Assembly (NCBI RefSeq): GCF_030623445.1
Contig: NZ_CP130613.1
Span: forward strand, 1,364,001 to 1,428,000
Direction of reading: 5' to 3'
Origin: Pseudogemmatithrix spongiicola
Lineage (GTDB): Bacteria; Gemmatimonadota; Gemmatimonadetes; Gemmatimonadales; Gemmatimonadaceae
Length of the DNA: 64,000 nucleotides
The notes below the pieces were generated by a model. That model was not told the DNA's origin. It made no database searches and saw only the letters and a program-made list of their open reading frames with translations. This document shows, in pieces, positions 1-64,000 of this stretch. The position numbers were made by a program, and so were the translations under genes. How positions within the stretch are numbered: the first letter of the stretch is position 1; every line of letters starts with the position of its first letter.

Positions 1-1505
1 GTGCTGTCGGTGCGCTCGGTGAGGTTCATCGCCGGATACACCATGATGGCGCGCGTCAGGCCCGTCTCGGTGTCGAGTTCGTTGATGAGGCCCTGGTAGC
101 AGCCGCCGTAGGCGTAGCGCCCGCTCTTGCCCACGCCGATGTTGGCGCTCTCGCAGCCAGCGCTCTCTTCCCAATCCCGCAGGCCGATGCTGCCGCCGTC
201 CGTGCGGCTGGCGATGGACACCGAGGAGTTGTCCTGCTGGCCCGAGTAGAGGCGATACGGGAACTGCTGGTCCACCGAGACGTGATAGAACTGCGCCGTC
301 GGTTGGTTCTCCTGCGAGCTCCAGCTCTTGCCGCCGTCGAGCGAGATGCTGGCGCCGCCGTCGTTGCCGTTGATCATGCGCGACGGGTCGCTGGGGTCGA
401 TCCACAGCGCGTGGTTGTCGCCGTGCGTGGCCGGCACCACGGCGAAGGTCGCGCCGCCGTCGATCGAGCGCAGTACCGGCGCGTTCAGCACCCAGACCAC
501 GTTCTCGTTCTTTGGGTCGGCGATCGTCTTCATGTAGTACCACGAGCGCGTCTGGATCAGGCGGTCGCCCGAGAGCCGGCGCCAGTTGCGGCCCGCGTCG
601 TCCGAGCGATACAGCCCGCCGTTCTCCGCTTCGACGATCGCGAACACGCGGTCCGGATTCGCCGGCGAGACACTCACGCCGATCTTGCCCATGAGGGCGG
701 GCAGGCCGTTCGTGAGGCGCGTCCAGGTGTCGCCGCCGTCGGTGGACTTCCAGATGCCGGAGCCGGCGCCGCCCGAGCGCACATACCACGGTTGGCGCTG
801 GTGATCCCAGAACGCCGCATAGAGGATGCGCGGGTTGCTCGGGTCCATCGAGAGGTCGCTGGCGCCGCTGGTCGGGTTCTGCCCGCGCAGCACCAGTTGC
901 CAGGTCGCGCCGCCGTCACGCGAGCGGTAGATGCCGCGGTCCGTCGAGCCTTGCCAGCGGTCACCCTGCGCCGCGACGTACACCACGTTCGGATCCTGCG
1001 GATGCACGCGCACGGCGGAGATCTGCCGCGTCGCCTCAAGGCCGATGTGCGTCCACGTTCGGCCGAAGTCCGTGCTCTTGTAGACGCCGTCACCGTAGGT
1101 CGAGGACTGCCCGCGGATCGCGTGCTCGCCGGAGCCCACGTAGATCACGTTATGGTCCGAGGCGGCGACGGCGATGGCGCCGATCGTGCCGGTGCGGAAG
1201 AAACCGTCGGAGATGTTGCGCCAGTTGATGCCGGCGTCGTCCGTGCGCCAGAGCCCGCCGCCCGTGTAGCCTGCGAAGTACGTCAGCGGCATGCCCGGGA
1301 CGCCGCTCACGGCCACCGACCGGCCGCCGCGCGAGGGGCCGATGTTGCGCCACGCCATCGCCGCATAGTCGGCGAGCGAGGAGTCCGCCGCAGGAGCCGC
1401 GGGAGCGGTGGTCGCCGCGCGACCGCGGCCTTGGGCGTCTACAGATGCCGACGAGAGGGCAACGACGAGGAGGGCCGCGAGGCCCGAGACAGGCAACGTG
1501 CGCAT
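1..1505 (-). CDS. Secreted BNR/sortilin-like beta-propeller protein, 3' end beyond window
   Basis: About 501 codons are open from an ATG at 1505 down to base 1, with no stop, so the C-terminus lies outside the window. The N-terminus is a signal peptide (MRTLPVSGLAALLVVALSS, cleavage near VDAQG). After it come repeated Asp-box-like units such as KSTDFGRTW, RSRDGGATW, KSTDGGDTW, RSDDAGRNW and RSIDGGATF, each about 45-60 residues apart. This is the pattern of BNR/Vps10 (sortilin-type) beta-propellers, often annotated as glycosyl hydrolase or exo-sialidase-like. Export to the periplasm or cell surface is likely. No catalytic residue set can be assigned, so an enzymatic role is not claimed. The upstream DUF4097 gene has the same orientation 73 nt away. 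Confidence 0.8.
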   Translation of the reverse strand, partial: MRTLPVSGLAALLVVALSSASVDAQGRGRAATTAPAAPAADSSLADYAAMAWRNIGPSRGGRSVAVSGVPGMPLTYFAGYTGGGLWRTDDAGINWRNISDGFFRTGTIGAIAVAASDHNVIYVGSGEHAIRGQSSTYGDGVYKSTDFGRTWTHIGLEATRQISAVRVHPQDPNVVYVAAQGDRWQGSTDRGIYRSRDGGATWQLVLRGQNPTSGASDLSMDPSNPRILYAAFWDHQRQPWYVRSGGAGSGIWKSTDGGDTWTRLTNGLPALMGKIGVSVSPANPDRVFAIVEAENGGLYRSDDAGRNWRRLSGDRLIQTRSWYYMKTIADPKNENVVWVLNAPVLRSIDGGATFAVVPATHGDNHALWIDPSDPSRMINGNDGGASISLDGGKSWSSQENQPTAQFYHVSVDQQFPYRLYSGQQDNSSVSIASRTDGGSIGLRDWEESAGCESANIGVGKSGRYAYGGCYQGLINELDTETGLTRAIMVYPAMNLTERTDS

Positions 1506-1578
1506 GCAAGGTGGGGGCGAATGGTGTGCCTTGAGATTCGCCCCGCACCCGCCGAACCGCAATCGCCGAACGGAATCC

Positions 1579-2625
1579 TTAGTCGCGCCGCAACCGCACG
1601 CCGCCCGAGCCCGTCGAGACGCGGATCGTGCCGTCCGCGCCCGTCCCGATGCGGCCGCGCAGTTCGTTGCGGCGCACCTGGTCCATCGTGACCGGGAAAT
1701 CCGTCGAGATGCCGCCCGAACCCGTGCGGATATCCAGCTCCACGTTCGGCTCGCGGGGCAGGCCCAGCGTCACGCCGCCGGAGCCTGTGCGGGCCGTGAG
1801 GTCGCGCGGCGCCGCGGTGAAGCGCAGTTCCACGGAGCCCGAACCCGTCGAGGCGCGCACGTCGCGGCTCGTCAGCGATTCCAACCGGATGCTGCCCGAG
1901 CCCGTGCTCAGGTCGAGTCGGTCCCCGCGCACATCGCGGCCTTCAATCGACCCCGACCCCGTGCTCGCCCGCAGCTCGGCGCTGCGCACGCCGCGCAGCT
2001 CCACTGAGCCGGAGCCGGTTGACGCCTGGACGCGCTCACCCTCCACATCCTCCAGCTCCACGCGGCCCGAGCCCGTGCGCGCCGCGAGGCGGCCCTTGCT
2101 GCCGCGTGCGCGAATCGGCGAGGCCATCGTCCGCAGCTCGAGCTCACCGTTCACGTTGCCGACTTCGATCGCGCCGACGCCCAGCGTGATGGCGATGCGC
2201 TGGCCCTGGGGGACGCTGATGCGCAGGTCGGCATGGGCTTCCGTGCCACTGCCGCGGCTGCTGATCCGCACGCGCCGGCCGCTGCGGTCATCGTCCCAGC
2301 CGCCGCTGAACGTACCGTCGTCGCTGACCTGCAACGTGGTGTTGTAGCTGTGCGAGTCCTCGCGACCCGTGTACACGATGTCGCGCGAGGGATACTTCAC
2401 CACCAATCGCCCGTTGGCGGCCTCGACCGTCAGGCGGGCGCCGTCACTGCCGCCACGCGTGAGTTCGACCACCACGTCGCGCCCCGTGCCCGCCACCACT
2501 TCGGCGCGGCCGGCGAGGTTCCAGATGGCGACGCGCTCGCCGCTGAGCACATGCCGCTCGGGCGACTGGGCACTCGCGACGGTGGCGAGCAAGAGCAGGG
2601 GAACGATGGCGTGGAGTCGGGGCAT
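1579..2625 (-). CDS. Secreted DUF4097 family beta-strand repeat protein
   Basis: This encodes 348 residues from the ATG at 2625; longer readings upstream run into the divergent promoter region and lack a signal peptide. The N-terminus (MPRLHAIVPLLLLATVASAQ) is a cleavable signal peptide. The C-terminal two thirds is a regular array of about 20-residue units containing STGSG or RTGSG followed by a hydrophobic strand, as in DUF4097, a predicted right-handed beta-helix. The first third has a head domain with the sequence SGERVAIWNLAGRAEVV. The family is cell-envelope associated with no settled biochemical role. It lies 73 nt upstream of the BNR-repeat gene and may be cotranscribed with it. Confidence 0.8.
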   Translation of the reverse strand: MPRLHAIVPLLLLATVASAQSPERHVLSGERVAIWNLAGRAEVVAGTGRDVVVELTRGGSDGARLTVEAANGRLVVKYPSRDIVYTGREDSHSYNTTLQVSDDGTFSGGWDDDRSGRRVRISSRGSGTEAHADLRISVPQGQRIAITLGVGAIEVGNVNGELELRTMASPIRARGSKGRLAARTGSGRVELEDVEGERVQASTGSGSVELRGVRSAELRASTGSGSIEGRDVRGDRLDLSTGSGSIRLESLTSRDVRASTGSGSVELRFTAAPRDLTARTGSGGVTLGLPREPNVELDIRTGSGGISTDFPVTMDQVRRNELRGRIGTGADGTIRVSTGSGGVRLRRD

Positions 2626-2657
2626 CGGGGTCTCGCCGGAATGAGCGGAATGGGGGC

Positions 2658-2663
2658 AATCTA
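2658..2663 (-). promoter_or_regulatory. Candidate -10 hexamer for the DUF4097 gene
   Basis: Read on the minus strand, TAGATT lies 32 nt upstream of the DUF4097 start, in the 132-nt divergent gap. No good TTGACA box is seen at 17 nt. The call rests on the -10 match and its position only. Confidence 0.25.
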
Positions 2664-2744
2664 CGGTCAGGAACTCAGACAGGCGCTCGGCCCGTTCGGT
2701 TTGAAGCGATGTCCGCCGGCGCCGTGCCGCGGGGCGCTCCCTCC

Positions 2745-2750
2745 TAGATT
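2745..2750 (+). promoter_or_regulatory. Candidate -10 (TAGATT) giving a leaderless glycosyltransferase mRNA
   Basis: TAGATT ends 7 nt before the ATG at 2758, so transcription would start at or next to the start codon. There is no Shine-Dalgarno sequence before this ATG (GCTCCCC). The same spacing recurs at other starts in this window. Confidence 0.4.
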
Positions 2751-2757
2751 GCTCCCC

Positions 2758-3918
2758 ATGCTCGCCGCGTTGGCTCTCCTGCAGGCTACGCTCGCCCTGA
2801 CCCTGCTGCGCCGCTTGAGCGGCGGGCGCTCGCGGCGGCCGCCCGAGGAGCCGATGCCGCAACCCGGGGGGCCTGGCGGAGGGCAGGGCCTGACGATTGT
2901 CGTCGCGGCCCTCAACGAAGCGCACCGCATCGGCCCCTGCCTGCGCGGGCTGCGCGCCCAAGGCGCCCCCGTGCGGGAGATCTTGATCGTCGACTCAGGC
3001 TCCACGGATGGCACGCGCGAGCTGGTGCAGGCCGCGGCCGCCGAGGATCCGCGCATCAGGTTGCTGACCGACCCGCCGTTACCCTCGGGCTGGATCGGCA
3101 AGGCCTGGGCGCTGCAACACGGCACGGAGCAGGCCTCAGAGCCCTGGGTGCTCGGCATGGACGCCGACACCGAAGCCGAGCCCGGCTGCGCGGCCGCCGT
3201 GCTCGCCGCGGCGCAGCGCGAAGGGTTCGACGTCGTGAGCTTCGCGCCGCGCTTCGATGGCCAGACGGCCGCCGAGCGCTGGCTGCAGCCGGCGTTGCTC
3301 GTGACGTTGGTGTACCGCAGTGGCGCCGTGGGCGACCCGCGCGTGAAGCCCGAGCGTGTGATTGCGAACGGGCAGTGCTTTCTCGCGAAGCGCGAGACCA
3401 TCCTGGCACAGGGCGGCTACGCGCCGGTGAAGGACTCCTTCGCCGAGGATGTGAGTCTCGTGCGGCACCTGGCGAAGCGCGGCGTGCCGGTGGGCTTCCT
3501 CGATGGGTCGCGGCTCTATCGCGTGCGCTCGTACGCCAGTGTGGCGCAGATGTGGCGCGAGTGGGGGCGCTCGCTGGATCTCAAGGACGCGACATCCAAG
3601 CTGCAACAGGCCCTCGACACGCTGTTCGTGGTGCTCGCGCAGGGGCTGTGGCTGCCGGCGGCCGTCGCGCTGTGGTGGGCGTGGCCCTCGCTCGAGCCGT
3701 CGCTGTGGCGCGCGCTGCTCGCCGTGAGCACGGGCGTACTCGTGGGCGTGCGCTGGCTGTTGATGCTCGGCATCGCGCCGAGCTACGCGCGACGGGGCAT
3801 CACGTGGTGGCTGTCGCCGCTCGCGGATCCGTTGGCCGCGCTGCGGCTTGTGATCAGCACGCTGCGCAGGCCCAAGCGCTGGCGCACGCGCAGCTACAGC
3901 TCCGCGCCGGCGACCTGA
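2758..3918 (+). CDS. Membrane-anchored family 2 glycosyltransferase
   Basis: The product is a 386-residue GT-A fold transferase. Residues 1-18 form a membrane segment. The nucleotide-sugar domain starts at 46 (TIVVAALNEAHRIGP), with the metal and donor-binding D79 in VDSGSTDGT and DAD at 135-137 (GMDADTE). An acceptor-side acidic motif (DSFAEDVSL) and a W-rich MWREWGRSL region follow. The C-terminus has two or three membrane helices. The architecture resembles CrtQ/CruC-type carotenoid or hopanoid-associated glycosyltransferases, but the acceptor cannot be read from the sequence. The start is the ATG at 2758, the first giving the membrane segment; the longer in-frame reading upstream is the antisense of the DUF4097 gene. 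It is convergent with pntB. Confidence 0.8.
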   Translation: MLAALALLQATLALTLLRRLSGGRSRRPPEEPMPQPGGPGGGQGLTIVVAALNEAHRIGPCLRGLRAQGAPVREILIVDSGSTDGTRELVQAAAAEDPRIRLLTDPPLPSGWIGKAWALQHGTEQASEPWVLGMDADTEAEPGCAAAVLAAAQREGFDVVSFAPRFDGQTAAERWLQPALLVTLVYRSGAVGDPRVKPERVIANGQCFLAKRETILAQGGYAPVKDSFAEDVSLVRHLAKRGVPVGFLDGSRLYRVRSYASVAQMWREWGRSLDLKDATSKLQQALDTLFVVLAQGLWLPAAVALWWAWPSLEPSLWRALLAVSTGVLVGVRWLLMLGIAPSYARRGITWWLSPLADPLAALRLVISTLRRPKRWRTRSYSSAPAT

Positions 3919-3926
3919 ACCACTGT

Positions 3927-4048
3927 TCACCACGAAGGCACGAAGGGCTCCGCGATAGACTTTCGGGCCCGCGACTCCGAGAAGCACTGCATTCTTGGCG
4001 TTGCGGGCCCGATCGATTGTCGCGGCTCCCTTCGTGCCTTCGTGGTGA
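3927..4048. repeat. Palindromic dispersed repeat element, copy 1
   Basis: The outer arms are perfect 21-bp inverted copies (3927-3947 and 4028-4048) whose core reads CACCACGAAGGCACGAAG. An inner perfect 10-bp inverted pair (TCGGGCCCGC at 3963-3972 with 4003-4012) sits inside. The whole 122-nt unit fills the gap between the convergent glycosyltransferase and pntB genes, where it could act as a bidirectional terminator. A second copy with the same outer arm lies at 61304-61465. Confidence 0.85.
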
Positions 4049-4054
4049 CCGCCG

Positions 4055-5449
4055 TTAGACCTGCTTCACTTCGGCAACCAGCTTAACCAGCGTATCCTTG
4101 GCATTGCCGAACAGCATCTGCGTCTTCTCGCCATAGAACAGCTCATTCTCGATGCCGGCGAAGCCCGCGCTCATGCCGCGCTTCATGACGATGCAGCGCT
4201 TGGCGTAGTCGGCATTGAGGATCGGCATGCCATAGATGGGCGAGGAGGTATCGGTACGCGCCGCCGGGTTCACGACGTCGTTCGCGCCGATCACCAGGCA
4301 CACGTCCGTGCGCTCGAACTCGCCGTTGATCTCGTCCATGTCCACGAGCTTGTCGTAAGGCACGTTCGATTCCGCGAGCAGCACGTTCATGTGGCCCGGC
4401 ATGCGCCCGGCCACCGGGTGGATGGCGAACTTCACCGTGCCGCCGCGCTTCTCGATCAGTTCCATGAGCTCGCGCACCTGGTGCTGCGCCTGCGCCACCG
4501 CGAGGCCGTAGCCCGGGACGACGATGACGCTCTGCGCATAGGCCAGCTGCAGCGCGGCTTCTTCGATGTTCGTTTCCTTCACCGTCAGGCCGGCCGCGCT
4601 CTTGCCGCTCGCCGCCGTCGTCGCGCCGAAGGCGCCGAAGAGCACGTTCGTGAGCGAGCGGTTCATCGCCTTGCACATGATCTGCGAGAGGATGATGCCC
4701 GAGCTGCCGACCAGCGCGCCGGAGATCACCAGCACTTCGCTCTTGATGACGAAGCCCGTCATCGCCGCGGCGATGCCGGAATACGAGTTGAGCAGCGAGA
4801 TCACCACCGGCATGTCCGCGCCGCCAATCGGGATCACCAGCAGCACGCCAATGAGGAGCGCGAGCGCGACGAGCGTATAGAACGCCCACATCGGCACCGT
4901 CGCCGGGCTCGCCACGAGCCACGTGATGAAGCCGAGGATCACGGCGAAGAGCAGGCTGTTCACCACCTTCTGCCCGCCGAACACGATCGGCTTGCCCGAC
5001 ATCACTTCCTGCAGCTTCGCCCACGCAATCGCCGAGCCCGTGAGCGTCACCGCGCCGATGAGCACGCCGAGGTGCGTCGAGATCGCCACGTCGAAGGTCG
5101 AGGTCGCCCCCACCTGCACGCCGTGCAGGTACTCGGCGCTCGCCACGAGCAACGATGCGCCGCCGCCGAGGCCGTTGAGCAGCGCGACCATCTGCGGCAT
5201 CGACGTCATCGCGACCGTGCGGGCCATCCAGAGGCCAAGTGCGCCGCCCACGAGCAGGCCGGCGGCGATCGTGCCGTATTCGATCGTCTTGGTCGAGAGC
5301 AGCGTGACGATGACGGCAATGAGCATGCCCAGCGATGAGAGCTGGTTGCCCTTGCGGGCGGTCTCAGGGCTGCCGAGGCGCTTGAGGCCGATGATGAAGA
5401 GCACTGACGCCACGAGGTACAGCAGGCGTTCCACCGCGATGGAGATCAC
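4055..5449 (-). CDS. pntB: NAD(P) transhydrogenase subunit beta
   Basis: The 464-residue product matches the usual PntB length of about 460. The N-terminal 270 residues contain eight or nine membrane helices (the proton-channel domain dII). The C-terminal dIII domain binds NADP(H), with the motif VPGYGLAVAQAQ, the conserved stretch IGANDVVNPAA, and KRGMSAGFAGIENELF close to the end. With PntA it couples hydride transfer from NADH to NADP+ to inward proton flow, supplying NADPH. The GTG start at 5449 overlaps the stop of pntAB by 4 nt, so translation is coupled. Confidence 0.96.
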   Translation of the reverse strand: MISIAVERLLYLVASVLFIIGLKRLGSPETARKGNQLSSLGMLIAVIVTLLSTKTIEYGTIAAGLLVGGALGLWMARTVAMTSMPQMVALLNGLGGGASLLVASAEYLHGVQVGATSTFDVAISTHLGVLIGAVTLTGSAIAWAKLQEVMSGKPIVFGGQKVVNSLLFAVILGFITWLVASPATVPMWAFYTLVALALLIGVLLVIPIGGADMPVVISLLNSYSGIAAAMTGFVIKSEVLVISGALVGSSGIILSQIMCKAMNRSLTNVLFGAFGATTAASGKSAAGLTVKETNIEEAALQLAYAQSVIVVPGYGLAVAQAQHQVRELMELIEKRGGTVKFAIHPVAGRMPGHMNVLLAESNVPYDKLVDMDEINGEFERTDVCLVIGANDVVNPAARTDTSSPIYGMPILNADYAKRCIVMKRGMSAGFAGIENELFYGEKTQMLFGNAKDTLVKLVAEVKQV

Positions 5450-5742
5450 TTGCTCCCCTCCGTCGGCGACTTCTTGAACATCTCGAGCATGCGGTCGGTG
5501 ACGGCGTAGCCGCCGACCACGTTCATCATCGCGAACACGATCGCGAGGAAGCCCAGCACCTTGCCCATCGTGCCGTAGTCCGAGTGGCCGGCGATGGCCA
5601 TCGCGCCCACGACCGTGATGCCGGAGACGGCGTTGGCGCCGCTCATCAGTGGCGTGTGCAGCGTCGGCGGCACGCGCCCGATGAGCGACGCGCCGAGGTA
5701 GGTCGCCAGGATGAAGATGACGATGAAACCGATGAGATCCAT
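5446..5742 (-). CDS. pntAB: NAD(P) transhydrogenase, membrane part of subunit alpha
   Basis: This 98-residue protein has three hydrophobic helices (starting LIGFIVIFILATYLG) and is the separate C-terminal membrane domain of the alpha subunit in three-gene transhydrogenases. In enterobacteria it is fused to the catalytic domain. The ATG at 5742 shares one base with the TAA of pntAA, and the TGA overlaps the GTG of pntB. The order pntAA-pntAB-pntB is the usual one. Confidence 0.95.
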   Translation of the reverse strand: MDLIGFIVIFILATYLGASLIGRVPPTLHTPLMSGANAVSGITVVGAMAIAGHSDYGTMGKVLGFLAIVFAMMNVVGGYAVTDRMLEMFKKSPTEGSK

Positions 5743-6836
5743 TAGGCGGCCCTCCCCGTGACGATCATCGCGCCGGTGATTTCGTCCGTGCGGTCCACCT
5801 TGAGCGTGCCGTCCTTCTGGAGCATGTGCTGGATGAACGTGAGGATGTTGCGCGAGAGCATCTGCGAGGCGTGGAAGGGCATCGTCGCCGGCAGGTTCAC
5901 CGGTCCGATCACGTGCACGCCGTGCACGTCCACCGTCTCGCCCGCCTTGGTTGCCTCGCAGTTGCCGCCCGATTCCGCGGCGAGGTCCACGATCACCGCG
6001 CCCGGCGCCATCGTCTTCACCGTGTCGGTGGAGATGAGGCGCGGCGCCGCGCGACCAGGGATCTGCGCCGTCGTGATCACCATGTCCATGCCCTTCAGGT
6101 GATCGCGCAGCGCCTGCTGGATGGCGTCCTGCTGTTCCTTGGTCTGCTCTTTCGCATAGCCGCCCGCGGTCTCGCTGTCGGCCGCGATGAGATCCTGCGC
6201 CACGACCGTAGCGCCGAGCGAGCGGATCTGCTCGGCCGCCGCGGCGCGGATGTCGAAGCCGCTGACGACCGCACCCAAGCGGCGTGCCGTCGCGATCGCT
6301 TGCAGGCCGGCGACGCCCGCGCCGAGCACGCAGACCTTGGAGGGCGCGATCGTGCCGGCTGCGGTGGTGAGCATCGGCAGGAACTTCGGCGAGGCTGAGG
6401 CGCCGATGAGTACCGCCTTGTAGCCGGCCACGGTGGCCTGCGACGAGAGCACGTCCATCGACTGGGCGCGCGTGATGCGCGGGACCAGCTCGAGGGCGAA
6501 TGCCGTCACGCCTTGGGCGTCGAGGGCGGCGATGGATTCCGTACTGGTCGACGGCGCGAGCAGGGAAATGAGGTGCGCGCCTTTCGTCATCCGCGCGGCT
6601 TCGGCGGGAGAGGGCTTCTGCACCTTGCAGACGAGGTCTGCTGAGAGGGCCGCGGCGGCGTCGCCGAGCGTAGCGCCGGCGGCTTCGTAGGCGGAGTCAG
6701 GGAATCCTGCGGCGAGTCCCGCGCCGCGCTCGACCCGCACGCTGACGCCCGCCTTCACCAGGCGTGCGACGCTTTCGGGGATGAGTGCAACGCGATGTTC
6801 GCCCGCGGCGGATTCCTTCGGGATACCGAGGATCAC
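5742..6836 (-). CDS. pntAA: NAD(P) transhydrogenase, NAD-binding part of subunit alpha
   Basis: The 364-residue soluble dI domain binds NAD(H). The N-terminus (GIPKESAAGEHRVALIPESV) is the alanine dehydrogenase/PNT signature, and the Rossmann segment KVCVLGAGVAGLQAIATARRLGA lies near residues 166-189. A conserved acidic and glycine stretch (DLAAESGGNCE) is present near 286. The GTG start at 6836 gives the full N-terminal strand. It heads the operon and faces a 586-nt gap, so its promoter must lie in that gap on the minus strand. Confidence 0.95.
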   Translation of the reverse strand: MILGIPKESAAGEHRVALIPESVARLVKAGVSVRVERGAGLAAGFPDSAYEAAGATLGDAAAALSADLVCKVQKPSPAEAARMTKGAHLISLLAPSTSTESIAALDAQGVTAFALELVPRITRAQSMDVLSSQATVAGYKAVLIGASASPKFLPMLTTAAGTIAPSKVCVLGAGVAGLQAIATARRLGAVVSGFDIRAAAAEQIRSLGATVVAQDLIAADSETAGGYAKEQTKEQQDAIQQALRDHLKGMDMVITTAQIPGRAAPRLISTDTVKTMAPGAVIVDLAAESGGNCEATKAGETVDVHGVHVIGPVNLPATMPFHASQMLSRNILTFIQHMLQKDGTLKVDRTDEITGAMIVTGRAA

Positions 6837-7422
6837 GGAGAGGCTCTTGGTGGGATGGCCGTGCGGGACCTAGGAAATGGTCCAGAACGTTACCACGGGA
6901 GTGGAGTCAACGCACATCAGGGAATGTGGGTGCCCGTGTAGGGGGTAGCACCGCGCCCAAGATGCGAGAGGCGTTGCGGATTGCCGGGGCGTTCTGGGAG
7001 AGGCCGCGTAAAGCATTCGGAGTGAAGCTGTGCGCTTTGTCACGCTGTGATAGTGTATAAGCGTAAGTGATACAATGATTTGTGACGATACAGCGCGGTG
7101 TAGTGTCGTAAGTGTAAGCAGTGTCAGTATTTGCAACGGCTGTCAAGAAACGATGCGGCGAATGTGAGCTAAGTCATTGTGTGTAAGTGGATACACTGGC
7201 ATACTGGTTGCGACTCGGTGATATTGCGGCCTGAGTCAGGTGTCATGTGACTAGGACGTTTTGGTTTCGTCTTTAGGGTCGACGCAACTATTGAGGGGCT
7301 TGCTGGATCGAATTGGCAAGTTTGCCCGAATGGTTGCCGATACAAAGTGATAGAGCTGTTCGCGTTTGCGGCGTTGTCTTTTTTGGTTTCAGTCAGGTTC
7401 AACACTCACAGGGGAGTTAGAG
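6837..7422. other. Gene-free, AT-richer divergent region upstream of the pilus-like locus
   Basis: No credible gene is seen; short minus-strand open frames here have no family resemblance or ribosome site. From about 7030 the composition turns clearly AT-richer than the neighbours. Degenerate copies of GTAAGTG followed by ATAC or similar occur at 7063, 7108 and 7183. A small inverted repeat (GGCAA-GT-TTGCC, 7315-7326) lies 96 nt before the first pilin-like gene and could be an operator. A GGGGAG ribosome site sits at 7411-7416. Confidence 0.6.
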
Positions 7423-7998
7423 ATGTCTCGTTCGGTTCTTCGTTTGGTGGCCGGTGCCGTGCTCATTGCGGCGATTCCGGCCGTGTCGCAGGCGCAGGGT
7501 GGTAGCTGCTCGGTGAACACGACTTCCGCGCCGCCGTGGTCTTGCGGCACGCCCGTCATGATCACGCCGCAGTTCCAGGTGCCGACGCTCGCGCGCCTGA
7601 CGGTTACCGAGCCGTCGGATTTCCCGGACCCGCCGGCCGGCTGGGCTGCGTACCTCACGGGTACGCCTGCGGCGGCCTCGGTGGTGACGCAGGCGCCGTT
7701 CACGGTTCGCACGAATGCAACCCACGACGTCACGCTCAACTACGTGAGCTTCGGCGGCGGCTGGTCGAACTCGGATGTGCAGTGGGGAGTGATCGCGGCG
7801 CCGGGTGCCTGCCTCGTCGGTGATGCCACGACTCCACTCGCCGCCTCCAACGACATTGTCGCTGGCGGAACTGCGACGGCCGATACGGATCGGCTGCTCT
7901 GCCTTCGCCTGAACTATCCGATCGGTAACCTGGCGGACGCGCGCTTCGCCTCCGGTGTCAGGACGCTGACCTTGGAAGTCACCATCACCTCGCCGTGA
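7423..7998 (+). CDS. Secreted pilin-like protein 1
   Basis: The gene encodes 191 residues. The ATG at 7423 follows a good GGGGAG ribosome site and starts a clear signal peptide (MSRSVLRLVAGAVLIAAI, cleavage near SQAQG); an in-frame start further upstream would bury it. The mature part is rich in Thr, Val and small residues, has four cysteines that could form two disulfides, and is predicted all-beta. It ends in LTLEVTITSP, a terminal strand shared with two other products of this locus. It is the first gene of the block and 64 nt ahead of the chaperone-like gene, the position of a major structural subunit. No named family is recognised. Confidence 0.65.
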   Translation: MSRSVLRLVAGAVLIAAIPAVSQAQGGSCSVNTTSAPPWSCGTPVMITPQFQVPTLARLTVTEPSDFPDPPAGWAAYLTGTPAAASVVTQAPFTVRTNATHDVTLNYVSFGGGWSNSDVQWGVIAAPGACLVGDATTPLAASNDIVAGGTATADTDRLLCLRLNYPIGNLADARFASGVRTLTLEVTITSP

Positions 7999-8062
7999 TT
8001 GGCGACTCGACTCGCTGACTTCTCTGTTTTCCTCTGTGATCCCTCACGTGAGCGCGACCACC

Positions 8063-8878
8063 ATGCGAATCCGGACATGTGTCTTGATGGCAGCGGTGGT
8101 CGCGTTCGCGGCGATGGGCCGCAGTGCGGCGGCTCAGTTCAATGTCGACGAGCTAGAGCTACACGTCACGCCGAACGGTCCCAGTGCAATCGTCCAAGCG
8201 TTTTCCGTGCGGAGCACGGCGGACACTGTCCAGCAGTTGCAATTCGTGTTGAGTGATTGGGAGCGCGACTCCGCCGGCGTGAATCGGTTCGTACCGCTGG
8301 GTGAGCAGGCCGGGACCTGCGGAGACCGCGTCGACGTGTTCCCGCAGACCCTGCAGTTGCGGCCGGGCGCGGTCGAGTTCGTGCGGGTGACGTACCGCCC
8401 CCGCACCGAGGCGCCCGAGACGGGCTGTTGGGCGGTCGTCCAGGCGCGGAGCGTCAGCCCGCCGAGCGACGGCGGCGGCCGCATGGGCGTCAACATCTCG
8501 ATGGTCATCGGTGTGAAGCTCTACGTCCACGCTCCAGATGCCGTCATCGCCGCTGAGGTCGTGTCGGCAGACGTCGAAGACGTGTGGCGCGTAACGGAAA
8601 CCGGTGACTCCGTGCAGTCGGCGCAGGCGGCGGTCCGGCTCGCCAACACCGGTACTGCGCACCTGCGCGTCGTCACCAAGGTCGAGGTGCGCAACGAGCG
8701 CACCGAGTTGCTGAAGGCATTCGACGGCCCGCTTGCGTACATCACCCCGATGGCATTCCGTGACATCCTGGTGCCGCTGCCCCGCGATTTGGCGCCGGGT
8801 CGCTACGTCGTGGTGATCCTGCTCGACTATGGCGGCGACGAGATCACTGCCGCGCAGTTGGATTTCGAGGTTCCGTGA
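8063..8878 (+). CDS. Periplasmic PapD-like chaperone candidate
   Basis: The 271-residue product has a signal peptide (MRIRTCVLMAAVVAFAAMG, cleavage near SAAAQ). The mature part reads as two immunoglobulin-like domains. The first has an edge-strand region with alternating hydrophobics (NISMVIGVKLYVHAPD), where PapD-type chaperones place the G1 donor strand. The second begins near QAAVRLANTGTAHLRVV. Length and layout fit a chaperone of about 240-270 residues, and pilin-like genes flank it. The ATG at 8063 is chosen because it starts the signal peptide; GTG codons at 8036 and 8048 are alternatives. The assignment is inferred from architecture and neighbours. Confidence 0.6.
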   Translation: MRIRTCVLMAAVVAFAAMGRSAAAQFNVDELELHVTPNGPSAIVQAFSVRSTADTVQQLQFVLSDWERDSAGVNRFVPLGEQAGTCGDRVDVFPQTLQLRPGAVEFVRVTYRPRTEAPETGCWAVVQARSVSPPSDGGGRMGVNISMVIGVKLYVHAPDAVIAAEVVSADVEDVWRVTETGDSVQSAQAAVRLANTGTAHLRVVTKVEVRNERTELLKAFDGPLAYITPMAFRDILVPLPRDLAPGRYVVVILLDYGGDEITAAQLDFEVP

Positions 8879-9387
8879 GCGCGCTCTCGTGGCGCCTCGC
8901 CTCTCGCACGGCCGTCGCCCTCCTCTTGCTCGTCGTCCTTTCGGGACGCATCGGAGCACAGAACCGACGTACGGTGCTGACGGTCAGTGGCCTCCCGCTG
9001 TCCGTGACCAACCCGACCGCAACCGACTTCGAGGCTGGGTCGGTCTCGCTCGGCTCCTCGACTTTCAGCGTGGACCTCACCACAAACGTCGGCGGTGGTT
9101 TCCCCGTGCGCGTGACGACGGTCAACGTGCGCTGCCAGACAGCCTGTCCGAACTCCGGCACGTTGCCCGTATCGGCGCTGCAGTGGCGCCGGTCCGACCT
9201 TGGAACGTGGAACACCCTGACCACGGGCTTCGCGCTGGTCGAGACGCGCACCGCGACGTTCAATGGCACCAACGATCCATGGTCGAATTCGATCTTCTGG
9301 CGCTACTTGTTGAGCTGGACGGGAACGCCGCCAACCGCTGCGACCCAGTTTCGCATTGACTTCCAGCTCGTGGTGACGGCGCCGTGA
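8875..9387 (+). CDS. Secreted pilin-like protein 2
   Basis: This 170-residue protein has a signal peptide (TAVALLLLVVLSGRIGAQ). The mature domain is beta-rich, with TVLTVSGLPLSV at its start and a close cysteine pair in RCQTAC. It ends QFRIDFQLVVTAP, similar in position and character to the last strands of the first and third pilin-like products. The GTG start overlaps the chaperone stop by 4 nt (GTGA), which implies coupled translation. A minor subunit or tip adaptor is a reasonable guess. No family is recognised. Confidence 0.6.
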   Translation: MSALSWRLASRTAVALLLLVVLSGRIGAQNRRTVLTVSGLPLSVTNPTATDFEAGSVSLGSSTFSVDLTTNVGGGFPVRVTTVNVRCQTACPNSGTLPVSALQWRRSDLGTWNTLTTGFALVETRTATFNGTNDPWSNSIFWRYLLSWTGTPPTAATQFRIDFQLVVTAP

Positions 9388-12188
9388 TTGACTGGCGAAA
9401 AGGCCTCATGGCGCTCTTGGCCTTGCTGCTCGTGCTTCCTGCACGCGCGGAGGCGTCAGGCGAGCCCCGGCGCCGCGCGCTTCCGGTGTCGGTGTCGGGC
9501 GCTCCGCGAAGCTTGGTTACGCTCGTCGTACCCGTTCCGCAGGACCTGGCAGATGCGGAGCGGGTGCAGTTCGAGGTGGTGTTGAGCGGGGCGGTCGCGG
9601 TCATGGGCCGCCTCACCGGCGATCTTTTGCGGAGCGAGCGTGGCGGCGTGCAGCCGCTCCTGCTCACGCTTCGCGTGCCGTCCACGGCCTTGATCGGGCT
9701 GCTCGACGTCGCCGACGTCGTGTTCGCGGTCGAGGACGGACGCAGCGTCGCGGTGCCGATCATCCTTCGCGTTCCTGCCGTTCGCTCTGTCATCGTCAGC
9801 GGGCTTCGCGAAGTCCGCGACCTCGAGTCGGGTGACCGCGTGGAACTGGTATACCGCGTGCGGAATCTCGGCAATGCTGTTGAACGCCTGCGTGTCGAAA
9901 TCGCCGCGAATCCCGCCCTCGCCGCCCGCAGCCTGGATGGACCGCAGGTGTCGCTTGCGCCGTACGGCGAAGCGACCGTGACGGTCGCGCTGCGCGTCCC
10001 GCCGGCGAACGGCGCGCAGTTTCCGGTGGCGCTGTCGCTCGTACGCGAGGACGGCTTCGTCGGCGACAGCATCGCCGCCGCGCGGACCATCCTCCAAGTG
10101 GCCAGCACGCCGACCCGCTTGCCTGGCGTGACGATGAATCCGTTCTACGGCGTCGCGGCGTCGCGGGACGGCACGGCCTCCGCCGGCGGGTTCCGCATCG
10201 CCGGACCGGTCAGCGATTCGATCGATTTCTCGCTTGACCTCGCGCTGCCCCCGCAGGGGCAGGGGCTTGGGGTGCTGGGCTTAAGCACGCTCGGTGTGGT
10301 GCGGCAACCGTTCCAGGCAACGCTGGGCAGCGCATCGTGGCGCGCCTCAGCCGGCATCGCGGCCGCCGACTTTGGCGCCCTTTCTGGTATGGCGCCGAAC
10401 GGCGAGGGTGTGGTGGTGCACGCGCCGGTCTTCGGATCGCGCGTCGAGGCGCTTGCCGCGCGACCCCACGCCGGCCTCCAGTCGCGCGGCCATTTCACCG
10501 GCGTGCGCGCGACGTTTGATGTCCCCGTTGGCCAAATGGCGGTTGGCATCACGTCGCTGCGTGAGCGCAGCGGCTTCCTGCCCGGTGCGGGCCGCGCGCT
10601 CGACGCGTTGGCGGTTGAGATCGGCGACGTGCATTTCGGCGCGGTGTCGTCGAGCGCCGGCCTTGCGCTGCGCGACGTGGCCGGTGGTCGTGCCCTTGGC
10701 TACCGGGTGGGCGTCGCGCAGAATGGCCTTCAAACGCGCTGGAGCGCTAGCGTAGTGCAGACGCCGGGTGGAGCCAACGGTTTTGCGGCGTCGGAAAGCA
10801 TGTGGATGCTCGATGCCCGACACGAGTACTCCCGGCGGCTCGCGCTTTCGGCGAATGCGCAGCAGACGCGTGATGGTAACGCAATCGTCCGCAGTTTCGC
10901 GGCGCGGACGGTTGGCGTCGGGGCGCAGTACGCGCTCACGCCACAGACGACCTGGAATCTGCGGCTCAACAGCGCGGAGTCGGAGTTGTCGGCGGGCGCA
11001 GGCTCGGGTGGGAGTTTCGGGAACGAGCAGCTGTCGATCGGAACCGACCTCTCCACGATGCGCGGCGCTTGGCAGTTCTCCGCGAATCTGCGGCTCAGCG
11101 CGATTTCGCGGTTTGCCACGCTCGTCAGTGGCGCGACGAACCGCAGCTCGGCCCAGCAGCGGCAGACGGGCATCGGGGTGTCGCGCGACTTCCAGCGGCT
11201 GGGGCGGCTCGACTACTCCAACACGCTGGTCGAGACCGGCCGAGGCGGCGGCGCGGCCCCGTGGCAACTGAACCAGTCACTACGCTGGTCCGATCTCACG
11301 GTGAGTGTGGGGAACGCCTTCGTGCGCTTCGGCTCGGAGATCGAGACCATCAGCAACTCGCTCTCTCCCACCGGTGTCATCCTCCGCGGCGATGTTTCGA
11401 CGACGTTGCGGAGCGGCGTCGATATCGGGGGGTCCGTCGAGCGGAACCCTTTCCTCCTGGATCGCTCCGGCCGTGTCGGCGTGATCGCAGCGGTGCGCGT
11501 TGGCGTGTCTGCGACCGCATTCGAGGGTGTGCTGCGCACGACGGAGCGCGTCGTCTTTGTCGACGAGAACGGTGACGGGCGGCGCGACCCTGGCGAGCGC
11601 GGGGTAGGTGGCGTCGTCTTTCATTTCGCCAACTATCGATTCGTCTCGTCGCGGTCCGGCACTTTCAAAGTGCCGCGGTCGATGCGCGGCCGGCTGCGCG
11701 CGGACCTCTCCTCCATCCCGACGGGTCTTTTGCTCCATCCGCGATACGCGGCCGACACGGTGGAGCGCGTGGAGATTCCGCTCGTGGCCACTTCGCGCGC
11801 AACCCTGCAGCTACGACTTGAGCAGGATGATCAGGGGCGCGTTCCGAACGTCGACCTGGCGAACGCCGATGTCTGGCTGCGAGACGCCGAGGGCTTCGAG
11901 TGGGTGGGCATGAACGTTGGGGGAGGCAAGTTCCTCTTCACGGACCTCCCGAGCGGGCGATACGTGATGCGGACCAGCACGGCCCGGCTCTCGGAGCCGG
12001 TGCGCATCGAAGAGTCTACGTTGTTGTTGCGCGCAGGGGACGATCTGACGATTGACGTACCGGTTCGCGGACGCGCGGTGCGCATCATCACGCCGCCGCG
12101 ACAGGGAGGGCGAGGTGGTGTCGGGCCCCGCGGTGGCTCCGGCTCCCGAAGCGGCCCAGATCAGCGCTCCCGAAGGGTGATTCCGTGA
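9384..12188 (+). CDS. Large outer-membrane usher-like beta-barrel protein
   Basis: The product is 934 residues with a signal peptide (GLMALLALLLVLPARAEA). Residues 25-250 look like beta-sandwich domains, including a stretch near 160-245 resembling NEW3-type domains. Residues 250-710 are long alternating amphipathic strands rich in Gly, Ser and aromatics (for example WQFSANLRLSAISRF), as in an outer-membrane barrel. At 727-735 a calcium-loop-like motif DENGDGRRD followed by PGERGVGG resembles SdrD B-type repeats. C-terminal beta-sandwich segments (LPSGRYVMRTS) follow, then a basic Gly/Arg-rich tail. Size, order and operon context suggest the secretion channel of a chaperone-usher-like system, but no classical usher signature is evident. 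Confidence 0.55.
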   Translation: MIDWRKGLMALLALLLVLPARAEASGEPRRRALPVSVSGAPRSLVTLVVPVPQDLADAERVQFEVVLSGAVAVMGRLTGDLLRSERGGVQPLLLTLRVPSTALIGLLDVADVVFAVEDGRSVAVPIILRVPAVRSVIVSGLREVRDLESGDRVELVYRVRNLGNAVERLRVEIAANPALAARSLDGPQVSLAPYGEATVTVALRVPPANGAQFPVALSLVREDGFVGDSIAAARTILQVASTPTRLPGVTMNPFYGVAASRDGTASAGGFRIAGPVSDSIDFSLDLALPPQGQGLGVLGLSTLGVVRQPFQATLGSASWRASAGIAAADFGALSGMAPNGEGVVVHAPVFGSRVEALAARPHAGLQSRGHFTGVRATFDVPVGQMAVGITSLRERSGFLPGAGRALDALAVEIGDVHFGAVSSSAGLALRDVAGGRALGYRVGVAQNGLQTRWSASVVQTPGGANGFAASESMWMLDARHEYSRRLALSANAQQTRDGNAIVRSFAARTVGVGAQYALTPQTTWNLRLNSAESELSAGAGSGGSFGNEQLSIGTDLSTMRGAWQFSANLRLSAISRFATLVSGATNRSSAQQRQTGIGVSRDFQRLGRLDYSNTLVETGRGGGAAPWQLNQSLRWSDLTVSVGNAFVRFGSEIETISNSLSPTGVILRGDVSTTLRSGVDIGGSVERNPFLLDRSGRVGVIAAVRVGVSATAFEGVLRTTERVVFVDENGDGRRDPGERGVGGVVFHFANYRFVSSRSGTFKVPRSMRGRLRADLSSIPTGLLLHPRYAADTVERVEIPLVATSRATLQLRLEQDDQGRVPNVDLANADVWLRDAEGFEWVGMNVGGGKFLFTDLPSGRYVMRTSTARLSEPVRIEESTLLLRAGDDLTIDVPVRGRAVRIITPPRQGGRGGVGPRGGSGSRSGPDQRSRRVIP

Positions 12189-12610
12189 GGTCACCGGCGC
12201 ATGGCGTCAGTATGGCGGGGCTGCTCGTCGCGATGAGCGCTGCGGGGTGCGCGTTGGCCGGCGAGCCGGAAGGTCCGTTCGCGGATCTCCGAGGAACCTG
12301 GACGTTTGCGGGCTCGCAGTCCGCTCCGGTGTTGCAGCTGAGCGGGACGCTGGTCTTTTCGGGGCAGGACGCTGAGCAGGTTGTCGGCTCGCTGTCGTGG
12401 CAGGAAACCGATCGGCTCGGCATCGTCGTGACTCGCGGTGGTCCGACCACGGGGACGGTGGTCGGGCTTACCGATGTAGACTTCGCGGTGACCTTGCCGG
12501 ACGGGGAGCGGCGTTTCGTGGCGGAGGTCCGCGCCGATACCCTCGTTGGCGTCTGGGCCGGGGCTCCCGCAAGCGCGTCCGGCGAGTTTCGTGCGGAGCG
12601 GGTTCGATGA
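12185..12610 (+). CDS. Small predicted lipoprotein of the pilus-like locus
   Basis: The gene encodes 141 residues from a GTG that overlaps the usher-like stop by 4 nt. The N-terminus has a hydrophobic stretch ending in the lipobox-like MSAAGC, which predicts lipidation at Cys22. The rest is a small beta-rich domain (DLRGTWTF, LQLSGTLVFSG) that resembles lipocalin-like or META-like folds in outline only. It may anchor or assist the outer-membrane complex. No family is recognised. Confidence 0.6.
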   Translation: MRSPAHGVSMAGLLVAMSAAGCALAGEPEGPFADLRGTWTFAGSQSAPVLQLSGTLVFSGQDAEQVVGSLSWQETDRLGIVVTRGGPTTGTVVGLTDVDFAVTLPDGERRFVAEVRADTLVGVWAGAPASASGEFRAERVR

Positions 12611-13134
12611 GAATCCGCGGTGTCGTCGCGCTGCTGCTGGTCGCCGCCCTCCGTCCACTGGCCGCCCAGACCTGTACCGCGACGAACGTGGCCAATTGTA
12701 CGGTCACCGGTAACGCAACTCGCTCCGTGACGGTCGGCGTGGGGTACGTCGCGCGATTGATCCTGTCGACCTCCACCGTCACGATTCCTACTCCGGACAT
12801 CGCACAGTTCGACGCGAGTGTGACGGGCAACGGAAGCTTTAGCTTCATTGTTCGCGCGAACACGCCCTGGCAGGTGTCGATTCGATCCACCGCCACGACC
12901 TGGACGGCTGCTCCGCTTTCCGCGCGGCAGACGAAGCCGGCAGGTGATCTCCAGTGGTCCCTGTCTGCGGTGTCGGGCTTCACGAACATGACGACCAGTT
13001 TTGCGGCGGTCTCGAGCGGTACGGCCACCGCCGGTTCAAGCGTCACGGTCTATCTGCGGGCCGCACTGGCCTGGACGCTGGAGACGGCAGGGACATACTC
13101 GCTGCCGTTGGAAGTGACCGTAACGTCGCCATGA
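12607..13134 (+). CDS. Secreted pilin-like protein 3
   Basis: The 175-residue product has a signal peptide (MRIRGVVALLLVAALRPLAAQ). The mature part starts with a cysteine pair (TCTATNVANC) and is Thr/Ser/Val rich with predicted beta-strands. It ends YSLPLEVTVTSP, almost the same terminus as the first pilin-like protein. It overlaps the lipoprotein gene by ATGA and closes the coupled run. It may be a second structural subunit or a terminator of the fibre. Confidence 0.62.
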   Translation: MRIRGVVALLLVAALRPLAAQTCTATNVANCTVTGNATRSVTVGVGYVARLILSTSTVTIPTPDIAQFDASVTGNGSFSFIVRANTPWQVSIRSTATTWTAAPLSARQTKPAGDLQWSLSAVSGFTNMTTSFAAVSSGTATAGSSVTVYLRAALAWTLETAGTYSLPLEVTVTSP

Positions 13135-13572
13135 CCACGCTCGCCGTTGCGCCTCGCGGCGACCGCTGAACACCTGCGTTCCACCGCGGTCACGGCCGCC
13201 GCCCAAAATGAATGCGGTGTATTATCGGCCTCATGTTGCTGCACGATCTCGCCAAATCTTCGCGGGATGTGGATATGTCGCGCTCAACGCCCGAATGCGA
13301 CCAGTGTCACTGTAAGTGATGTCCATAAGTTGATATTTCAGGCTATTTTACAGCCTCGCATTCATCTCGTTTGTTGATCGAATTGTTGCGCATAGCCATG
13401 CAAAGGCGCGCGCATATCAAGCATGTTGGCTCTGTGTGCTTTGCGATAATCACAAAGTTGCACGATGTGACGGCGTGTTGAAGCGGCGATTCGGTTGCTC
13501 ACGGCCGATCTACCATGCGGCAGTTGTGCTCTTGCGAGGACGGCCGAAACTGTGCCTGCGCAGCCTCGAGGT
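13135..13572. other. Gene-free, AT-richer region downstream of the pilus-like locus
   Basis: No convincing gene is present. The composition is AT-richer from about 13230 to 13460, matching the upstream flank. A GTAAGTGAT word at 13312-13320 repeats one from the upstream flank, and a weak hairpin (AGGCT-ATTTTAC-AGCCT) lies nearby. The region separates the pilus-like genes from convergent htpX. Confidence 0.55.
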
Positions 13573-14610
13573 TCAGCTCGCGGTCTTCTCGCGACCCGTG
13601 CCCTGAAACGCCATCGCCTTCAACCGCGCCACCCGAATCGCCATCGGCGGGTGCGTCGCAAACAAATCCGCGAACCACCCCTCCTTCCGGTTCGCCCGCC
13701 GCCCCGTCGGATCCACAATGCACAGGTGCGCCACCCCGGTCGAGATCGTCGTCGTCGGCGCATGATGCGACTCGATCTTCGCCAGCGCCTCGGCAAGACT
13801 TGCCGGGTTCCGCGTGAACTGCGCCGCCATCGCATCCGCGAAATACTCGCGACTCCGGCTCACCGCCATGGCCATCAGGCGCACGATGATCGGCGCCAAA
13901 ATCCAGGACAGAAGCCAGACAACGAGCACAATCAGGGCTAAGGGATTTCCGCCCTTACCCTCCCGCCGGGACCCGCCGCCGCCCCCGCGGCCGCTCCGGA
14001 ACGTGGTCCGGAGCATCATGTCCCGGATCAACAGGATGGCCCCGCCGAGCCCGGCAATGAGGGTCATCAGCTTGGTGTCCTCGTTCTTCACATGCCCCAT
14101 CTCGTGCGCCACGACGGCCTGCAGCTCGTCGCGGTTGAGGAGCTCGAGCAAACCCGAGGTCACGGCGAGGTGGGCCTCGCCGGGCTTGGTCCCGGACACG
14201 AACGCGTTGGGATCGGGGTCGGGAACGATGTAAACCGACGGCATGGGCAGGCCGGAGGCGACAGACATCTCCTCGACCACATTCATCAACTGCCGCTCTT
14301 GGTCGCTGGTCGGGTGCACCAGGGGCTGGGCGCCGACCTGCTTCACGACCCGCTTGCCGCCGTTCCGGAGCACATCAAGCGTGAGGCCGAGGGCGAGCAC
14401 GCCGAGTACGGTGCCGATCCAGGGGAACCGGTGCTGGTAGACCGTCCGGCCGGCCTCGTCGGTGAAGTCCTGCGCGTACAGGAACAGGGCGAGGTCGCCG
14501 CCTAGCCCAAGCCACAGGAAAAAGAGCAGGAAGCCGGCCACCAACCACCGGGACTTCCGGCGGTTGGCGGCCTGCTGCTCGAACAGATTGAGGGTCGTGG
14601 GCTCAGCCAC
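13573..14610 (-). CDS. htpX: M48 family membrane metalloprotease HtpX
   Basis: The 345-residue inner-membrane zinc protease has two N-terminal helices (22-46 and 64-80), the zinc motif HEMGH at 169-173, the third ligand E255 in SREYFADA, and helices around 184-200 and 224-250. A glycine/arginine-rich loop lies at 205-221. HtpX degrades misfolded membrane proteins with its active site on the cytoplasmic face. It begins with GTG 20 nt after the lemA stop; lemA-htpX is a widely conserved pair. Confidence 0.94.
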   Translation of the reverse strand: MAEPTTLNLFEQQAANRRKSRWLVAGFLLFFLWLGLGGDLALFLYAQDFTDEAGRTVYQHRFPWIGTVLGVLALGLTLDVLRNGGKRVVKQVGAQPLVHPTSDQERQLMNVVEEMSVASGLPMPSVYIVPDPDPNAFVSGTKPGEAHLAVTSGLLELLNRDELQAVVAHEMGHVKNEDTKLMTLIAGLGGAILLIRDMMLRTTFRSGRGGGGGSRREGKGGNPLALIVLVVWLLSWILAPIIVRLMAMAVSRSREYFADAMAAQFTRNPASLAEALAKIESHHAPTTTISTGVAHLCIVDPTGRRANRKEGWFADLFATHPPMAIRVARLKAMAFQGTGREKTAS

Positions 14611-14630
14611 GAATGGTCACCGCGCTCGGC

Positions 14631-15206
14631 TTATGCGCCGCGACGGAACTCGACCTTGGGCACCGCCCGCTCGGCCGCGTCCTCGATCTCCCACAGTTCC
14701 GCCGGCGTAGCATTCGCCATGCCCGCCACGAGGTTCGTGGGGAACTGCTGCTGCTTGGTGTTGTACTGCGTGGCGGTGTCGTTGTAGAGCTGGCGCGCAA
14801 AGCCGACCTTGTTCTCGGTCGAGGCGAGCTCCTCTTGCAGCGACTTCATGTTGCTGGTGGCCTTGAGGTCGGGATACGCCTCGACGACGGCCATGAAGCG
14901 GCCCAACGCACCGGTGAGCTGGGTCTCGGCGGCAGCGACCTGCTTCACATGCTGGGGATCAAAGCCCGCCGACGCCTGGATGGCGCTGTTGCGCGCGCTG
15001 ATGACGGCCTGGAGGGTGTCCTTTTCGAAATCCATGGCCGCTTGGACCGAACTGATCAGGTTGGGGATCAGGTCGTGGCGGCGCTTGAGCTGCACGTCGA
15101 TCTGCTTGAGCGCGTTGGCGGTCTGGTTGCGGAGGGCGATCAGGCCGTTGTAGGCCGAGATCAACCAGAACACGACGACGACGGCGACAATGCCGAGGAT
15201 GAGCAC
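14631..15206 (-). CDS. lemA: LemA family membrane protein
   Basis: The 191-residue product has one N-terminal membrane helix (VLILGIVAVVVVFWLISAYN) followed by the LemA helical domain, with RNQTANALKQIDVQLKRRHD and the conserved segment DLIPNLISSVQ. The GTG at 15206 is preceded by GGAG at suitable distance, so it is preferred over an ATG 57 nt upstream that lacks one. Function in this family is unsettled; LemA proteins are often paired with envelope proteases such as HtpX, as here. Confidence 0.92.
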   Translation of the reverse strand: MLILGIVAVVVVFWLISAYNGLIALRNQTANALKQIDVQLKRRHDLIPNLISSVQAAMDFEKDTLQAVISARNSAIQASAGFDPQHVKQVAAAETQLTGALGRFMAVVEAYPDLKATSNMKSLQEELASTENKVGFARQLYNDTATQYNTKQQQFPTNLVAGMANATPAELWEIEDAAERAVPKVEFRRGA

Positions 15207-15239
15207 AGCGGTCTCCGGAAGGGGGTCCACCGAAAAGGT

Positions 15240-15273
15240 ACGGGGGGCGACGCCGCTTGGCATCGCCCCCCGT
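15240..15273 (-). terminator. Rho-independent terminator candidate
   Basis: Perfect 11-bp arms (15240-15250 with 15263-15273, core GGGGGGCGA) flank a 12-nt loop. Read on the minus strand the hairpin is followed by ACCTTTTC. It would end transcripts of the small membrane gene before lemA. Confidence 0.6.
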
Positions 15274-15328
15274 CTTTACGAAATCCTGTCGCGCGGGTGT
15301 CAGCGCGAACCGTGGCGCGTCCGCCGGC

Positions 15329-15514
15329 TTAGTTGCCGGCCTGCGCGGCCTTCTTCTTGGCCATGGCGTCCATCACCCAGGTGGCCGGGATGATGAACAG
15401 CGGCGTGAGGAAGAAGCCGAGCAGGATGTTGATCCAGGTGAGGCCCACGTAGTACGCGCCCATGCCGAGTCCGGCCCAGAGGGTACCAAGAGGACCGCCA
15501 AACGCCTGTTCCAC
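15329..15514 (-). CDS. Small membrane protein of unknown function
   Basis: The gene encodes 61 residues if it starts at the GTG at 15514, which has GGAG 8 nt upstream; an earlier in-frame GTG at 15565 would give 78 residues. The centre is one long hydrophobic stretch (YYVGLTWINILLGFFLTPLF, continuing to VMDAM) that could form one or two helices. A short Lys/Ala tail (AKKKAAQAGN) follows. No family is recognised. It is divergent from tilS. Confidence 0.6.
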   Translation of the reverse strand: MEQAFGGPLGTLWAGLGMGAYYVGLTWINILLGFFLTPLFIIPATWVMDAMAKKKAAQAGN

Positions 15515-15585
15515 GGGATTCGCTCCGAAATGTCCGGGGTGAAGTCGATGGGCGCCTGCCGTCACGGCGAGCGCGCGTCGGCGAG

Positions 15586-15591
15586 TATGTT
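15586..15591 (+). promoter_or_regulatory. Candidate -10 (TATGTT) for leaderless tilS
   Basis: TATGTT ends 6 nt before the tilS ATG, placing the expected transcription start at the A of the start codon. No ribosome site is present between them. Confidence 0.45.
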
Positions 15592-15597
15592 AGCCAG

Positions 15598-16533
15598 ATG
15601 CCGACGCAAAGTGAAGCGCTGGAATCCGTCCATCGTTCCCTCGCCGAACTGCCCCGGGGGCGCTGGCTGCTGGCGGTGAGCGGCGGGCGGGATTCCATGG
15701 CGCTGCTCGACGCCTTCGCGACGGCCCGCGGGCACGAGGTGGCGGGCGTGGCGAGCTTCGACCACGGGACCGGACGCGCGGCGACGCGCGCCGTGCAGCT
15801 GGTGGAGCGGACGGCGATGGCGCTGCAGCTCCCGGTGATGACGGGTGCCCTCGGCGCAGCGGGCGCGGGCGACGAGGCATCCTGGCGCGAGGCCCGCTGG
15901 CGTTTCCTGCGCGGCTGGGCGGCGGAACTGCGGGCGACGGTGGTGACGGCGCATACTTGGGACGACCAAGTCGAAACCGTAGTGCTGCGGCTGCTGCGCG
16001 ACAGCGGCCCGCGCGGTCTCGCGGGCATGCGCGTGGCGAGTGACGTGCTGCGGCCGTTCCTGGCACTCCCGCGCGAGACGGTTGCGGCGTTCGCCAGCGC
16101 GCGCGGACTCACCTGGGTGGAGGATCCCTCCAACCGCTCGATGGCGTTCGCGCGCAACCGTGTGCGACATGAGCTCCTACCCGCGCTCGAGCGCGCCTCG
16201 CCCGGATTCGCGCGCTGGTGCTGGGAGCTGTCCGGCCGCGCAGCGGCGTGGCGCGCGCAGGTCGCCGCGTGGGTGGACGCGACGCTCAGTCCCGTGCTCG
16301 TGGACGCGGAGCGCGTGGCGGCACGCGCGGGGCCGCTGCGAACGCTCGACCCTGCGGGTGGAGCCGTGATCTGGCCGGAGCTCGCCGCGCGCGTGGGACT
16401 CGTGATGGATCGGCGAGGGATCGCGCGCGTGACGGCCTGGGCGGCAGGGGCCAAGGCGGGCGGTCGGGTCCAGTTGTCGGGTGGCGAGGTGCTCTGCACG
16501 GCCAGCACATTCGTCCTTCGGCGTCTATATTGA
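15598..16533 (+). CDS. tilS: tRNA(Ile)-lysidine synthetase
   Basis: The 311-residue product is an N-type ATP pyrophosphatase with the PP-loop SGGRDS at 28-33 and the TilS segments TAHTWDDQVETVVLRLLRD and EDPSNRSMAFARNRVRHELLP. It ligates lysine to C34 of the CAU-anticodon tRNA so that it reads AUA. At 311 residues it is shorter than the E. coli enzyme and keeps the catalytic and first helical domains with only a reduced C-terminal part. The ATG at 15598 directly follows a -10-like hexamer. Confidence 0.93.
   Translation: MPTQSEALESVHRSLAELPRGRWLLAVSGGRDSMALLDAFATARGHEVAGVASFDHGTGRAATRAVQLVERTAMALQLPVMTGALGAAGAGDEASWREARWRFLRGWAAELRATVVTAHTWDDQVETVVLRLLRDSGPRGLAGMRVASDVLRPFLALPRETVAAFASARGLTWVEDPSNRSMAFARNRVRHELLPALERASPGFARWCWELSGRAAAWRAQVAAWVDATLSPVLVDAERVAARAGPLRTLDPAGGAVIWPELAARVGLVMDRRGIARVTAWAAGAKAGGRVQLSGGEVLCTASTFVLRRLY
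16526..16531 (+). promoter_or_regulatory. Candidate -10 (TATATT) for leaderless hpt
   Basis: TATATT overlaps the last codon of tilS and ends 7 nt before the hpt ATG, so hpt could have its own leaderless transcript as well as readthrough from tilS. Confidence 0.4.
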
Positions 16534-16538
16534 TGTAG

Positions 16539-17096
16539 ATGACGCCTCTTTCGACTTCCGGCGACCCGCGGCTGCGCGGCCGCGCCGTCAAGCGCGTGGC
16601 CTTCGACGAGCAGGCCATCGCCACCCGCGTCCGGGAACTGGGCGACCAGATCACCGCTTCCTACCCAGACGGCGAGTTGCTGGTCCTGGGGCTCCTGAAG
16701 GGGAGCTTCGTGTTCCTCGCGGACCTGGTGCGTGAGATCAAGCGCCCGCTGCACGTGGACTTCCTGGTGGCGTCGTCCTACGGCGCCGGCACCGTGTCAT
16801 CCGGGAACGTCCAACTGGTGTATGACCCGAAGACGGAACTGGCAGGGAAGCACATCCTCTTGGTCGAGGACATCGTGGATTCCGGCCGCACGCTGCAGGT
16901 GCTCATGGACCTGCTGCGCGAACGGAAGCCCGCCTCGCTCGAGATCTGCGCCCTCCTGCATAAGCATATCGCGGAGCATCTCTCGCACCCGGTGAAGTTC
17001 GTCGGGTTCGACGCTCCGCACGAATTCCTTGTCGGCTACGGACTGGACCATGCGGAGGATTTCCGCCACGTCCCGTACGTCGCGAGTCTGGAGTAA
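16539..17096 (+). CDS. hpt: Hypoxanthine phosphoribosyltransferase
   Basis: The 185-residue type I phosphoribosyltransferase salvages hypoxanthine or guanine with PRPP. The PRPP-binding motif VEDIVDSGRT is at 109-118, the PPi loop LLKGSF at 52-57, and the flexible-loop SSYG at 79-82. It lies 5 nt after tilS and 3 nt before ftsH, giving the widely conserved order tilS-hpt-ftsH. Confidence 0.95.
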   Translation: MTPLSTSGDPRLRGRAVKRVAFDEQAIATRVRELGDQITASYPDGELLVLGLLKGSFVFLADLVREIKRPLHVDFLVASSYGAGTVSSGNVQLVYDPKTELAGKHILLVEDIVDSGRTLQVLMDLLRERKPASLEICALLHKHIAEHLSHPVKFVGFDAPHEFLVGYGLDHAEDFRHVPYVASLE

Positions 17097-17099
17097 CTG

Positions 17100-19076
17100 A
17101 TGGCCAACGCCCCGCAGCAGCAGAAGCCCGGTGGTTTCAGCAAAGCGTCCCGCACCCTGTCGCTCTGGGTGCTGGCGTTCCTCGTGCCCTTCGTCTTCTT
17201 CCAGATGACGACGGGTCGGAACGAGCAGTCGCCGCTGGTGGACTATTCCGTCTACGACACGCAACTCGGCGCGGACAACATCTCGCGCGTGACGATCGTC
17301 GGCGGCACGAAGATCAACGGCGAGTTCAAGAACCGCGTCCTCGTCGAAGGCCGCGAGGTGCGGCGCTTCTCCGTGCTGCTTCCGGTGCCGAACAGCGACG
17401 CCGAGTTGGAGCGCCTGCGCGCCAAGCAGGTGGCGATCAAGGCGGAACCGCCGCGCGTGTCGATGGGCACGATCCTCCTGCAGATGCTGCCGTGGATCAT
17501 CATCATCGGCATCTGGGTCTTCCTGCTGCGCCAGATGCAGGCGGGCGGCAACAAGGCGTTCTCGTTCGGCAAGTCGAAGGCCAAGCTGCTCTCGGGTGAC
17601 ACGCCGAAGGTGACCTTCGCCGACGTCGCCGGTGCGGACGAGGCCAAGGTCGAGCTGCGCGAAATCATCGAGTTCCTCAAGGATCCGGCCAAGTTCACGA
17701 AGCTCGGCGGTCGCCTGCCGAAGGGCGCGCTGCTCGTGGGCCCGCCGGGCACGGGCAAGACGCTGCTCGCCAAGGCGGTGGCCGGCGAAGCGGGACGTCC
17801 GTTCTTCTCGATGTCGGGCTCTGACTTCGTGGAGATGTTCGTGGGCGTCGGCGCGAGCCGCGTGCGCGACCTCTTCGAGCAGGGCAAGGCGAACGCGCCC
17901 TGCATCATCTTCATCGACGAGATCGACGCGGTCGGTCGCCATCGCGGCGCCGGCTTGGGCGGCGGGCATGACGAGCGCGAGCAGACGCTGAACCAGCTCC
18001 TCGTGGAGATGGACGGCTTCGAGTCGAACGATGGCGTGATCCTCATTGCCGCGACGAATCGTCCGGACGTGCTCGACCCGGCGCTGCTGCGCCCGGGCCG
18101 CTTCGACCGACAGATCGTCGTGGATGCGCCGGACCTCAAGGGCCGCATCGGCATCCTCAAGGTGCACGTGCGCAACAAGCCGCTCGCGGCGGACGTGGAG
18201 ATCGAGCGTCTCGCGCGCGGCACGCCGGGCATGGCGGGCGCCGACCTCGCGAATCTCGTGAACGAGGCTGCGCTGCTGGCCGCGCGTCGCAATCACGACA
18301 AGATCTACATGGTGGACTTCGAGGACGCGAAGGACCGCGTCATGCTCGGCGCCGAGCGGAAGTCGTTGGTGATGCGCGAGGAAGAGCGCCGCCTGACGGC
18401 CTTCCACGAGGCAGGGCATGCGGTCTGCGCGATCCGCGTGAAGGGCAACGACCCGCTGCACAAGGTGACGATCGTGCCGCGTGGCCGCGCGCTGGGGCTG
18501 GCGTTCACGCTGCCGGAAGACGACCGCGTGTCGGTGACGCGCGAGCAGCTGGAGGCGCGCCTCGTGATGTCCTACGGCGGTCGCGTGGCGGAAGAGCTCG
18601 TGTTCGGGCGCGATCGCGTGACGACGGGTGCGGCGAGCGACATCCAGCAGGCGACGGGCATCGCCCGGCGCTACGTCTCGCAGTGGGGCCTCTCGGATGC
18701 CATCGGTCCGATCCTCGTGGGCGACAACGAGCAGGAAGTCTTCCTCGGCCGCGAGCTCACGAGCCGTCGCCAGGTGTCGGAGCGCACGGCGCAGCAGGTG
18801 GATGACGAAGTGTCGCGCGTGATCAACGAGGCGTACAACCGAGCCGTGGACACGCTGACGCAGCACCGTCCGCTGCTCGATGCGATCGCCACCGCGCTGC
18901 TTGAGCGCGAAACGCTGACGCGCGAGGACATCGCGATTCTCGAGAAGGGCGAGGCGTTGCCGCCGCGGCAGGAGCCGCCGAGCACGCCGGCGGTGCCCGC
19001 TCCGACGATTGTGCCGGCTCCGGAAGCTCGGCGCGTTCCGCCGGTGATCGGTGGGCCGGAGCCTTCGCCGGCGTGA
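17100..19076 (+). CDS. ftsH: ATP-dependent zinc metalloprotease FtsH
   Basis: The 658-residue product has two membrane segments (about 19-36 and 127-145) enclosing a periplasmic domain. The AAA+ module has Walker A GPPGTGKT at 214-221 and Walker B IIFIDE at 269-274, with RPGRFDRQ in the second region of homology. The M41 protease has HEAGH at 436-440. The C-terminal tail is Pro-rich. It degrades membrane and regulatory proteins. A GGAG ribosome site lies 6 nt before the ATG, inside the end of hpt. Confidence 0.97.
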
Positions 19077-19084
19077 GTAACGGC

Positions 19085-19234
19085 AGGAGCGAAGAGCGAG
19101 GGGAAAGAGCGAGGGGTGAGGGACCGAAGTAGAGGGAACGAAGGGGCGAGTGGAAATCCCACTCGCCCCTCTCCCTTTGTGCCCATCCTCTTCGTTCCCT
19201 CATCCCTCGATTCTTTCCCTCGCTCTTCGCTCCT
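19085..19234. repeat. Long inverted-repeat element between ftsH and yggS
   Basis: Perfect 18-bp arms (19085-19102 with 19217-19234, core GCGAAGAGCGAGGG) enclose a second perfect 12-bp hairpin (19142-19153 with 19159-19170, AGGGGCGAGTGG). The purine-rich left half and pyrimidine-rich right half continue to match imperfectly between them. It probably terminates the ftsH transcript and looks like a dispersed repeat rather than a simple terminator. Confidence 0.75.
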
Positions 19235-19263
19235 CGCTACTACCACGCCGCCCTAAGCACCAG

Positions 19264-19269
19264 TATTTT
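19264..19269 (+). promoter_or_regulatory. Candidate -10 (TATTTT) for yggS
   Basis: TATTTT lies 9 nt before the yggS ATG in a short AT-rich patch, with no Shine-Dalgarno sequence. This may be the promoter of the 25-kb co-directional run that follows. Confidence 0.35.
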
Positions 19270-19278
19270 CAATAGGTT

Positions 19279-19980
19279 ATGGAGTTTTTGGGACTCAAGC
19301 AGCGGGTGGCGCAGGTTCGCGGCGAAATCGCGGATGCGGTGGCGCGTGGCGGGCATGGGCAAGCGGTGCGCCTGATTGCGGTGACGAAGACGCACGGGCC
19401 CGAGGCGGTCTTGGCCGCTGCGGCAGCTGGCATCACTGACGTCGGGGAGAACAAGGTGCAGGAGGCGCTGTCCAAGCAGGAGGCGCTGACGGCGGCGGGG
19501 ACGATGCCCCACGGCCTGACCTGGCACCTGATCGGGCATCTGCAGACGAACAAGGTGAAGGCGTTGCCGTCGTTCGGGCTGTTCCACGCAATGGACCGCG
19601 CGAAGCTGGCCGATGAGGCCGCAGCGATGGCGGCCAAGCGAGGCATCACGCTGGATGTGTTGCTGCAGGTGAACATCGTGGGTGAGGAGACGAAGGGCGG
19701 GCATGCGTTGTCGGAGGTGCCGGCCGAGGCGGAACGGTTGCACGGGATGCCCTCGCTGCGGGTGCGGGGCGTGATGACGATGGCGCCGTTCGATGCGCCG
19801 GAGGCGGTGTTGCGGCAGGTGTTCCGTGGGGCGCGCGAGGCGCGTGAACTGCTGCGCGCGGCGGGGCACGATGCGCACGAGTTGTCGATGGGCATGAGCG
19901 GGGACTATCTGATCGCCGTCGAGGAAGGGGCCACGATGGTCCGCCTCGGCACGGTCCTGTTCGGGGCGAGGGGCGGATGA
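19279..19980 (+). CDS. yggS: YggS family pyridoxal phosphate homeostasis protein
   Basis: The 233-residue single-domain PLP-barrel protein carries the PLP lysine K37 in AVTKTHG, the conserved WHLIGHLQTNKVK, and the phosphate-binding end MGMSGDYLIAVEEGATMVRLGT. Members bind PLP and regulate its pools rather than catalyse a reaction. It heads a gene string (divIVA, ileS, lspA, rluD) that in Gram-positive bacteria sits next to ftsZ. Confidence 0.94.
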   Translation: MEFLGLKQRVAQVRGEIADAVARGGHGQAVRLIAVTKTHGPEAVLAAAAAGITDVGENKVQEALSKQEALTAAGTMPHGLTWHLIGHLQTNKVKALPSFGLFHAMDRAKLADEAAAMAAKRGITLDVLLQVNIVGEETKGGHALSEVPAEAERLHGMPSLRVRGVMTMAPFDAPEAVLRQVFRGAREARELLRAAGHDAHELSMGMSGDYLIAVEEGATMVRLGTVLFGARGG

Positions 19981-20468
19981 GCGAGCAACTCGAAGGCGGC
20001 GACGACATCTTCCACCTCACGCCGGTGGATGTGCGCCGATACGACTTCGGTTCGGCGATGCGCGGCTACGACCGCCAGCGCGTGGACCAGTTCCGCGAAC
20101 AGCTCGCCGAGGAACTCGAGCGCCTGACGCGTGCGAACGGTGAGCTCGAGGCGAAGGTCCGCAACTTCCACGAGCAGCTCAAGCACTATCGCGAGCGCGA
20201 CAAGGCGATCAACGAGGCCTTGGTGTCGGCGCAGCAGCTGCGCGAAGAGGTGAAGGAGCAGGCGGCGCGCGAGGCCGACTTGATGCGTCGCGAGGCGGAG
20301 TCGGCCGCGCAGCAGATCAAGGACGACGCGCAGCGGCAGGTTGCGCAGCTGCAGGGCGAGATCGAGCAGCTCGATCGCGTGCGGCGTGCGTACCTGGCGC
20401 AACTGCGGGCGATTGCCGAGCGGCACATCGCCGAGGCGGACGCGTTGCTGCAGCATCCCCAGGGCTGA
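19977..20468 (+). CDS. divIVA: DivIVA domain protein
   Basis: The 163-residue product has the N-terminal DivIVA signature [19 protein letters not shown] followed by a coiled coil from about residue 35 to 140. Such proteins self-assemble on negatively curved membrane at poles or septa and recruit partners. The ATG overlaps the yggS stop by 4 nt. Its location in the same transcription unit as MglA and the chemosensory genes makes a polar-landmark role worth considering, but that is inference. Confidence 0.88.
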
Positions 20469-20470
20469 CG

Positions 20471-21295
20471 ATGACGTGGATGTCGCCGGCCGACGTGACG
20501 CGCGCGGTGGACTCGATCCGCCAGCGCAGCGCCGTCGTGCCCGACATCGCAATCATCCTCGGCACGGGCCTCGGTGGGCTCGCGCAGGCCATCGAGGTCG
20601 AGACGGCGATCGCGTACGAGGCGATTGCGGGATTCCCGACGTCGACGGTGGAGTCGCACAGCGGTCGCCTGCTGTTCGGCACGCTCGGCGGCAAGCGCGT
20701 GGTGGCGATGCAGGGCCGCTTCCATCGCTACGAGGGCTATTCGCTGCAGCAGGTGACATTGCCGGTGCGGGTGATGCACGCGTTGGGCGCCCGCACGCTG
20801 GTGGTGAGCAATGCCTGCGGCGGCATCCGCGCCGACTGGGCGCCGGGCGACCTGATGGCGATCGCCGATCACATCAACCTGCTCGGTGACAATCCGTTGG
20901 TGGGGCCGCACCACGCGGAGTGGGGCGCGCGCTTTCCCGATATGTCGGCCCCGTACGACGCCGAGCTGCGTGCGCTGGCGGCGGACGTCGCCGCGGGGCA
21001 GGGCACGACGCTGCGCAGCGGCGTCTACGCGGCGGTGATGGGACCGAACCTGGAGACGCGCGCTGAGTACGTGATGCTGCGCACGATGGGCGCGGACGTG
21101 GTGGGGATGAGCACGGTGCCGGAAGTGATCGTGGCGCGGCAGCAGGGCATGCGCGTGCTGGGCATCTCGATCATCACGGACGCCTGTGTGCCGGAGACCT
21201 TGGAAGAAGCCTCACTGGAGAAGATCCTCGCGGTGGCGGCGGTGGCCGAGCCCAAGCTGACCGCGCTGGTGCGCGGCGTGGTGGAGCGGCTGTGA
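20471..21295 (+). CDS. Purine nucleoside phosphorylase
   Basis: This 274-residue trimeric-type PNP carries ILGTGLGG near the start, the phosphate-binding [10 protein letters not shown], and the base-binding [10 protein letters not shown] plus VGMSTVPEV. It cleaves purine nucleosides with phosphate to free base and ribose-1-phosphate, feeding the hpt salvage route upstream. It starts 2 nt after divIVA and its TGA overlaps the GTG proposed for ileS. Confidence 0.94.
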
Positions 21296-24200
21296 CGAAT
21301 ACTGGGACTGCCATGCGATTTCGCACGATTGCGCCGGAGCTGACCGCCGACGCGCTGGAACAGGAAGTGCAGCAGCGCTGGACGCGCGACGGCGTGTTCG
21401 CCGCGGCGCAGGCGCAGCGCGCCGATGCGCCGGCCTGGGTGTTCTACGAGGGCCCGCCGACGGCGAACGGCAAGCCGGGCATCCACCACGTGTTCGCCCG
21501 CACGGTAAAGGACCTGTTCTGCCGGCATCGCGCGATGCTCGGGCATCACGTGCCGCGCAAGGCGGGGTGGGATACGCACGGGCTGCCGGTGGAGATCGAG
21601 GTCGAGAAGCAGCTCGGCATCAGCGGCAAGCAGGATATCGAGCGGATCGGCGTGGCGGAGTTCAACCGTCGCTGCCGGGAGTCGGTGTGGACGTACAAGG
21701 GGGACTGGGAGGAGGTCTCGTCGCGCATGGGGTATTGGTTGGATTACGACCATCCCTATGTCACGTATGAGAACGAGTACGTGGAGAGCGTGTGGTGGGC
21801 GTTGAAGACGTTGCACACGCGGGGGCTGCTGTATCAGGGGCATAAGATCCTGCCGTACTGTGCGCGGTGTGGGACGGCGTTGTCGTCGCATGAGTTGGCG
21901 CAGGGGTACGAGGATGTTGAGGATCCTTCCGTTTATGTGGCGTTGGACCTGCAGTTGGGAGTTGGGAGTGGGGAGTTGGGAGGCACTGCCACTGGGCTGA
22001 CGTCTCTTCCAGCTGCCGTTCGGCGTCGCATTGTCGTGTGGACCACGACGCCGTGGACACTCGTTTCGAATGTCGCGTTGGCGGTGCATCCGGAGCTGCA
22101 CTACGTGGAGCTGCGGAAGAAGAATGTGTCCGATTGGACGATCATTCTCGCCGAGGCGCGCGCGGGGGCGGTGCTCGGGGCGGATTACCGCGAGCGCTGG
22201 GACGAAATCGGCTTGTTCAAGGGCGCGTCCCTGGTGGGGCTGTCGTACCAGCGGCCGCTCGACTGGGTGGAGTATCCGGACGAGGGGAAGACGCAGGTCA
22301 TCGTGGGCGAGGAGTTCGTCTCGGCCGACGATGGCTCGGGCGTGGTGCACATGGCGCCGGCGTTCGGTGCGGATGACTATGCGGCGGGGCAGCGGCATGG
22401 GCTCGCGTTCGTGAATCCGGTGAATGCCCGCGGCGAGTTCCCGGCGGAGATGCCGGTGGTGGGCGGGAAGTTCGTGAAGACGGCGGACCCGCTGATCATC
22501 GAGGAGCTCGAGAAGCGCGACCAGCTCTGGAAGGCGCAGAAGTTCGTGCACGCGTATCCGCACTGCTGGCGCTGCGGCACGCCGCTGCTGTACTACGCGC
22601 GCAGCAGCTGGTTCGTGCGCACGACGGCGTACAAGGACCAGATGATGGCGCGCAACGCGGCCGTGAACTGGAATCCGCCGGAAGTCGGGGCGGGGCGCTT
22701 CGGGTCGTGGCTCGAGAACAACATCGACTGGGCGATCTCGCGCGACCGCTACTGGGGCACGCCGCTGCCGGTATGGGTGAATGACACGGACCCGGCCGAG
22801 ATGGAAGTGATCGGCTCGTACGCGGAGTTGGCGGCGAAGATCGGCAAGCCGCTGCCGGCGGACTTCGATCCGCACAAGCCGCATGTCGATCAATACACGT
22901 GGCCGGCCCCCAGCGGGACGGGCACGATGCGGCGCGTCCCCGAGGTGATCGACACCTGGTTCGACTCGGGCTCGATGCCGTTCGCGCAGTGGGGCTATCC
23001 GCACCAGGCGGGCAGCGCGGAGCAGGTGGCGCGCTACTTCCCGGCGGACTTCATCGCGGAAGGCGTGGACCAGACGCGCGGCTGGTTCTACTCGCTGCTG
23101 GCGATCGCGACGGGGCTCGGCGATGCGCTGCCGAACAACGGCGGCGACGCGACGGCGGCACAGGGGAGCGCGGCGTCACGCGCCGCGCCGTACCGCGCAG
23201 TGGTCGTGAACGACCTCGTGCTCGATGCGAACGGCCAGAAGATGTCGAAGTCGCGCGGCAACACGGTGAATCCGCGCGGCGTGATGGAGAAGCACGGTGC
23301 GGATGCGGTGCGGCTCTTTCTCATGGCGAGCTCGCAGGTGTGGGTGCCGCGGCGCTTTGACGAAGCCGTGATCCGCGAGACGGCGGGGCGCTTCCTCGTG
23401 ACGCTGCGCAACGTGTACTCGGGCATCTTTGCCCAGTACGCGAACTTCGGCTGGGAGCCGTCGGCGGCGGATCCGCGCGTGGCGGATCGCCCCGTGCTCG
23501 ACCGCTGGGTGCTCTCGCGGCTCACGGCGGTGGAAGCCGAGGTGGACGCGGCGCTGCAGCGCTTCGACGCCACTGCGGCGGCGCGTCTCCTCATGGATTT
23601 CGTGACGGAAGACGTCGCGAATTGGTACGTGCGCTTGTCGCGCGCCCGTTTCTATGAAGTGGATGGCGACGACAACCGCGCGGCGTTCGCGACGTTGCAC
23701 GAGGTGCTTGTGGTGACGTCGCGGTTGCTGGCGCCGTTCGCGCCATTCATCGCGGATTGGATCCATCACGAGCTGACGGGCGAGTCGGTGCATCTGGCGG
23801 ATTTCCGTCGGCCTGGTGCGGCGGATGCCACCACGCTCGATGGCGCAACGCAGCTCGCGGTCTCTGCCGCCGTGGTCGACACGGAGCTTGAGCTTGCGAT
23901 GGAGGCCGCGCGGACGCTCGCAACACTCGGTCGTGCGGCGCGCGAAGTGGCTGGCGTCAAGGTGCGTCAGCCCCTTGGCGCGATGACGTGCGTGGCCCCG
24001 CGTGTCGACCCGTCTTGGCATTCAATGATCGCCGGCCTCGTGGCCGCCGAGTTGAATCTCAAGCAGGTGACGTTCGCCGACTCCGCCGCCGACTGGGTGC
24101 GCCTCGAAGGCAAGGCGAACTTCCCGGTGCTGGGCAAGATCGTCGGTGGCGCGATGAAGGCGACGAAGCCGATCGTCGAGAATCTCGACCAGGCGCAGCT

Positions 24201-24642
24201 GCGTACGATCGAGGCGGGTGGTCAGGTGACGGTCGAGGTGCCGGGCTACGGCGCCCTCGATCTCGACGCGACGCGCGTGACGATCACGGCGAGGGCGTCG
24301 ACGTCGCTGGTGGTGCAGCAGGGCGACGGCCTGTCGGTGGCGTTGGATCCGACGGTGACGCCCGAACTGCGCGCCGAAGGCATGGCGCGCGAAGTGGTGA
24401 GCCGCGTGCAGCGGCTGCGGAAGGACAGCGGGCTCGCGGTGAGCGACCGGATCCGGTTGGTCGTCGCGGCGGACGCTGCCGTGCAGGACGCTCTCCGCCC
24501 GCACGCGGGCTGGATTGCGCAGGAGACGTTGGCCCGGGAGTGCGTCGTCGCCGACGCGCTCCCGTCCCCCGCGTGGCCGGCGACCGCCGAGGTGGACCTC
24601 GACGGCGCAGTGGCGCGCATTGCCCTTACCAAGGACAGCTGA
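21292..24642 (+). CDS. ileS: Isoleucyl-tRNA synthetase, IleRS2 type with GXHH motif
   Basis: The product is 1116 residues (or 1109 from the in-frame ATG at 21313). The class I active site normally reads HXGH, but here residues 63-66 are GIHH, in [22 protein letters not shown] is intact at 650-654. The start of the protein and the stretch [15 protein letters not shown] place it in the eukaryote-like IleRS2 clade. The editing domain (WTTTPWTL) is present. A short Gly-rich segment near residues 221-231 is encoded by a G-rich repeat. The IleRS2 clade is associated with mupirocin resistance. The GTG start overlaps the PNP stop. Confidence 0.95.
21953..21983 (+). repeat. G-rich GTTGGGA tandem repeat inside ileS
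   Basis: Three imperfect copies of AGTTGGGAGT occur in a row, in frame, coding for [10 protein letters not shown] in the segment before the editing domain. The surrounding 150 nt also use codons less GC-rich than the rest of ileS. Confidence 0.7.
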
Positions 24643-24643
24643 C

Positions 24644-25066
24644 ATGGCGACCCCAACCCCCGGCGGCGAGAAGAAGTTCAAGCCTTTCCCGAAGAAGCAG
24701 GTCCAGTACTTCGAGAAGCGCCTCCTGGAAGAGCGTAGGCGCGTGCTGAAGGAGCTCGGCCACTATGACGAGACCTTTGGCAACACGCCGCAGGGCGCCG
24801 ACGGCGACCTGTCGGCCTACTCGTTCCACATGGCCGACCAGGGCACGGACGCGATGGAGCGCGAGAAGGCGTTCCTGTTCGCGTCCAAGGAGGGGCGCTT
24901 CCTGTGGCATGTGGACCAGGCGCTGCGCCGGCTGTACCGCACGCCCGAGGAGTTCGGGAAGTGCCACAACTGCGGCGGCGAAGTGGGCTTCGACCGCCTC
25001 GACGCGCTGCCGCATGCGCGGTACTGCATCGACTGCAAGCAGCGTGAGGAAGATGGCAAGAAGTGA
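24644..25066 (+). CDS. DksA/TraR family zinc-finger regulator
   Basis: The 140-residue product has a basic N-terminus, a coiled-coil hairpin (about 18-100) and a four-cysteine zinc finger (C107, C110, C128, C131). This is the DksA/TraR fold that reaches into the RNA polymerase secondary channel. The hairpin tip reads MADQGTDAME, in place of the classical DxxDxA, so ppGpp-dependent DksA behaviour should not be assumed. The gene lies one base after ileS and overlaps lspA by 14 nt. An ileS-traR-lspA order is also seen in other phyla. Confidence 0.88.
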   Translation: MATPTPGGEKKFKPFPKKQVQYFEKRLLEERRRVLKELGHYDETFGNTPQGADGDLSAYSFHMADQGTDAMEREKAFLFASKEGRFLWHVDQALRRLYRTPEEFGKCHNCGGEVGFDRLDALPHARYCIDCKQREEDGKK

Positions 25067-25628
25067 GCCCGGGGGCCTCGGCCCCGTCGGCGTGCTGTCC
25101 ATCACGGGGGGCATCGTGCTCGCGGATGCGTTCACGAAGCTGCTCGCCGTGGACCGCCTCGCGCCGATCCATACGCCGCATCCGGTGCTCGGCGACGTGC
25201 TGCGCTGGACGCTGGTCTACAATCCCGGTGCGGCGTTCGGCCTGCACCTCGGGCCGTGGTCACGGTGGATCTTCATCGTGCTCACGTTCGTCGCGCTGGG
25301 CGTGCTCTGGTCGATGTACCGCCAGAGCGTGCCGGAGGCGCGGCTGAAGGTGATCGCCCTGGCGACGATCGCCGGCGGCGCGATCGGCAACCTCGTGGAC
25401 CGCGTGCGCTCCTCGCGGGGCGTCGTGGACTTCATCGACGTCGGCGTCGGCGACTGGCGCTGGCCGACGTTCAACATCGCGGACATCGCGGTGAGTTGCG
25501 GGGCGATCGCCCTGGCGATCGTGCTGTGGCGCGAGGACGTGGAAGCGGAACGGCTGGCGAAGGCCGAGGCGTCCGCTGACGCGACCGACGAGGCGACCGC
25601 CGCGCCGGACGCGCACGGCGCGTCCTGA
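25053..25628 (+). CDS. lspA: Lipoprotein signal peptidase
   Basis: The 191-residue inner-membrane aspartyl protease cleaves prolipoproteins after diacylglyceryl transfer. The catalytic aspartates are D126 in GVVDFID and D144 in FNIADI; conserved N112 and D116 (GNLVDR) are present. There are four membrane helices and an acidic, Ala-rich tail after residue 165. The ATG at 25053 lies inside the end of the DksA-like gene. Confidence 0.94.
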   Translation: MARSEPGGLGPVGVLSITGGIVLADAFTKLLAVDRLAPIHTPHPVLGDVLRWTLVYNPGAAFGLHLGPWSRWIFIVLTFVALGVLWSMYRQSVPEARLKVIALATIAGGAIGNLVDRVRSSRGVVDFIDVGVGDWRWPTFNIADIAVSCGAIALAIVLWREDVEAERLAKAEASADATDEATAAPDAHGAS

Positions 25629-25629
25629 G

Positions 25630-26628
25630 ATGACGGAGCCGCTGGGGCCGGGGCGGCACACGTTCACGCTGGACGCCGAGGATGTGGGCGACCGGCTCGA
25701 TCTCATCGTCGCGCGGCGCACGGGACAATCGCGGACACAGGCGGCGACGCATATCGCCACCGGCCGCGTGACGGTGAACGGCGCAAACGCGCGGGCGAGC
25801 TTCCGCGCCGAAGGCGGCGAGACGGTGGTCGTGGAAATCCCCGTGCCGCCGGGCCGCGACGTGACGCCGGAGCAGATTCCGCTGCGCGTGGTCTATGAGG
25901 ACGAAGACCTCGTGGTCGTGGACAAGGCCGCGGGCATGGTGGTGCATCCGGCCCCGGGCAACTGGAGCGGTACGCTGGTGAACGCGCTGCTCGGGCGCGG
26001 GCAGGCGCTGGCCGACGGTGGCGGGAAGGAGCGCGCGGGGCTGGTGCATCGCCTCGACAAGGAGACGAGCGGCCTGCTTGTGGTGGCGAAGAGCGATCGC
26101 GCGCACAAGTCGCTGTCGGGGCAGATCGCCGCCCGCACGGTGAAGCGGCGCTACGCGTGCTTGGCCTGGGGCCATCTCGACACGGAGCGCGTGCGCGTGG
26201 ACAAGCCGCTGGCGCGCGATCCGAACGACCGCACGCGCATGACGGTGCGGCCGGAAGGGCGCACGGCGCGCACGGACTTCGTGCGCCTGGCGCGATTCGA
26301 CAGCGTGGACCTGCTGCGCGCCGAGCTGCATACGGGCCGCACGCACCAGATCCGCGTGCACCTGGCGAGCATTGGCCATCCGGTGGCGGGCGACGACACC
26401 TACGGCGGGGGCGGGGGACGCAAGTTGCTCGACCTGCCGCCCAAGCGGCACTTCCTGCATGCCGCGTGGCTGGCGTTCACGCATCCGGTGACGGGAGCGC
26501 CGATGGACCTGCGCGCGCCGCTGCCGGAGGACCTGCGGAAGTCGCTGGCCCGGGCGGCCGGCGATCCGGGGTTGTTTGCCCGGCCTGACGCACTGGAGTA
26601 CTTTGGCTTCTATAGTGAATCTCAGTGA
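25630..26628 (+). CDS. rluD: RluD-like 23S rRNA pseudouridine synthase
   Basis: The 332-residue product has an N-terminal S4 RNA-binding domain (DRLDLIVARRTGQSRTQAA) and the RluA/RluD catalytic motif HRLDKETSGLL with the nucleophile D143. It makes pseudouridines in helix 69 of 23S rRNA if a true RluD. An alternative is another RluA-family specificity. The gap after lspA is one base, the usual lspA-rluD pairing. Confidence 0.92.
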   Translation: MTEPLGPGRHTFTLDAEDVGDRLDLIVARRTGQSRTQAATHIATGRVTVNGANARASFRAEGGETVVVEIPVPPGRDVTPEQIPLRVVYEDEDLVVVDKAAGMVVHPAPGNWSGTLVNALLGRGQALADGGGKERAGLVHRLDKETSGLLVVAKSDRAHKSLSGQIAARTVKRRYACLAWGHLDTERVRVDKPLARDPNDRTRMTVRPEGRTARTDFVRLARFDSVDLLRAELHTGRTHQIRVHLASIGHPVAGDDTYGGGGGRKLLDLPPKRHFLHAAWLAFTHPVTGAPMDLRAPLPEDLRKSLARAAGDPGLFARPDALEYFGFYSESQ

Positions 26629-27088
26629 CCTGACGTCGGCGGAGCCCGGTCCGGGGGCGGAGGACGACCCCCGGGATGCGGACCGTTTTCTGGTCGCTGA
26701 AGCCGCCGGGCAGCGGGTGGCGCTGCCCCTGCTGCAGAGTCGCGAAATCTTGACCGTGAAAGCCGTGACCAGACTGCCCGGTGCGCCGTCTTGGATAGCC
26801 GGGCTGGTGAACGTGCGCGGCACGGTGCTGACGGTGGTGGACACCGGCCAGCGGCTGGGCGGTGCGGCGTCCACGGGTCCGGTGGTGATGGTGGAAGTCG
26901 CCGAGCGGAAGTTCGGGCTGCGCGTGGACCGGGTGGACGGCGTGGTGCGTGCCGACGCGGGTCTCGAGGCGGTGGACGAGGCGCGGTCGGCGGGTGGCGC
27001 AGTGTGCGGGCTCGTGACGGCAGGTGACGGGCCGGCGATGGTGCTCGACTTGGAGGCCCTGCAACGCGCGGCGATCGCCGACGCGTGA
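26615..27088 (+). CDS. cheW: CheW-like chemosensory coupling protein 1
   Basis: The 157-residue product begins at the GTG at 26615, inside the end of rluD; a TTG at 26576 is an alternative and neither has a clear ribosome site. The CheW fold is visible in VALPLLQSREILTV, PSWIAGLVNVRGTVLTVVD and KFGLRVDRVDGVVR. It links receptors to CheA. Two further cheW genes close the module, so this one may serve a different receptor or output. Confidence 0.88.
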   Translation: MNLSDLTSAEPGPGAEDDPRDADRFLVAEAAGQRVALPLLQSREILTVKAVTRLPGAPSWIAGLVNVRGTVLTVVDTGQRLGGAASTGPVVMVEVAERKFGLRVDRVDGVVRADAGLEAVDEARSAGGAVCGLVTAGDGPAMVLDLEALQRAAIADA

Positions 27089-27131
27089 GCGCAGGGCCGG
27101 CACGACTCAAGCGGAACGGGGAGGAGGACGC

Positions 27132-27494
27132 GTGGCTCCGACGGTGCTGATCTGCGACGATGCGATCTTCATGCGCACGATGGTGGGTGACATCCTGACG
27201 CAGGCGGGCTTCGAGATCGTCGGCGAGGCCGAGACGGGCACGCAGGCGGTGGAGCGCTACAAGGCGCTGCGGCCCGACCTCGTGACGATGGACATCGTGA
27301 TGCCCGACATGGGCGGCATCGACGCGGTGCGCGAGATCACGAAGTTCGATCCCAACGCGAAGGTGCTGATGTGCAGCGCGATGGGGCAGCAGTCGCTGGT
27401 CGTCGAGGCGATCCAGGCGGGCGCGAAGGACTTCGTGGTGAAGCCCTTCCAGCCGAGCCGCGTGCTGGAGGCGGTGCAGCGGGTCCTGGGCTAA
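27132..27494 (+). CDS. cheY: CheY-type response regulator
   Basis: The 120-residue stand-alone receiver domain has acidic pair D9-D10, phosphoacceptor D54 (TMDIVMPDMGG), Ser82 at the switch position usually held by Thr, and K104 (VVKPF). It starts with GTG after a strong GGGGAGGAGG site, which suggests high expression relative to its neighbours. Without flagellar genes nearby, its partner could be the MglA or DUF4388 proteins rather than a flagellar switch. Confidence 0.94.
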   Translation: MAPTVLICDDAIFMRTMVGDILTQAGFEIVGEAETGTQAVERYKALRPDLVTMDIVMPDMGGIDAVREITKFDPNAKVLMCSAMGQQSLVVEAIQAGAKDFVVKPFQPSRVLEAVQRVLG

Positions 27495-27531
27495 CCGCCC
27501 GGCCGCGCGTCGCGCCAGGCCCGAGCCGCCG

Positions 27532-29520
27532 ATGGATCCGTCACGCTACGCGGACCTCTTCCGCACCGAGAGTCGCGAACAGCTCTCGGCGCTGAACCGC
27601 GCGTTGCTGGCCATCGAGCAGGGGGATGACCCCGCCGAGCCGGTGGCGGCGATCTTCCGCGGCGTGCACACGATCAAGGGCATGAGCGCGACCATGGGAT
27701 ACTCGGCGGTTGCCGAGTTTTCGCACGAGTTGGAGTCGCTGCTGGCCAAGGTGCGCGACGGCGAGCAGTCGGTGAGCGCGGAGCTGATGGACGCGCTGTT
27801 CGCGGCGGCCGATGCCTTGGAAGACGGCATCGAGCATGCGCGTGAGGGCACCGCGCTGACGCCAGCCATGCAGTCGGCACTCGAGCGCTTGCACGACATC
27901 GCGGGAGGCCGCTCGACGGCGGAGTTCCGCGTGATGCGCGCGAGCGGCGTGGTGAAGCTGCCGGCCGAGGCGCTGGATCCGCTCGATGGCGAGGGTACGC
28001 TGGTGCACGTGGTGCAGGAGCCGACGGCGGTGCTGCCGGGCGTGCGTGCCTTCATGGCCGTGCAGCGGCTGCGGGCGCTGGGCGAGGTGCTGGCCTGCGT
28101 GCCGTCGGCGGATGCGTTGCAGGCGGCGACGACGCCGCAGGCGTTCAGCGTGCGGATGCAGACGGCCGCCGGCGCGGCCGAGCTCGAGCACGCGGTGCGC
28201 GGCGCGGGGGATGTGCTGAGCGTGCGCGTCGAGGAGCGCGCGGCCGCTGCGCGGCCGATCGTGGAGGCGCCGTCGGTGACCGTGGAGTCTCCCTCGGTGA
28301 CGCTGCACCCGATGCGGCGCGTGAGCGACATCCTCGAGGCCACCGATGCGCTGGGGCCCGCCGAGCGCGGCGCCGCGCCGCGGGCGCGGCACGTGCGCAT
28401 CGAACTTGCGCGCCTGGACTCGCTGCTCGACTTGGCCGGCGAGTTGGTGATCGTGCGCGGGCGCCTGCAGTCGCTCGTGGCGCGGCAGGGCGACGCGGCG
28501 CTGCGCGAGGCGATGGACGACGCGACGCGATTGATCGCCGACCTGCAGAGCGAGATCATGACGAGCCGGCTCGTGCCGGTGGGACAGGTCTTCGACCGCT
28601 TCCCGCGCCTGGTGCGCGACGTGGCGCGCGCGCTCGGCAAGGACGTGCTGTTCACGATCGAGGGCAAGGAGATCGAGCTCGACCGCTCGGTGCTCGACGA
28701 GATCGGCGAGCCGGTGGTGCACCTGCTGCGCAACGCGGTGGACCACGGGCTCGAGGCGCCGGCGCAGCGTGAGGCGGCGGGCAAGCCGCGCGCCGGTCGC
28801 CTGGTGCTGGCGGCCCACCGCGATCGCAACGCCGTGGTGATCACCGTGCGCGACGACGGGCGCGGCATCGACCGCCGCCGCGTGCTGGCCCGCGCGCTGC
28901 AGCTCGGCTTGGTGCCGGTGGGCACGGAGCGGCTCGATGACGACGGCCTGCTCAAGTGCATCGCGCATCCCGGCTTCACGACCAGCGATCGCGTGACGGC
29001 GGTGAGCGGACGCGGCGTGGGCGTGGATGCGGTGATCAGCCGCGTGCGGGCCTTGGGCGGCTCGGTGGAGCTGCGCAGCAGCGAAGGCGAGGGCACGACG
29101 CTCGCGTTGCGGCTGCCGGTGACGCTGGCGATCGTGCGCGCGCTGCTGGCCCGCGTGGGGGCCGAGCGCTACGCGCTGCCGCTCACGCATGTGCGCGAGA
29201 CGCTGGAGCGTCGCACGGCCGTGGTGCAGCCGGTGCAGGGACGCGACATGCTGCTGCTGCGCGACGAGGTGCTGCCGCTGCTGCGGCTGCGCGAGGTGGT
29301 GCAGTTGCCGGGCCAGGCGGCGGAGCTGGATGGTGAGATCGTGGTGATCGAGCGCGGCGAGCGGCGTGCCGCGCTGGTGGTGGACGAACTCACGGCGCAG
29401 GAAGACATCGTGGTGAAGGCCTTCGACGGGGCGCGGGACGGATTGGCGCTGTTCAGCGGCGCGACGATCCTCGCGGATGGGGCCCCGGCGCTCATCGTGG
29501 ACGTGGGGAGCCTCCTGTGA
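27532..29520 (+). CDS. cheA: Chemosensory histidine kinase CheA
   Basis: The 662-residue product has an N-terminal Hpt domain with phosphohistidine H46 (GVHTIKGMSATMGY). A poorly conserved P2-like domain covers about 125-245, and P3 dimerisation helices start near 290 (RIELARLDSLLDLAGELV). The ATPase N box has N401 in RNAVDHGLEAP, followed by DDGRGID and GRGVGVDAV. A C-terminal CheW-like P5 domain is present. There is no fused receiver. It phosphorylates CheY and CheB. The stop overlaps cheC. Confidence 0.96.
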   Translation: MDPSRYADLFRTESREQLSALNRALLAIEQGDDPAEPVAAIFRGVHTIKGMSATMGYSAVAEFSHELESLLAKVRDGEQSVSAELMDALFAAADALEDGIEHAREGTALTPAMQSALERLHDIAGGRSTAEFRVMRASGVVKLPAEALDPLDGEGTLVHVVQEPTAVLPGVRAFMAVQRLRALGEVLACVPSADALQAATTPQAFSVRMQTAAGAAELEHAVRGAGDVLSVRVEERAAAARPIVEAPSVTVESPSVTLHPMRRVSDILEATDALGPAERGAAPRARHVRIELARLDSLLDLAGELVIVRGRLQSLVARQGDAALREAMDDATRLIADLQSEIMTSRLVPVGQVFDRFPRLVRDVARALGKDVLFTIEGKEIELDRSVLDEIGEPVVHLLRNAVDHGLEAPAQREAAGKPRAGRLVLAAHRDRNAVVITVRDDGRGIDRRRVLARALQLGLVPVGTERLDDDGLLKCIAHPGFTTSDRVTAVSGRGVGVDAVISRVRALGGSVELRSSEGEGTTLALRLPVTLAIVRALLARVGAERYALPLTHVRETLERRTAVVQPVQGRDMLLLRDEVLPLLRLREVVQLPGQAAELDGEIVVIERGERRAALVVDELTAQEDIVVKAFDGARDGLALFSGATILADGAPALIVDVGSLL

Positions 29521-30143
29521 CGGACTCAGTGGACGACGTACGGAACCTCTCGCGGGCGGCCTTGGATGCGCTGCGCGAAGTGGCGAACATCGGCGCGGGG
29601 CATGCGGCCACGGCGCTGTCGGAGATCACCGGCCAGCGTATCATGATCTCGGTGCCGCAGATCTCGGTGGCGCCGATCGAGGACGTGCCGAACCAGATCG
29701 GCGACGCCGAGGAACCCGTCGCGGCGGTGGCCATCCGCGTCGAGGGGGACCTCACCGGCCTCACGCTGCTGGTGTTCCCACAGCCGATCGCGCAGCGCAT
29801 CGCGTCGTTGATGATGGGCGGCCGCCCGGTGACGCAGATGGGCGCCATCGAGGAGAGCGCCCTCAAGGAGGCCGGCAACATCCTCTCCGCGGCGTACCTC
29901 AACGCGCTGGCGGAGTTCCTCGGCATGCGGATCCTGAACTCGCCGCCGCAGCTCGCCGTGGATATGAGCGATGCGGTGCTCTCGACGACGTTCGTCGAGA
30001 CGTCGGCGGGCGCCTCGCATGTGTTCTGCGTGGAGAGCGAGTTCCAGCTGCAGAACGACGCCGCGCCGCTGCGCGGGTTCTTCCTGCTGCTGCCCGATCC
30101 GGCGTCGCTGCGGGCGATGCTCACCGCGATCCGGGTCGCGTGA
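29517..30143 (+). CDS. cheC: CheY-P phosphatase CheC
   Basis: The 208-residue CheC/CheX family protein has both catalytic helices: E21/N24 in EVANIGAGHA and E118/N121 in LKEAGNILSA. CheC dephosphorylates CheY-P and binds CheD, whose gene lies in the same module. It fills the place of CheZ. Its GTG overlaps the cheA stop by 4 nt. Confidence 0.93.
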   Translation: MTDSVDDVRNLSRAALDALREVANIGAGHAATALSEITGQRIMISVPQISVAPIEDVPNQIGDAEEPVAAVAIRVEGDLTGLTLLVFPQPIAQRIASLMMGGRPVTQMGAIEESALKEAGNILSAAYLNALAEFLGMRILNSPPQLAVDMSDAVLSTTFVETSAGASHVFCVESEFQLQNDAAPLRGFFLLLPDPASLRAMLTAIRVA

Positions 30144-32848
30144 ACCGGCTGTCCACCGCCTCGACGTCGGAGCGGGACCGCGAGGTCCTGCGCGGCTTCG
30201 CGCGCCGGATCGACGCGGCGGACGCGGGGGCGCATAACAACCTTGGCGTGCTGTACTACACCAAGGGATTGTTCGAGGAGGCCGTCGACGCCTTCACCAA
30301 GGCGCTGGACATCGACCCGAAGATGCAGGTCGCGCAGCGCAACCTGGAGATCGCGTACTTCAACACCGGCTACTACGACCGTCGTGTCGCGGAGCTGCGG
30401 GAGCGCCTGCGGCACAAGCCCGACGATCGCGATGCGCGGTGGGAGCTGGGCCGCGCGTTCGCGTTGCTGGGCCAACCCGAGGATGCGATTCCGGAGTTCC
30501 AGGCATTGCTTGCCGTGCGGCCGGGCGATGTCGGCGCGATGATCCAGCTCGGGCTCGCCGAGAAGGCCGCGGGCCGCCTCGGCGTGGCGCTGAGCTGGTT
30601 CCGCACGGCACTGGCGCGCGATCCGCAGAGCGGGCTGCTGCACTTCTACGTCGGCGAGGTGCTGTACAACCAAGGCGCCTTCGACGAAGCCCTGGGGTCG
30701 CTGCAGCGGGCCATCCAGCTCAACCCCGATCATCCGGATGCGCACTTCCTGCTCTCGTTCGTGCTGGGCGACATGGGTCGCCACGACGAAGCGCAGAAGG
30801 CCTCGAAGCGCGCGGTGCAGTTGAATCCGGCGCTGTCGCGCGCGCAGGCGAACCTCTCGCTCGACGAGTACGACCCGAAGAAGTACGAGCAGCTCGTCCC
30901 GGGGCGTCAGGCGCGGAAGTCCGAGCAGCAGATGCGCATCGCCGAAGGCGAGCCGCTGGCGCACTACACGCTGGGCAATGCGTTCCGACAGCAGGGCTTG
31001 CTCACCGAGGCGATGCGCGAGTACCAACTGGCGCTGGAGATCGGCGAGGACCGCGCGCTCGTGCTGCAGGCGACCGCCGAACTGCACCTGATCCGCAAGG
31101 ATCCGACGGCGGCGATTCCATTGTTCGACGAGCTGCTCGCGCTGCGGCCGGATTCGCCGAAGCTGTGGAACGAGCGCGGCATCGCGCTGCATCAGACGGG
31201 CGACCACGCCGGTGCGGCGGAGAGCTACCGTCGGGCGCTGCAGCTGGATGCGCAGTACGCGATCGCGCGCAACAACCTCGCGGTGTCGCTGTTCCACGCG
31301 GGTGAGCCCGAGGACGCCGTCGACGAGTTCCGCGAGGCGCTGCGGGCGGCACCGACGTTCACCAAGGCGCGGCTCAACCTCACGTTGCTCCTGGTGCGGG
31401 CCAAGCGCTACCAGCTCGCGCTCGAAGCCTACCGCCAGGTGCTCGAGCACGACGCCGAGGCGGCGGTGGCGTGGAACGGCGTGGGCTTGGTGCTCGCGGA
31501 GCTGCGGCGCTTCGAAGAGGCACGCACGGCCTACGCACGCGCGATCCAGGCGAAGCCCGACTACGCCGAAGCGCACTACAACCTGAGCTTCTCGCTGACG
31601 AACCTCGGCGATTACGCCGGGGCGCTGCGTGAGACCAAGCGCGCGCTGGAGATCGACCCGTACTACACGCCGCAGACCTTCCAGCTGGCCATCGACCTCG
31701 AGTTCGAGGAGGCCGACCTCACCGTCGTGCCGGACCTCGGCGGCGAGAGGCGACTCAGCGGCGGCGTCGAGACGTTCACGTTCGACACGGGCATCCTCGA
31801 CGCGATCTTCAAGCAGTTGGAGCCGGCGACGGCCGAGGCAGCCGCCGAGGCGGCGGCGCCGGACGGCGATCCCTTCGCCCTGGCCGAGGATTACCTCTCG
31901 AAGGGCCTCGTGGACCGCGCGATGGCGGAGATCCGCCGCGCGATGCAGCGCGGGGCCGACGGCGCGCGTGGCAACGTCTTGCTGGGCGAGGCCTTCGGGC
32001 GGCAGGGCGCCTGGGGCGATGCGCTCGAGCGCTTTGAGGCGGCGCGGCATGCGCGGGCGGATTACGCCGAAGCGCTGCGCGGCGAGACGCAGTCCTTGCT
32101 CATGCTCGGGCGCGGGGCCGATGCCGCGGAGCCGGCGGCGGCGTTGCTGCGGCTGCTGCCGGATGACGTGGACGCGCTCTTGCTGATCGCGACCGCCCGC
32201 TTCGAAAGCGGCGATCCCGAAGGGGCGCTGGAGGTCCTGGATCAGGCACGCCGCGCCGACCCCAAGCGCGCCGAGGTGCAGCGGGGCATCGGCAACGTGC
32301 TGCGTGCGATGGGCAACGTGGACGCGGCGATCGCGGCCTACCGGCACGCCTTGGCGATCGACGGCGACTTCGCGGCGGTGCGCTATGACTTGGCGCAGCT
32401 GCTGATCGGGCGCGGCGACTTCCTGGAAGCGGAAGGCGAACTGCTCGCCGCGCTCGAGGCGGTGCCGACGTATGCCGACGCGACGCTGGCGCTGGCCGAC
32501 CTGCACCGGCAGCGCGGCGTGCCCGCGAAGGCGCTGGCGCTGTTGGTGGAGTTCCTCGAGCAGGATCCGTACAGCTTCGACGGCTTGGTCGCGCTGGGTG
32601 AGCTGTTGCTCGAGATGGAGCGGCCCGACGACGCCGCGTTCGCGTTCCAGCGCGTGCTGCGCTTCGACCCCGCGCATGTGGGCGCGGTGTTCCATCAGGG
32701 CGTGCTGCTCTCGTGGCAGGAACGGTATCGCGAGGCGCTGGCCTGCTTCCGGCGCGTGGCCGAGCTCGACCCGCAAGGCGAGTTCGCGCGGCGCGCGTTC
32801 CGCGAGGCGCGGGCCATCTCGCAGCGGCTCGACGGGGAGGACGCCTGA
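30140..32848 (+). CDS. Large TPR-repeat scaffold protein
   Basis: This 902-residue soluble protein without a signal peptide starts at the GTG at 30140 that overlaps the cheC stop. From residue 30 on it is almost wholly 34-residue TPR helices (AHNNLGVLYYTKGLFEEAVDAF; PKLWNERGIALHQTGDHAGA). A linker of about 60 residues near 520-600 (PDLGGERRLSGG) splits two solenoids. It probably scaffolds partners encoded nearby. The specific partner is not evident. Confidence 0.85.
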   Translation: MNRLSTASTSERDREVLRGFARRIDAADAGAHNNLGVLYYTKGLFEEAVDAFTKALDIDPKMQVAQRNLEIAYFNTGYYDRRVAELRERLRHKPDDRDARWELGRAFALLGQPEDAIPEFQALLAVRPGDVGAMIQLGLAEKAAGRLGVALSWFRTALARDPQSGLLHFYVGEVLYNQGAFDEALGSLQRAIQLNPDHPDAHFLLSFVLGDMGRHDEAQKASKRAVQLNPALSRAQANLSLDEYDPKKYEQLVPGRQARKSEQQMRIAEGEPLAHYTLGNAFRQQGLLTEAMREYQLALEIGEDRALVLQATAELHLIRKDPTAAIPLFDELLALRPDSPKLWNERGIALHQTGDHAGAAESYRRALQLDAQYAIARNNLAVSLFHAGEPEDAVDEFREALRAAPTFTKARLNLTLLLVRAKRYQLALEAYRQVLEHDAEAAVAWNGVGLVLAELRRFEEARTAYARAIQAKPDYAEAHYNLSFSLTNLGDYAGALRETKRALEIDPYYTPQTFQLAIDLEFEEADLTVVPDLGGERRLSGGVETFTFDTGILDAIFKQLEPATAEAAAEAAAPDGDPFALAEDYLSKGLVDRAMAEIRRAMQRGADGARGNVLLGEAFGRQGAWGDALERFEAARHARADYAEALRGETQSLLMLGRGADAAEPAAALLRLLPDDVDALLLIATARFESGDPEGALEVLDQARRADPKRAEVQRGIGNVLRAMGNVDAAIAAYRHALAIDGDFAAVRYDLAQLLIGRGDFLEAEGELLAALEAVPTYADATLALADLHRQRGVPAKALALLVEFLEQDPYSFDGLVALGELLLEMERPDDAAFAFQRVLRFDPAHVGAVFHQGVLLSWQERYREALACFRRVAELDPQGEFARRAFREARAISQRLDGEDA

Positions 32849-33828
32849 TGGCAATCGAAGGCCCGCTCCGCGAACTCGGCATCCACGACGTCTTCCAGCT
32901 CCTCGACCTGAGCCGGAAGACCGGCACGCTCACCGTGACCTCGCAGCTGCGCGACAACGAGGGCGTGGTGCTGTTCGAGAACGGCAAGGTGATCTCGGCG
33001 AGCATCAAGTCGAATCCGCATCGCATCGGCGACCTGCTGGTGCGGTCCGGGCGTCTCACGGACGCGGACCTCGCGATGGTGCGCGAGGCGCAGGCCAAGG
33101 GCGACCGGCGGCGCTTCGGGGAGATCCTCGTGGGGCTCGGGCTGGTGACGTCGCGCGAGATGGAGCGGCAGATGCGGCTGCAGATCGAGGCCGTGGTGTT
33201 CGAGCTGATGTCGTGGTCGGAGGGGCACTTCCGCTTCACCGAAGGCATGAGCGAGGACGCGCTGCGCGATGCCTCGGCGCCGCTCGGGACGGAGTCGCTG
33301 CTGATGGAGGGCGCGCGCCGCATCGACGAGTGGTCGCGTATCGCGGACCGCGTTCCGAACCTGTCGGTGATCCCGGACCTCGCGCCCGGCGACGCGGATC
33401 ACCCGGCGCTGCTCGACCTGCTGCCGCAGGAGTGGAAGGTGCTGGCGATGATCGACGGCCAGACGGACCTGCGCAGCATCGCGGCCACGCTGTCGATGAG
33501 CGAGTTCGACGTGGCGCGCATCGTCTACGGCATGGTGAGCACCGGCGTCGTGCTGCTGCGGCAGCCGACGCGCGCGTCGGTGCCGGTCGCATTGCCCAGC
33601 GAGCCGCGGAAGTCGGTGCACCAGACGCCGATGGGGACGCCGCCGAGCGCGCTGCGGCGCGGGGCGGAGTTCTTCCGTGCGGGCAGGCTCGAGGACGGCA
33701 TCGCGACGTGGAGCGCATTCGTCGAGAGCACGCCGAAGTATCCGGCGGCGTCGGCGCTGCGCGAGGCTGTGGTCGGCGCCACGAAGTTGGTGGAAGTGCT
33801 CGAGCGGGAGGTGCCGCGTGAGCGCTGA
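32848..33828 (+). CDS. DUF4388 (PATAN-type) protein with paired MshEN-like motifs
   Basis: The 326-residue cytoplasmic product has a DUF4388 domain at 1-110 (GIHDVFQLLDLSRKTGTLTV, then VLFENGKVISA). Overlapping its end are two 24-residue units, 59-82 and 89-112, of the form RxGxxLVxxGxLT...Q, separated by 6 residues. This resembles the c-di-GMP-binding MshEN repeat. A winged-helix-like part (ALLDLLPQEWKVLAMIDGQTD) and a short TPR-like tail follow. DUF4388/PATAN domains occur in motility regulators. The ATG shares a base with the preceding stop. Confidence 0.82.
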   Translation: MAIEGPLRELGIHDVFQLLDLSRKTGTLTVTSQLRDNEGVVLFENGKVISASIKSNPHRIGDLLVRSGRLTDADLAMVREAQAKGDRRRFGEILVGLGLVTSREMERQMRLQIEAVVFELMSWSEGHFRFTEGMSEDALRDASAPLGTESLLMEGARRIDEWSRIADRVPNLSVIPDLAPGDADHPALLDLLPQEWKVLAMIDGQTDLRSIAATLSMSEFDVARIVYGMVSTGVVLLRQPTRASVPVALPSEPRKSVHQTPMGTPPSALRRGAEFFRAGRLEDGIATWSAFVESTPKYPAASALREAVVGATKLVEVLEREVPRER

Positions 33829-34624
33829 CATCCGGGCGATGAGCGAGCAGCTGGCGGCGGATCCGTCGAGCCTGATCTTCCTGCCGCTGGCCGAGCAGCT
33901 GTTGGCGCGCGGCGACATGGCGCATGCCTCGCGCGTGGCGCGGAAGGGCGCCGAGCGGCATGCGCATCGCGCCGACGTGCACGATCTCGTCGCGCGGATC
34001 GCGCTGGCGCAGGGCGACGAGACGACGGCGGAGCGCGCGTGGCGGCAGTCGTTGGCGATCGCGCCGGAGTTCGGGGCCGCGCATCGCGGCTTGGGTTTCC
34101 TCTGCTACCGGCAGGGACGCTGGAGCGAGGCGGAGACGCACCTCGCGACGGCGCGGGCGGCGACGCCGGGCGATCCGGCGCTCGAGGCGGCCTGGGAGGC
34201 GCTGCACGCGGCACGCGCCGAGGCGGAGTCGACGCCGCCGGCCGCGGCGCTGCACGCCCACGCGCCGGGGCAGATCTTCGACGCGGTGCTGGGCGAGAGC
34301 GGCCAAGTCTCGCTGCTGCTCGATCGCGACGGCTTGGTCGTGGCGGGGCAGTACCTGACGGCGGAGGGCGAGGACCTCGGGGCACTGATCGGCGCGCACC
34401 TGAGCGGCGTCGGCGACGAAGCCACGCGCGCCATGCGGCACTTCGGGCTCGGCGCGTGGACGCGCATCGCGCTCGAGACCGAGGCCGCGACGGTCGTGAT
34501 GGCGCCGACCGGCGATGGCGTCACGCTGGTCGCCGCGCCGCGTGAGGTGCCGCTGGGATTGGTGCGCCGCACACTCGACCAGTGCGCGGCATTGGCGCGG
34601 CAGTGGCTGGGGCTCGGCGCATGA
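33818..34624 (+). CDS. TPR protein with C-terminal roadblock/LC7 domain
   Basis: The 268-residue product has TPR helices in residues 10-135 (AHRGLGFLCYRQGRWSEAETH). Residues 148-265 form a roadblock/LC7 domain (VSLLLDRDGLVVAG, EATRAMRHFGLGAWTRIALE), the fold of the MglA GTPase-activating partner MglB. It is the first of three consecutive roadblock genes upstream of mglA. The GTG start overlaps the DUF4388 gene by 11 nt. Confidence 0.8.
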   Translation: MSADIRAMSEQLAADPSSLIFLPLAEQLLARGDMAHASRVARKGAERHAHRADVHDLVARIALAQGDETTAERAWRQSLAIAPEFGAAHRGLGFLCYRQGRWSEAETHLATARAATPGDPALEAAWEALHAARAEAESTPPAAALHAHAPGQIFDAVLGESGQVSLLLDRDGLVVAGQYLTAEGEDLGALIGAHLSGVGDEATRAMRHFGLGAWTRIALETEAATVVMAPTGDGVTLVAAPREVPLGLVRRTLDQCAALARQWLGLGA

Positions 34625-34962
34625 GCGCCTTCGCAGCGGCCCTCGCGGCGGTCACGCGCCATCGCGGCGTGATGGCCTGTCTCGTCGTCGCCGAAGAGGA
34701 CGGGATCGTGATCGACGGCACCGCGCAGGTGGGCGTGGACACGGCGGCCTTCGCGGCGCTGACGGCCTCGCTGTACCGCAAGGCGGCGCGGGCCGCGTCG
34801 AGCGCGGGGTTCGGCGCGACCGGGTTCTGCGAGCTGGAAGCGGAGCGCGGGCGCGTGCTGGCGGCCGGCCGCGACGGCATCGTGCTGGTCGCGGTGGCCG
34901 AGTCGCGGGCGAACCTCGGCTTGCTGCGCGTCGAGATGCTCAAGGCCGCGGGGGCGCTGTGA
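34621..34962 (+). CDS. Small roadblock/LC7 domain protein
   Basis: This 113-residue single roadblock-like domain reads MACLVVAEEDGIVIDG for strand, loop and strand, then the helix FAALTASLYRKAARAA and VLAAGRDGIVLVAVAES. Its length is that of MglB-type proteins without the C-terminal extension. ATGA and GTGA overlaps join it to both neighbours, so the three roadblock proteins should be made in similar amounts. Confidence 0.72.
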   Translation: MSAFAAALAAVTRHRGVMACLVVAEEDGIVIDGTAQVGVDTAAFAALTASLYRKAARAASSAGFGATGFCELEAERGRVLAAGRDGIVLVAVAESRANLGLLRVEMLKAAGAL

Positions 34963-35432
34963 TCCGCCATTCCGTGACCATCGGTTGGGCCGACGCGCCG
35001 CTCAAGCGCTTCGTGGACGATGCGCGCCTCGAGCTCGCCGTGCTGATGCATACCAGCGGGCAGGTCTTGGCGCAGGTGGGGTTCCAGCGCAGCATCGACG
35101 TGCAGACGGCCTGTGCGCTGTCGGCGGCCATCAACGCCTCGGCCGAGCATCTCGGCGGGATGGTGGACGGCAAACCGTTCACCGGCCTCCACTATGCCGG
35201 CAAGGCGCGGCAGATTTATCTCGGGCAGGTGCCGACGAAGGACGGCCGCCTGCTGGTGCTCGCCGTGTTCGATTCGGAGAGCTCGCTGGGCATCGTGCAG
35301 CTCTACCTGAAGGAGTTCTACGCGAACGTCGCGGCGGCGGTGCCGGTCGCGGAGGACCTGTCGCCGGCGCTGGCCGAGAACTTCGAGGCGGACCTCAACC
35401 GCAACCTCGCGCAGCTCTTCGGGAGGGGCTGA
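34959..35432 (+). CDS. Roadblock/LC7 domain protein, MglB-like
   Basis: The 157-residue product has a roadblock-like core (LELAVLMHTSGQVLAQVG, CALSAAINASAEHLGGMV, LGQVPTKDGRLLVLAVF) and a C-terminal helical extension (LAENFEADLNRNLAQLFG). It lies 34 nt upstream of mglA, the place held by mglB in Myxococcus and Thermus, so it is the best MglB candidate of the three. Confidence 0.72.
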   Translation: MIRHSVTIGWADAPLKRFVDDARLELAVLMHTSGQVLAQVGFQRSIDVQTACALSAAINASAEHLGGMVDGKPFTGLHYAGKARQIYLGQVPTKDGRLLVLAVFDSESSLGIVQLYLKEFYANVAAAVPVAEDLSPALAENFEADLNRNLAQLFGRG

Positions 35433-35466
35433 TGCGCGCGTCCATCTTCCACCGCGGGATGTCACG

Positions 35467-36066
35467 TTGAGCCTCGTCAACTACGCCACGCGCGAGATCA
35501 CCTGCAAGATCGTCTACTACGGCCCGGGTCGGTCCGGGAAGACGACGAACCTGCATTACATCCACGGACAGGTGCCGACGGACCGGAAGGGCCAGATGGT
35601 GTCGCTGGCCACGCAGACGGACCGCACGCTGTTCTTCGATTTCCTGCCGATCGACCTCGGGACGATCTCCGGGTTCACGACGCGCTTCCAGCTCTACACG
35701 GTGCCGGGCCAGGTGTACTACCAGACGACGCGCAAGCTCGTCCTGCAGGGCGCCGACGGCGTGGTGTTCGTCGCCGACTCGCAGGCGCGCCAGCTGCAGG
35801 AGAACATCGAGAGCTTCCAGGACCTGCACGAGAACCTCGCGGAGCAGGGCGTGGACGCGCGCACGATGCCGATGGTGATCCAGTACAACAAGATCGACCT
35901 GCCCGACGAGCTGCGCACGCCGGTGCCGGAACTCGAAGAGCAGATCAACTTCCGCAACATCCCGTCCTTCACGGCCGATGCGCTGCACGGCCCGGGCGTG
36001 TTCGAGACGCTGCGCGGCATCTCGGAGCAGGTGCTGCGCAAGCTGAGCGCGGGGCGGAGCGGCTAG
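35467..36066 (+). CDS. mglA: MglA polarity GTPase
   Basis: The 199-residue Ras-like GTPase begins MSLVNYATREITCKIVYYGP, the usual MglA N-terminus, from a TTG at 35467. G1 is GPGRSGKT at 19-26. The intrinsic arginine finger R53 lies in TQTDRTLFFDF. G3 is the MglA-type TVPGQ at 78-82 with Q82, and G4 is NKID at 141-144. In Myxococcus MglA-GTP marks the leading pole and drives gliding and type IV pilus activity. Here it lies inside a chemosensory operon, directly before the tandem DnaA-type gene. Confidence 0.95.
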   Translation: MSLVNYATREITCKIVYYGPGRSGKTTNLHYIHGQVPTDRKGQMVSLATQTDRTLFFDFLPIDLGTISGFTTRFQLYTVPGQVYYQTTRKLVLQGADGVVFVADSQARQLQENIESFQDLHENLAEQGVDARTMPMVIQYNKIDLPDELRTPVPELEEQINFRNIPSFTADALHGPGVFETLRGISEQVLRKLSAGRSG

Positions 36067-36067
36067 C

Positions 36068-37963
36068 ATGCGGCTCGATCCCCGGTTCACCTTCGATCGC
36101 CTGGTCGTCGGCGCGGCGAATCGCCTCGCGGCGGCGGCGGCGCGCGCCGTCGCCGAGGCGCCGGGGACGACGTACAACCCGCTGTTCATCTACGGTGGCT
36201 CGGGGCTCGGCAAGACGCACCTCCTGACCGCGACGGCCCATCTGCTGCAGCAGCTGCAGCCGCGGGCCGAGGTGCTGGCGTTGACGCTCGACGAGTTCAG
36301 CGAGCAGTACCACGCCGCGGTCAGCGCGGGCGAGACGTCGGCCTTCGGGCATCGGTTGGCGCACGTGGACCTGCTGCTGCTGGACGACCTGCAGTTCGTG
36401 ACGGGCCGCCGCGAGATGCAAGCCGAGCTCCTGCGCCTGTTCACCGTGATGCAGGACGGCAACCGGCAGATCGTCTGCGCCTGCGACCGTCCGCCGTCGG
36501 AGATCGCCGATGTGGACGAGCGGTTGATCTCGCGTCTGGCCGGCGGGCTGGTGGTGGACGTCGGCTTGCCGGAGTTCGAGGCGCGCGTGGCGATCCTGCG
36601 CGCGGCGATCGCCGAGCGTGAGCTCGCGGTGCCGGATGCGGCGATCACGCGGCTCGCGGAGCGCGGCATCAGCAGCGTGCGCGAGTTGCAGGGACTGCTC
36701 AACCAGTGGATCGCGCAGGAGGCGATGGGCGGGAAACGCATGCCGACGCCCATGCCCGGCAACGTAGATGCGCTGCGGCCGAGCGGCGAGTTCCTCTCGT
36801 TCCTGTCGGACGTGGCCGCGGTGGTGCAGGAGCAGGTGGAGACCTGGCAGGTGCGCCTGCGCGAGACGATCGCGTACTGGAAGGGCGAGGGCTATCGCAC
36901 CGCGGTGCTCGAGCGCGCCCTCACGCTGCCCACGGAACCGGACGTGCAGGGCTTGATCGCGGTGTATGTGCAGGCGGTGGACCACCTGCGCTCGCTGGAG
37001 CGCGAGGCGACGGCGGTGGACGGAGCGCTCGGCGGGCACGAGTTGTTCCGCGATCCGGAACGCCTCGCCGAAGCCGAGGAGTTCGTCGAGAAGGCGCTCG
37101 CCGGCGAGATGCCGCCGGGGGGCCCGAACCCCGCGTTCACGCGCGAGGGCTTCGACGTGGGGGCGGCGAACCAGCTGGCGGTGCACGCGGCCGATGCGGT
37201 CATCGCCACGCCGGGCACGCGCTACAACCCGCTGCTGATCACGGGGCCGAGCGGCGTGGGCAAGACGCACCTGGTGCATGCGATCGGCAACGCAATTGCC
37301 GCGCGCAGCGAGGGCAGGGTCGCCGTGGCCTGCGTGCATGCGCAGGCGTTGGTGGACGAACTCATCGCCGCCATCCAGCAGGGCACGGTGGAGCGCTGGC
37401 GTTCGCGCTACCGCGCCGCCGGGGCGCTGGTGATCGACGACATCCAATTCCTCGCCGGCAAGGAGCGCACGCAGGACGAGTTCTTCTTCGTCTTCAACGC
37501 GCTCATCGAGGAGGGCAAGCAGATCATCCTCTCGAGCGACCGGGCGCCGGGCGAGATCCCCGACCTCGCGGCGCGGCTGCGTTCGCGCTTCGAAGGCGGG
37601 TTGATCGCCGAGATCCAGCCGCCGGACCGTCCGCTGCGCGAGAAGCTGGCGGCGCGCTTCCTCGCCGGCTTGGGCCGCGCCGCCCCGCCGGACCTGCTGG
37701 ACGTGATCTGCGACCCGACGGTGCGCAGCGTGCGCGAGTTGATCGGCGTGGTGAACCGGTTGGCGGCCGCGGCGGATGCCTTGGGCCAGCCGCTCGACGC
37801 CGTGCTGGCGCGGCAGGAGCTCGGGCTCGGTGCGGCGGCGAGTGCGACGATCGCGCCGCCAGCCGCCGCGGCCAGTGCCGGCGACCGCACCTTCCTCGAC
37901 CGCGAGCGCGTGGTCTGGGAATGGGCGGACTTGAGTGGTCGCGTCATCGAGGAGCTGCGCTAA
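36068..37963 (+). CDS. Tandem DnaA-type AAA+ ATPase (two domains, no DNA-binding domain)
   Basis: The 631-residue product contains two complete DnaA domain III-like AAA+ modules. Module 1 (about 5-220) has Walker A GGSGLGKT 43-50, Walker B LLLLDD 102-107, sensor 1 CDRPPSE 139-145 and sensor 2 SVRELQG 203-209. Module 2 (about 358-580) has GPSGVGKT 393-400, LVIDD 454-458, SDRAPGE 490-496, the arginine-finger box RLRSRFEGG 503-511 and SVRELIG 554-560. A helical linker of about 130 residues joins them. DnaA domain IV, which reads the DnaA box, is absent. It lies one base after mglA and abuts the next gene. Confidence 0.88.
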   Translation: MRLDPRFTFDRLVVGAANRLAAAAARAVAEAPGTTYNPLFIYGGSGLGKTHLLTATAHLLQQLQPRAEVLALTLDEFSEQYHAAVSAGETSAFGHRLAHVDLLLLDDLQFVTGRREMQAELLRLFTVMQDGNRQIVCACDRPPSEIADVDERLISRLAGGLVVDVGLPEFEARVAILRAAIAERELAVPDAAITRLAERGISSVRELQGLLNQWIAQEAMGGKRMPTPMPGNVDALRPSGEFLSFLSDVAAVVQEQVETWQVRLRETIAYWKGEGYRTAVLERALTLPTEPDVQGLIAVYVQAVDHLRSLEREATAVDGALGGHELFRDPERLAEAEEFVEKALAGEMPPGGPNPAFTREGFDVGAANQLAVHAADAVIATPGTRYNPLLITGPSGVGKTHLVHAIGNAIAARSEGRVAVACVHAQALVDELIAAIQQGTVERWRSRYRAAGALVIDDIQFLAGKERTQDEFFFVFNALIEEGKQIILSSDRAPGEIPDLAARLRSRFEGGLIAEIQPPDRPLREKLAARFLAGLGRAAPPDLLDVICDPTVRSVRELIGVVNRLAAAADALGQPLDAVLARQELGLGAAASATIAPPAAAASAGDRTFLDRERVVWEWADLSGRVIEELR

Positions 37964-39580
37964 ATGGCCATCAAGGGCTCCCTCAAGGAAGCGTCGCTGC
38001 CGGACGTGCTGCAGCTGCTGGCGATGGGCAAGAAGACGGGCTGCCTCTCGGTGACGCATCGCTCGAACTTCGGGTCGATCTACTTCGACAAGGGCAAGAT
38101 CAGCTACGCGAGCATCGTGAACCGTCGCGACCGCCTGGGGGACATCCTCGTGAAGGGCGGCGTGCTCTCGCAGGAGCATCTCGACGAGGCGATCGGGTTG
38201 CAGGCGAAGGCGCGCGGCCAGCGCCTCGGCGACCTGCTGGTCAGCCATGGGATGATCACGCGCGAGCAGCTGCACGCGCAGATCCGCATCCAGATCGAGG
38301 AGGCGGTGTACTTCCTCTTCACGTGGGCGGAGGGGACGTTCAACTTCGAGGCCGAGATCCGGCCCGACGAGCAGGACTTCCTCGTCTCGATCAATCCCGA
38401 GTCGTTGCTGCTCGAGGGCGCGCGGCGCGTGGACGAGTGGTCGCTGATCGAGAAGAAGATCCCGTCGTTCGACGTCGTGTTCGAGGCCGACCGTCGGCGC
38501 CTCGCGGAGAGCCAGCCGCAGCTGACGCACGAGCAGCAGGTGCTGCTGCCGTTGATCGACGGGCGGACCGATGTGGCGGGTCTGGTGGACGCGAGCGGTC
38601 TGGTGGAGTTCGAGGTGGGCAAGGCGCTGTTCGGCCTCGCCACGGCGGGCTTCCTCCACCGCGTGGGTCGCTCGAAGGCGCCGGACGACGTGGCGATCGA
38701 CGTGAAGGTCGAGGAGCATCGCAACCTCGGCGTCGCGTTCTTCCGCGCGGGCATGCTGGACGAAGCGGTGCGCGAGTTCCGCCGCGTGACGGAGCTGCGC
38801 CCGGAGGATGTGGGCGCGCGCTTCCAGCTGGGCGTGGCGCACCTGCGGCTCGGCAAGTGGGCCGAGGCGATGACGCACCTCGAGGCGGCGGCGCGGCAGC
38901 GTGGTGCCAAGGCCTCGGTGTTCCACAACCTGGCGCTGGCGCTCGAGCGCCTGGGGCGCGAGGACGACGCGGTGGCGGCGCTGGAGAGCGCGCTGGAACG
39001 GGGCGGGGAATCCGAGCCCCGCGTGCACCTCTCGCTTGGCGTGCTCGCGCTGCGGCGCGGCGACTTTGCGGAGGCGGATGCGCACTTCATGCGCGCGCGG
39101 CCGCTGTACGGCAACCGTCCGCCGGCGGCGGTGTGGTTCCACAGCAGCTCCCTGGCCGCCGCGCTCGCCGGCCAGCTGGAGAAGACGGTCGCGCTGCTGC
39201 AGGAAGGCACCGAGGCGCATCCGCATGCCGCGGCCCTGCACAACAACCTCGCGGTCGCATTGATGGCGCTCGGGCGTTCCGACGACGCGTTGCGCGCCGT
39301 GCAGCGGGGCTTGCAGGAGGATCCCGGCCTCGCGCCGCTGCACCGCAATCTCGGCGACTTGCAGCTCGCGCAGGGCGATCGTCGCGCCGCGATGGACGCC
39401 TATGCGTTGGCGGTGCGGCACCACGAGACGCTGGGGCCGGAGGTGTGGGCGCGGCTCGGCGCCTTGCGCGCCGAGGCGGGCGACGCCGACGGAGCGCGCA
39501 CGGCGCTCGAGCAGGCCTTGGTGCTGGATCCCCAGCACGAGACCGCCCGGACGCAGTTGCACGCGCTGGCCGGGGGATGA
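37964..39580 (+). CDS. DUF4388-TPR protein with paired MshEN-like motifs
   Basis: The 538-residue product has an N-terminal DUF4388 domain (LPDVLQLLAMGKKTGCLSV, IYFDKGKISYASI). Two units at 57-80 and 87-110 fit RLGDxLVxxGxxxxxxLxxxIxxQ with a 6-residue spacer, closely like the c-di-GMP-binding MshEN repeat. Residues 175-245 form a winged-helix-like segment, and from 250 to the end there are about eight TPRs. It is paralogous to the N-terminal part of the 32848-33828 product. It begins the base after the DnaA-type gene and overlaps cheR. Confidence 0.82.
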   Translation: MAIKGSLKEASLPDVLQLLAMGKKTGCLSVTHRSNFGSIYFDKGKISYASIVNRRDRLGDILVKGGVLSQEHLDEAIGLQAKARGQRLGDLLVSHGMITREQLHAQIRIQIEEAVYFLFTWAEGTFNFEAEIRPDEQDFLVSINPESLLLEGARRVDEWSLIEKKIPSFDVVFEADRRRLAESQPQLTHEQQVLLPLIDGRTDVAGLVDASGLVEFEVGKALFGLATAGFLHRVGRSKAPDDVAIDVKVEEHRNLGVAFFRAGMLDEAVREFRRVTELRPEDVGARFQLGVAHLRLGKWAEAMTHLEAAARQRGAKASVFHNLALALERLGREDDAVAALESALERGGESEPRVHLSLGVLALRRGDFAEADAHFMRARPLYGNRPPAAVWFHSSSLAAALAGQLEKTVALLQEGTEAHPHAAALHNNLAVALMALGRSDDALRAVQRGLQEDPGLAPLHRNLGDLQLAQGDRRAAMDAYALAVRHHETLGPEVWARLGALRAEAGDADGARTALEQALVLDPQHETARTQLHALAGG

Positions 39581-40404
39581 GCATGGCGGCCGGCGAGGAC
39601 GAGGCCGCCTTCAAGGCGTTGCTGGAGCAAGTGGCGCGCGAACGCGGGTTCGCCTGCGCCAACTACAAGGACGGCTGTCTGCGGCGCCGGGTCGCGGTGC
39701 GCATGCGGGCGCGCGGCAGTGAAAGCTTTGCCGCGTACGCGGCCTTGCTGCGGCGCGAGCCCGACGAGTACGAACGGCTGATGGACACGTTGACCATCAA
39801 CGTGACGCGGCTCTACCGCGATGCGGATGTCTGGGACGCCGTGGCGGATGCCGTGCTGCCCGCGCTTTGGCAGGCGAACCCGGAGGGCCTCGGCGTGTGG
39901 AGCGCCGGCTGTGCGTCGGGCGAAGAGCTCTTCACGCTGGCGGCGTTGTTGCATCGGCACGCCGAGCGCACGGCCACGCTGCCGCGCCTGCGCGACACGC
40001 AGGTGCTGGGCAGTGACATCGACGCCGCCTCGCTGCAGGCGGCGCGTACCGGCCGGTTTGCCGAGGCGGCCTTCAAGGAGATGCCGGCCGCGCTGCGCGA
40101 CCGATACTTCGTGGGCACGGGGACGCGGACGGCGGTCGCGGAACTGCAGGCGCTGGTGCGCGTCGAGCGGCGCGACCTCTTGATGGATCCGCCGCCCCCG
40201 ATGGTGTTCGACTTGATTGCCTGCCGCAACATGCTGATCTACATCGACCGCGAGGGACAGGAGCGGATCTTCCGGCGTTTCCACGCGGCGTTGGCGCCGC
40301 ACGGCATCCTGGTCCTGGGCAAGGTCGAGACGATGCTGGGGCCGGCGCGTTCGCTCTTCGCGCCGGTGCATCCGCGGCAGCGCATCTTCCGGAAGGTGGC
40401 GTGA
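39577..40404 (+). CDS. cheR: Chemoreceptor methyltransferase CheR
   Basis: The 275-residue product has the N-terminal helical CheR domain (CRRRVAVRM-type stretch, here CLRRRVAVRMRARG) and the SAM-binding domain with VWSAGCASGEE, LGSDIDAASL, and FDLIACRNMLIYID near the end. It methylates glutamates on receptors. No receptor gene lies in this window, so its substrate must be encoded elsewhere. The ATG overlaps the preceding stop. Confidence 0.94.
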   Translation: MSMAAGEDEAAFKALLEQVARERGFACANYKDGCLRRRVAVRMRARGSESFAAYAALLRREPDEYERLMDTLTINVTRLYRDADVWDAVADAVLPALWQANPEGLGVWSAGCASGEELFTLAALLHRHAERTATLPRLRDTQVLGSDIDAASLQAARTGRFAEAAFKEMPAALRDRYFVGTGTRTAVAELQALVRVERRDLLMDPPPPMVFDLIACRNMLIYIDREGQERIFRRFHAALAPHGILVLGKVETMLGPARSLFAPVHPRQRIFRKVA

Positions 40405-40880
40405 GCGTCCAGCACGTGCGCATCGCGCACCTCGCGGTGGCGACGGGGCAGGGACGCCTCGTCGCGGTCGGGCTGGGCTCGTGTGTGGTCGTCACGCTGT
40501 ACGATCGCGCGCGGCGCATCGGCGGCATGGCGCACATCCTGTTGCCGGATCCGCAGCTCGCGCGCGATGGCTCGAATCCCGCGCGCTTCGCGACGACGGC
40601 GGTACCGCTGCTGCGCGACGCCGTGGTGGCGGCCGGCGCGCGCGGACCGTTCGAGGCCAAGCTGGTGGGCGGCGCCGCGCTCTTCGGATCGCTGCTCGGC
40701 AGCGGCGGGCAGCAGATGGGTGAGCGCAACATCGCGGCGGCGCGGCGGGCGCTGGTGGCGCTGGGCATTCCGATCGCGGCGAGCGAGACGGGCGGCGCGA
40801 GCGGGCGCACGGCGGAGTTCGAGGTGGCGACGGGTGCGCTCGAGGTGCGCAGCGTGCGCGGAGGCAGCCGTGTCCTCTGA
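40401..40880 (+). CDS. cheD: Chemoreceptor glutamine deamidase CheD
   Basis: The 159-residue product carries the CheD catalytic set: C28 in GLGSCVVVTLYD and H45 in GGMAHILLPD, with a downstream Thr. CheD deamidates receptor glutamines and is sequestered by CheC, which is encoded upstream. The GTG overlaps cheR and the end overlaps cheB by 11 nt. Confidence 0.94.
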   Translation: MSVQHVRIAHLAVATGQGRLVAVGLGSCVVVTLYDRARRIGGMAHILLPDPQLARDGSNPARFATTAVPLLRDAVVAAGARGPFEAKLVGGAALFGSLLGSGGQQMGERNIAAARRALVALGIPIAASETGGASGRTAEFEVATGALEVRSVRGGSRVL

Positions 40881-41934
40881 CCGTCGCGTGCTGGTGGTCG
40901 ATGACTCGGCCCTGCTCGGCGCGGTGGTCGCGGGGCTCATCGAGGGATTCGGTGGCTTCAAGGTGGTCGGCACGGCGCGCGACGGCGTGGAAGCGCTGCG
41001 ACTGGTGCACGCGCTGGATCCCGACATCGTGACGCTGGACATCGAGATGCCGGGCGTGGATGGCCTGCATGCGCTGGGCTACATCATGAGCGAATGCCCG
41101 CGGCCGGTCGTGATGGTGAGCGGTGCGACGCGCCGCGGAGCCGTGGACCTGACGATTCGCGCCTTCGAGCTCGGCGCGGTGGAGTTCGTGCGCAAGCCCG
41201 ACGAGCGCTCCCACGACGGCTGGGTGAGCGTGGCGCCGCGGCTGCGCGATGCCCTGCGCGCCGCGTCGAGCGCGAACATGGGATTGCCGCTCCTGGTGCG
41301 CCCGCGCGTGCCCGGGGTGAAGGCGCCGCGTCGCTTGCACGCGGCGACGGAAGTCGTGGTGATCGCGGCGAGCACCGGCGGGCCGCGTGCGCTTGCGGAG
41401 TTGGTGCCGGGGCTGGATCCCGCGCTCGACGCGGCGGTGGTGATCGCGCAGCACATGCCGGCGGGCTTCACCGCGGGGCTGGCCCGCCGACTCGATCAAC
41501 TTTCGCCGCTGCCGGTGCGGGAAGCGCAGTCGGGCGAGCCGCTGTTGGCGGGCACGGTGTACGTCGCGCCGGGCGGACGGCACTTGGTGCTGGAGCGCGA
41601 GGAGGGCGGCGCGCGGCTGTCGTTGCGCGACGAGCCAGCCGAACACGGCGTGCGACCGGCCGCGGATCCGTTGTTCCGCTCGGCGGCGGCCGTGTTCGGT
41701 CCGCGCGCACTCGGCGTGGTGCTCACGGGCATGGGGCGCGACGGCAGCGAGGGCCTGCAAGCGATCGTCCGGGCGGGCGGGCGCGGGCTCGTGCAGGATC
41801 GGGCCACGAGCGCGGTCTACGGCATGCCGGCGCAGGCGAAGGCGACGGTGCCCGCGGACGCCGAGCTGCCGTTGGGCGCCATGGCGGCGGCGATCGGCCG
41901 CCTGGTGCATGAGATACGGGGGACCCGCGCGTGA
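40870..41934 (+). CDS. cheB: Chemoreceptor methylesterase CheB
   Basis: The 354-residue product combines a receiver domain (D11-D12, phosphoacceptor D57 in TLDIEMPGVDG) with a methylesterase domain whose catalytic triad is S168 (AASTGGPRAL), H195 (AQHMPAGFT) and D291 (GMGRDGSEG). It reverses CheR methylation when phosphorylated by CheA. The GTG start is inside cheD. Confidence 0.95.
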   Translation: MSSDRRVLVVDDSALLGAVVAGLIEGFGGFKVVGTARDGVEALRLVHALDPDIVTLDIEMPGVDGLHALGYIMSECPRPVVMVSGATRRGAVDLTIRAFELGAVEFVRKPDERSHDGWVSVAPRLRDALRAASSANMGLPLLVRPRVPGVKAPRRLHAATEVVVIAASTGGPRALAELVPGLDPALDAAVVIAQHMPAGFTAGLARRLDQLSPLPVREAQSGEPLLAGTVYVAPGGRHLVLEREEGGARLSLRDEPAEHGVRPAADPLFRSAAAVFGPRALGVVLTGMGRDGSEGLQAIVRAGGRGLVQDRATSAVYGMPAQAKATVPADAELPLGAMAAAIGRLVHEIRGTRA

Positions 41935-42383
41935 CGGCGCTCGGCCGCGTCTTGCTCGTGCGCGTCGGGGCGGAGCGCGTGGCGCTGCCGCTGGGCGCCG
42001 TACGCGAGTTGGTGGATGCCCCGACGCTGCTGCCCGTGCCGATGGCGCCGGCAGCGGTGCGGGGGCAGCTCGCCTTGCGTGGGCAGCACATCCCCGTGCT
42101 TGCGCTGGACGCGTTGCTGGAGATCCCGCCGGCGACCGCCGCGCCCAGCACATCCTGTGTGGTGCTGGTGATGGCCGAGGAGGGGTACGCCGTGGCGGTG
42201 GACGACGTCATCGACGTGCTCGAGCCCGGCGACCGCAGCCGCCGACCGGTGCCGGCGGGCGCAGACCGACAGGGGACGATCGGCGCGCTGCTGCACTTGG
42301 GCATCGAGCTCGCCGCGTTGGTGGATGAGACCGCGCTCTCACGCGTGGCGGTCGCTACTTTACGGGCAGAATCCCCCGTATGA
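41931..42383 (+). CDS. cheW: CheW-like coupling protein 2
   Basis: The 150-residue product has the CheW beta-barrel pattern: VLLVRVGAERVALPLGAVRELV, a VRGQLALRGQHIPVLALD core strand and YAVAVDDVIDVLEP. It overlaps both cheB and the next cheW by 4 nt. It is clearly diverged from the other two CheW proteins in the window. Confidence 0.85.
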   Translation: MTALGRVLLVRVGAERVALPLGAVRELVDAPTLLPVPMAPAAVRGQLALRGQHIPVLALDALLEIPPATAAPSTSCVVLVMAEEGYAVAVDDVIDVLEPGDRSRRPVPAGADRQGTIGALLHLGIELAALVDETALSRVAVATLRAESPV

Positions 42384-42868
42384 CTTCATCCGCCGCCCCC
42401 CGTCGATCGCTGGTCACCTGCCGCGCTGCCGGCGAGCTGCTCGCGCTCGACGTGGGCAGCGTGGAGCGCGTGCTGCGCTACACCGTGCCGCGGACCCTGC
42501 CAAACACCGCCGCGTGGATGCGCGGCGTGATTGCGGTGGGCGAGCAGCTGGTGACCGTGCTCGACCTGCGGGAGCGGCTGGGGCTGTCGGCGGCGGCTGC
42601 GCATGAGGGCAGCCGCATCGTGGTGCTGGCGTTGTCGGGCGGGCGCATCGGCTTCGTCGTCGACGCGGTCGACGACGTCGTGGCGGTCGATCCCGCGATG
42701 ATCGAAGCGGCGCCGCCGGTGTACCGCGGACTGGCCCGGGCCTTCGTGCAGGGCATCCTGCGGCGCGATGAGCGGCTCTATCTCGTGCTCGACGCGGACC
42801 ACCTCGTGACATCACAGGAGCGGCTGGCGCTGGGCGCCGCCGTGGAGGAACTGCAGCATGGCCGATGA
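42380..42868 (+). CDS. cheW: CheW-like coupling protein 3
   Basis: The 162-residue product reads LLALDVGSVERVLRYT, AWMRGVIAVGEQLVTVLDLRE and RIGFVVDAVDDVVAVDP, typical CheW strands. It ends in YLVLDADHLVT. Together with the preceding gene it forms a tandem pair, which could be two arms of one array or two specialised couplers. Confidence 0.86.
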   Translation: MTSSAAPRRSLVTCRAAGELLALDVGSVERVLRYTVPRTLPNTAAWMRGVIAVGEQLVTVLDLRERLGLSAAAAHEGSRIVVLALSGGRIGFVVDAVDDVVAVDPAMIEAAPPVYRGLARAFVQGILRRDERLYLVLDADHLVTSQERLALGAAVEELQHGR

Positions 42869-43718
42869 GACGCCGGCGTCCTTCCGCGCGCAGTACGCCA
42901 CGATCGATGCCAAGCTCGACGCCGGCGTCGCCGGCGCCGACCGCGCGCAGGTGAAGGCCGAGATCGTCGGCCTCTTCAAGACGCTCGAGGCGCAGATCGC
43001 CGAGCTGTCGCAGCTCAAGGACGACATCAAGCTCCTCGTGGACAAGTGGAAGGCGCAGCAGGCCGCAACTGGTGTGCAGGCGCCGGAGTTCCAAGGCGAG
43101 AAGCCGGTCGTGCACGCCGACCACATCGGCGCGAGCACCTTCATCGAGAAGGGCTGGAGCCGCCTCTCGCTCGGGGACTACGAAGGCGCGGAGAAGGCGC
43201 TGCTCAAGGCCATCGAGCTCTCGCCGGGCGATCCGCAGAGCGAGGCGCTGCTCGGCTGGGCGCAGATGCTGCAGGAGAAGTACGACGACGCGCTGATGAA
43301 CTTCCAGAAGGTGCTCATGCGCGAGCCGGCGAACGCGCTGGCGCGCATCAACGTCGGCTACATCTGCCTCAAGAAGCAGATCTTCGGCGAGGCGATCGAG
43401 CATCTCTCGAAGGCGATCCGCCTCGATAACGACCGCAAGGCGACGCTCTACGCGCACTTCTACCTCGGGCTCGTGTACCTCGAGCGCGAGATGTACGAGG
43501 ACGCCCAGACGTTCTTCCAGAAGACGCTGAACCTCGGGCCGAACCTGATCGAGGCGTATTACGAGCTCGGGCGCGCGTTCTGGTTCAATGAAGAGCGCGA
43601 GGAGGCCCGCGCGACCTGGGCGAAGGGTCACGCGACGAACAAGTTCAATCCCTGGGGCAAGAAGTGCGCGGAGACGCTCGCGCTGGTCGATAGCGGCGGC
43701 GAGCTGACGCGCGGGTGA
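42858..43718 (+). CDS. TPR protein with N-terminal coiled coil
   Basis: The 286-residue cytoplasmic product has residues 10-70 predicted as coiled coil (EIVGLFKTLEAQIAELSQLK). Residues 90-280 hold four or five TPRs (ARINVGYICLKKQIFGEA; TLYAHFYLGLVYLEREM). It overlaps the third cheW by 11 nt and so belongs to the chemosensory module, probably as an adaptor. No specific family is recognised. Confidence 0.8.
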   Translation: MADETPASFRAQYATIDAKLDAGVAGADRAQVKAEIVGLFKTLEAQIAELSQLKDDIKLLVDKWKAQQAATGVQAPEFQGEKPVVHADHIGASTFIEKGWSRLSLGDYEGAEKALLKAIELSPGDPQSEALLGWAQMLQEKYDDALMNFQKVLMREPANALARINVGYICLKKQIFGEAIEHLSKAIRLDNDRKATLYAHFYLGLVYLEREMYEDAQTFFQKTLNLGPNLIEAYYELGRAFWFNEEREEARATWAKGHATNKFNPWGKKCAETLALVDSGGELTRG

Positions 43719-44677
43719 TGATCGCCGCGTTCCTCGCCGCGGCGCTGCTCGGCGGGGCGGCGCAGGACACACTGCCAGCCGACGCGGCCGTGCTCGTATC
43801 GGGCCGCTTCAGCGTGGTGCACTTCGCGCGGGACGCGAGGCTGGCGCAGAGTTACCTCGACGCCGCCCGGAGCCGCGATACGTTCCCAGGCCTGCCCCGT
43901 CCGACCGCGCCGGTGGTGATCCTCGTGGCGCCCGACGCCGAGACGTTCCGGGCCTGGGTCGGGTCCGGCGCACCGGAGTGGGGGGCCGCCATCGCGTTTC
44001 CGGCGTTGCAGCGCATCGTGATGCAGGGCCGCTACGGCGCCGCTGCGGATGGCGATCCGCTCGTGACCCTGCGGCACGAACTGGCCCACCTCGCCCTGCA
44101 CGAAGCCCTAGGCCCGTCGCCACCGCGGTGGTTCGACGAGGGGTACGCCTCGTACGCCGCGGGAGAGTGGGGGCGGGACGAAGTGTTGGTCACGAGTTTC
44201 GGCCTAGTCTGGCGCGGGATTCCGACCCTGGCCGGTCTGGATTCCGGATTCTACGAAGGGGCGGAGCGTGCCCAGCGATCGTACGCGCTGGCCCACCGGG
44301 CTGTCGCGGAACTGGCGGCCTTGGATCCCGCCCGGGGGCTGGGGCTGCTGTTCGGACACTGGGAACGCGCGGGCACGTTCGAGCGCGCGCTGCGGCGGGC
44401 GCACGGCATGAGTTCCGCCGATTTCGAGCAGTATTGGAAGCGTCGCGTTCGGCGACAGTTCGGCGTGCTCGCGCTCGCGGCGGACCTCACCGTCCTGACC
44501 CTCGTCCTGACGGTCTTGCTGGGGCCCATGTGGTGGCAGCGGCGCCAGAAACTGCGGCGGCGGCTCGAACAGATGCGCGAGGACGACCGGCGCCGGGACG
44601 AAGCGGAGCGGGCCAGCGCCCTCGCGGCCCTCTTGGGGGAGTCCGAGGGGGAAAATGACGGCCGGATTAAGGGTTAA
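43715..44677 (+). CDS. Membrane-bound gluzincin peptidase (peptidase MA-like)
   Basis: The 320-residue product begins with GTG-ATG at 43715 and a short signal-like hydrophobic start (MMIAAFLAAALLGGAAQ). A zinc-protease motif HELAHLALHE is followed 14-15 residues later by DEGYASY, whose Glu suits the third ligand; this is the gluzincin peptidase MA pattern. A C-terminal membrane helix (TVLTLVLTVLLGPMWW) is followed by a basic, charged cytoplasmic tail. It overlaps the TPR gene by 4 nt and ends the co-directional run. Substrate unknown. Confidence 0.78.
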   Translation: MMIAAFLAAALLGGAAQDTLPADAAVLVSGRFSVVHFARDARLAQSYLDAARSRDTFPGLPRPTAPVVILVAPDAETFRAWVGSGAPEWGAAIAFPALQRIVMQGRYGAAADGDPLVTLRHELAHLALHEALGPSPPRWFDEGYASYAAGEWGRDEVLVTSFGLVWRGIPTLAGLDSGFYEGAERAQRSYALAHRAVAELAALDPARGLGLLFGHWERAGTFERALRRAHGMSSADFEQYWKRRVRRQFGVLALAADLTVLTLVLTVLLGPMWWQRRQKLRRRLEQMREDDRRRDEAERASALAALLGESEGENDGRIKG

Positions 44678-44697
44678 TGAACAAGTCCGATGCTTGG

Positions 44698-44726
44698 TTG
44701 ACACTCATTCTAGGCGCCCCTAGACT
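44698..44726 (+). promoter_or_regulatory. Sigma-70-like promoter, TTGACA-N17-TAGACT
   Basis: A perfect -35 (TTGACA, 44698-44703) is separated by 17 nt from a -10 TAGACT (44721-44726), with transcription expected to begin near 44733. The next ATG is at 44736, so the transcript would be nearly leaderless. It may also drive the downstream tRNA. Confidence 0.75.
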
Positions 44727-44735
44727 CCCCCCCCT

Positions 44736-44915
44736 ATGTCGGAACGTGTGAAGGTTGCCGGCGGACCATGGTCCAAGCCGGTCTTGTGGTGGGGATTGTC
44801 TGCTGCCAGCCTGGCGGTGGGCTACGCCGACCTTTGGCGAGGCGGCGAGACCGTGGCACCGATTCTATTGGTGCTCGGGTACTGCGTCTTGATTCCCATT
44901 GCCATCCTGAAGTGA
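44736..44915 (+). CDS. 59-residue membrane protein, leaderless mRNA
   Basis: The frame starts MSERVKVAGGPWSKPVLWWG and ends in a long hydrophobic helix (APILLVLGYCVLIPIAILK). Residues 17-31 may form a second, weaker helix. It lies immediately after a strong promoter with almost no 5' leader, and 31 nt before tRNA-Val. The predicted product is a small inner-membrane protein. No family is recognised, but promoter, start and length agree well enough to call it real. Confidence 0.7.
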   Translation: MSERVKVAGGPWSKPVLWWGLSAASLAVGYADLWRGGETVAPILLVLGYCVLIPIAILK

Positions 44916-44946
44916 CGCGCGCTGGCGCGTCGGGAACCGAAGCGCC

Positions 44947-45020
44947 GGGCGAATAGCTCAGTTGGTTAGAGCACCTGCCTTACACGCAGGGTGTCGGGGG
45001 TTCGAGTCCCTCTTCGCCCA
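44947..45020 (+). tRNA. tRNA-Val (anticodon TAC)
   Basis: A 74-nt cloverleaf has acceptor arms GGGCGAA/TTCGCCC, D arm AGCTCAGTTGGTTAGAGC, anticodon stem CCTGC/GCAGG around loop CTTACAC (anticodon TAC), and T arm GGGGGTTCGAGTCCCTC. The discriminator is A at 45020. CCA is not encoded. A run of seven T follows directly (45022-45028) and probably ends transcription. Confidence 0.97.
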
Positions 45021-45112
45021 CTTTTTTTGTGCAGCAGTAGATGGTCGGGAACCCACGGAACCGTGGGCCGACCCGTGGGATAGGAAATCCAACGCCTTGT
45101 GAGGATTCGACT

Positions 45113-46894
45113 GTGACGGTTCGGCTCCATCTCCGTCCCCTTGCCGCTGCGGCGGCGCTTCTTGCGGTTGCGACCGCCTCGGCTGACGCCCAGGCGAATC
45201 GCCGCCCGCCGCGGCCAGACACGCCCTTCCTGACCGTGCAGGTCTTCCGCTCGGCCGACAAGCTGGCCGGGCCCCAGGCCTCGGACGCGCTGCGCGACGA
45301 GCTCATCCGGACCTACCCGGGCCCGGTGCTGTGGGTGATCGAGAAGGAGCGCCTGATCGAGCTCCTGGAGCAGTCGGGCTACCCGTCCAACGAGCAGCTC
45401 GCCCGTTCTGATGAGAACGCGCTCGCCAAGTTCCAGCGCGCCGACGAGTACATCCGCGGCGCCGTGACGCAGGAGGCCGACGGCCAGTGGCGGGTGGATG
45501 CGGAGCTCGTGCTCACCCGTGACCTGACCCTCGTGCAGCCGCTCGAGCCGGCCCGCGGCAACCGTCCGGACCGCGCGGCCCGCGCGCTCCTGCGGTCGCT
45601 GAACGCGGCGCGCGACCAGCTGCCGTTCGAGAAGCGCTGCCGCGACCACGCGATGAACCAGCGCTATCCGCAGGCGCTGGCCGAGGTGGACAAGGCCATC
45701 GCCGACTACCCGCGCGCGACGCTGGTCCGCTACTGCAAGATGGGCGTGCTGGTGCAGCAGAACGCCTCGAACGCGGACAAGATCGCCATCGCCGAGGAGA
45801 TCCTCGCGATCGATCCGAACTCGCGGAACGCGCTGGCCGTCGCGGCCGACGCCTACCAGGCCGAGAGCAACACCGAGAAGGCGAACGAGTACCTCGTGCG
45901 TCTCCTGGCCGCCGAGCCGAACAACGCCTCGCTGGCCCAGCGCGTGGTGGACGCCCTCGCGGCCAGCGGCCAGTACGACGTGGCCAAGCGCATCGTGGAG
46001 CAGGCCGTGCAGAACAACCCGGGCGACCTCGGGCTGCTGCGCCTGCGCTTCCTGATCCTCGCGGCCTCGGGCGATTTCAAGCCGGCTATCGCGTCGGGTG
46101 AAGAGCTCGTGCAGCTCGACACGGCCGCGGGCGACATCCAGTTCTGGACGCGCCTCTCGGCGCTGTACATCTCGGACTCGAACACGGCGGGTGCGCTGAG
46201 CGCGGCGACGCGCGGCACCACCAAGTTCCCGCGCGACGCCCAGCTCTGGCAGATCCGCGCCCAGGCGGAGCGCAACACGGGTGACGTGCCGGCCTCGATC
46301 AACTCGGCCAAGCGCGCCCTCGAGATCAACCCCTTCCAGCCGAACGGCTGGCTGCAGGTGGCGCAGGCGTACATGGGCCTGCAGCAGAACGACAGTGCGC
46401 TGGTGGCGTTGCACCAGTCGACGGTGGCCGGTGACGGCGCGGACCCGATCGCCACGCTCATCTCGAGCATCGGCAACAGCCTGCGTGTGCGGGGCGACTC
46501 GCTGAAGGCGTCGGACGTGCCGATGAGCATCGACCTCCTGCGGCAGGCCCAAGCCCTCATGAACCGCGCGGACAGCGTGGCGATGTTGGCCGACGAAGTC
46601 GGACCGGCGGATGCCCGTCGCCCGCGTGCACCGGCCGCGCCCGAGACCAAGGCGCGCGTGAAGTTCCTGGTCGGCGTCACGAACGTGCAGCTGGGCTTCG
46701 TGCTGGCGCAGAACGCCGGTCCGGAGCGCAGCTGCGACATGGCCAAGGAAGCCGACGCGGCCTTCGTCAACGCGATGATTGCGCTCCCACAGGGTGCCGC
46801 GTTCAACCAGCAGACGGCGGTCCAGCTGCTCCAGTCGATCCCGGAGATGCAGGCCTACGTCACGCAGATTACCCCGCAGCTCTGCAAGCCGTAG
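45113..46894 (+). CDS. Secreted TPR-repeat protein
   Basis: The 593-residue product uses the GTG at 45113, preceded by GTGAGG, which begins a signal peptide (LRPLAAAAALLAVATASADA). An N-terminal domain (FLTVQVFRSADKLAG to YIRGAVTQEADGQWRVDAEL) resembles the TolB-N/CsgG-type alpha-beta fold in outline. Then come many TPRs (PDNxxA-type units such as PKFPRDAQLWQIRAQAERN). It is probably periplasmic. A strong hairpin follows the stop. No function is assigned. Confidence 0.78.
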   Translation: MTVRLHLRPLAAAAALLAVATASADAQANRRPPRPDTPFLTVQVFRSADKLAGPQASDALRDELIRTYPGPVLWVIEKERLIELLEQSGYPSNEQLARSDENALAKFQRADEYIRGAVTQEADGQWRVDAELVLTRDLTLVQPLEPARGNRPDRAARALLRSLNAARDQLPFEKRCRDHAMNQRYPQALAEVDKAIADYPRATLVRYCKMGVLVQQNASNADKIAIAEEILAIDPNSRNALAVAADAYQAESNTEKANEYLVRLLAAEPNNASLAQRVVDALAASGQYDVAKRIVEQAVQNNPGDLGLLRLRFLILAASGDFKPAIASGEELVQLDTAAGDIQFWTRLSALYISDSNTAGALSAATRGTTKFPRDAQLWQIRAQAERNTGDVPASINSAKRALEINPFQPNGWLQVAQAYMGLQQNDSALVALHQSTVAGDGADPIATLISSIGNSLRVRGDSLKASDVPMSIDLLRQAQALMNRADSVAMLADEVGPADARRPRAPAAPETKARVKFLVGVTNVQLGFVLAQNAGPERSCDMAKEADAAFVNAMIALPQGAAFNQQTAVQLLQSIPEMQAYVTQITPQLCKP

Positions 46895-46912
46895 TCCGGC
46901 CTCGCCGGTGCA

Positions 46913-46955
46913 CGAAGCCCGCCGTCGCGATGCGACGGCGGGCTTCGTCGTTCCG
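46913..46955 (+). terminator. Strong hairpin terminator after the secreted TPR gene
   Basis: Perfect 16-bp arms (46913-46928 with 46932-46947, core AAGCCCGCCGTCGC) close a 3-nt loop, followed by TCGTTCC. It lacks a long T run but is the typical GC-rich end hairpin, and isolates the dcw cluster from upstream transcription. Confidence 0.8.
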
Positions 46956-47012
46956 GGCGTTGTCGTCACACCGGCCCTTCGGCGCCACGCTGCGCGGTGA
47001 CATCTTTCACGC

Positions 47013-47993
47013 GTGACGACTTCCCGCACGCCGCCCCTCGGCGCCCACGACAGCGACTGGCACGCGCCCGTGCTGGTGGCCGAGGTCTGCGCCGCGCTGG
47101 CGGAGTGTCCGCACGTGCTCGACGGCACCTTGGGTGGCGGTGGGCACAGCGAAGCCCTGCTGCAGCGCGGGCATCGCGTGACGGGGCTCGATCGCGATGC
47201 CTCGGCGCTGGCGATCGCGCGGGCTCGGCTCGCGGCGTTCGAGCGGCAGGGGACGTTCATGCCGGTGCAGGGCAATCACGATGCCATCGACGACGTGGCG
47301 GCGCTGGCGGGCGAACGCTTCGATGGCATCCTGCTCGATCTCGGCGTGAGCTCGCGCCAGCTCGACGACGACGCGCGCGGCTTCTCGTTCCGCGAGGGCG
47401 TGACGCTCGACATGCGCATGGATGCCGATGCGCCGATGACCGCGGCCGACTGGCTCAACGAGAGCGACGAGGCCGAACTCGCGCAGGTGTTCAAGGAGGC
47501 GGGCGACGAGCCGAAGGCGCGACGTCTCGCCAAGGAGATCGTGCATCGGCGCGCACGGCGGCCGTTCGCGACGAGCGATGACTTGGTGGGCGCCATCCGC
47601 GCGGTGCTCGGCCCGCGCTCCGGGCCGGCGGACTTCGCGCGGCTTTTCCAAGCCGTCCGCATCGCGGTCAACGACGAACTCGGCGGCTTGTCGCGCGGCC
47701 TCGTGACGCTGCGCGAGCGCCTGCGTCCGGGCGGTGTGATGGCGGTGATTGCGTATCACTCGGGTGAGGATCGGGTCGTCAAGCATCTGTTCCGCGACTG
47801 GAGCACGGCCTGCACTTGCCCGCCGCGGCAGCCGATCTGCACCTGTGGCGGCGTGGCACTGGGGGACCAAGTGACGCGGAAGCCGATCCTGGCGGGCGAC
47901 GCTGAGGTGGCGGCGAATCCGCGGGCGCGCAGCGCGCACCTGCGCGTGTGGCGGCGCGCGGCGGCGGCTCCCCCCGCACACGGAGGTCGCTGA
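47013..47993 (+). CDS. rsmH: 16S rRNA (cytosine-1402-N4) methyltransferase
   Basis: The 326-residue RsmH/MraW has the SAM site DGTLGGGGHSEALL, GLDRDASAL, the catalytic-region LLDLGVSSRQLDD and VIAYHSGEDRVVK near the C-terminus. A cysteine-rich patch (CTCPPRQPICTCGG) is also family-typical. It is the first gene of the dcw cluster; mraZ, which usually precedes it, is absent. It starts at the GTG at 47013. Confidence 0.96.
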   Translation: MTTSRTPPLGAHDSDWHAPVLVAEVCAALAECPHVLDGTLGGGGHSEALLQRGHRVTGLDRDASALAIARARLAAFERQGTFMPVQGNHDAIDDVAALAGERFDGILLDLGVSSRQLDDDARGFSFREGVTLDMRMDADAPMTAADWLNESDEAELAQVFKEAGDEPKARRLAKEIVHRRARRPFATSDDLVGAIRAVLGPRSGPADFARLFQAVRIAVNDELGGLSRGLVTLRERLRPGGVMAVIAYHSGEDRVVKHLFRDWSTACTCPPRQPICTCGGVALGDQVTRKPILAGDAEVAANPRARSAHLRVWRRAAAAPPAHGGR

Positions 47994-47995
47994 GC

Positions 47996-48286
47996 ATGCG
48001 CGGACGGACCGTGATTGCGCTGGCCCTGCTCGGTTTCTTTGTGGTGGCGACGGGCGTCATATGGAGGCGGAGCCTGGGCATCGCCCAAGCCAAGGAACTC
48101 CGCGAACTCGACGAGCAGCGTATGGCTCTCGAAGCACAGGAAGCGGCCCTCGAGGGCGCCATCCGAGACGCTTCGAGCCGGGCGAAGCTCGCGCCGATCG
48201 CCGAACAGCAGCTGGGCATGCGCATTCCACCAGAGAGCCTCGTGATCATCATCCCGCGCCCCGACCGGGCGACGCCGCGTCCGTGA
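47996..48286 (+). CDS. ftsL: FtsL-like division protein
   Basis: The 96-residue bitopic protein has a basic N-terminus, a membrane helix (TVIALALLGFFVVATGVIW) and a heptad-like coiled coil (AKELRELDEQRMALEAQE). It ends with a segment typical of FtsL (LGMRIPPESLVIIIP). It sits between rsmH and ftsI as expected. The ATG at 47996 has CGGAGG upstream. FtsL with FtsB and FtsQ activates FtsWI; sequence conservation is low so position matters. Confidence 0.87.
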   Translation: MRGRTVIALALLGFFVVATGVIWRRSLGIAQAKELRELDEQRMALEAQEAALEGAIRDASSRAKLAPIAEQQLGMRIPPESLVIIIPRPDRATPRP

Positions 48287-50250
48287 TCAAGATCAGCCGC
48301 GTCGGCGTCGTGCACGGCGCCTTCGTGTGCTTCGCGGTGGCGCTGGTCGGGCGTGCCGCATGGGTGCAGCTCGGGCAGGCGGACCGCTGGCGCGACCGCG
48401 CGCGCGGCCAGCAAGTCGCGAGCGCCGAGGTGCCGGCGGTGCGCGGCGCGATCCTCGATGCCTCCGGGCAGGTGCTGGTGCAGAGTCGCGCCGTGGTGCG
48501 CCTGGCCGTGGCGCCCAACGAACTGCGCAAGCCGCAGGAGCTGGCGCAGATCCTGCGCCGCGAGCGCGTGCCCGAATCCTTCGTGCAACGTGTGCTCGAC
48601 CCAAAGCGCAAATGGGTGGAGCTGCCGGGGCAGTACCTGAGCACCGACGTCGCCGATGCGATGGCGATGCGCGGCGTGCACCCGACGGAATCGATCGAGC
48701 GCGTGGCGCCGCCGACGGACGGCCTGCGCCGCCTGCTCGGCACGCTCGATGCGCGCGGCAACGCCGTCGGCGGCGTGGAAGCGGCCCTCGACTCGCTGCT
48801 GCGCGGCCGCCCGGGAAGCCGGGCGCTGCTGCGCGACGGTCGCGGCCGGCGCATGGAGTCGCCGGAGGAGCAGGGCAGCGCGCCGGTGAACGGGCACAGC
48901 GTGGTACTTACGCTCAACCAAGGCTTGCAAGACATCGCCGAGCGGGCGCTGGCGCAGGCGGTCTCGCAGATGGATGCGAGCGGCGGCGACATCGTCATCC
49001 TCGATCCGCATACTGGCGAGATCCGCGCGCTGGCCAGCCGGCGTGCCGGCGCCGCCACGACGGGAGCGACGGCGCTCACGGAGCCCTATGAACCGGGCTC
49101 CACGGTGAAGCCGTTCATCGCGGCGGCACTGCTCGAGCGCGGTCGTGTGCGCCTGCAGGATTCCGTGCCGACGTACAATGGCGAGTGGCGCAACAACGGC
49201 CGCACCATCCGCGACGTGCACAAGGCGCGCGCGATGAGCTTCGCCGAGGTGATCCAGCAGTCGTCGAATATCGGGATCGTGCAGTTCAACGAGCGCCTGA
49301 GCGCGCGCGAGCAATACGAGGCGCTGCGCGACGCGGGCTTCGGCACCACGACGGGATTGCCGTATCCCAGCGAGTCGCCGGGACGCTTGTATCCCGTGAC
49401 GCAGTGGTCGGGCACGTCACGCGCCTCGCTGGCGATGGGCTACGAACTCTCGGTGACGCCGGTGCAGTTGGCCGCTGCATATGCGGCCTTCGCGAACGGC
49501 GGCGTGCTCATCGAGCCGCAGTTGGTGCGCGAGATCCGCGACCCCGATGGCCGCGCCGTCTGGAAGGCCGAGCGGCGCGTGGTGCGACGCATGATGAGCG
49601 AGCAGACGGCGCGCGGCATGCGCGACCTGCTGCGCGACGTGGTCGCCGGCGGCACGGCCACAGGCGCGGACCTCAACACCTTCGAGGTAGCGGGCAAGTC
49701 GGGTACGGCGCGGCGCACCTCCGCGGATGGCCGCGGCTACGCCGCGGGGGCGTACACGGCGAGCTTCGTGGGGTTGTTTCCCGCGGATGACCCGCAATAC
49801 GTGATCCTCGTGAAGATCGACAACCCAACCGCCGGCGCGTACTACGGCGGTCGGGTGGCGGCGCCGGTGAGTAAGGTGGTGCTCGAGGCGGCCATCGCCG
49901 CACGCGATGCCGCCTTGAACCGCACGCAGTTGGCCGAGGCACCGAAGCGCCGCACGCCGGATTCGGGGCGCCGCGCCGACAGCCTGCGGGCCGTCGCGGC
50001 GGCCGACGCGGAGGCGGAGCGCGCCGCGCCGGCCTACGTGGTGGAGCTGGGCAAGGAGGCCGAACCCGCCGAAGCGGTGGTCACGACTCGCGCCGTGCCC
50101 GATGTGCGCGGGCTGCCCACGCGCCGCGCGGTGCGTGAACTGCACCGCGCCGGATTCCGTGTGCAGCTGGTGCAGGGCGGCGGCGTGCAGCCCGCGCCGG
50201 GCACGCTCCTCCGCTCGGGCTCCGTGGTGCGCCTGGGGAACGAGCGATGA
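48283..50250 (+). CDS. ftsI: Division transpeptidase FtsI (PBP3) with C-terminal PASTA domain
   Basis: The 655-residue product has an N-terminal membrane helix (VVHGAFVCFAVALVGRAAWV) and a dimerisation domain. The transpeptidase carries S273/K276 in GSTVKPF, S327-x-N329 and K472-S-G-T-A. Residues about 602-655 form one PASTA domain (VPDVRGLPTRRAVRELHRAG), a feature common in SpoVD or PBP2x and not in proteobacterial FtsI. It crosslinks septal peptidoglycan. The GTG start overlaps ftsL. Confidence 0.94.
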   Translation: MIKISRVGVVHGAFVCFAVALVGRAAWVQLGQADRWRDRARGQQVASAEVPAVRGAILDASGQVLVQSRAVVRLAVAPNELRKPQELAQILRRERVPESFVQRVLDPKRKWVELPGQYLSTDVADAMAMRGVHPTESIERVAPPTDGLRRLLGTLDARGNAVGGVEAALDSLLRGRPGSRALLRDGRGRRMESPEEQGSAPVNGHSVVLTLNQGLQDIAERALAQAVSQMDASGGDIVILDPHTGEIRALASRRAGAATTGATALTEPYEPGSTVKPFIAAALLERGRVRLQDSVPTYNGEWRNNGRTIRDVHKARAMSFAEVIQQSSNIGIVQFNERLSAREQYEALRDAGFGTTTGLPYPSESPGRLYPVTQWSGTSRASLAMGYELSVTPVQLAAAYAAFANGGVLIEPQLVREIRDPDGRAVWKAERRVVRRMMSEQTARGMRDLLRDVVAGGTATGADLNTFEVAGKSGTARRTSADGRGYAAGAYTASFVGLFPADDPQYVILVKIDNPTAGAYYGGRVAAPVSKVVLEAAIAARDAALNRTQLAEAPKRRTPDSGRRADSLRAVAAADAEAERAAPAYVVELGKEAEPAEAVVTTRAVPDVRGLPTRRAVRELHRAGFRVQLVQGGGVQPAPGTLLRSGSVVRLGNER

Positions 50251-51725
50251 CGGTGGTCGCGACCGACACGCTTCGCGACGCACTGACGCGCGCGGGCCTG
50301 CTGGTCGAAGTGCGGGGGACGCTGCCCGAATCCGTCACGGCCATCACGGACGACAGCCGTCGTGCGGAGCCCGGCGCTTGCTTCGTGGCCGTGCGCGGCG
50401 CGCAGCGCGACGGGCACGACTATCTGCCGCAGGTGCAGTCCGCGGGAGCGGCGATGGCGATCGTCGCCGCGGACGCGCGCACCGCGCTGCCGGCGCTGGC
50501 CGTGCGCGACACACGCGCTGCTGCAGCGGCGGCTGCGGCGGCATTCTACGGTGAGCCGGCGCTGGCGCTGCAGTTGGTCGGCGTCACGGGCACGAACGGC
50601 AAGACGACGACGGTCAACCTGCTGCGCCACCTCCTCGATGCGCCGGACGCGCCTGCGGCGAGCATCGGCACGCTCGGCGTACTGCTCGGCGACGGCACCC
50701 CGTTTCCCGGCGGCTCTGGCCTCACCACGCCGGGCCCGATCGAGCTGCAGCGCCTGCTGCGCGCGCTCGTGGACGCCGGCGTGCGGCGGATCGCCATGGA
50801 AGTTAGCTCGCATGCGCTGGACCAGCAGCGTGTCGGCGGACTCAGCTTCGCGGCCGCCGTGTTCACCAACCTCACGCGCGATCACTTGGATTATCACGGC
50901 ACGATGGAGGCCTACTTCGCGGCGAAGGCGAAGTTGGTGGATCTCGTGGCGGCGGACGGGGCCATTGTCAGCAACGCCGATGATCGCTGGTGGGATGGGC
51001 TGCCCGCCACGCGTCGTGTCGTACGCTTTGGCCTCGCCAGCGGCGCCGACGTCCGCGCCGAGGATGTGCGCTACACGCCGCGAGGCTCGGCGTGGTTGCT
51101 GCGGCACGGCCAAGCGTCGCGCCCCGTGGTGCTGCCGTTGATCGGGGATTTCAACGTCGCGAATGCCTTGGCGGCGGCCGCGGCGGCGCTCGCCGTCGGC
51201 GTGCCCTTCGAGACGATCGCCATGAAGCTCACGACGGCGCCGCAGGTGCCCGGACGCCTGGAGCTGCTCGCCGAAGGCCCGACCGTCCTGCGCGACTACG
51301 CGCACACGCCCGATGCCCTGCAGCGCGCCCTGGCGGCGTTGCGGCCGTTCACGCCGGGTCGCCTGATCTGCGTGTTCGGCTGCGGCGGCGATCGCGACCG
51401 CGGCAAGCGTCCGCTGATGGCCCTCGCGGCGCGCGACGGCGCGGACCACGTGGTGGTGACGAGCGACAATCCACGCACCGAGGATCCCGAGCGCATCTTG
51501 GACGACGTCTGCGCGCCGCTGGCCGCCGGGACCTACGACCGCATCGAAGACCGTCGCGCCGCCATCGCCCATGCGATGCAGCTCGCCGACCCCGCGCGCG
51601 ACGTCGTGCTGCTCGCGGGCAAGGGCCACGAGACCTATCAGATCCGCGGGACCACCTCGTATCCGTTTGACGAAGCCGCTATCGTGCGGGAGTTGCTCCC
51701 CACGCTCCGCCGGACCCCTCCCTGA
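50247..51725 (+). CDS. murE: UDP-MurNAc-tripeptide synthetase, meso-DAP type
   Basis: The 492-residue Mur ligase has ATP loop GTNGKTT at 115-121, substrate segment TTPGPIELQ and catalytic-domain DYAHTPDALQ. The diaminopimelate-selecting DNPR lies at 407-410 (SDNPRTEDP), so meso-DAP rather than lysine is predicted as the third residue of the stem peptide. ATGA overlap with ftsI. Confidence 0.96.
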   Translation: MTVVATDTLRDALTRAGLLVEVRGTLPESVTAITDDSRRAEPGACFVAVRGAQRDGHDYLPQVQSAGAAMAIVAADARTALPALAVRDTRAAAAAAAAAFYGEPALALQLVGVTGTNGKTTTVNLLRHLLDAPDAPAASIGTLGVLLGDGTPFPGGSGLTTPGPIELQRLLRALVDAGVRRIAMEVSSHALDQQRVGGLSFAAAVFTNLTRDHLDYHGTMEAYFAAKAKLVDLVAADGAIVSNADDRWWDGLPATRRVVRFGLASGADVRAEDVRYTPRGSAWLLRHGQASRPVVLPLIGDFNVANALAAAAAALAVGVPFETIAMKLTTAPQVPGRLELLAEGPTVLRDYAHTPDALQRALAALRPFTPGRLICVFGCGGDRDRGKRPLMALAARDGADHVVVTSDNPRTEDPERILDDVCAPLAAGTYDRIEDRRAAIAHAMQLADPARDVVLLAGKGHETYQIRGTTSYPFDEAAIVRELLPTLRRTPP

Positions 51726-53068
51726 TGCCGTTCTGGACCCTCGCGCGTATCGCGCGCGCCGTGGGCGTCGCCGGTCAATACGACGACCTCCCGATTGCCG
51801 CCATTTCCACCGATACCCGCACGCTCGGCGCTGGCGCCTGCTTCCTGGCGCTGAGCGGCGAGCGCTTCGACGGGCACGACCATCTCGACGCGGCGATCGC
51901 GGCGGGGGCGTCGGTGCTGGTCGTCTCCGATGCCCGCCGTGCGCCACGGTCCGGCGTGCCCGTGCTCGAGGTGCCAGATACGCGCAGCGCCCTCGGCCAG
52001 CTTGCCCGCTACTGGCGGGACGCCTGGGCGAAGCCGGCGATCGCGGTGGGCGGCAGCAACGGCAAGACGAGCAGCAAGGAGTTGCTCAAGGCCGCGCTGG
52101 GCAGTGTATACGAGGTGCACGCGACGAGCGGCAACCTGAACAACCAGATCGGCGTACCGCAGACGCTCCTGGCGCTCGCAGAGGCGGCCGATGTCGCCGT
52201 GATCGAGGCCGGCACCAACGAGCCCGGCGAGATGGCCATCCTCCGCGGCATCATCCGGCCCGACGTCGTGGTGGTGACGACGGTGCAGGAGGAACACCTC
52301 GAAGGCTTCGGCGACCTCGCGGGCGTGATGGCCGAGGAGATGAGTTTCTGCGACGGGGTGCCGCTGGTGGTGGTGCCGGCGGATGAGCCCGAGGTCGTGC
52401 GCGAGGCGACGGCACGCGCCGGCCGCGTGGTGACGGCCGGACTGGACGCTGGAGACTACCGCGCGACGGCCTACGGGCTGCAGGCCGATGGCACGGGCTG
52501 GTGTGAGGTCGAGGGCGTTCGCGTGACGGTGCCGCTGCCTGGCGCGCACAACCTCCGCAACGCGATGCTTGCCCTGGCCGTGGCGCGCGAGTTCGGCGTG
52601 CCGCTCGCGCAGGCGGCAGCAGGCATCGCGGCGATGCCGCAGCCGCCGATGCGGTCGGCGGTCGGGCCGCTCGGACGCGCGCTCTTGGTGAATGACTGCT
52701 ACAACAGCAACCCGGGTTCGGCGCGCGCGGCGCTGGCGCTGTTGCGAGACGTGGGCGCGGGGCGTCAACGGGTGGCGGTGCTGGGCACGATGCGTGAACT
52801 CGGCGTTGCCGCCGAACGGGCGCATCGCGAGGTGGCGGAAGCGGCGTTGGCGAGCGGGGCGGAGTTGATCGTGGGCATCGGGGAGTTCGCCGCGCCGCTG
52901 CAGGCGCTCGGTGAGCCGACCCGTGTGCTCACGGTCACGGATGTGGACGATCTCTGGCCACAGCTGCAGCCGCGCCTCGCGCCCGACGCGGCCATCCTGC
53001 TCAAGGCTTCGCGCGGCGTGAAGCTCGAACGACTCCTGCCTTTCCTGACGACCTGGGCGACGACCTGA
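51725..53068 (+). CDS. murF: UDP-MurNAc-tripeptide-D-Ala-D-Ala ligase
   Basis: The 447-residue product has ATP loop GGSNGKTSSKELL, EAGTNEPGEM, PGAHNLRNAMLA and NDCYNSNPGSARAAL, all MurF hallmarks. It adds D-Ala-D-Ala to the tripeptide. The ATG shares a base with the murE stop and mraY starts at the next base after its own stop. Confidence 0.96.
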   Translation: MPFWTLARIARAVGVAGQYDDLPIAAISTDTRTLGAGACFLALSGERFDGHDHLDAAIAAGASVLVVSDARRAPRSGVPVLEVPDTRSALGQLARYWRDAWAKPAIAVGGSNGKTSSKELLKAALGSVYEVHATSGNLNNQIGVPQTLLALAEAADVAVIEAGTNEPGEMAILRGIIRPDVVVVTTVQEEHLEGFGDLAGVMAEEMSFCDGVPLVVVPADEPEVVREATARAGRVVTAGLDAGDYRATAYGLQADGTGWCEVEGVRVTVPLPGAHNLRNAMLALAVAREFGVPLAQAAAGIAAMPQPPMRSAVGPLGRALLVNDCYNSNPGSARAALALLRDVGAGRQRVAVLGTMRELGVAAERAHREVAEAALASGAELIVGIGEFAAPLQALGEPTRVLTVTDVDDLWPQLQPRLAPDAAILLKASRGVKLERLLPFLTTWATT

Positions 53069-54202
53069 ATGCTGTACGAGTTCCTTCTCCCGCTGACGCA
53101 GTACGAGAGCGGCTTCAACATCTTCCGCTACATCTCGTTCCGCGCGGCGGGGGCGGCGATCACCTCGCTGCTCGTCTGTTTCGTGGTCGGGCCGTGGATC
53201 CTCGCGCGGCTGCGCGGCATGCAGGTGCACCAGGTGGTGCGCGCGGGCACGCCGGACACGCATGCCGGCAAGGGGAAGACGCCGACGATGGGCGGGCTGA
53301 TCATCCTCGCCGCGGTCGTCACCTCGACGCTGCTCTGGATGCAACTGCGCTCCAAGTATGTGTGGCTCGCCCTCGGCGTGACCGTGCTCATGGGCGCCAT
53401 CGGCTTCCTCGATGACTACCTGAAGCTCAAGCAGAAGCGGGAAGGCAAGGAGAACCGCGGACTGGTGGAGCGCTACAAGCTGGCGGGGCAGGTCACCATC
53501 GGCCTCGCGCTGGGCTTCTACCTCTGGCAGCACCCGATCAACAACCTGCCCGGCGCCAGCACCACGCTGCCGTTCTACAAGTACGTGCTCATGAACTTCA
53601 CCGTCGCGTGGCTGTACGTGCCCTTCGTGACGTTCGTGATGACGGGCTTCAGCAACGCCGTGAACCTCACCGACGGCCTCGATGGGCTCGCCGCCGGGTT
53701 GATGGCCATCGCCATGCTCACGATGGCGATGTTCGCCTACGTCATGGGACGCTTCGACGCCTCGGAGTACCTGGGTCTCATCTACCTGCGCGGCGCCGGC
53801 GAACTGACGGTGTTCTGCTCGGCGGTCTTCGGCGCGGCGGTGGGCTTCCTCTGGTACAACGCGCATCCCGCGGAAGTCTTCATGGGCGACACGGGTTCGC
53901 TCGCGCTGGGCGGATCGCTGGGCGCGGTGGCGATCCTGCTCAAGAGCGAGTTCCTGCTCGTGATCGTCGGCGGCGTGTTCGTGGCCGAGACGTTCTCGGT
54001 GGTGATCCAGCGCTCGGCGTTCAAGTGGCGGAAGCGGCGCTTCGGCCTAGAGTTCGCGCAGAAGAACCGCGTATTCTTGCGCGCGCCGATCCACCACCAT
54101 TTCGAGCTCAAGGGCTGGCCGGAGACCCAGGTGGTGGTGCGGTTCTGGATCATCGGGATCCTCTGCGCCTTCGTGGCGCTCTCGACGCTCAAGATCCGCT
54201 GA
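53069..54202 (+). CDS. mraY: Phospho-MurNAc-pentapeptide transferase
   Basis: The 377-residue polytopic membrane enzyme forms lipid I. Conserved sequences are HAGKGKTPTMGG (here HAGKGKTPTMGGLIIL), GFLDDYLK with catalytic aspartates, NLTDGLDGLAAG, FMGDTGSLALGG and APIHHHFELKGWPE. About ten helices are visible. Length is typical. Confidence 0.97.
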   Translation: MLYEFLLPLTQYESGFNIFRYISFRAAGAAITSLLVCFVVGPWILARLRGMQVHQVVRAGTPDTHAGKGKTPTMGGLIILAAVVTSTLLWMQLRSKYVWLALGVTVLMGAIGFLDDYLKLKQKREGKENRGLVERYKLAGQVTIGLALGFYLWQHPINNLPGASTTLPFYKYVLMNFTVAWLYVPFVTFVMTGFSNAVNLTDGLDGLAAGLMAIAMLTMAMFAYVMGRFDASEYLGLIYLRGAGELTVFCSAVFGAAVGFLWYNAHPAEVFMGDTGSLALGGSLGAVAILLKSEFLLVIVGGVFVAETFSVVIQRSAFKWRKRRFGLEFAQKNRVFLRAPIHHHFELKGWPETQVVVRFWIIGILCAFVALSTLKIR

Positions 54203-55602
54203 TGCCGCGCGTGCTGCAGGCGTCGGGTCCGGTGGCCGCGCTCGCGGCGGCGGGGCGGGAAGCCGCAGTCGTCGGCGTGGGACGGAGCGGGGCCGCGGCG
54301 GCGCGCTTGCTGCGCGCGGCGGGCGTCGCCGTCTACGCGTCGGACGCGGGCGCCGGCGCCAAGCTCACGCCGCTCGCCGATGCGCTGCGCACCGAGGGCA
54401 TCGACGTGCAGCTGGGCGGGCACGACCTGGCGCGCATCGCGAAGGCTGGAGTCGTGGTCGTGAGCCCGGGCGTACCACCCGATGTTCCGCCCCTGCGCGC
54501 GGCCCGCGAGGCCGGCGTGCCAATCATCAGCGAGGTCGAGCTGGCGTTGCACCACCTGCCGGCGAGCGTACGCTACATCGGCATCACCGGGACCAACGGC
54601 AAGACCACCGTCACGGCGATGGTCGCGCAGCTGCTGTCGGCGGTCGGCGTAAACGCCGAAGAGGCCGGCAACATCGGCACGCCACTCAGCGAGATCGCGC
54701 TGCGCGAGGCGCTCCCGGCATGGATCTCGCTGGAACTGAGTTCGTTCCAGCTCGCCGATACCCCCAGCGTGAAGCCGGCCGTCGCGGTGCTGACCAACCT
54801 CGCGCCCGACCATCTGGATCGCTATCCGGACCTCGAGAGCTACTATCGCGACAAGGACCGCCTGTTCCGGAACCTCGATGGGCTCAGCGTCCGCGTGGTG
54901 AACCGCGACGACGCCGAGGTCATGCGACGCACCGCGACGGTTCGGGGCGACGCGAAGACCTTCAGCGTCGAGCGGCGCGATACCGACGCCTGGTACGACG
55001 CGGACGCACGCTGGCTCATGCTGGCCGGTGAGCGCCTGCTTGCGCGAGACGAATTCCCGCTGCTCGGGCTGCACAACGTCGCCAATGCGCTCACCGCCGC
55101 GCTGGCGGTGCACAGCGCGCTGCCCGAGGCGCGCAGCGCGGACGGCCGCGCCCGGCTGGCGTCCGGCCTGCGCAGCTTCGTCGCGCCACCGCATCGGCTG
55201 GAGAAGGTGGGCGAGTTCGATGGCGTACTGTGGATCAATGATTCCAAGGCGACAAACGTCGGCGCCTCTCGCGTGGCGATCGCCGGCATGGAGCGGCCGA
55301 CCGTGTTGCTCCTCGGCGGACGTCACAAGGGCGAACCCTATTCCAACCTGCTGGACGTGATGCGCGGCCGCGTGAAGGCCGTGGTCGCGTATGGGGAAGC
55401 TGAAGACCTCGTCGTCGCGGATCTCACCGGCCACGTGCCCGTGGAGCGGGGCGGATCGTCTTTCGATACGGTCCTCGCGAAGGCCCGTGCGCTCGCCGCG
55501 CCGGGTGACGCGATCCTGCTGTCTCCCGCCTGTTCGAGCTACGACATGTTCAACAACTACGAAGAGCGCGGCGCGACCTTCCGCGCGATGGCGTCGCGAT
55601 GA
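54202..55602 (+). CDS. murD: UDP-MurNAc-alanine D-glutamate ligase
   Basis: The 466-residue product has the N-terminal UDP-binding VVGVGRSGAAAARLL, ATP loop GITGTNGKTTVTA, ELSSFQL and NDSKATNVGA, and LLSPACSSYDMFNNYEERG near the end. The ATG at 54202 overlaps the mraY stop by one base. It is followed by ftsW with an ATGA overlap. Confidence 0.96.
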   Translation: MPRVLQASGPVAALAAAGREAAVVGVGRSGAAAARLLRAAGVAVYASDAGAGAKLTPLADALRTEGIDVQLGGHDLARIAKAGVVVVSPGVPPDVPPLRAAREAGVPIISEVELALHHLPASVRYIGITGTNGKTTVTAMVAQLLSAVGVNAEEAGNIGTPLSEIALREALPAWISLELSSFQLADTPSVKPAVAVLTNLAPDHLDRYPDLESYYRDKDRLFRNLDGLSVRVVNRDDAEVMRRTATVRGDAKTFSVERRDTDAWYDADARWLMLAGERLLARDEFPLLGLHNVANALTAALAVHSALPEARSADGRARLASGLRSFVAPPHRLEKVGEFDGVLWINDSKATNVGASRVAIAGMERPTVLLLGGRHKGEPYSNLLDVMRGRVKAVVAYGEAEDLVVADLTGHVPVERGGSSFDTVLAKARALAAPGDAILLSPACSSYDMFNNYEERGATFRAMASR

Positions 55603-56831
55603 CCGTCGTCGGCGACGTCTTCGCGCCGTCGGGCACCGCGGGCACGCCGGCCCGCGGCACGCGCAGCGTCAGCCGGGAACGCGTGCGCTGGCGGATGACG
55701 CTCGAGGCCCGCATCCTCGTCGTGCTCACGGCGACCATCTTGGTGTTCGGCCTCGCCACCTTGTACTCCGCCAGCTCCATCGTGGCGGTGCAGGATGGAC
55801 GCGACAGCTGGTTCTTCCTCTACCGGCAGCTCACGGGCGTGGCTGTGGGCGTCGTGGCACTCGCGGTGCTCGCCAAGTGGGACGCCGATCGCTGGCGCGA
55901 CTACGCGTGGCCGATCATGGGCCTGGCCATCTTCACGATGCTGCTGACGGTGATGCCCGGTCTCGAGCGGATTGCGCCGCGCATCAATGGCTCGCGCCGC
56001 TTCCTCATGGGCGGGTCGATCCAGCCCTCGGAGTTCGCGAAGTTGGCCGTCGTGATCTGGACGGCCATGCTCATCGTGAAGAAGGGCGGCGAAGACGGCC
56101 TCAAGCGCCTCACCAAGGGGCTGATGCCGTTCGGGATCATCCTCGGCGTGCTCAGCCTCTTCGCGGCGCTGCAGCCGGACTTCTCGGTCATCCTGTTCTA
56201 CGCGCTGGTGATGGGCACGATGCTCTTCGCCGCCGGGGCACGCATCGGGCATTTCGTGTTCCTTGGCGCGCTCGCGATGCCGGTCGTGTGGAGCGAGATC
56301 AACCGCCTCGAGTACATCATGCGCCGGCTCCTCGGATTCACGGGCGCCGCCGGCGCCGAGGCCGAGGTGAACTACCAGCTCACGCAGTCGCTGATTGCCG
56401 TCGGCTCGGGCGGGCTCTTCGGCGTGGGCTTCGGACAGGGACGCCAGCAGTACGGATTCCTGCCGCTGCCGTACAACGACTTCATCGGCAGCAACATCGG
56501 CGAGGAGTGGGGGTTCGTGGGCCTGTGCGGCGTCACGCTGCTCTTTGCGCTCTGGGGCTGGCTCGGGTTTCGCATCGCGAAGCAGGCGCGCTCGCCATTC
56601 ACGCAGTTGGTCGCCCTGGGCATCACCGTCACCACGGTGATCACGGCGTACCTGCACATCGGCGTCGTCATCGGCCTGCTGCCGACGACGGGGCTCACGC
56701 TGCCGTTCATCTCCTACGGCCGCTCGAACATCCTGCTCTCGCTGCTCACGACCGGCATCCTGCTGAACATCGGCAGTCAGGCGGAGCGCGTGCACGGTGA
56801 CGCGGCGACCGATCCGATGACGCGGCGGTGA
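55599..56831 (+). CDS. ftsW: Septal peptidoglycan glycosyltransferase FtsW
   Basis: The 410-residue SEDS family protein has ten predicted helices. Family motifs include NGSRRFLMGGSIQPSEFAK, QPDFSVILFY, GSGGLFGVGFGQGRQQYGFLPLPYNDFIGSNIGEEWGFVG and LPFISYGRSNIL. A basic cytoplasmic N-terminus of about 35 residues precedes the first helix. It polymerises glycan at the septum together with FtsI. The position between murD and murG is the usual one. Confidence 0.95.
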   Translation: MTVVGDVFAPSGTAGTPARGTRSVSRERVRWRMTLEARILVVLTATILVFGLATLYSASSIVAVQDGRDSWFFLYRQLTGVAVGVVALAVLAKWDADRWRDYAWPIMGLAIFTMLLTVMPGLERIAPRINGSRRFLMGGSIQPSEFAKLAVVIWTAMLIVKKGGEDGLKRLTKGLMPFGIILGVLSLFAALQPDFSVILFYALVMGTMLFAAGARIGHFVFLGALAMPVVWSEINRLEYIMRRLLGFTGAAGAEAEVNYQLTQSLIAVGSGGLFGVGFGQGRQQYGFLPLPYNDFIGSNIGEEWGFVGLCGVTLLFALWGWLGFRIAKQARSPFTQLVALGITVTTVITAYLHIGVVIGLLPTTGLTLPFISYGRSNILLSLLTTGILLNIGSQAERVHGDAATDPMTRR

Positions 56832-57913
56832 CGCACGTTTGGTTCTCCGGCGGCGGCACGGGCGGGCATCTGTATCCCGGCCTCGCCATCGCGCGCGCCT
56901 TGCTGCGCGACCGCCGCGAGGTGCAGCCCTTCTTCGTGGGCGCTCTGCGCGGCATCGAGCGCGACGTGTTGCCGACGACGGAGTTCCCGCACCTGCTGCT
57001 GGACCTGCACCCGCTGTATCGGCCCCAGGTGTGGAAGAACTGGCGCACGCTGCGCGGCGCGATGGCCAGCTGGGCCAAGCTGGATGCAGCGGCGCGTGCA
57101 CGACCGCCGAAGCTCGTCGTCGGGACCGGCGGCTACGCGGCCGGCCTCGCGCTGCTGTGGGCCTGGCGCCGCGGCATTCCCGCCGTGCAGCACATCGGCG
57201 ACGCGATCCCCGGCATCACCGCCCGCTGGGGCGCGCGCTTCACGCGCGAGAGCTACCTCGGCTTCCCGGAGGCCGAGCGCTACCTCCCGCGCGGGCGCGG
57301 CGTGTACCGGCACACCGGCAATCCGATCGAACCGCCGGCGGACATCGTCCCGGCGCGCGCGGAGGCGCGGGCGCGCTGGGGATTCCCCGCCCACGCGACG
57401 GTGCTCCTCGTCTTCGGCGGCTCGCAGGGCGCACGCGCCATCAACCAAGCCGTGGCGGCGTGGGTGGAGCAGGGCATTCCCGCGGGGCTCTGCATCCTGT
57501 GGGCCACCGGCAAAGGGCAGTACGACGGGTTCAAGCAGCTCGACCGCGCCGACGTGCGCGTGCTGCCCTACCTGAACCCCATCGCCGAGGCGTACGCCAC
57601 GGCGGATGTGGCGCTGGTGCGCGGTGGGATGATGGGCACGAGTGAGCTCTGCGCCTGGGGCATCCCGAGCGTGATCGTGCCGTTGCCGAGCGCGGCGAAC
57701 GATCACCAGACGGCGAACGCGCGCGTGCTGGAGGCGGCGGGGGCGGCGGTCTGCCTGCCGCAGGCTGAGCTCAGCGTGGCGCGGTTGGAACGCGAGGTCG
57801 TCGCGTTGCTCGGCGACCCGGCGCGCCGCTCGGCGATGGCCGCCGCCGCGAAGGGTCGCGGTCGGCCGCAGGCGGCCGCCGAGATCGCGCGGCACGTCGC
57901 CGCATATCTTTGA
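56828..57913 (+). CDS. murG: Lipid II synthase MurG
   Basis: The 361-residue GT-B enzyme transfers GlcNAc to lipid I. The N-terminal GGGTGGHLYPGLAIA and the lipid-I side GTGGYAAG are intact, as are FGGSQGARAIN, RGGMMGTSELCAWGIP and the UDP-GlcNAc contact DHQTANA. The otherwise conserved HEQN near residue 122 is HIGD here (QHIGDAIPG), an unusual substitution. The GTG start overlaps ftsW. Confidence 0.93.
   Translation: MTHVWFSGGGTGGHLYPGLAIARALLRDRREVQPFFVGALRGIERDVLPTTEFPHLLLDLHPLYRPQVWKNWRTLRGAMASWAKLDAAARARPPKLVVGTGGYAAGLALLWAWRRGIPAVQHIGDAIPGITARWGARFTRESYLGFPEAERYLPRGRGVYRHTGNPIEPPADIVPARAEARARWGFPAHATVLLVFGGSQGARAINQAVAAWVEQGIPAGLCILWATGKGQYDGFKQLDRADVRVLPYLNPIAEAYATADVALVRGGMMGTSELCAWGIPSVIVPLPSAANDHQTANARVLEAAGAAVCLPQAELSVARLEREVVALLGDPARRSAMAAAAKGRGRPQAAAEIARHVAAYL
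57905..57910 (+). promoter_or_regulatory. Candidate internal -10 (TATCTT) before murC
   Basis: TATCTT lies in the last codons of murG, 6 nt before the murC ATG. This spacing matches the leaderless pattern seen at tilS. A GAGG overlapping the murG stop is an alternative, very close, ribosome site. Confidence 0.3.
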
Positions 57914-57916
57914 GGC

Positions 57917-59293
57917 ATGCCGCTTCTCGACGCCGCTGACGCGCGGCCCGTGCACTTCATGGGAATCGCCGGTGCGGGGATGTCCGCGTTGGCTGAACTC
58001 GCGCAGCGCCGGGGCGCGGTGGTCACGGGCTGCGACCAGAATCCCGCCGGAGCCGCCGATCTCGCAGCGCTGGGCATTCCGGTGGTGCAAGGCCACGACG
58101 CGGCGCACCTCGCCGGCTGCCGCGCGTTGGTGGTGACGAGTGCGGTGCCGAAGGATCATCCGGAACTGCTGGCCGCCAAGCAGCTCGGCATCCCGGTCAT
58201 CCGTCGCGCGGAGGCGCTGGCCGAGGCCACCGCCGGCGGCATGCTGATCGGCATCGCCGGCACGCACGGCAAGAGCACGACGACGGTGATGACCACCGAG
58301 GCGCTGGCCGCGGCGGGCAAGGCGCCGACGGGCGTGGTCGGCGCGCGCGTCCGCAGTTGGGGCGGCAACCTCTCGCGCGGCGGGCACGACGTGTTCGTGG
58401 TGGAAGCGGACGAGTACGATCGGTCGTTCCTGGCCCTCTGGCCGACCGTCGCGGTGGTGACGAACGTCGAGGCGGATCACCTCGACATCTACGCCGACCT
58501 CGCCGACATCACCGCCACCTTCAGCGAGTACGTGCGGCGTGCGCGCTACGTGGTGCTCTGCGCCGACGATCCGGGCGCGAATGCGCTGCCGAGTCCGGCG
58601 ACGGCGGAAGTGATTCGCTACGGCATCACCAGCCCCGACGCGCGGCTCGTCGCGCACGACATCCGCATCGAACACGGCGGCTCGGTGTTCCAGGTGAAGT
58701 ACGACGGCAAGCCGGTGGGCGAAGTGCGCCTGCGCGTGCCGGGGCAGCACAACGTGCGCAACGCGCTCGCGGCGCTGGCCTGCGGAATCGGCCCCTGGGC
58801 GCTGAGCGTCGAGCAGATGGCGCCGGGCTTGGCGGCGTTCGTCGGCGCGGAGCGCCGCTTCGAGCGCTTGGGGCTCGTGCAGGGCATCGAGGTGGTGGAT
58901 GATTACGCGCACCACCCGACGGAGCTGCGCGCCACGCTGACGGCGGCGCGCGAGGCGTTTCCGAATCGCCGCATCCTCGCCGCCTTCCAGCCGCACCTGT
59001 ATTCCCGCACGCGCGACTTCGCGGGAGACTTCGGGGACGCGCTGGCTTCGGCGGACCTCGTGTTCCTCGCCGACATCTATCCGGCGCGGGAGAAGCCGAT
59101 CGAGGGCGTGACGAGCCAGTTGATTGCCGACGCGATGCAGCGCCGCGGGTTGCCGCCGCGCTGGATGGGGCCGCGCGATGCCTTGGCGGCGGCGCTCCGG
59201 GCGGAAGCGCAGGACGGCGACATCGTGCTCACGATCGGGGCGGGGGACATCACGAAGACGGGCCCGGAACTCATGCGCGCGCTCAAGGGATAG
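57917..59293 (+). CDS. murC: UDP-MurNAc-L-alanine ligase
   Basis: The 458-residue product carries HFMGIAGAGMSALAELA, ATP loop GIAGTHGKSTTT, EADEYDRSFL, PGQHNVRNALAAL and DDYAHHPTELRATL, all typical of MurC. It starts the Mur ligase pathway. murB, which often follows murC, is missing; ftsQ begins one base after the stop. Confidence 0.96.
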   Translation: MPLLDAADARPVHFMGIAGAGMSALAELAQRRGAVVTGCDQNPAGAADLAALGIPVVQGHDAAHLAGCRALVVTSAVPKDHPELLAAKQLGIPVIRRAEALAEATAGGMLIGIAGTHGKSTTTVMTTEALAAAGKAPTGVVGARVRSWGGNLSRGGHDVFVVEADEYDRSFLALWPTVAVVTNVEADHLDIYADLADITATFSEYVRRARYVVLCADDPGANALPSPATAEVIRYGITSPDARLVAHDIRIEHGGSVFQVKYDGKPVGEVRLRVPGQHNVRNALAALACGIGPWALSVEQMAPGLAAFVGAERRFERLGLVQGIEVVDDYAHHPTELRATLTAAREAFPNRRILAAFQPHLYSRTRDFAGDFGDALASADLVFLADIYPAREKPIEGVTSQLIADAMQRRGLPPRWMGPRDALAAALRAEAQDGDIVLTIGAGDITKTGPELMRALKG

Positions 59294-59294
59294 C

Positions 59295-60035
59295 GTGGAC
59301 GACGCCCGCGGCCCCGTCGGTCCGGTGCATGCGCCGGAGCTGCCCAAGTGGCGGCGGGTCCTGCGGCGGATCACGCGCATCACAATTCTGCTTGCGGTCG
59401 TGTCTTCCCCATTCTGGGGACGCGCGTTGCTGCGCTCGATGGATTTCTTCCGCGTGCGCCGCGTCGAGATCGAAGGCCTGCGTTACGCCACCCCCGACGA
59501 AATCGTTTCGCGGTTGAGGGTCGATACGCTCGCGTCCGTCTGGGACGACGTATCGCCGCTCGAAGCGCGGGTCGCGGAGCATGCCCAGGTGCGCGCAGTG
59601 CGCATCAAGCGCAAGCTTCCCGGGACCCTCGTCGTGATCGTGACGGAGAATCCGCCGGTGGCGCTGGTGAACACGCCGCGGGGGCTGATTGTCGTCGATG
59701 CCGACGGGGACTCGCTGCCGGTGGATCCCACGCGCATCGACGTGGACCTGCCGGTGCTCGCGCGCAAGGATTCCCTGTTGCTTCGCCTCCTGGCGGAGAC
59801 GCAGGCCGAGGAGCCGGCGCTGTTCGCTCGGGTGAGCGAGGTGCGCCGGGCTGGGCGCGGGGAGATCGTCTTCGAGCTTCCCGAGTTCCGCATCCTCGCC
59901 GATAGCGCGGTCCGTGCCGCGCGCTTGGGCGAGGTGCTCCCGGTGGAGCTCGACGCGACGCGCCGCAACTGGCGCCCGCGCGAACTCGACCTGCGTTTCC
60001 GTGATCAGGTGATCGTCCGCCTCCAGAGCCCATGA
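59295..60035 (+). CDS. ftsQ: Division protein FtsQ (POTRA domain)
   Basis: The 246-residue bitopic protein has a basic cytoplasmic N-terminus and a helix (TRITILLAVVSSPFWGRALL). The POTRA domain follows (FFRVRRVEIEGLRYATPDEI, VRAVRIKRKLPGTLVVIVTE) and then a beta domain (GLIVVDADGDSLPVD). It links FtsA-FtsZ to FtsLB and FtsWI. GTG start with AAGGGA upstream in the end of murC. Confidence 0.92.
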   Translation: MDDARGPVGPVHAPELPKWRRVLRRITRITILLAVVSSPFWGRALLRSMDFFRVRRVEIEGLRYATPDEIVSRLRVDTLASVWDDVSPLEARVAEHAQVRAVRIKRKLPGTLVVIVTENPPVALVNTPRGLIVVDADGDSLPVDPTRIDVDLPVLARKDSLLLRLLAETQAEEPALFARVSEVRRAGRGEIVFELPEFRILADSAVRAARLGEVLPVELDATRRNWRPRELDLRFRDQVIVRLQSP

Positions 60036-61300
60036 ACCTCGACCGTCTCGTCGCCGGCCTCGACATCGGATCCGCCAAGACCACTGCGGTGATCGCAGAG
60101 GTCGTGGGGGACCTGCCGAAGCATCCGTCCGTGAACATCCTCGGCGTCGGCCAGGCCCGCACCACGGGCCTGCGCAAAGGCGTCGTCGCCGACATCGAAG
60201 AAACGCAGCGCAGCATCACCAAGGCGATGCAGGACGCCGAGCGGATGGCGGGCGCGCGCGTCGAGACGGTGTACGCGGGTATCGCCGGCGAGCACGTGCA
60301 GGCGATGACCTCCAAGGGCATCGCGTCGGTGACGGGCCACGAGATCACGCGCGCCGACGTGGACCGCGCGAATGCCGTCGCCCGGGCGCAGCCCATCCCG
60401 CAGGACCGCGAGCTCATCCACGCGATCCCGCAGGAATACACGGTCGACAAGAACCAGGGCGTGCGCGATCCGGTCGGCATGATCGGGACGCGCCTCGAGA
60501 CGGAGATGTACCTCGTCACGATCGGCTCCTCGCCGGCGATGAACCTGCGCAAGGCCGTCGAGCGCGCCGGCTACAAGGTGGGCGAACTCGTGCTCGAGCC
60601 CCTGGCCTCGGCGCTCAGCGTGCTCACCGACGAGGAGAAGGAGCTCGGTGTGGCGCTGGTGGAGATCGGCGCGGGCACCACGGACCTCGCGGTGTTCCAC
60701 GAAGGCAAGATTCGCCACTTGGGTACGATCGGCTTCGGTGGCCTGAACGTCACCAGCGACATCGTGCACGGCCTCGGCGTGACGGCGCTCGACGCCGAGC
60801 GCCTGAAGGAGCAGTACGGCGCAGCCTACGAGCCGATCGTGAAGAACACGGGCGAGACCATCAAGCTGCCGAGCACGGGTGCGCAGGGCGATCGCGAGAT
60901 CCCGCGCGAACTCCTGGCGCACATCATCCATCAGCGGACGCAGGAGATCTTCGAGATGGTCCTGCGGGACCTCGAGGAGCATCACCTCGTGAGCAAGCTG
61001 GCGGCGGGTGTGGTGGTGACGGGCGGCGCGGCGGCGCAGCCGGGCACCGACTTGCTCGCGGCGGATGTGTTCGGCCTCGGCGCGCGCATCGGTGCGCCGG
61101 GCGAGCTGCTGGGCGGCTTGGCCGACAGCATCCAGAGCCCGCGCTTCAGCGTGGTGACGGGCCTCGTGCAGTACGGGGCGCACCGCGTGGCGATCGGCGG
61201 CAGCCAGGGGAAGGGGCGGCGCCTCACCCTCGGCAATGCGGGCCCGAGCATGGACTCGATGGCGCAGCGGTTCAAGACCTGGTTGCAGGACTGGTTCTAG
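60032..61300 (+). CDS. ftsA: Actin-like division protein FtsA
   Basis: The 422-residue product begins VAGLDIGSAKTTAVIAEV (phosphate 1 motif). Further family motifs are ALVEIGAGTTDLAVFHEGK and GVVVTGGAAAQPG. The extreme C-terminus (MAQRFKTWLQDWF) is the amphipathic membrane-targeting helix. It tethers FtsZ to the membrane. ATGA overlap with ftsQ. A 352-nt gap with a palindromic element separates it from ftsZ. Confidence 0.96.
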   Translation: MNLDRLVAGLDIGSAKTTAVIAEVVGDLPKHPSVNILGVGQARTTGLRKGVVADIEETQRSITKAMQDAERMAGARVETVYAGIAGEHVQAMTSKGIASVTGHEITRADVDRANAVARAQPIPQDRELIHAIPQEYTVDKNQGVRDPVGMIGTRLETEMYLVTIGSSPAMNLRKAVERAGYKVGELVLEPLASALSVLTDEEKELGVALVEIGAGTTDLAVFHEGKIRHLGTIGFGGLNVTSDIVHGLGVTALDAERLKEQYGAAYEPIVKNTGETIKLPSTGAQGDREIPRELLAHIIHQRTQEIFEMVLRDLEEHHLVSKLAAGVVVTGGAAAQPGTDLLAADVFGLGARIGAPGELLGGLADSIQSPRFSVVTGLVQYGAHRVAIGGSQGKGRRLTLGNAGPSMDSMAQRFKTWLQDWF

Positions 61301-61652
61301 GGCGGCCGTTTACCACGAAGGCACGAAGACACGAAGGAAACTGTCGGACGCGCCGCATAAATTGCTTGGGGGTCCGCGCCGAGATTTCGGTGCGGACCCC
61401 CAAAGTCATGCTCGAATGTCCCGAAGTGAGTTCCCTTGTGTCTTCGTGCCTTCGTGGTGAAGGCCGTTCCTCGCTGCATCACAAATATGTCCGCCATGGC
61501 CCGGCGGTGGATTCGGCCTCGATGCGCCGCCCCGTATCCTGCCGCCCCGCTGACTCGTCATTCGCCTGTAAGCGAGGCCTCAGGCGCGATATATTTCCGC
61601 CCCTGAGTCCGGTCGCTCGGTCACCATCCGTCTCCAGCCTTCCGCCCAGCAT
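61301..61652. other. Gene-free spacer between ftsA and ftsZ
   Basis: The first half is the palindromic element (61304-61465). The rest holds no open frame with support. A TATATT at 61590-61595 could be a -10 for ftsZ, about 57 nt before its ATG. No Shine-Dalgarno sequence is visible before ftsZ (CTTCCGCCCAGCAT). Confidence 0.6.
61304..61465. repeat. Palindromic dispersed repeat element, copy 2
   Basis: Outer arms of about 35 nt match with few mismatches (61304-61339 with 61431-61465) and contain the core ACCACGAAGGCACGAAG shared with the element at 3927-4048. An inner perfect 12-bp hairpin (61366-61377 with 61392-61403, TTGGGGGTCCGC) differs in sequence from that of copy 1. Conserved ends with a variable hairpin centre is the pattern of a non-autonomous palindromic element. 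Confidence 0.85.
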
Positions 61653-62849
61653 ATGAGCCTCTTCGAATTCGAAGAACCCAACGCCCAGCACGCCCGCATG
61701 AAGGTCGTCGGCGTCGGCGGCGGCGGTGGCAATGCGGTGAACCGCATGATCGAGGAGCAGCTCGACGGCGTGGAGTTCATCTCCGTGAACACCGACGCGC
61801 AGGCGCTGCTCAACTCGAAGTCGGATGTGAAGATCCAGATCGGCAAGAAGCTCACGCGCGGCCTCGGCGCCGGCGCCCGCCCGGAAATCGGGCGTCAGGC
61901 GATCGAGGAGAACCGCGACGAAGTGTCCCGCGCCATCGCCGGCGCCGACCTCGTCTTCGTGACCTGCGGCATGGGCGGCGGTACGGGCACCGGGGCCGCT
62001 CCCATCGTCTGCGAACTCGCCCGCGAGCAGGGCTCCCTCACCGTCGGCATCGTCACCAAGCCCTTCCTCTTCGAAGGCCGCAAGCGCATGCGCCAGGCCG
62101 ACGAGGGCATCGCCGAGATGGCCAAGCACGTGGACACGATGATCGTCGTGCCCAACGAGCGCCTGCTCGCCGTGGTCGGCAAGGGCATCCCGTTCCAGGA
62201 CGCGCTCAAGAAGGCCGATGAAGTGCTGCTGCAGGCCACGGGCGGCATCTCGGGCATCATCACGAAGGCCGGCTTGGTGAACGTGGACTTCGCCGACGTG
62301 CGCACGGTCATGAAGGACGGCGGCTCGGCGATCATGGGCACCGGCATCGGTCGCGGCGAGAATCGCGCCGTGGACGCGGCGCGCATGGCGATCGAGAGCC
62401 CGCTGCTCGACAACGTGTCGATCGGCGGGGCGCGTGGCGTACTCATCAACATCACGTCGGGCCTCGACGCGACGCTCGATGAAGTCACGGCGATCGCCAA
62501 CGTGGTCAAGGAAGCCGTGGGCGAGGAGGCCGAGATCATCTTCGGCGCCGTGCCGGAACCGGCCATGCAGGGCGAGGTCCGCGTCACGGTCATCGCGACG
62601 GGCTTCAGCAAGCGCGCCGCCTCGCAGCCGCCGGTCATCGGCAGCCGCGCGTCGTCGAGCGGCACGCCGGTGATTCCGCTCGACCCCGCGGCGCGTGCGC
62701 CGCGCCCGGTCGCGCCGGGCTCGCCCGCGTCGCCTGCCGCCGGCGGCAACGCCGTTCCCGCCGCGCGGCCCCGTCCGTCGTCGGCGCGCCCGTTGGAGGA
62801 TCTCAGCGACCTCGAGATCCCGACGTTCATTCGGAGACAGATGGATTGA
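61653..62849 (+). CDS. ftsZ: Cell division GTPase FtsZ
   Basis: The 398-residue tubulin homologue has the G-box [19 protein letters not shown], and the T7-loop region [12 protein letters not shown] Pro/Ala-rich linker starts near residue 322, and the conserved tail [13 protein letters not shown] binds FtsA and other partners. The ATG follows the repeat-containing spacer rather than ftsA directly, so independent expression is likely. Confidence 0.97.
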
Positions 62850-64000
62850 GCCCGCGCGCGACGCGGCTCCTCTTCGGCGCGGTGGTCGCGGGGCTCGCGA
62901 TCGCCGCGTTGCGCCTGCCCACCCCGAAGTTCGGCGACCCGCGCGTGCTCTTCGGCGACATGGCCGCGCCCGACCTGCAGCCGTGGACGCAGCACGACAC
63001 GCTGGGGCGCGGGGAGACCCTCACGGGGCTGCTCGCCCGCCGTGGGCTCTCGAACACCGAGGCGTCGAATGTCGTCCGCGCGACGCCGCTGAATCCGCGC
63101 CGCATCCCGGCGGGCATGCCCGTCGAGCTGCGCGGCGACACCACCGACAGCCGTCCGCAGGAAATCCGCTTCCGCCTCGCCGTGGACCGCATCATGCGCG
63201 TCGCCCGCAGCGGCGACAGCTGGGCGGCCACCGAAGAAGTGCTCCCCTGGACGGTGGATACGGTGCTGCTGCGTGGCACCGTGCGTGAGCACCTCTATCA
63301 GGCCATCGGCGAAGGCTCGGATTCGCTGCTCGCGGGCCGCGCCCGCGACGAACTCGCCTGGGCGATCGCCGACATCTACGAGTACAAGATCGACATGTCG
63401 CGCGAGCTGCAGCAGGGCGACCAGGTGCGCGCGCTGTTCGAACGCCACATCGCGCCGGACGGCACGATGAAGATCGGCACGGTGATCGCCGCCGGCCTGC
63501 AGCGCGCGGGCACGGAGATCCAGGCGTATCGCATGGTCCAGCCCGACGGGCGCGTCCGCTACTACGACGAGCGCGGCCGCTCGCTGGCCGCGACCTTCCT
63601 GCGCGCGCCGCTGCAGTTCCGCCGCATCTCCAGCAACTTCGGCCGCCGTCGGCACCCGATCCTCGGGACCATGCGCGCCCACCAGGGCATGGACTACGCC
63701 GCCAACGCGGGCACGCCGGTGCGCGCGATCGGTGACGGCACGGTGATCTTCGCCGGCACCCGCGGCGGCTACGGCAACGTGGTCGAGCTGCGTCACATCA
63801 ACGGCATGGTGACGCGCTACGCGCATCTGCGTGGATTCGCCAAGGGCATCCGGCGCGGCGCACGCGTGTCGATCGGCGAGGAAATCGCCTACGTGGGCTC
63901 CACGGGCCTCTCGACGGCGCCGCACCTGCATTTCGAGGTGCTGATCGGCGGCGTGCATCGCGACCCGCGGCGAGCCCTCGCCACGGCCGAGGCCGGTCCC
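62846..64000 (+). CDS. M23 family (LytM-type) peptidase, 3' end beyond window
   Basis: At least 385 residues are open to the window edge from a TTG that overlaps the ftsZ stop (TTGA). An N-terminal membrane anchor or signal ([18 protein letters not shown]) is followed by a LysM/OapA-like segment ([17 protein letters not shown]). The M23 domain has [23 protein letters not shown] and PHLHFEV with the zinc ligands in place. It is a predicted periplasmic endopeptidase or amidase activator, coupled to ftsZ and so possibly acting in cell separation. Confidence 0.9.

Follow-up and report, generated by a model that had tools for sequence, protein, structure and literature searches.

A probable operon for chaperone-usher type fibres, from a divergent clade, in Pseudogemmatithrix spongiicola

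Gene content and recurrence of the locus

Six open reading frames lie head to tail on the + strand between positions 7423 and 13134 of the window, by which we mean the whole 64,000-nucleotide stretch of Pseudogemmatithrix spongiicola DNA analysed here (Table 1). The host, a soil-type bacterium from a phylum that has received little study, has a genome of 3.26 Mb in a single contig. The list of open reading frames with their translations confirmed the original prediction that the six genes stand together and that five of them are joined by 4-nt overlaps, at 8875-8878, 9384-9387, 12185-12188 and 12607-12610, while a gap of 64 nt separates the end of the first gene from the second. It was also correct that no product bears a classical fimbrial signature, since none of the six (0/6) passes a Pfam or NCBIfam cut-off and the Usher family PF00577 is absent from the whole host genome. 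The product of the fifth gene is a putative lipoprotein, a label taken from a poor lipobox judged by eye. A sigma-70-like site found upstream was rejected, as one such site against 0.6 expected is at chance level. Transhydrogenase-type genes (4055-6836) lie upstream of the operon on the other strand, and HtpX-like (13573-14610) and LemA-like (14631-15230) genes, named by eye, lie downstream. Among named genomes, the neighbouring transhydrogenase subunit found its best matches in Gemmatimonadetes and Gemmatimonadaceae MAGs.

Table 1. Features of the locus, with window positions and the basis of each assignment
Feature	Position	Strand	Basis
Secreted pilin-like protein A (191 aa), product of the first gene	7423..7998	+	ATG at 7423, AGGGGAG upstream
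Periplasmic two-domain PapD-like chaperone, 271 aa	8063..8878	+	orthologue PapD_N, profile comparison, motifs
Codons Cys86 to Cys122 of the chaperone, two invariant cysteines	8318..8428	+	19/19
Codon of chaperone Pro94, equivalent of FimC P88 (precursor numbering)	8342..8344	+	19/19
Codon of chaperone Lys152, column of FimC K148, classical subunit-anchor lysine	8516..8518	+	19/19 class-I rows
Small secreted pilin-like protein B (170 aa), encoded between the chaperone and usher genes	8875..9387	+	ORF, locus order
Usher-like outer-membrane protein, 934 aa	9384..12188	+	predicted barrel, profile comparison
Two N-terminal Ig-like (NEW3-type) domains, residues ~35-240	9486..10103	+	model; orthologue NPCBM_assoc
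Predicted beta-barrel, residues 249-708, ~26 strands	10128..11507	+	model, structural matches
SdrD_B-like domain, calcium-type loop DENGDGRRD	11538..11753	+	Pfam, orthologues
C-terminal carboxypeptidase-regulatory-like beta domain	11772..12071	+	model, orthologue Pfam
Small secreted putative lipoprotein, 141 aa	12185..12610	+	weak lipobox AAG/C, by eye
Secreted pilin-like protein C, 175 aa	12607..13134	+	structure model
Pilin C N-terminal donor-strand candidate, residues 22-45	12670..12741	+	mostly low pLDDT, alternating columns

The operon is not a chance arrangement, because its gene order, read at first in 11 loci and then in 29, recurs in related genomes: one or more pilin genes come first, followed by those for the chaperone, a small pilin-like protein, the barrel protein, the lipoprotein, and a further pilin. 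A chaperone gene, a small secreted pilin-like gene and a barrel gene follow one another on the same strand, often with 4-nt overlaps, in 25 of the 29 loci (window counted), which are those with a full or partial match to the usher profile and not a random sample, and some of which end at contig ends. In 19 loci of this set a co-directional lipoprotein gene follows the barrel gene, and in 4 it lies nearby on the opposite strand. Of 61 genomes, 15 (that of the window included) gave a match to the barrel protein, in some cases to the SdrD-type stretch or the N-terminus only. For the usher profile, the figure of 135/298 genomes in the phylum sample was set aside as a measure of prevalence, because many rows match the SdrD_B stretch only. 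The chaperone profile was found in 64 of 298 genomes of this sample, whereas PF00577 passed its cut-off in none of the 39 genomes checked, and loci of this kind thus escape the present usher model. Among named genomes, Gemmatimonas sp. S07.Bin085 (L145) serves as an example, with pilin and chaperone genes adjoining the transhydrogenase gene. Outside the phylum, the chaperone profile was found in 23/247 genomes from the phylum to which an Acidobacteria MAG belongs and in 35/193 genomes from that of Anaeromyxobacter. Plasmids searched with the chaperone gave no match, and no locus related to the usher was found in the genome-contig collection searched for such loci.

Several relatives show other arrangements. 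In a genus relative (G005), the site beside the transhydrogenase genes holds two frames in place of the operon (L025, turned locus ~6301-12001), namely one of 363 residues that resembles the N-terminus of the usher and, after it, one of 1413 residues with glycine-rich repeats (25% G). The same site in G006 carries a solitary chaperone gene (L140, 6356-7252) with no adjoining pilin or usher gene seen. Two tandem operons of the chaperone-pilin-barrel kind lie within 20 kb in G078 (L109).

The chaperone and its conserved residues

By sequence comparison, the second product is a member of the chaperone family of chaperone-usher systems, and it is the firm anchor of our reading of the locus. The window chaperone itself stays below every profile cut-off. 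Five of 11 chaperone orthologues matched PapD_N at E <=0.1 (best 1.6e-8), and in the genome search the PapD_N cut-off was passed by the orthologue from G020 and, with neighbours in frame, by that from G031. When the 11-row chaperone profile (A2) was compared with PDB, all 13 sequences up to E 10 were chaperones of chaperone-usher systems, albeit with a best E of only 0.049. Furthermore, hhalign aligned A2 over both domains (186-198 columns) with two Myxococcota chaperones at 97.0% and 98.0%. The loci of these two carry Usher (4.1e-17 and 2.2e-29) and PapD_N (5e-17 and 1.6e-15) matches, and SCPU (1.1e-25) was found in the one that was tested for it. Against single sequences, A2 gave 0.3% for FimC and 53.8% for EcpB. 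A match of a further profile, A7, to FimC in PDB (2.2e-39) was discounted as evidence because A7 itself includes FimC and EcpB, and direct PDB searches with single window proteins gave weak or chance matches only.

The residues of the chaperone point in the same direction. Lys152 stands in the column of FimC K148, which we take to be Lys112 in mature-protein numbering, and hydrophobic residues occupy the positions -9, -7, and -5 from this Lys in 19, 18, and 14 of the 19 class-I chaperones, the group to which the window protein belongs, a pattern that fits the requirement of a donor strand. The classical Arg8 column, in contrast, is occupied by E, D or I in 19/19 and by Arg in 0/19, and thus the Arg8 plus Lys112 carboxylate anchor of the classical systems is not reproduced. 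The two invariant cysteines, Cys86 and Cys122, probably form a disulfide in domain 1. In PMC4654587, a proline is given as the sole invariant residue of the chaperone superfamily, and this domain 1 (D1) proline is present in all 19 class-I chaperones. Together, the PapD_N matches of orthologues, the profile comparison, and these chaperone motifs uphold the chaperone-usher reading put forward in the original prediction.

The pilins and the usher-like barrel protein

The AlphaFold model of pilin C (37 rows) has a mean pLDDT of 86.9 and is confidently folded from residue ~41 onwards; the pLDDT is at least 90 for 129 of the 175 residues and about 50-60 in the first 40. The first ten Foldseek matches of this model were CfaB, FimG, and CS17 pilus subunit, with E from 4.1e-4 to 2.2e-3. 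In VIA, the best two matches were TLP-1a and TLP-1b (9ikj and 9ikk, Z 10.0 and 9.9), and 45 of the 50 listed rows are, as read from their titles, chaperone-usher subunits (Z 7.0-8.6, rmsd ~3), the rows beyond these being CEP192 and two hexosaminidase entries. The N-terminal extension carries a Cys pair (23, 31), whose columns are Cys in 35/35 and 36/36 of the rows having a residue there. Its columns 33, 41, 43, and 45 are mostly hydrophobic or Ala whereas 34, 40, 42, and 44 are not, and Pro or Gly follows the extension in 29 of 36 rows. The final strand is amphipathic and alternating, with Pro at its end in 32 of 37 rows. The N-terminal segment of pilin C is thus alternating and left unfolded in the model, as a donor strand requires. 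From the model and the column pattern, pilin C is predicted to be an incomplete fold with an N-terminal donor extension, which agrees with the missing strand anticipated for the pilins. Pilin A aligns with the pilin family (A3/A6). SCPU was rejected as the pilin family, since its cut-off was passed in 0/39 genomes, with no match at E 1 in the window genome and none at E 0.1 among 24 pilins, and the pilins of class-I loci gave no DUF4402 match.

The model of the 934-residue protein (29 rows, mean pLDDT 84.1) contains a large predicted barrel followed by beta domains that extend to residue 896. A barrel or plug had been anticipated; no plug-sized insertion was seen in the barrel of this one model with pTM 0.55, where the longest inter-strand stretch is ~23 residues. 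Foldseek ranked FimD/PapC structures in all of the places 1-9 (best 1.9e-13), albeit with low TM-scores (0.23-0.37) to the top ushers. VIA ranked MtrB first (Z 19.9, rmsd 5.0, 414 aligned) and gave the FimD barrel a Z of 15.0, level with porins and TonB receptors. The barrel fold by itself is therefore no proof of an usher.

At the sequence level, PF00577, PapC_N, and PapC_C gave no match in the 934-residue protein, nor did PF00577 in its 11 aligned orthologues. Pfam did identify in the 11 orthologues (own included for SdrD_B) SdrD_B in 10 (best 2.2e-10), NPCBM_assoc in 9, and CarboxypepD_reg in 4. Both the SdrD-like calcium loop and the carboxypeptidase-regulatory-like C-terminal domains of the original prediction are thus recovered among orthologues, although in the window copy SdrD_B is sub-threshold (E 0.0016) and CarboxypepD_reg stays under its cut-off. 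The DENGDGRRD loop may bind calcium. In hhalign, the C-terminal part of the barrel protein aligned with archaic Myxococcota ushers at 90.8% (E 1.2e-6, 137 columns), against 0.1% for the controls FepA and BtuB; the usher alignment (A5) gave 2.3% with FimD. Low values against single sequences mean little here, as a known pair such as FimD-EcpC reaches only 0.4% in this way. The region aligned with the archaic ushers corresponds to the SdrD_B-like and carboxypeptidase-regulatory-like domains, that is, to C-terminal beta domains that are common in many surface proteins. The proposed comparison with archaic ushers has therefore yielded a link for the C-terminal part but none beyond it, and as judged by profile alignment the relation of the barrel protein to known (archaic) ushers is confined to this part.

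Assembly and relation to known systems

We consider it highly likely that 7423-13134 is an operon for chaperone-usher type fibres and belongs to a divergent clade. The locus, known from its genes and predicted folds, is best read as working like a chaperone-usher system in which the usher is a new variant, and by analogy it very probably builds hair-like surface fibres in the general manner of E. coli pili; standard protein libraries miss the parts because they are so divergent. In such a system, pilins A, B, and C would enter the periplasm via Sec, and the chaperone would cap each of them, lending its strand G1 to the incomplete fold while its Lys152 would hold the pilin C-terminus. The barrel protein would receive the chaperone-pilin complexes, probably by its N-terminal Ig-like or C-terminal beta domains, replace the strand lent by the chaperone with the N-terminal extension of the pilin that follows, and allow the fibre to exit. 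Pilins B and C would take part in the fibre, and the lipoprotein would probably sit on the outer membrane beside the barrel.

Alternatively, the locus may be an ordinary archaic (sigma) chaperone-usher system, missed through divergence alone and belonging to no separate clade, which we regard as unlikely. The likeness to archaic systems (Csu, CupE, and Myxococcota SCPU loci) is seen in the chaperone, whose nearest profile matches are the archaic-type Myxococcota chaperones over both domains, in the fold of pilin C, which resembles CsuA/B and CsuE, and in the C-terminal part of the usher. In addition, ushers of class III, from the same phylum, gave 96.9% with archaic ushers across 647 columns and 99.2% with class I across the C-terminal part. 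However, the chaperones differ at the conserved Arg of D1 strand F (F1), by which PMC4654587 distinguishes non-classical (archaic/alternative) chaperones. In an alignment read by eye, where the exact column is alignment-dependent, this Arg is found in 0/19 class-I rows but in 15/16 rows of the Myxococcota search, the exception (L239) coming from an SdrD_B-type locus. At this site class-I chaperones show, as read from the alignment, a Cys-Trp type motif, and they have Lys in G1 instead. Moreover, class-I pilins match neither SCPU nor DUF4402, and the usher, unlike archaic ushers, has no Pfam Usher match and has two N-terminal Ig-like domains. In a tree of 64 chaperones, 17 of the 19 class-I rows group together and apart from the archaic cluster, but with support of 94/66, below star level; the remaining two (L117 and L119) branch at an open fork, and EcpB falls with the archaic rows elsewhere (95/89). 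The new clade suggested earlier is thus borne out in the grouping and falls short in its support, and the sequences make it likely that class-I chaperones form a separate clade. More tentatively, as a possibility that we entertain without favouring it, this clade may be centred on the phylum and defined by a ~26-strand plugless usher perhaps gated by the two N-terminal Ig-like domains, by its own chaperone anchor (the classical Lys and a disulfide, but no Arg8), and by a dedicated outer-membrane lipoprotein.

We give slightly less credence to a system for protein export or surface display, whose chaperone-like protein and barrel would handle Ig-like adhesins that never polymerise. Three different single-domain subunits with no obvious major subunit, the presence of a lipoprotein partner, and the first place of MtrB among the VIA matches of the barrel would suit such a system, but the alternating extension and unfolded N-terminus of the pilin family would lack an obvious use without strand exchange. 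It is very improbable that the barrel protein serves as a porin or cytochrome conduit and is just co-transcribed with pilin genes, since, despite MtrB being ranked first, the chaperone-pilin-barrel order is fixed in most loci, often with 4-nt overlaps, and the profile comparison ties the C-terminal part to archaic ushers.

Taken as a divergent chaperone-usher operon, the locus has the invariant Pro, the Lys112 equivalent, and the pilin fold in common with classical systems (type 1, P), whereas it has no Fimbrial, PapC_N, PapC_C or Usher match and no plug in the model. With regard to alternative systems (Ecp, CFA/I), genes of CFA/I are ordered chaperone-pilin-usher, and the order here resembles it. 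CfaB is the best Foldseek match of pilin C, and the carboxypeptidase-regulatory-like C-terminus is common to the barrel protein and EcpC, but TcfC and CooC_C, both present in EcpC, have no match here, and the F1 Arg is missing. No description of such a Gemmatimonadota chaperone-usher system was found in the open-licence literature. Our reading would extend strand-exchange pilus assembly, mostly studied in Proteobacteria, to Gemmatimonadota and, via relatives, to Acidobacteriota, and it provides a sequence set for testing plugless usher gating and the mixed chaperone anchor.

Two further chaperone-usher-like classes occur in the phylum. One of them (L128-L134) has ushers with NEW3 and CarboxypepD_reg, and the G1 position of its chaperones is Gln in 7/7. 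The other, class III (L122, L123, L125-L127, and L135-L137), is that of DUF4402 pilins. Like class I, it has a chaperone-like partner, and its ushers carry SdrD_B and/or CarboxypepD_reg; unlike class I, its pilins match DUF4402 over the cut-off in 3 of 4 tested, and its chaperones are without the G1 Lys in 8/8. At two loci (L019 and L103), a type IV pilin-like gene (N-terminus FTLIELLIVVVIIGILAA) lies 3' of the operon. An Acidobacteria usher-like protein (L232, 6677-9325) has a C-terminal SPOR domain (3e-13), which is unusual for an outer-membrane barrel.

Follow-up and report, generated by a model that had tools for sequence, protein, structure and literature searches.

A tandem DnaA-type AAA+ protein encoded beside mglA in Gemmatimonadota, a candidate component of a surface motility pathway

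Known members of the DnaA family act as initiators of DNA replication, as inactivators of these initiators, or as loaders of helicases or transposases, and we know of no job for the family in steering surface movement. The work of DnaA on DNA requires a hydrophobic residue of the initiator-specific motif (ISM) as well as an arginine finger (PMC8287927). In Myxococcus, MglA-GTP places PilB via the TPR protein SgmX, and direct links between MglA and the pilus motor are still missing (PMC7519303, PMC11580455). In Synechocystis, PATAN proteins bind PilB (PMC9090330, PMC10519157).

The window (the whole stretch of 64,000 nucleotides that was analysed) contains an ATG-to-TAA open reading frame (36068-37963, +) for a tandem DnaA-type AAA+ protein of 631 aa, here named DnaA2. 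The phylum in which it is found, the Gemmatimonadota, consists of soil- and water-dwelling bacteria. Below, we compare the protein and its gene neighborhood with the described systems, and weigh the roles that it may have.

Gene cluster and protein anatomy

The genes of the cluster and the parts of DnaA2 are located as follows.

27024..27494, +, CheY-like receiver-domain protein (start approximate)
27532..29520, +, CheA, the sole PF02895 match in the genome
29517..30143, +, CheC/CheX-type phosphatase (domain match)
30167..32848, +, large TPR protein, 893 aa (domain match)
32848..33828, +, DUF4388 (PATAN) protein (start assumed at an internal ATG, MAIEGPL...)
33821..34624, +, TPR + roadblock protein (domain match)
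34624..34962, +, roadblock/LC7 protein (domain match, synteny)
34959..35432, +, roadblock protein (weak match to the MglB model NF052242, 22 bits, below the cut-off)
35467..36066, +, MglA-type Ras-like GTPase (begins with TTG; its stop lies 1 bp upstream of DnaA2)
36071..36733, +, DnaA2 module 1, AAA+ core and lid (residues 2-222)
36779..37123, +, DnaA2 helical linker (residues ~238-352, about 115-130 residues)
37124..37831, +, DnaA2 module 2, AAA+ core and lid (residues 353-588)
37901..37960, +, DnaA2 C-terminal tail RERVVWEWADLSGRVIEELR (residues 612-631)
37964..39580, +, DUF4388 (PATAN)-TPR protein (ATG at the base directly after the DnaA2 stop)
39577..40404, +, CheR (synteny and sequence)
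40401..40880, +, CheD (synteny and sequence)
40870..41934, +, CheB, receiver and methylesterase (start approximate)
41931..42383, +, CheW (domain match)
42380..42868, +, CheW (domain match)
42858..43718, +, TPR-like protein (synteny; repeat type read from the sequence)
43715..44677, +, Peptidase_MA_2 protein, last gene of the conserved block

With 1 bp between mglA and the DnaA2 gene, and the ATG of the PATAN-TPR gene abutting the DnaA2 stop, the gene spacing is that of an operon. The MglA/chemosensory operon proposed in a first-pass annotation is found as described, with mglA immediately upstream and che genes around, and this setting is kept across the phylum. Scanning of two linker patterns over 84,980 species genomes yielded 76 loci; the patterns were taken from a closer subset, as the fuller linker alignment was too diverse, and two peptide patterns cannot exclude distant relatives. 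The loci are titled Gemmatimonadetes, Gemmatimonadota, Gemmatimonadales, Gemmatimonadaceae, Gemmatimonas or Longimicrobium, except for one 'bacterium' and one Planctomycetota. On the latter contig (L090) the cluster is 77-90% identical to that of the window, and it is probably a mis-binned or mislabelled gemmatimonad contig.

Throughout the 76 loci, followed as far as the contigs reach and with single genes undetected here and there, a one-strand order recurs: CheA, CheC, TPR, PATAN, TPR-roadblock, roadblock, roadblock, MglA and DnaA2, followed by PATAN-TPR, CheR, CheD, CheB, CheW, CheW, TPR and peptidase. MglA directly precedes DnaA2 in 65 of the 67 testable loci, and in the two exceptions, which missed the distance cut, it is present upstream. 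The PATAN-TPR gene directly follows DnaA2 wherever this could be tested (69/69), and CheA lies within 9.5 kb of DnaA2 in 44/44 testable loci. The PATAN region of the PATAN-TPR protein matched the MshE-type c-di-GMP motif NF053729 (50 bits, cut-off 38), hinting at c-di-GMP sensing or at a PilB-like N-domain ancestry of this protein.

DnaA2 is composed of module 1, a low-confidence stretch, the helical linker, module 2, a flexible stretch and a conserved C-terminal tail. Two matches to PF00308 (Bac_DnaA, the bacterial DnaA ATPase domain; Pfam, whole-protein E 9.6e-103), together with Walker A, Walker B, sensor 1, box VII and sensor 2 in DnaA order in both halves, bear out the earlier description of two DnaA-type AAA+ domains in one protein. 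Module 1 has Walker A at residues 43-51, Walker B at 102-107, the arginine finger at R156 (36533-36535) and sensor 2 at R205; module 2 has Walker A at 393-401, Walker B at 453-458, KERTQ at 465-469, the arginine finger at R507 (37586-37588) and sensor 2 at R556. The arginine finger had been thought to differ between the halves, on the basis of ISRLAGG in one and RLRSRFEGG in the other, but these stretches had been compared out of register: DERLISRLAGGL of module 1 aligns residue for residue with AARLRSRFEGGL of module 2, and both contain the finger arginine (R156, R507).

The linker, first estimated at about 130 residues, carries the motif W..(x)W.GEGYRT..LE and gave no Pfam match above the cut-off. 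Modelled alone it is helical, as had been proposed (pLDDT 87), and comparison of this model with the PDB yielded no clear fold match (Foldseek E 5 and Z 3.8 at best). Residues 223-244 form the low-confidence stretch of the AlphaFold2 model, and about 25 low-confidence, flexible residues (about 592-616) lie between module 2 and the short tail. No further copies of the tail motif were found among the ORFs of the window. The full model has a mean pLDDT of 89 and a pTM of 0.54, indicating that the domains are well modelled but not reliably placed relative to each other. As the first-pass annotation had it, the DNA-binding domain IV is missing from DnaA2, for there is neither a match to it nor any sequence left to hold one, and module 1 runs into the linker. 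Chance or a frameshift artefact as the source of DnaA2 is ruled out by its conservation in 95 orthologues.

Relationship to DnaA and conservation of the two modules

Each half scores well with PF00308 (174.8 and 173.7 bits, cut-off 23). Of the NCBIfam models, the DnaA model TIGR00362 gave 473 bits (cut-off 343.9), which is reached only by summing the two halves, so that automatic pipelines may label DnaA2 a second replication initiator dnaA. The models for Hda (TIGR03420, 148.4 bits summed over the two halves, cut-off 194.8), IstB (NF038214, 95.6 bits, cut-off 200) and DnaC (NF005931, 24.6 bits, cut-off 357) all stayed below their cut-offs. Among relatives of solved structure in the PDB, DnaA comes first by sequence (E 1e-55 to 1e-37), followed by Hda and IstB (E about 1e-6). 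The predicted folds give the same order: module 1 is closest to domain III of Bacillus subtilis DnaA (8bv3, Z 30.6, 1.7 A over 224) and module 2 to Aquifex aeolicus DnaA (1l8q, Z 29.0, 1.5 A over 214), with Hda at Z 21.1 and IstB at Z 19.1. Checked against the DnaA, Hda and DnaC families, both halves fit DnaA best, no other AAA+ clade being better, and by sequence and predicted fold both belong to DnaA.

Nevertheless, DnaA2 is not the replication initiator of this genome (3.26 Mb, one contig, 100% complete). It has no domain IV, ISM residues have been lost from module 1, and a separate dnaA is located at position 355 (G000:C1:355), consistent with the non-replicative setting assumed earlier.

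Residue conservation was counted in 95 orthologues, 90 of them with module 2, which were picked for relatedness, and percentages describe this sample alone. In module 1, the Walker A Lys and the Walker B Asp are invariant (95/95 each), and the arginine finger and the sensor 2 Arg are present in 87/95 and 88/95. For module 2 the corresponding counts are 82/90 (Walker A Lys), 83/90 (first Walker B Asp), 88/90 (arginine finger) and 73/90 (sensor 2 Arg), and all copies without the Walker A Lys, which are P-loop-dead, keep the finger (8/8). Outside the modules, W619 of the tail and G275 of the linker are found in 95/95 and P330 of the linker in 94/95. Several lineages have lost the lid and sensor 2 from module 2, and the entire module is missing from four Longimicrobium-type proteins and from that of genome G125, all of which keep linker and tail. 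In the G125 protein (L129), a Val/Pro-rich repeat stretch takes the place of module 2 ahead of the conserved tail. At six loci (L119, L120, L125, L128, L131, L132) module 2 is a pseudo-AAA+ domain without Walker A/B in which the RLRSRFEGG-type arginine-finger box is intact. Judged from these alignments, the constant core of the protein is module 1, linker and tail, with a module 2 that is variable and retains its arginine finger. The earlier proposal of an active/regulatory pair of halves thus stands in part: module 2 is ATPase-dead or lost in some lineages and the finger is kept, but the reason given, a difference in the finger, was wrong.

The residues through which DnaA acts on DNA are distributed unequally. 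In module 1 the hydrophobic ISM position is His in 66/95 orthologues, and the KERTQ/ISM Arg position is Glu in 83/95 and R in 5/95; by these residues, module 1 has lost the ssDNA-binding signature of DnaA. Module 2 has I/V at the hydrophobic ISM position in 82/90 and the KERTQ-type Arg in 82/90, and this Arg is kept even by P-loop-dead copies. The dnaA of the window genome itself (L001) reads GKNSTQ, and in DnaA of the phylum GKNSTQ or a similar sequence stands in place of the GKERTQ common to many DnaA proteins. As the phylum's own DnaA lacks the KERTQ Arg, its presence in module 2 is no safe marker of DNA binding.

In an unrooted tree of 63 domains, from which long outgroups were left out, module 1, module 2 and DnaA of the phylum each form one group (support 100/100, 100/100 and 100/99), and the two modules together are set apart from DnaA (99/81). 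The tree fits one internal duplication behind both modules, as the first-pass annotation had supposed. A topology test rejected the placement of module 2 with gemmatimonad DnaA (p 0.035) but not that of module 1 (p 0.11). Module 1 of the Longimicrobium-type proteins groups with module 1 of the two-module lineages (98/88), which suggests that the single-module form arose by loss of module 2 and not by primitive absence.

Distribution, co-occurrence with MglA and natural losses

Using a match stronger than 1e-100, a cut chosen to separate it from dnaA alone, DnaA2 was called in 167/295 Gemmatimonadota genomes (all at least 90% complete). A search of plasmids gave no record with a place covering 80% of DnaA2, and the annotated features among the matches listed were all dnaA. 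MglA is present in 167/167 carriers of DnaA2 versus 63/128 non-carriers (Fisher p 1e-29, on raw counts that ignore shared ancestry). This co-occurrence, together with the linkage in 65/67 loci, makes DnaA2 a candidate for the Mgl polarity pathway.

Proximity to mglA and che genes in relatives holds generally, but not in family f5, where the gene lies beside PATAN-TPR, away from mglA and che, in genomes that still have MglA. In this family MglA occurs in 30/30 carriers versus 13/49 non-carriers (p 1e-11, shared ancestry ignored). In the f5 loci read, DnaA2 and PATAN-TPR are together and the rest of the cluster and che genes are absent around them. In two of these (L125, L132) the near-side genes match those beyond the cluster of the window (alanine-racemase-like, IleRS and pseudouridine synthase, with DivIVA in L132), and in L132 the peptidase gene follows. 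MglA of the f5 genome G242 is located in a dnaX-ybaB-recR locus beside a short ORF, a possible MglB, and six f5 genomes have no other cluster gene near MglA. A second MglA paralogue occurs at L152:9190-9768 and G000:C1:1008362-1008838, and the MglA of f5 genomes is probably this paralogue.

Genome G031 (5 contigs, 99% complete) is entirely without CheW and receptors; its cluster has no CheR, CheD or CheB and a CheA ORF without the CheW domain, and its DnaA2, MglA, roadblock, TPR and PATAN genes are intact. Genome G039 resembles it, with one CheW-like match and one receptor fragment left. At both loci (L113 in G031, L114 in G039) chemotaxis genes are gone or broken and CheA is cut short or gone, with the MglA/PATAN part intact, and these lineages appear to be losing the chemotaxis genes from the cluster. 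Since both keep DnaA2 without a receptor array, array positioning is not its essential job. Conversely, G020 keeps MglA, PATAN-TPR and the CheA, CheR and CheB of the cluster and has no DnaA2, its MglA and PATAN-TPR genes being 246 bp apart. In G019 and G259, DnaA2 has outlasted the cluster's MglA and MglB, which are lost. From these losses, neither DnaA2 nor the cluster MglA set strictly needs the other.

As for the type of motility, no flagellin was found in the window genome. In most relatives that do have flagellin, a second CheA lies close to it, so that the CheA of the cluster belongs to a separate system. PilT-family genes are present in 41/41 relatives and in 13/13 DnaA2 carriers of a second set, and four genomes without the PilT family are also without DnaA2; being nearly universal in the phylum, PilT discriminates weakly, and the link to pili is by association. 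By analogy with Myxococcus and Synechocystis, we infer that the cluster may steer type IV pili.

Proposed role and comparison with known systems

The explanation we favor, with a probability of roughly 0.45, is that DnaA2 is a DnaA-derived, non-replicative ATP switch or scaffold of an MglA/roadblock/PATAN-TPR pathway for surface motility (most likely by type IV pili) in Gemmatimonadota. This figure covers the whole account and mainly the assignment to the pathway, which comes from genomics, the mechanism coming from inference. Module 1 would bind and hydrolyse ATP, and module 2 would mainly lend its arginine finger, in cis or from a neighbor, so that a short oligomer like that of DnaA could assemble in an ATP-dependent manner. 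The W..W tail at the C-terminus may provide a docking site for a partner, the likeliest being MglA or the PATAN-TPR protein co-translated with DnaA2. Depending on its ATP state, the oligomer could then gather or release an MglA/PATAN-TPR complex whose target is PilB, the pilus extension motor. In its most far-reaching form, which we offer tentatively and consider doubtful, a bacterial polarity pathway of the Ras-like type would have taken over a replication-initiator motor as its ATP-driven assembly switch, with an active module and a finger-donating, often ATPase-dead partner forming a DnaA-type filament or ring on proteins and not on DNA.

The closest rival to this explanation is that DnaA2 is an AAA+ remodeller or loader, like DnaC or the clamp loaders, acting on PilB or an MglA-effector complex and not as a static scaffold. 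Most of the evidence is common to both and the sequence data do not separate them: there are loaders and remodellers in the AAA+ superfamily, module 1 always retains its ATP site, and the motor and TPR partners are plausible clients. However, no pore-loop or client-binding feature was identified in DnaA2, and the loss of the module 2 lid and sensor 2 in several lineages does not favor remodelling, which we regard as rather unlikely. That DnaA2 positions or counts the chemoreceptor array (the CheA/CheW/receptor cluster), as ParA-like proteins do elsewhere, would explain the constant proximity of CheA and the flanking CheR, CheD, CheB and CheW genes. The first-pass annotation had considered such an array-positioning ATPase, an idea weakened by the persistence of the gene where CheW and receptors are gone: G031 and the similar G039 keep it with the MglA, roadblock and PATAN genes, the f5 genes have no che genes around them, and the G020 cluster has CheA, CheR and CheB but no DnaA2. 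We consider this role improbable.

A coupling of polarity or motility to the state of the chromosome or of replication, via binding to DNA or DnaA, was likewise raised at first. In sequence and fold, each module is a DnaA domain III, and module 2 mostly keeps the KERTQ-type R and I/V at the ISM position. Yet the protein has no DNA-reading domain IV, and the required module 1 is without the ssDNA-binding signature, with Glu in place of the ISM Arg and a hydrophobic position that is mostly occupied by His. The Arg of module 2 carries little weight when the phylum's DnaA lacks it and P-loop-dead copies keep it, leaving this coupling about as improbable as a role at the array. An Hda-like negative regulator of DnaA that is merely co-expressed with motility genes would, like DnaA2, be DnaA-related and without domain IV, but the Hda model is not reached (148 vs 195 bits), the fold is further away (Z 21 vs 30 for DnaA), and DnaA2 is absent from nearly half of the genomes sampled, which must all replicate, while no carrier is without MglA. 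We deem this the least credible of the alternatives, with hardly any probability.

In the open-licence literature searched, we found no description of DnaA with MglA, of tandem DnaA or of DnaA-like paralogues of the DnaA2 type, nor an already characterised family with this architecture, although a description we have not seen is possible. By this literature, the tandem architecture and the motility setting are new; the domains themselves are known. If the favored explanation is true, it means that the assembly mechanism of DnaA can be put to a new use, as a switch for cell polarity that is based on proteins, and it adds an ATPase layer to the problem of pilus motor recruitment by MglA-type GTPases. 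Since nature supplies forms with one module, with two modules and with an ATPase-dead module, the mechanism of DnaA2 is open to testing.

Compared with domain III of DnaA from B. subtilis (8bv3/8btg), A. aeolicus (1l8q/2hcb/3r8f) and Thermotoga maritima (2z4r), each half is alike in core, lid, box VII arginine finger and sensor 2 (Z about 28-31, 34-40% identity). In contrast to DnaA, DnaA2 has two copies per chain, is without domains I, II and IV, has a new linker and tail, has lost the ssDNA signature from module 1, and is encoded in a motility operon. Hda and the DnaC/DnaI/IstB loaders are, like DnaA2, DnaA-related AAA+ proteins without domain IV, but their sequence and fold scores are lower, and to our knowledge no tandem AAA+, linker or W..W tail has been described for them. 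With the control of PilB by MglA-SgmX/FrzS/SopA in Myxococcus, the window genome shares an MglA-family GTPase, an MglB-type roadblock protein and type IV pili (PMC7519303, PMC11580455); similar by domain type are also the large TPR protein and the PATAN proteins alongside a chemosensory system. The papers on this pathway, as searched, name no DnaA-type AAA+ protein, whereas the window has DnaA2 (PMC7519303, PMC11580455). With PixG, PixE and TaxP, which act on PilB1 of Synechocystis, the window shares PATAN (DUF4388) and a chemotaxis-like steering of type IV pili (PMC9090330, PMC10519157), the latter by the analogy drawn above. In Synechocystis, PATAN is fused to a CheY-like receiver, whereas in the window it is fused to TPRs or stands alone, next to a DnaA-type ATPase.
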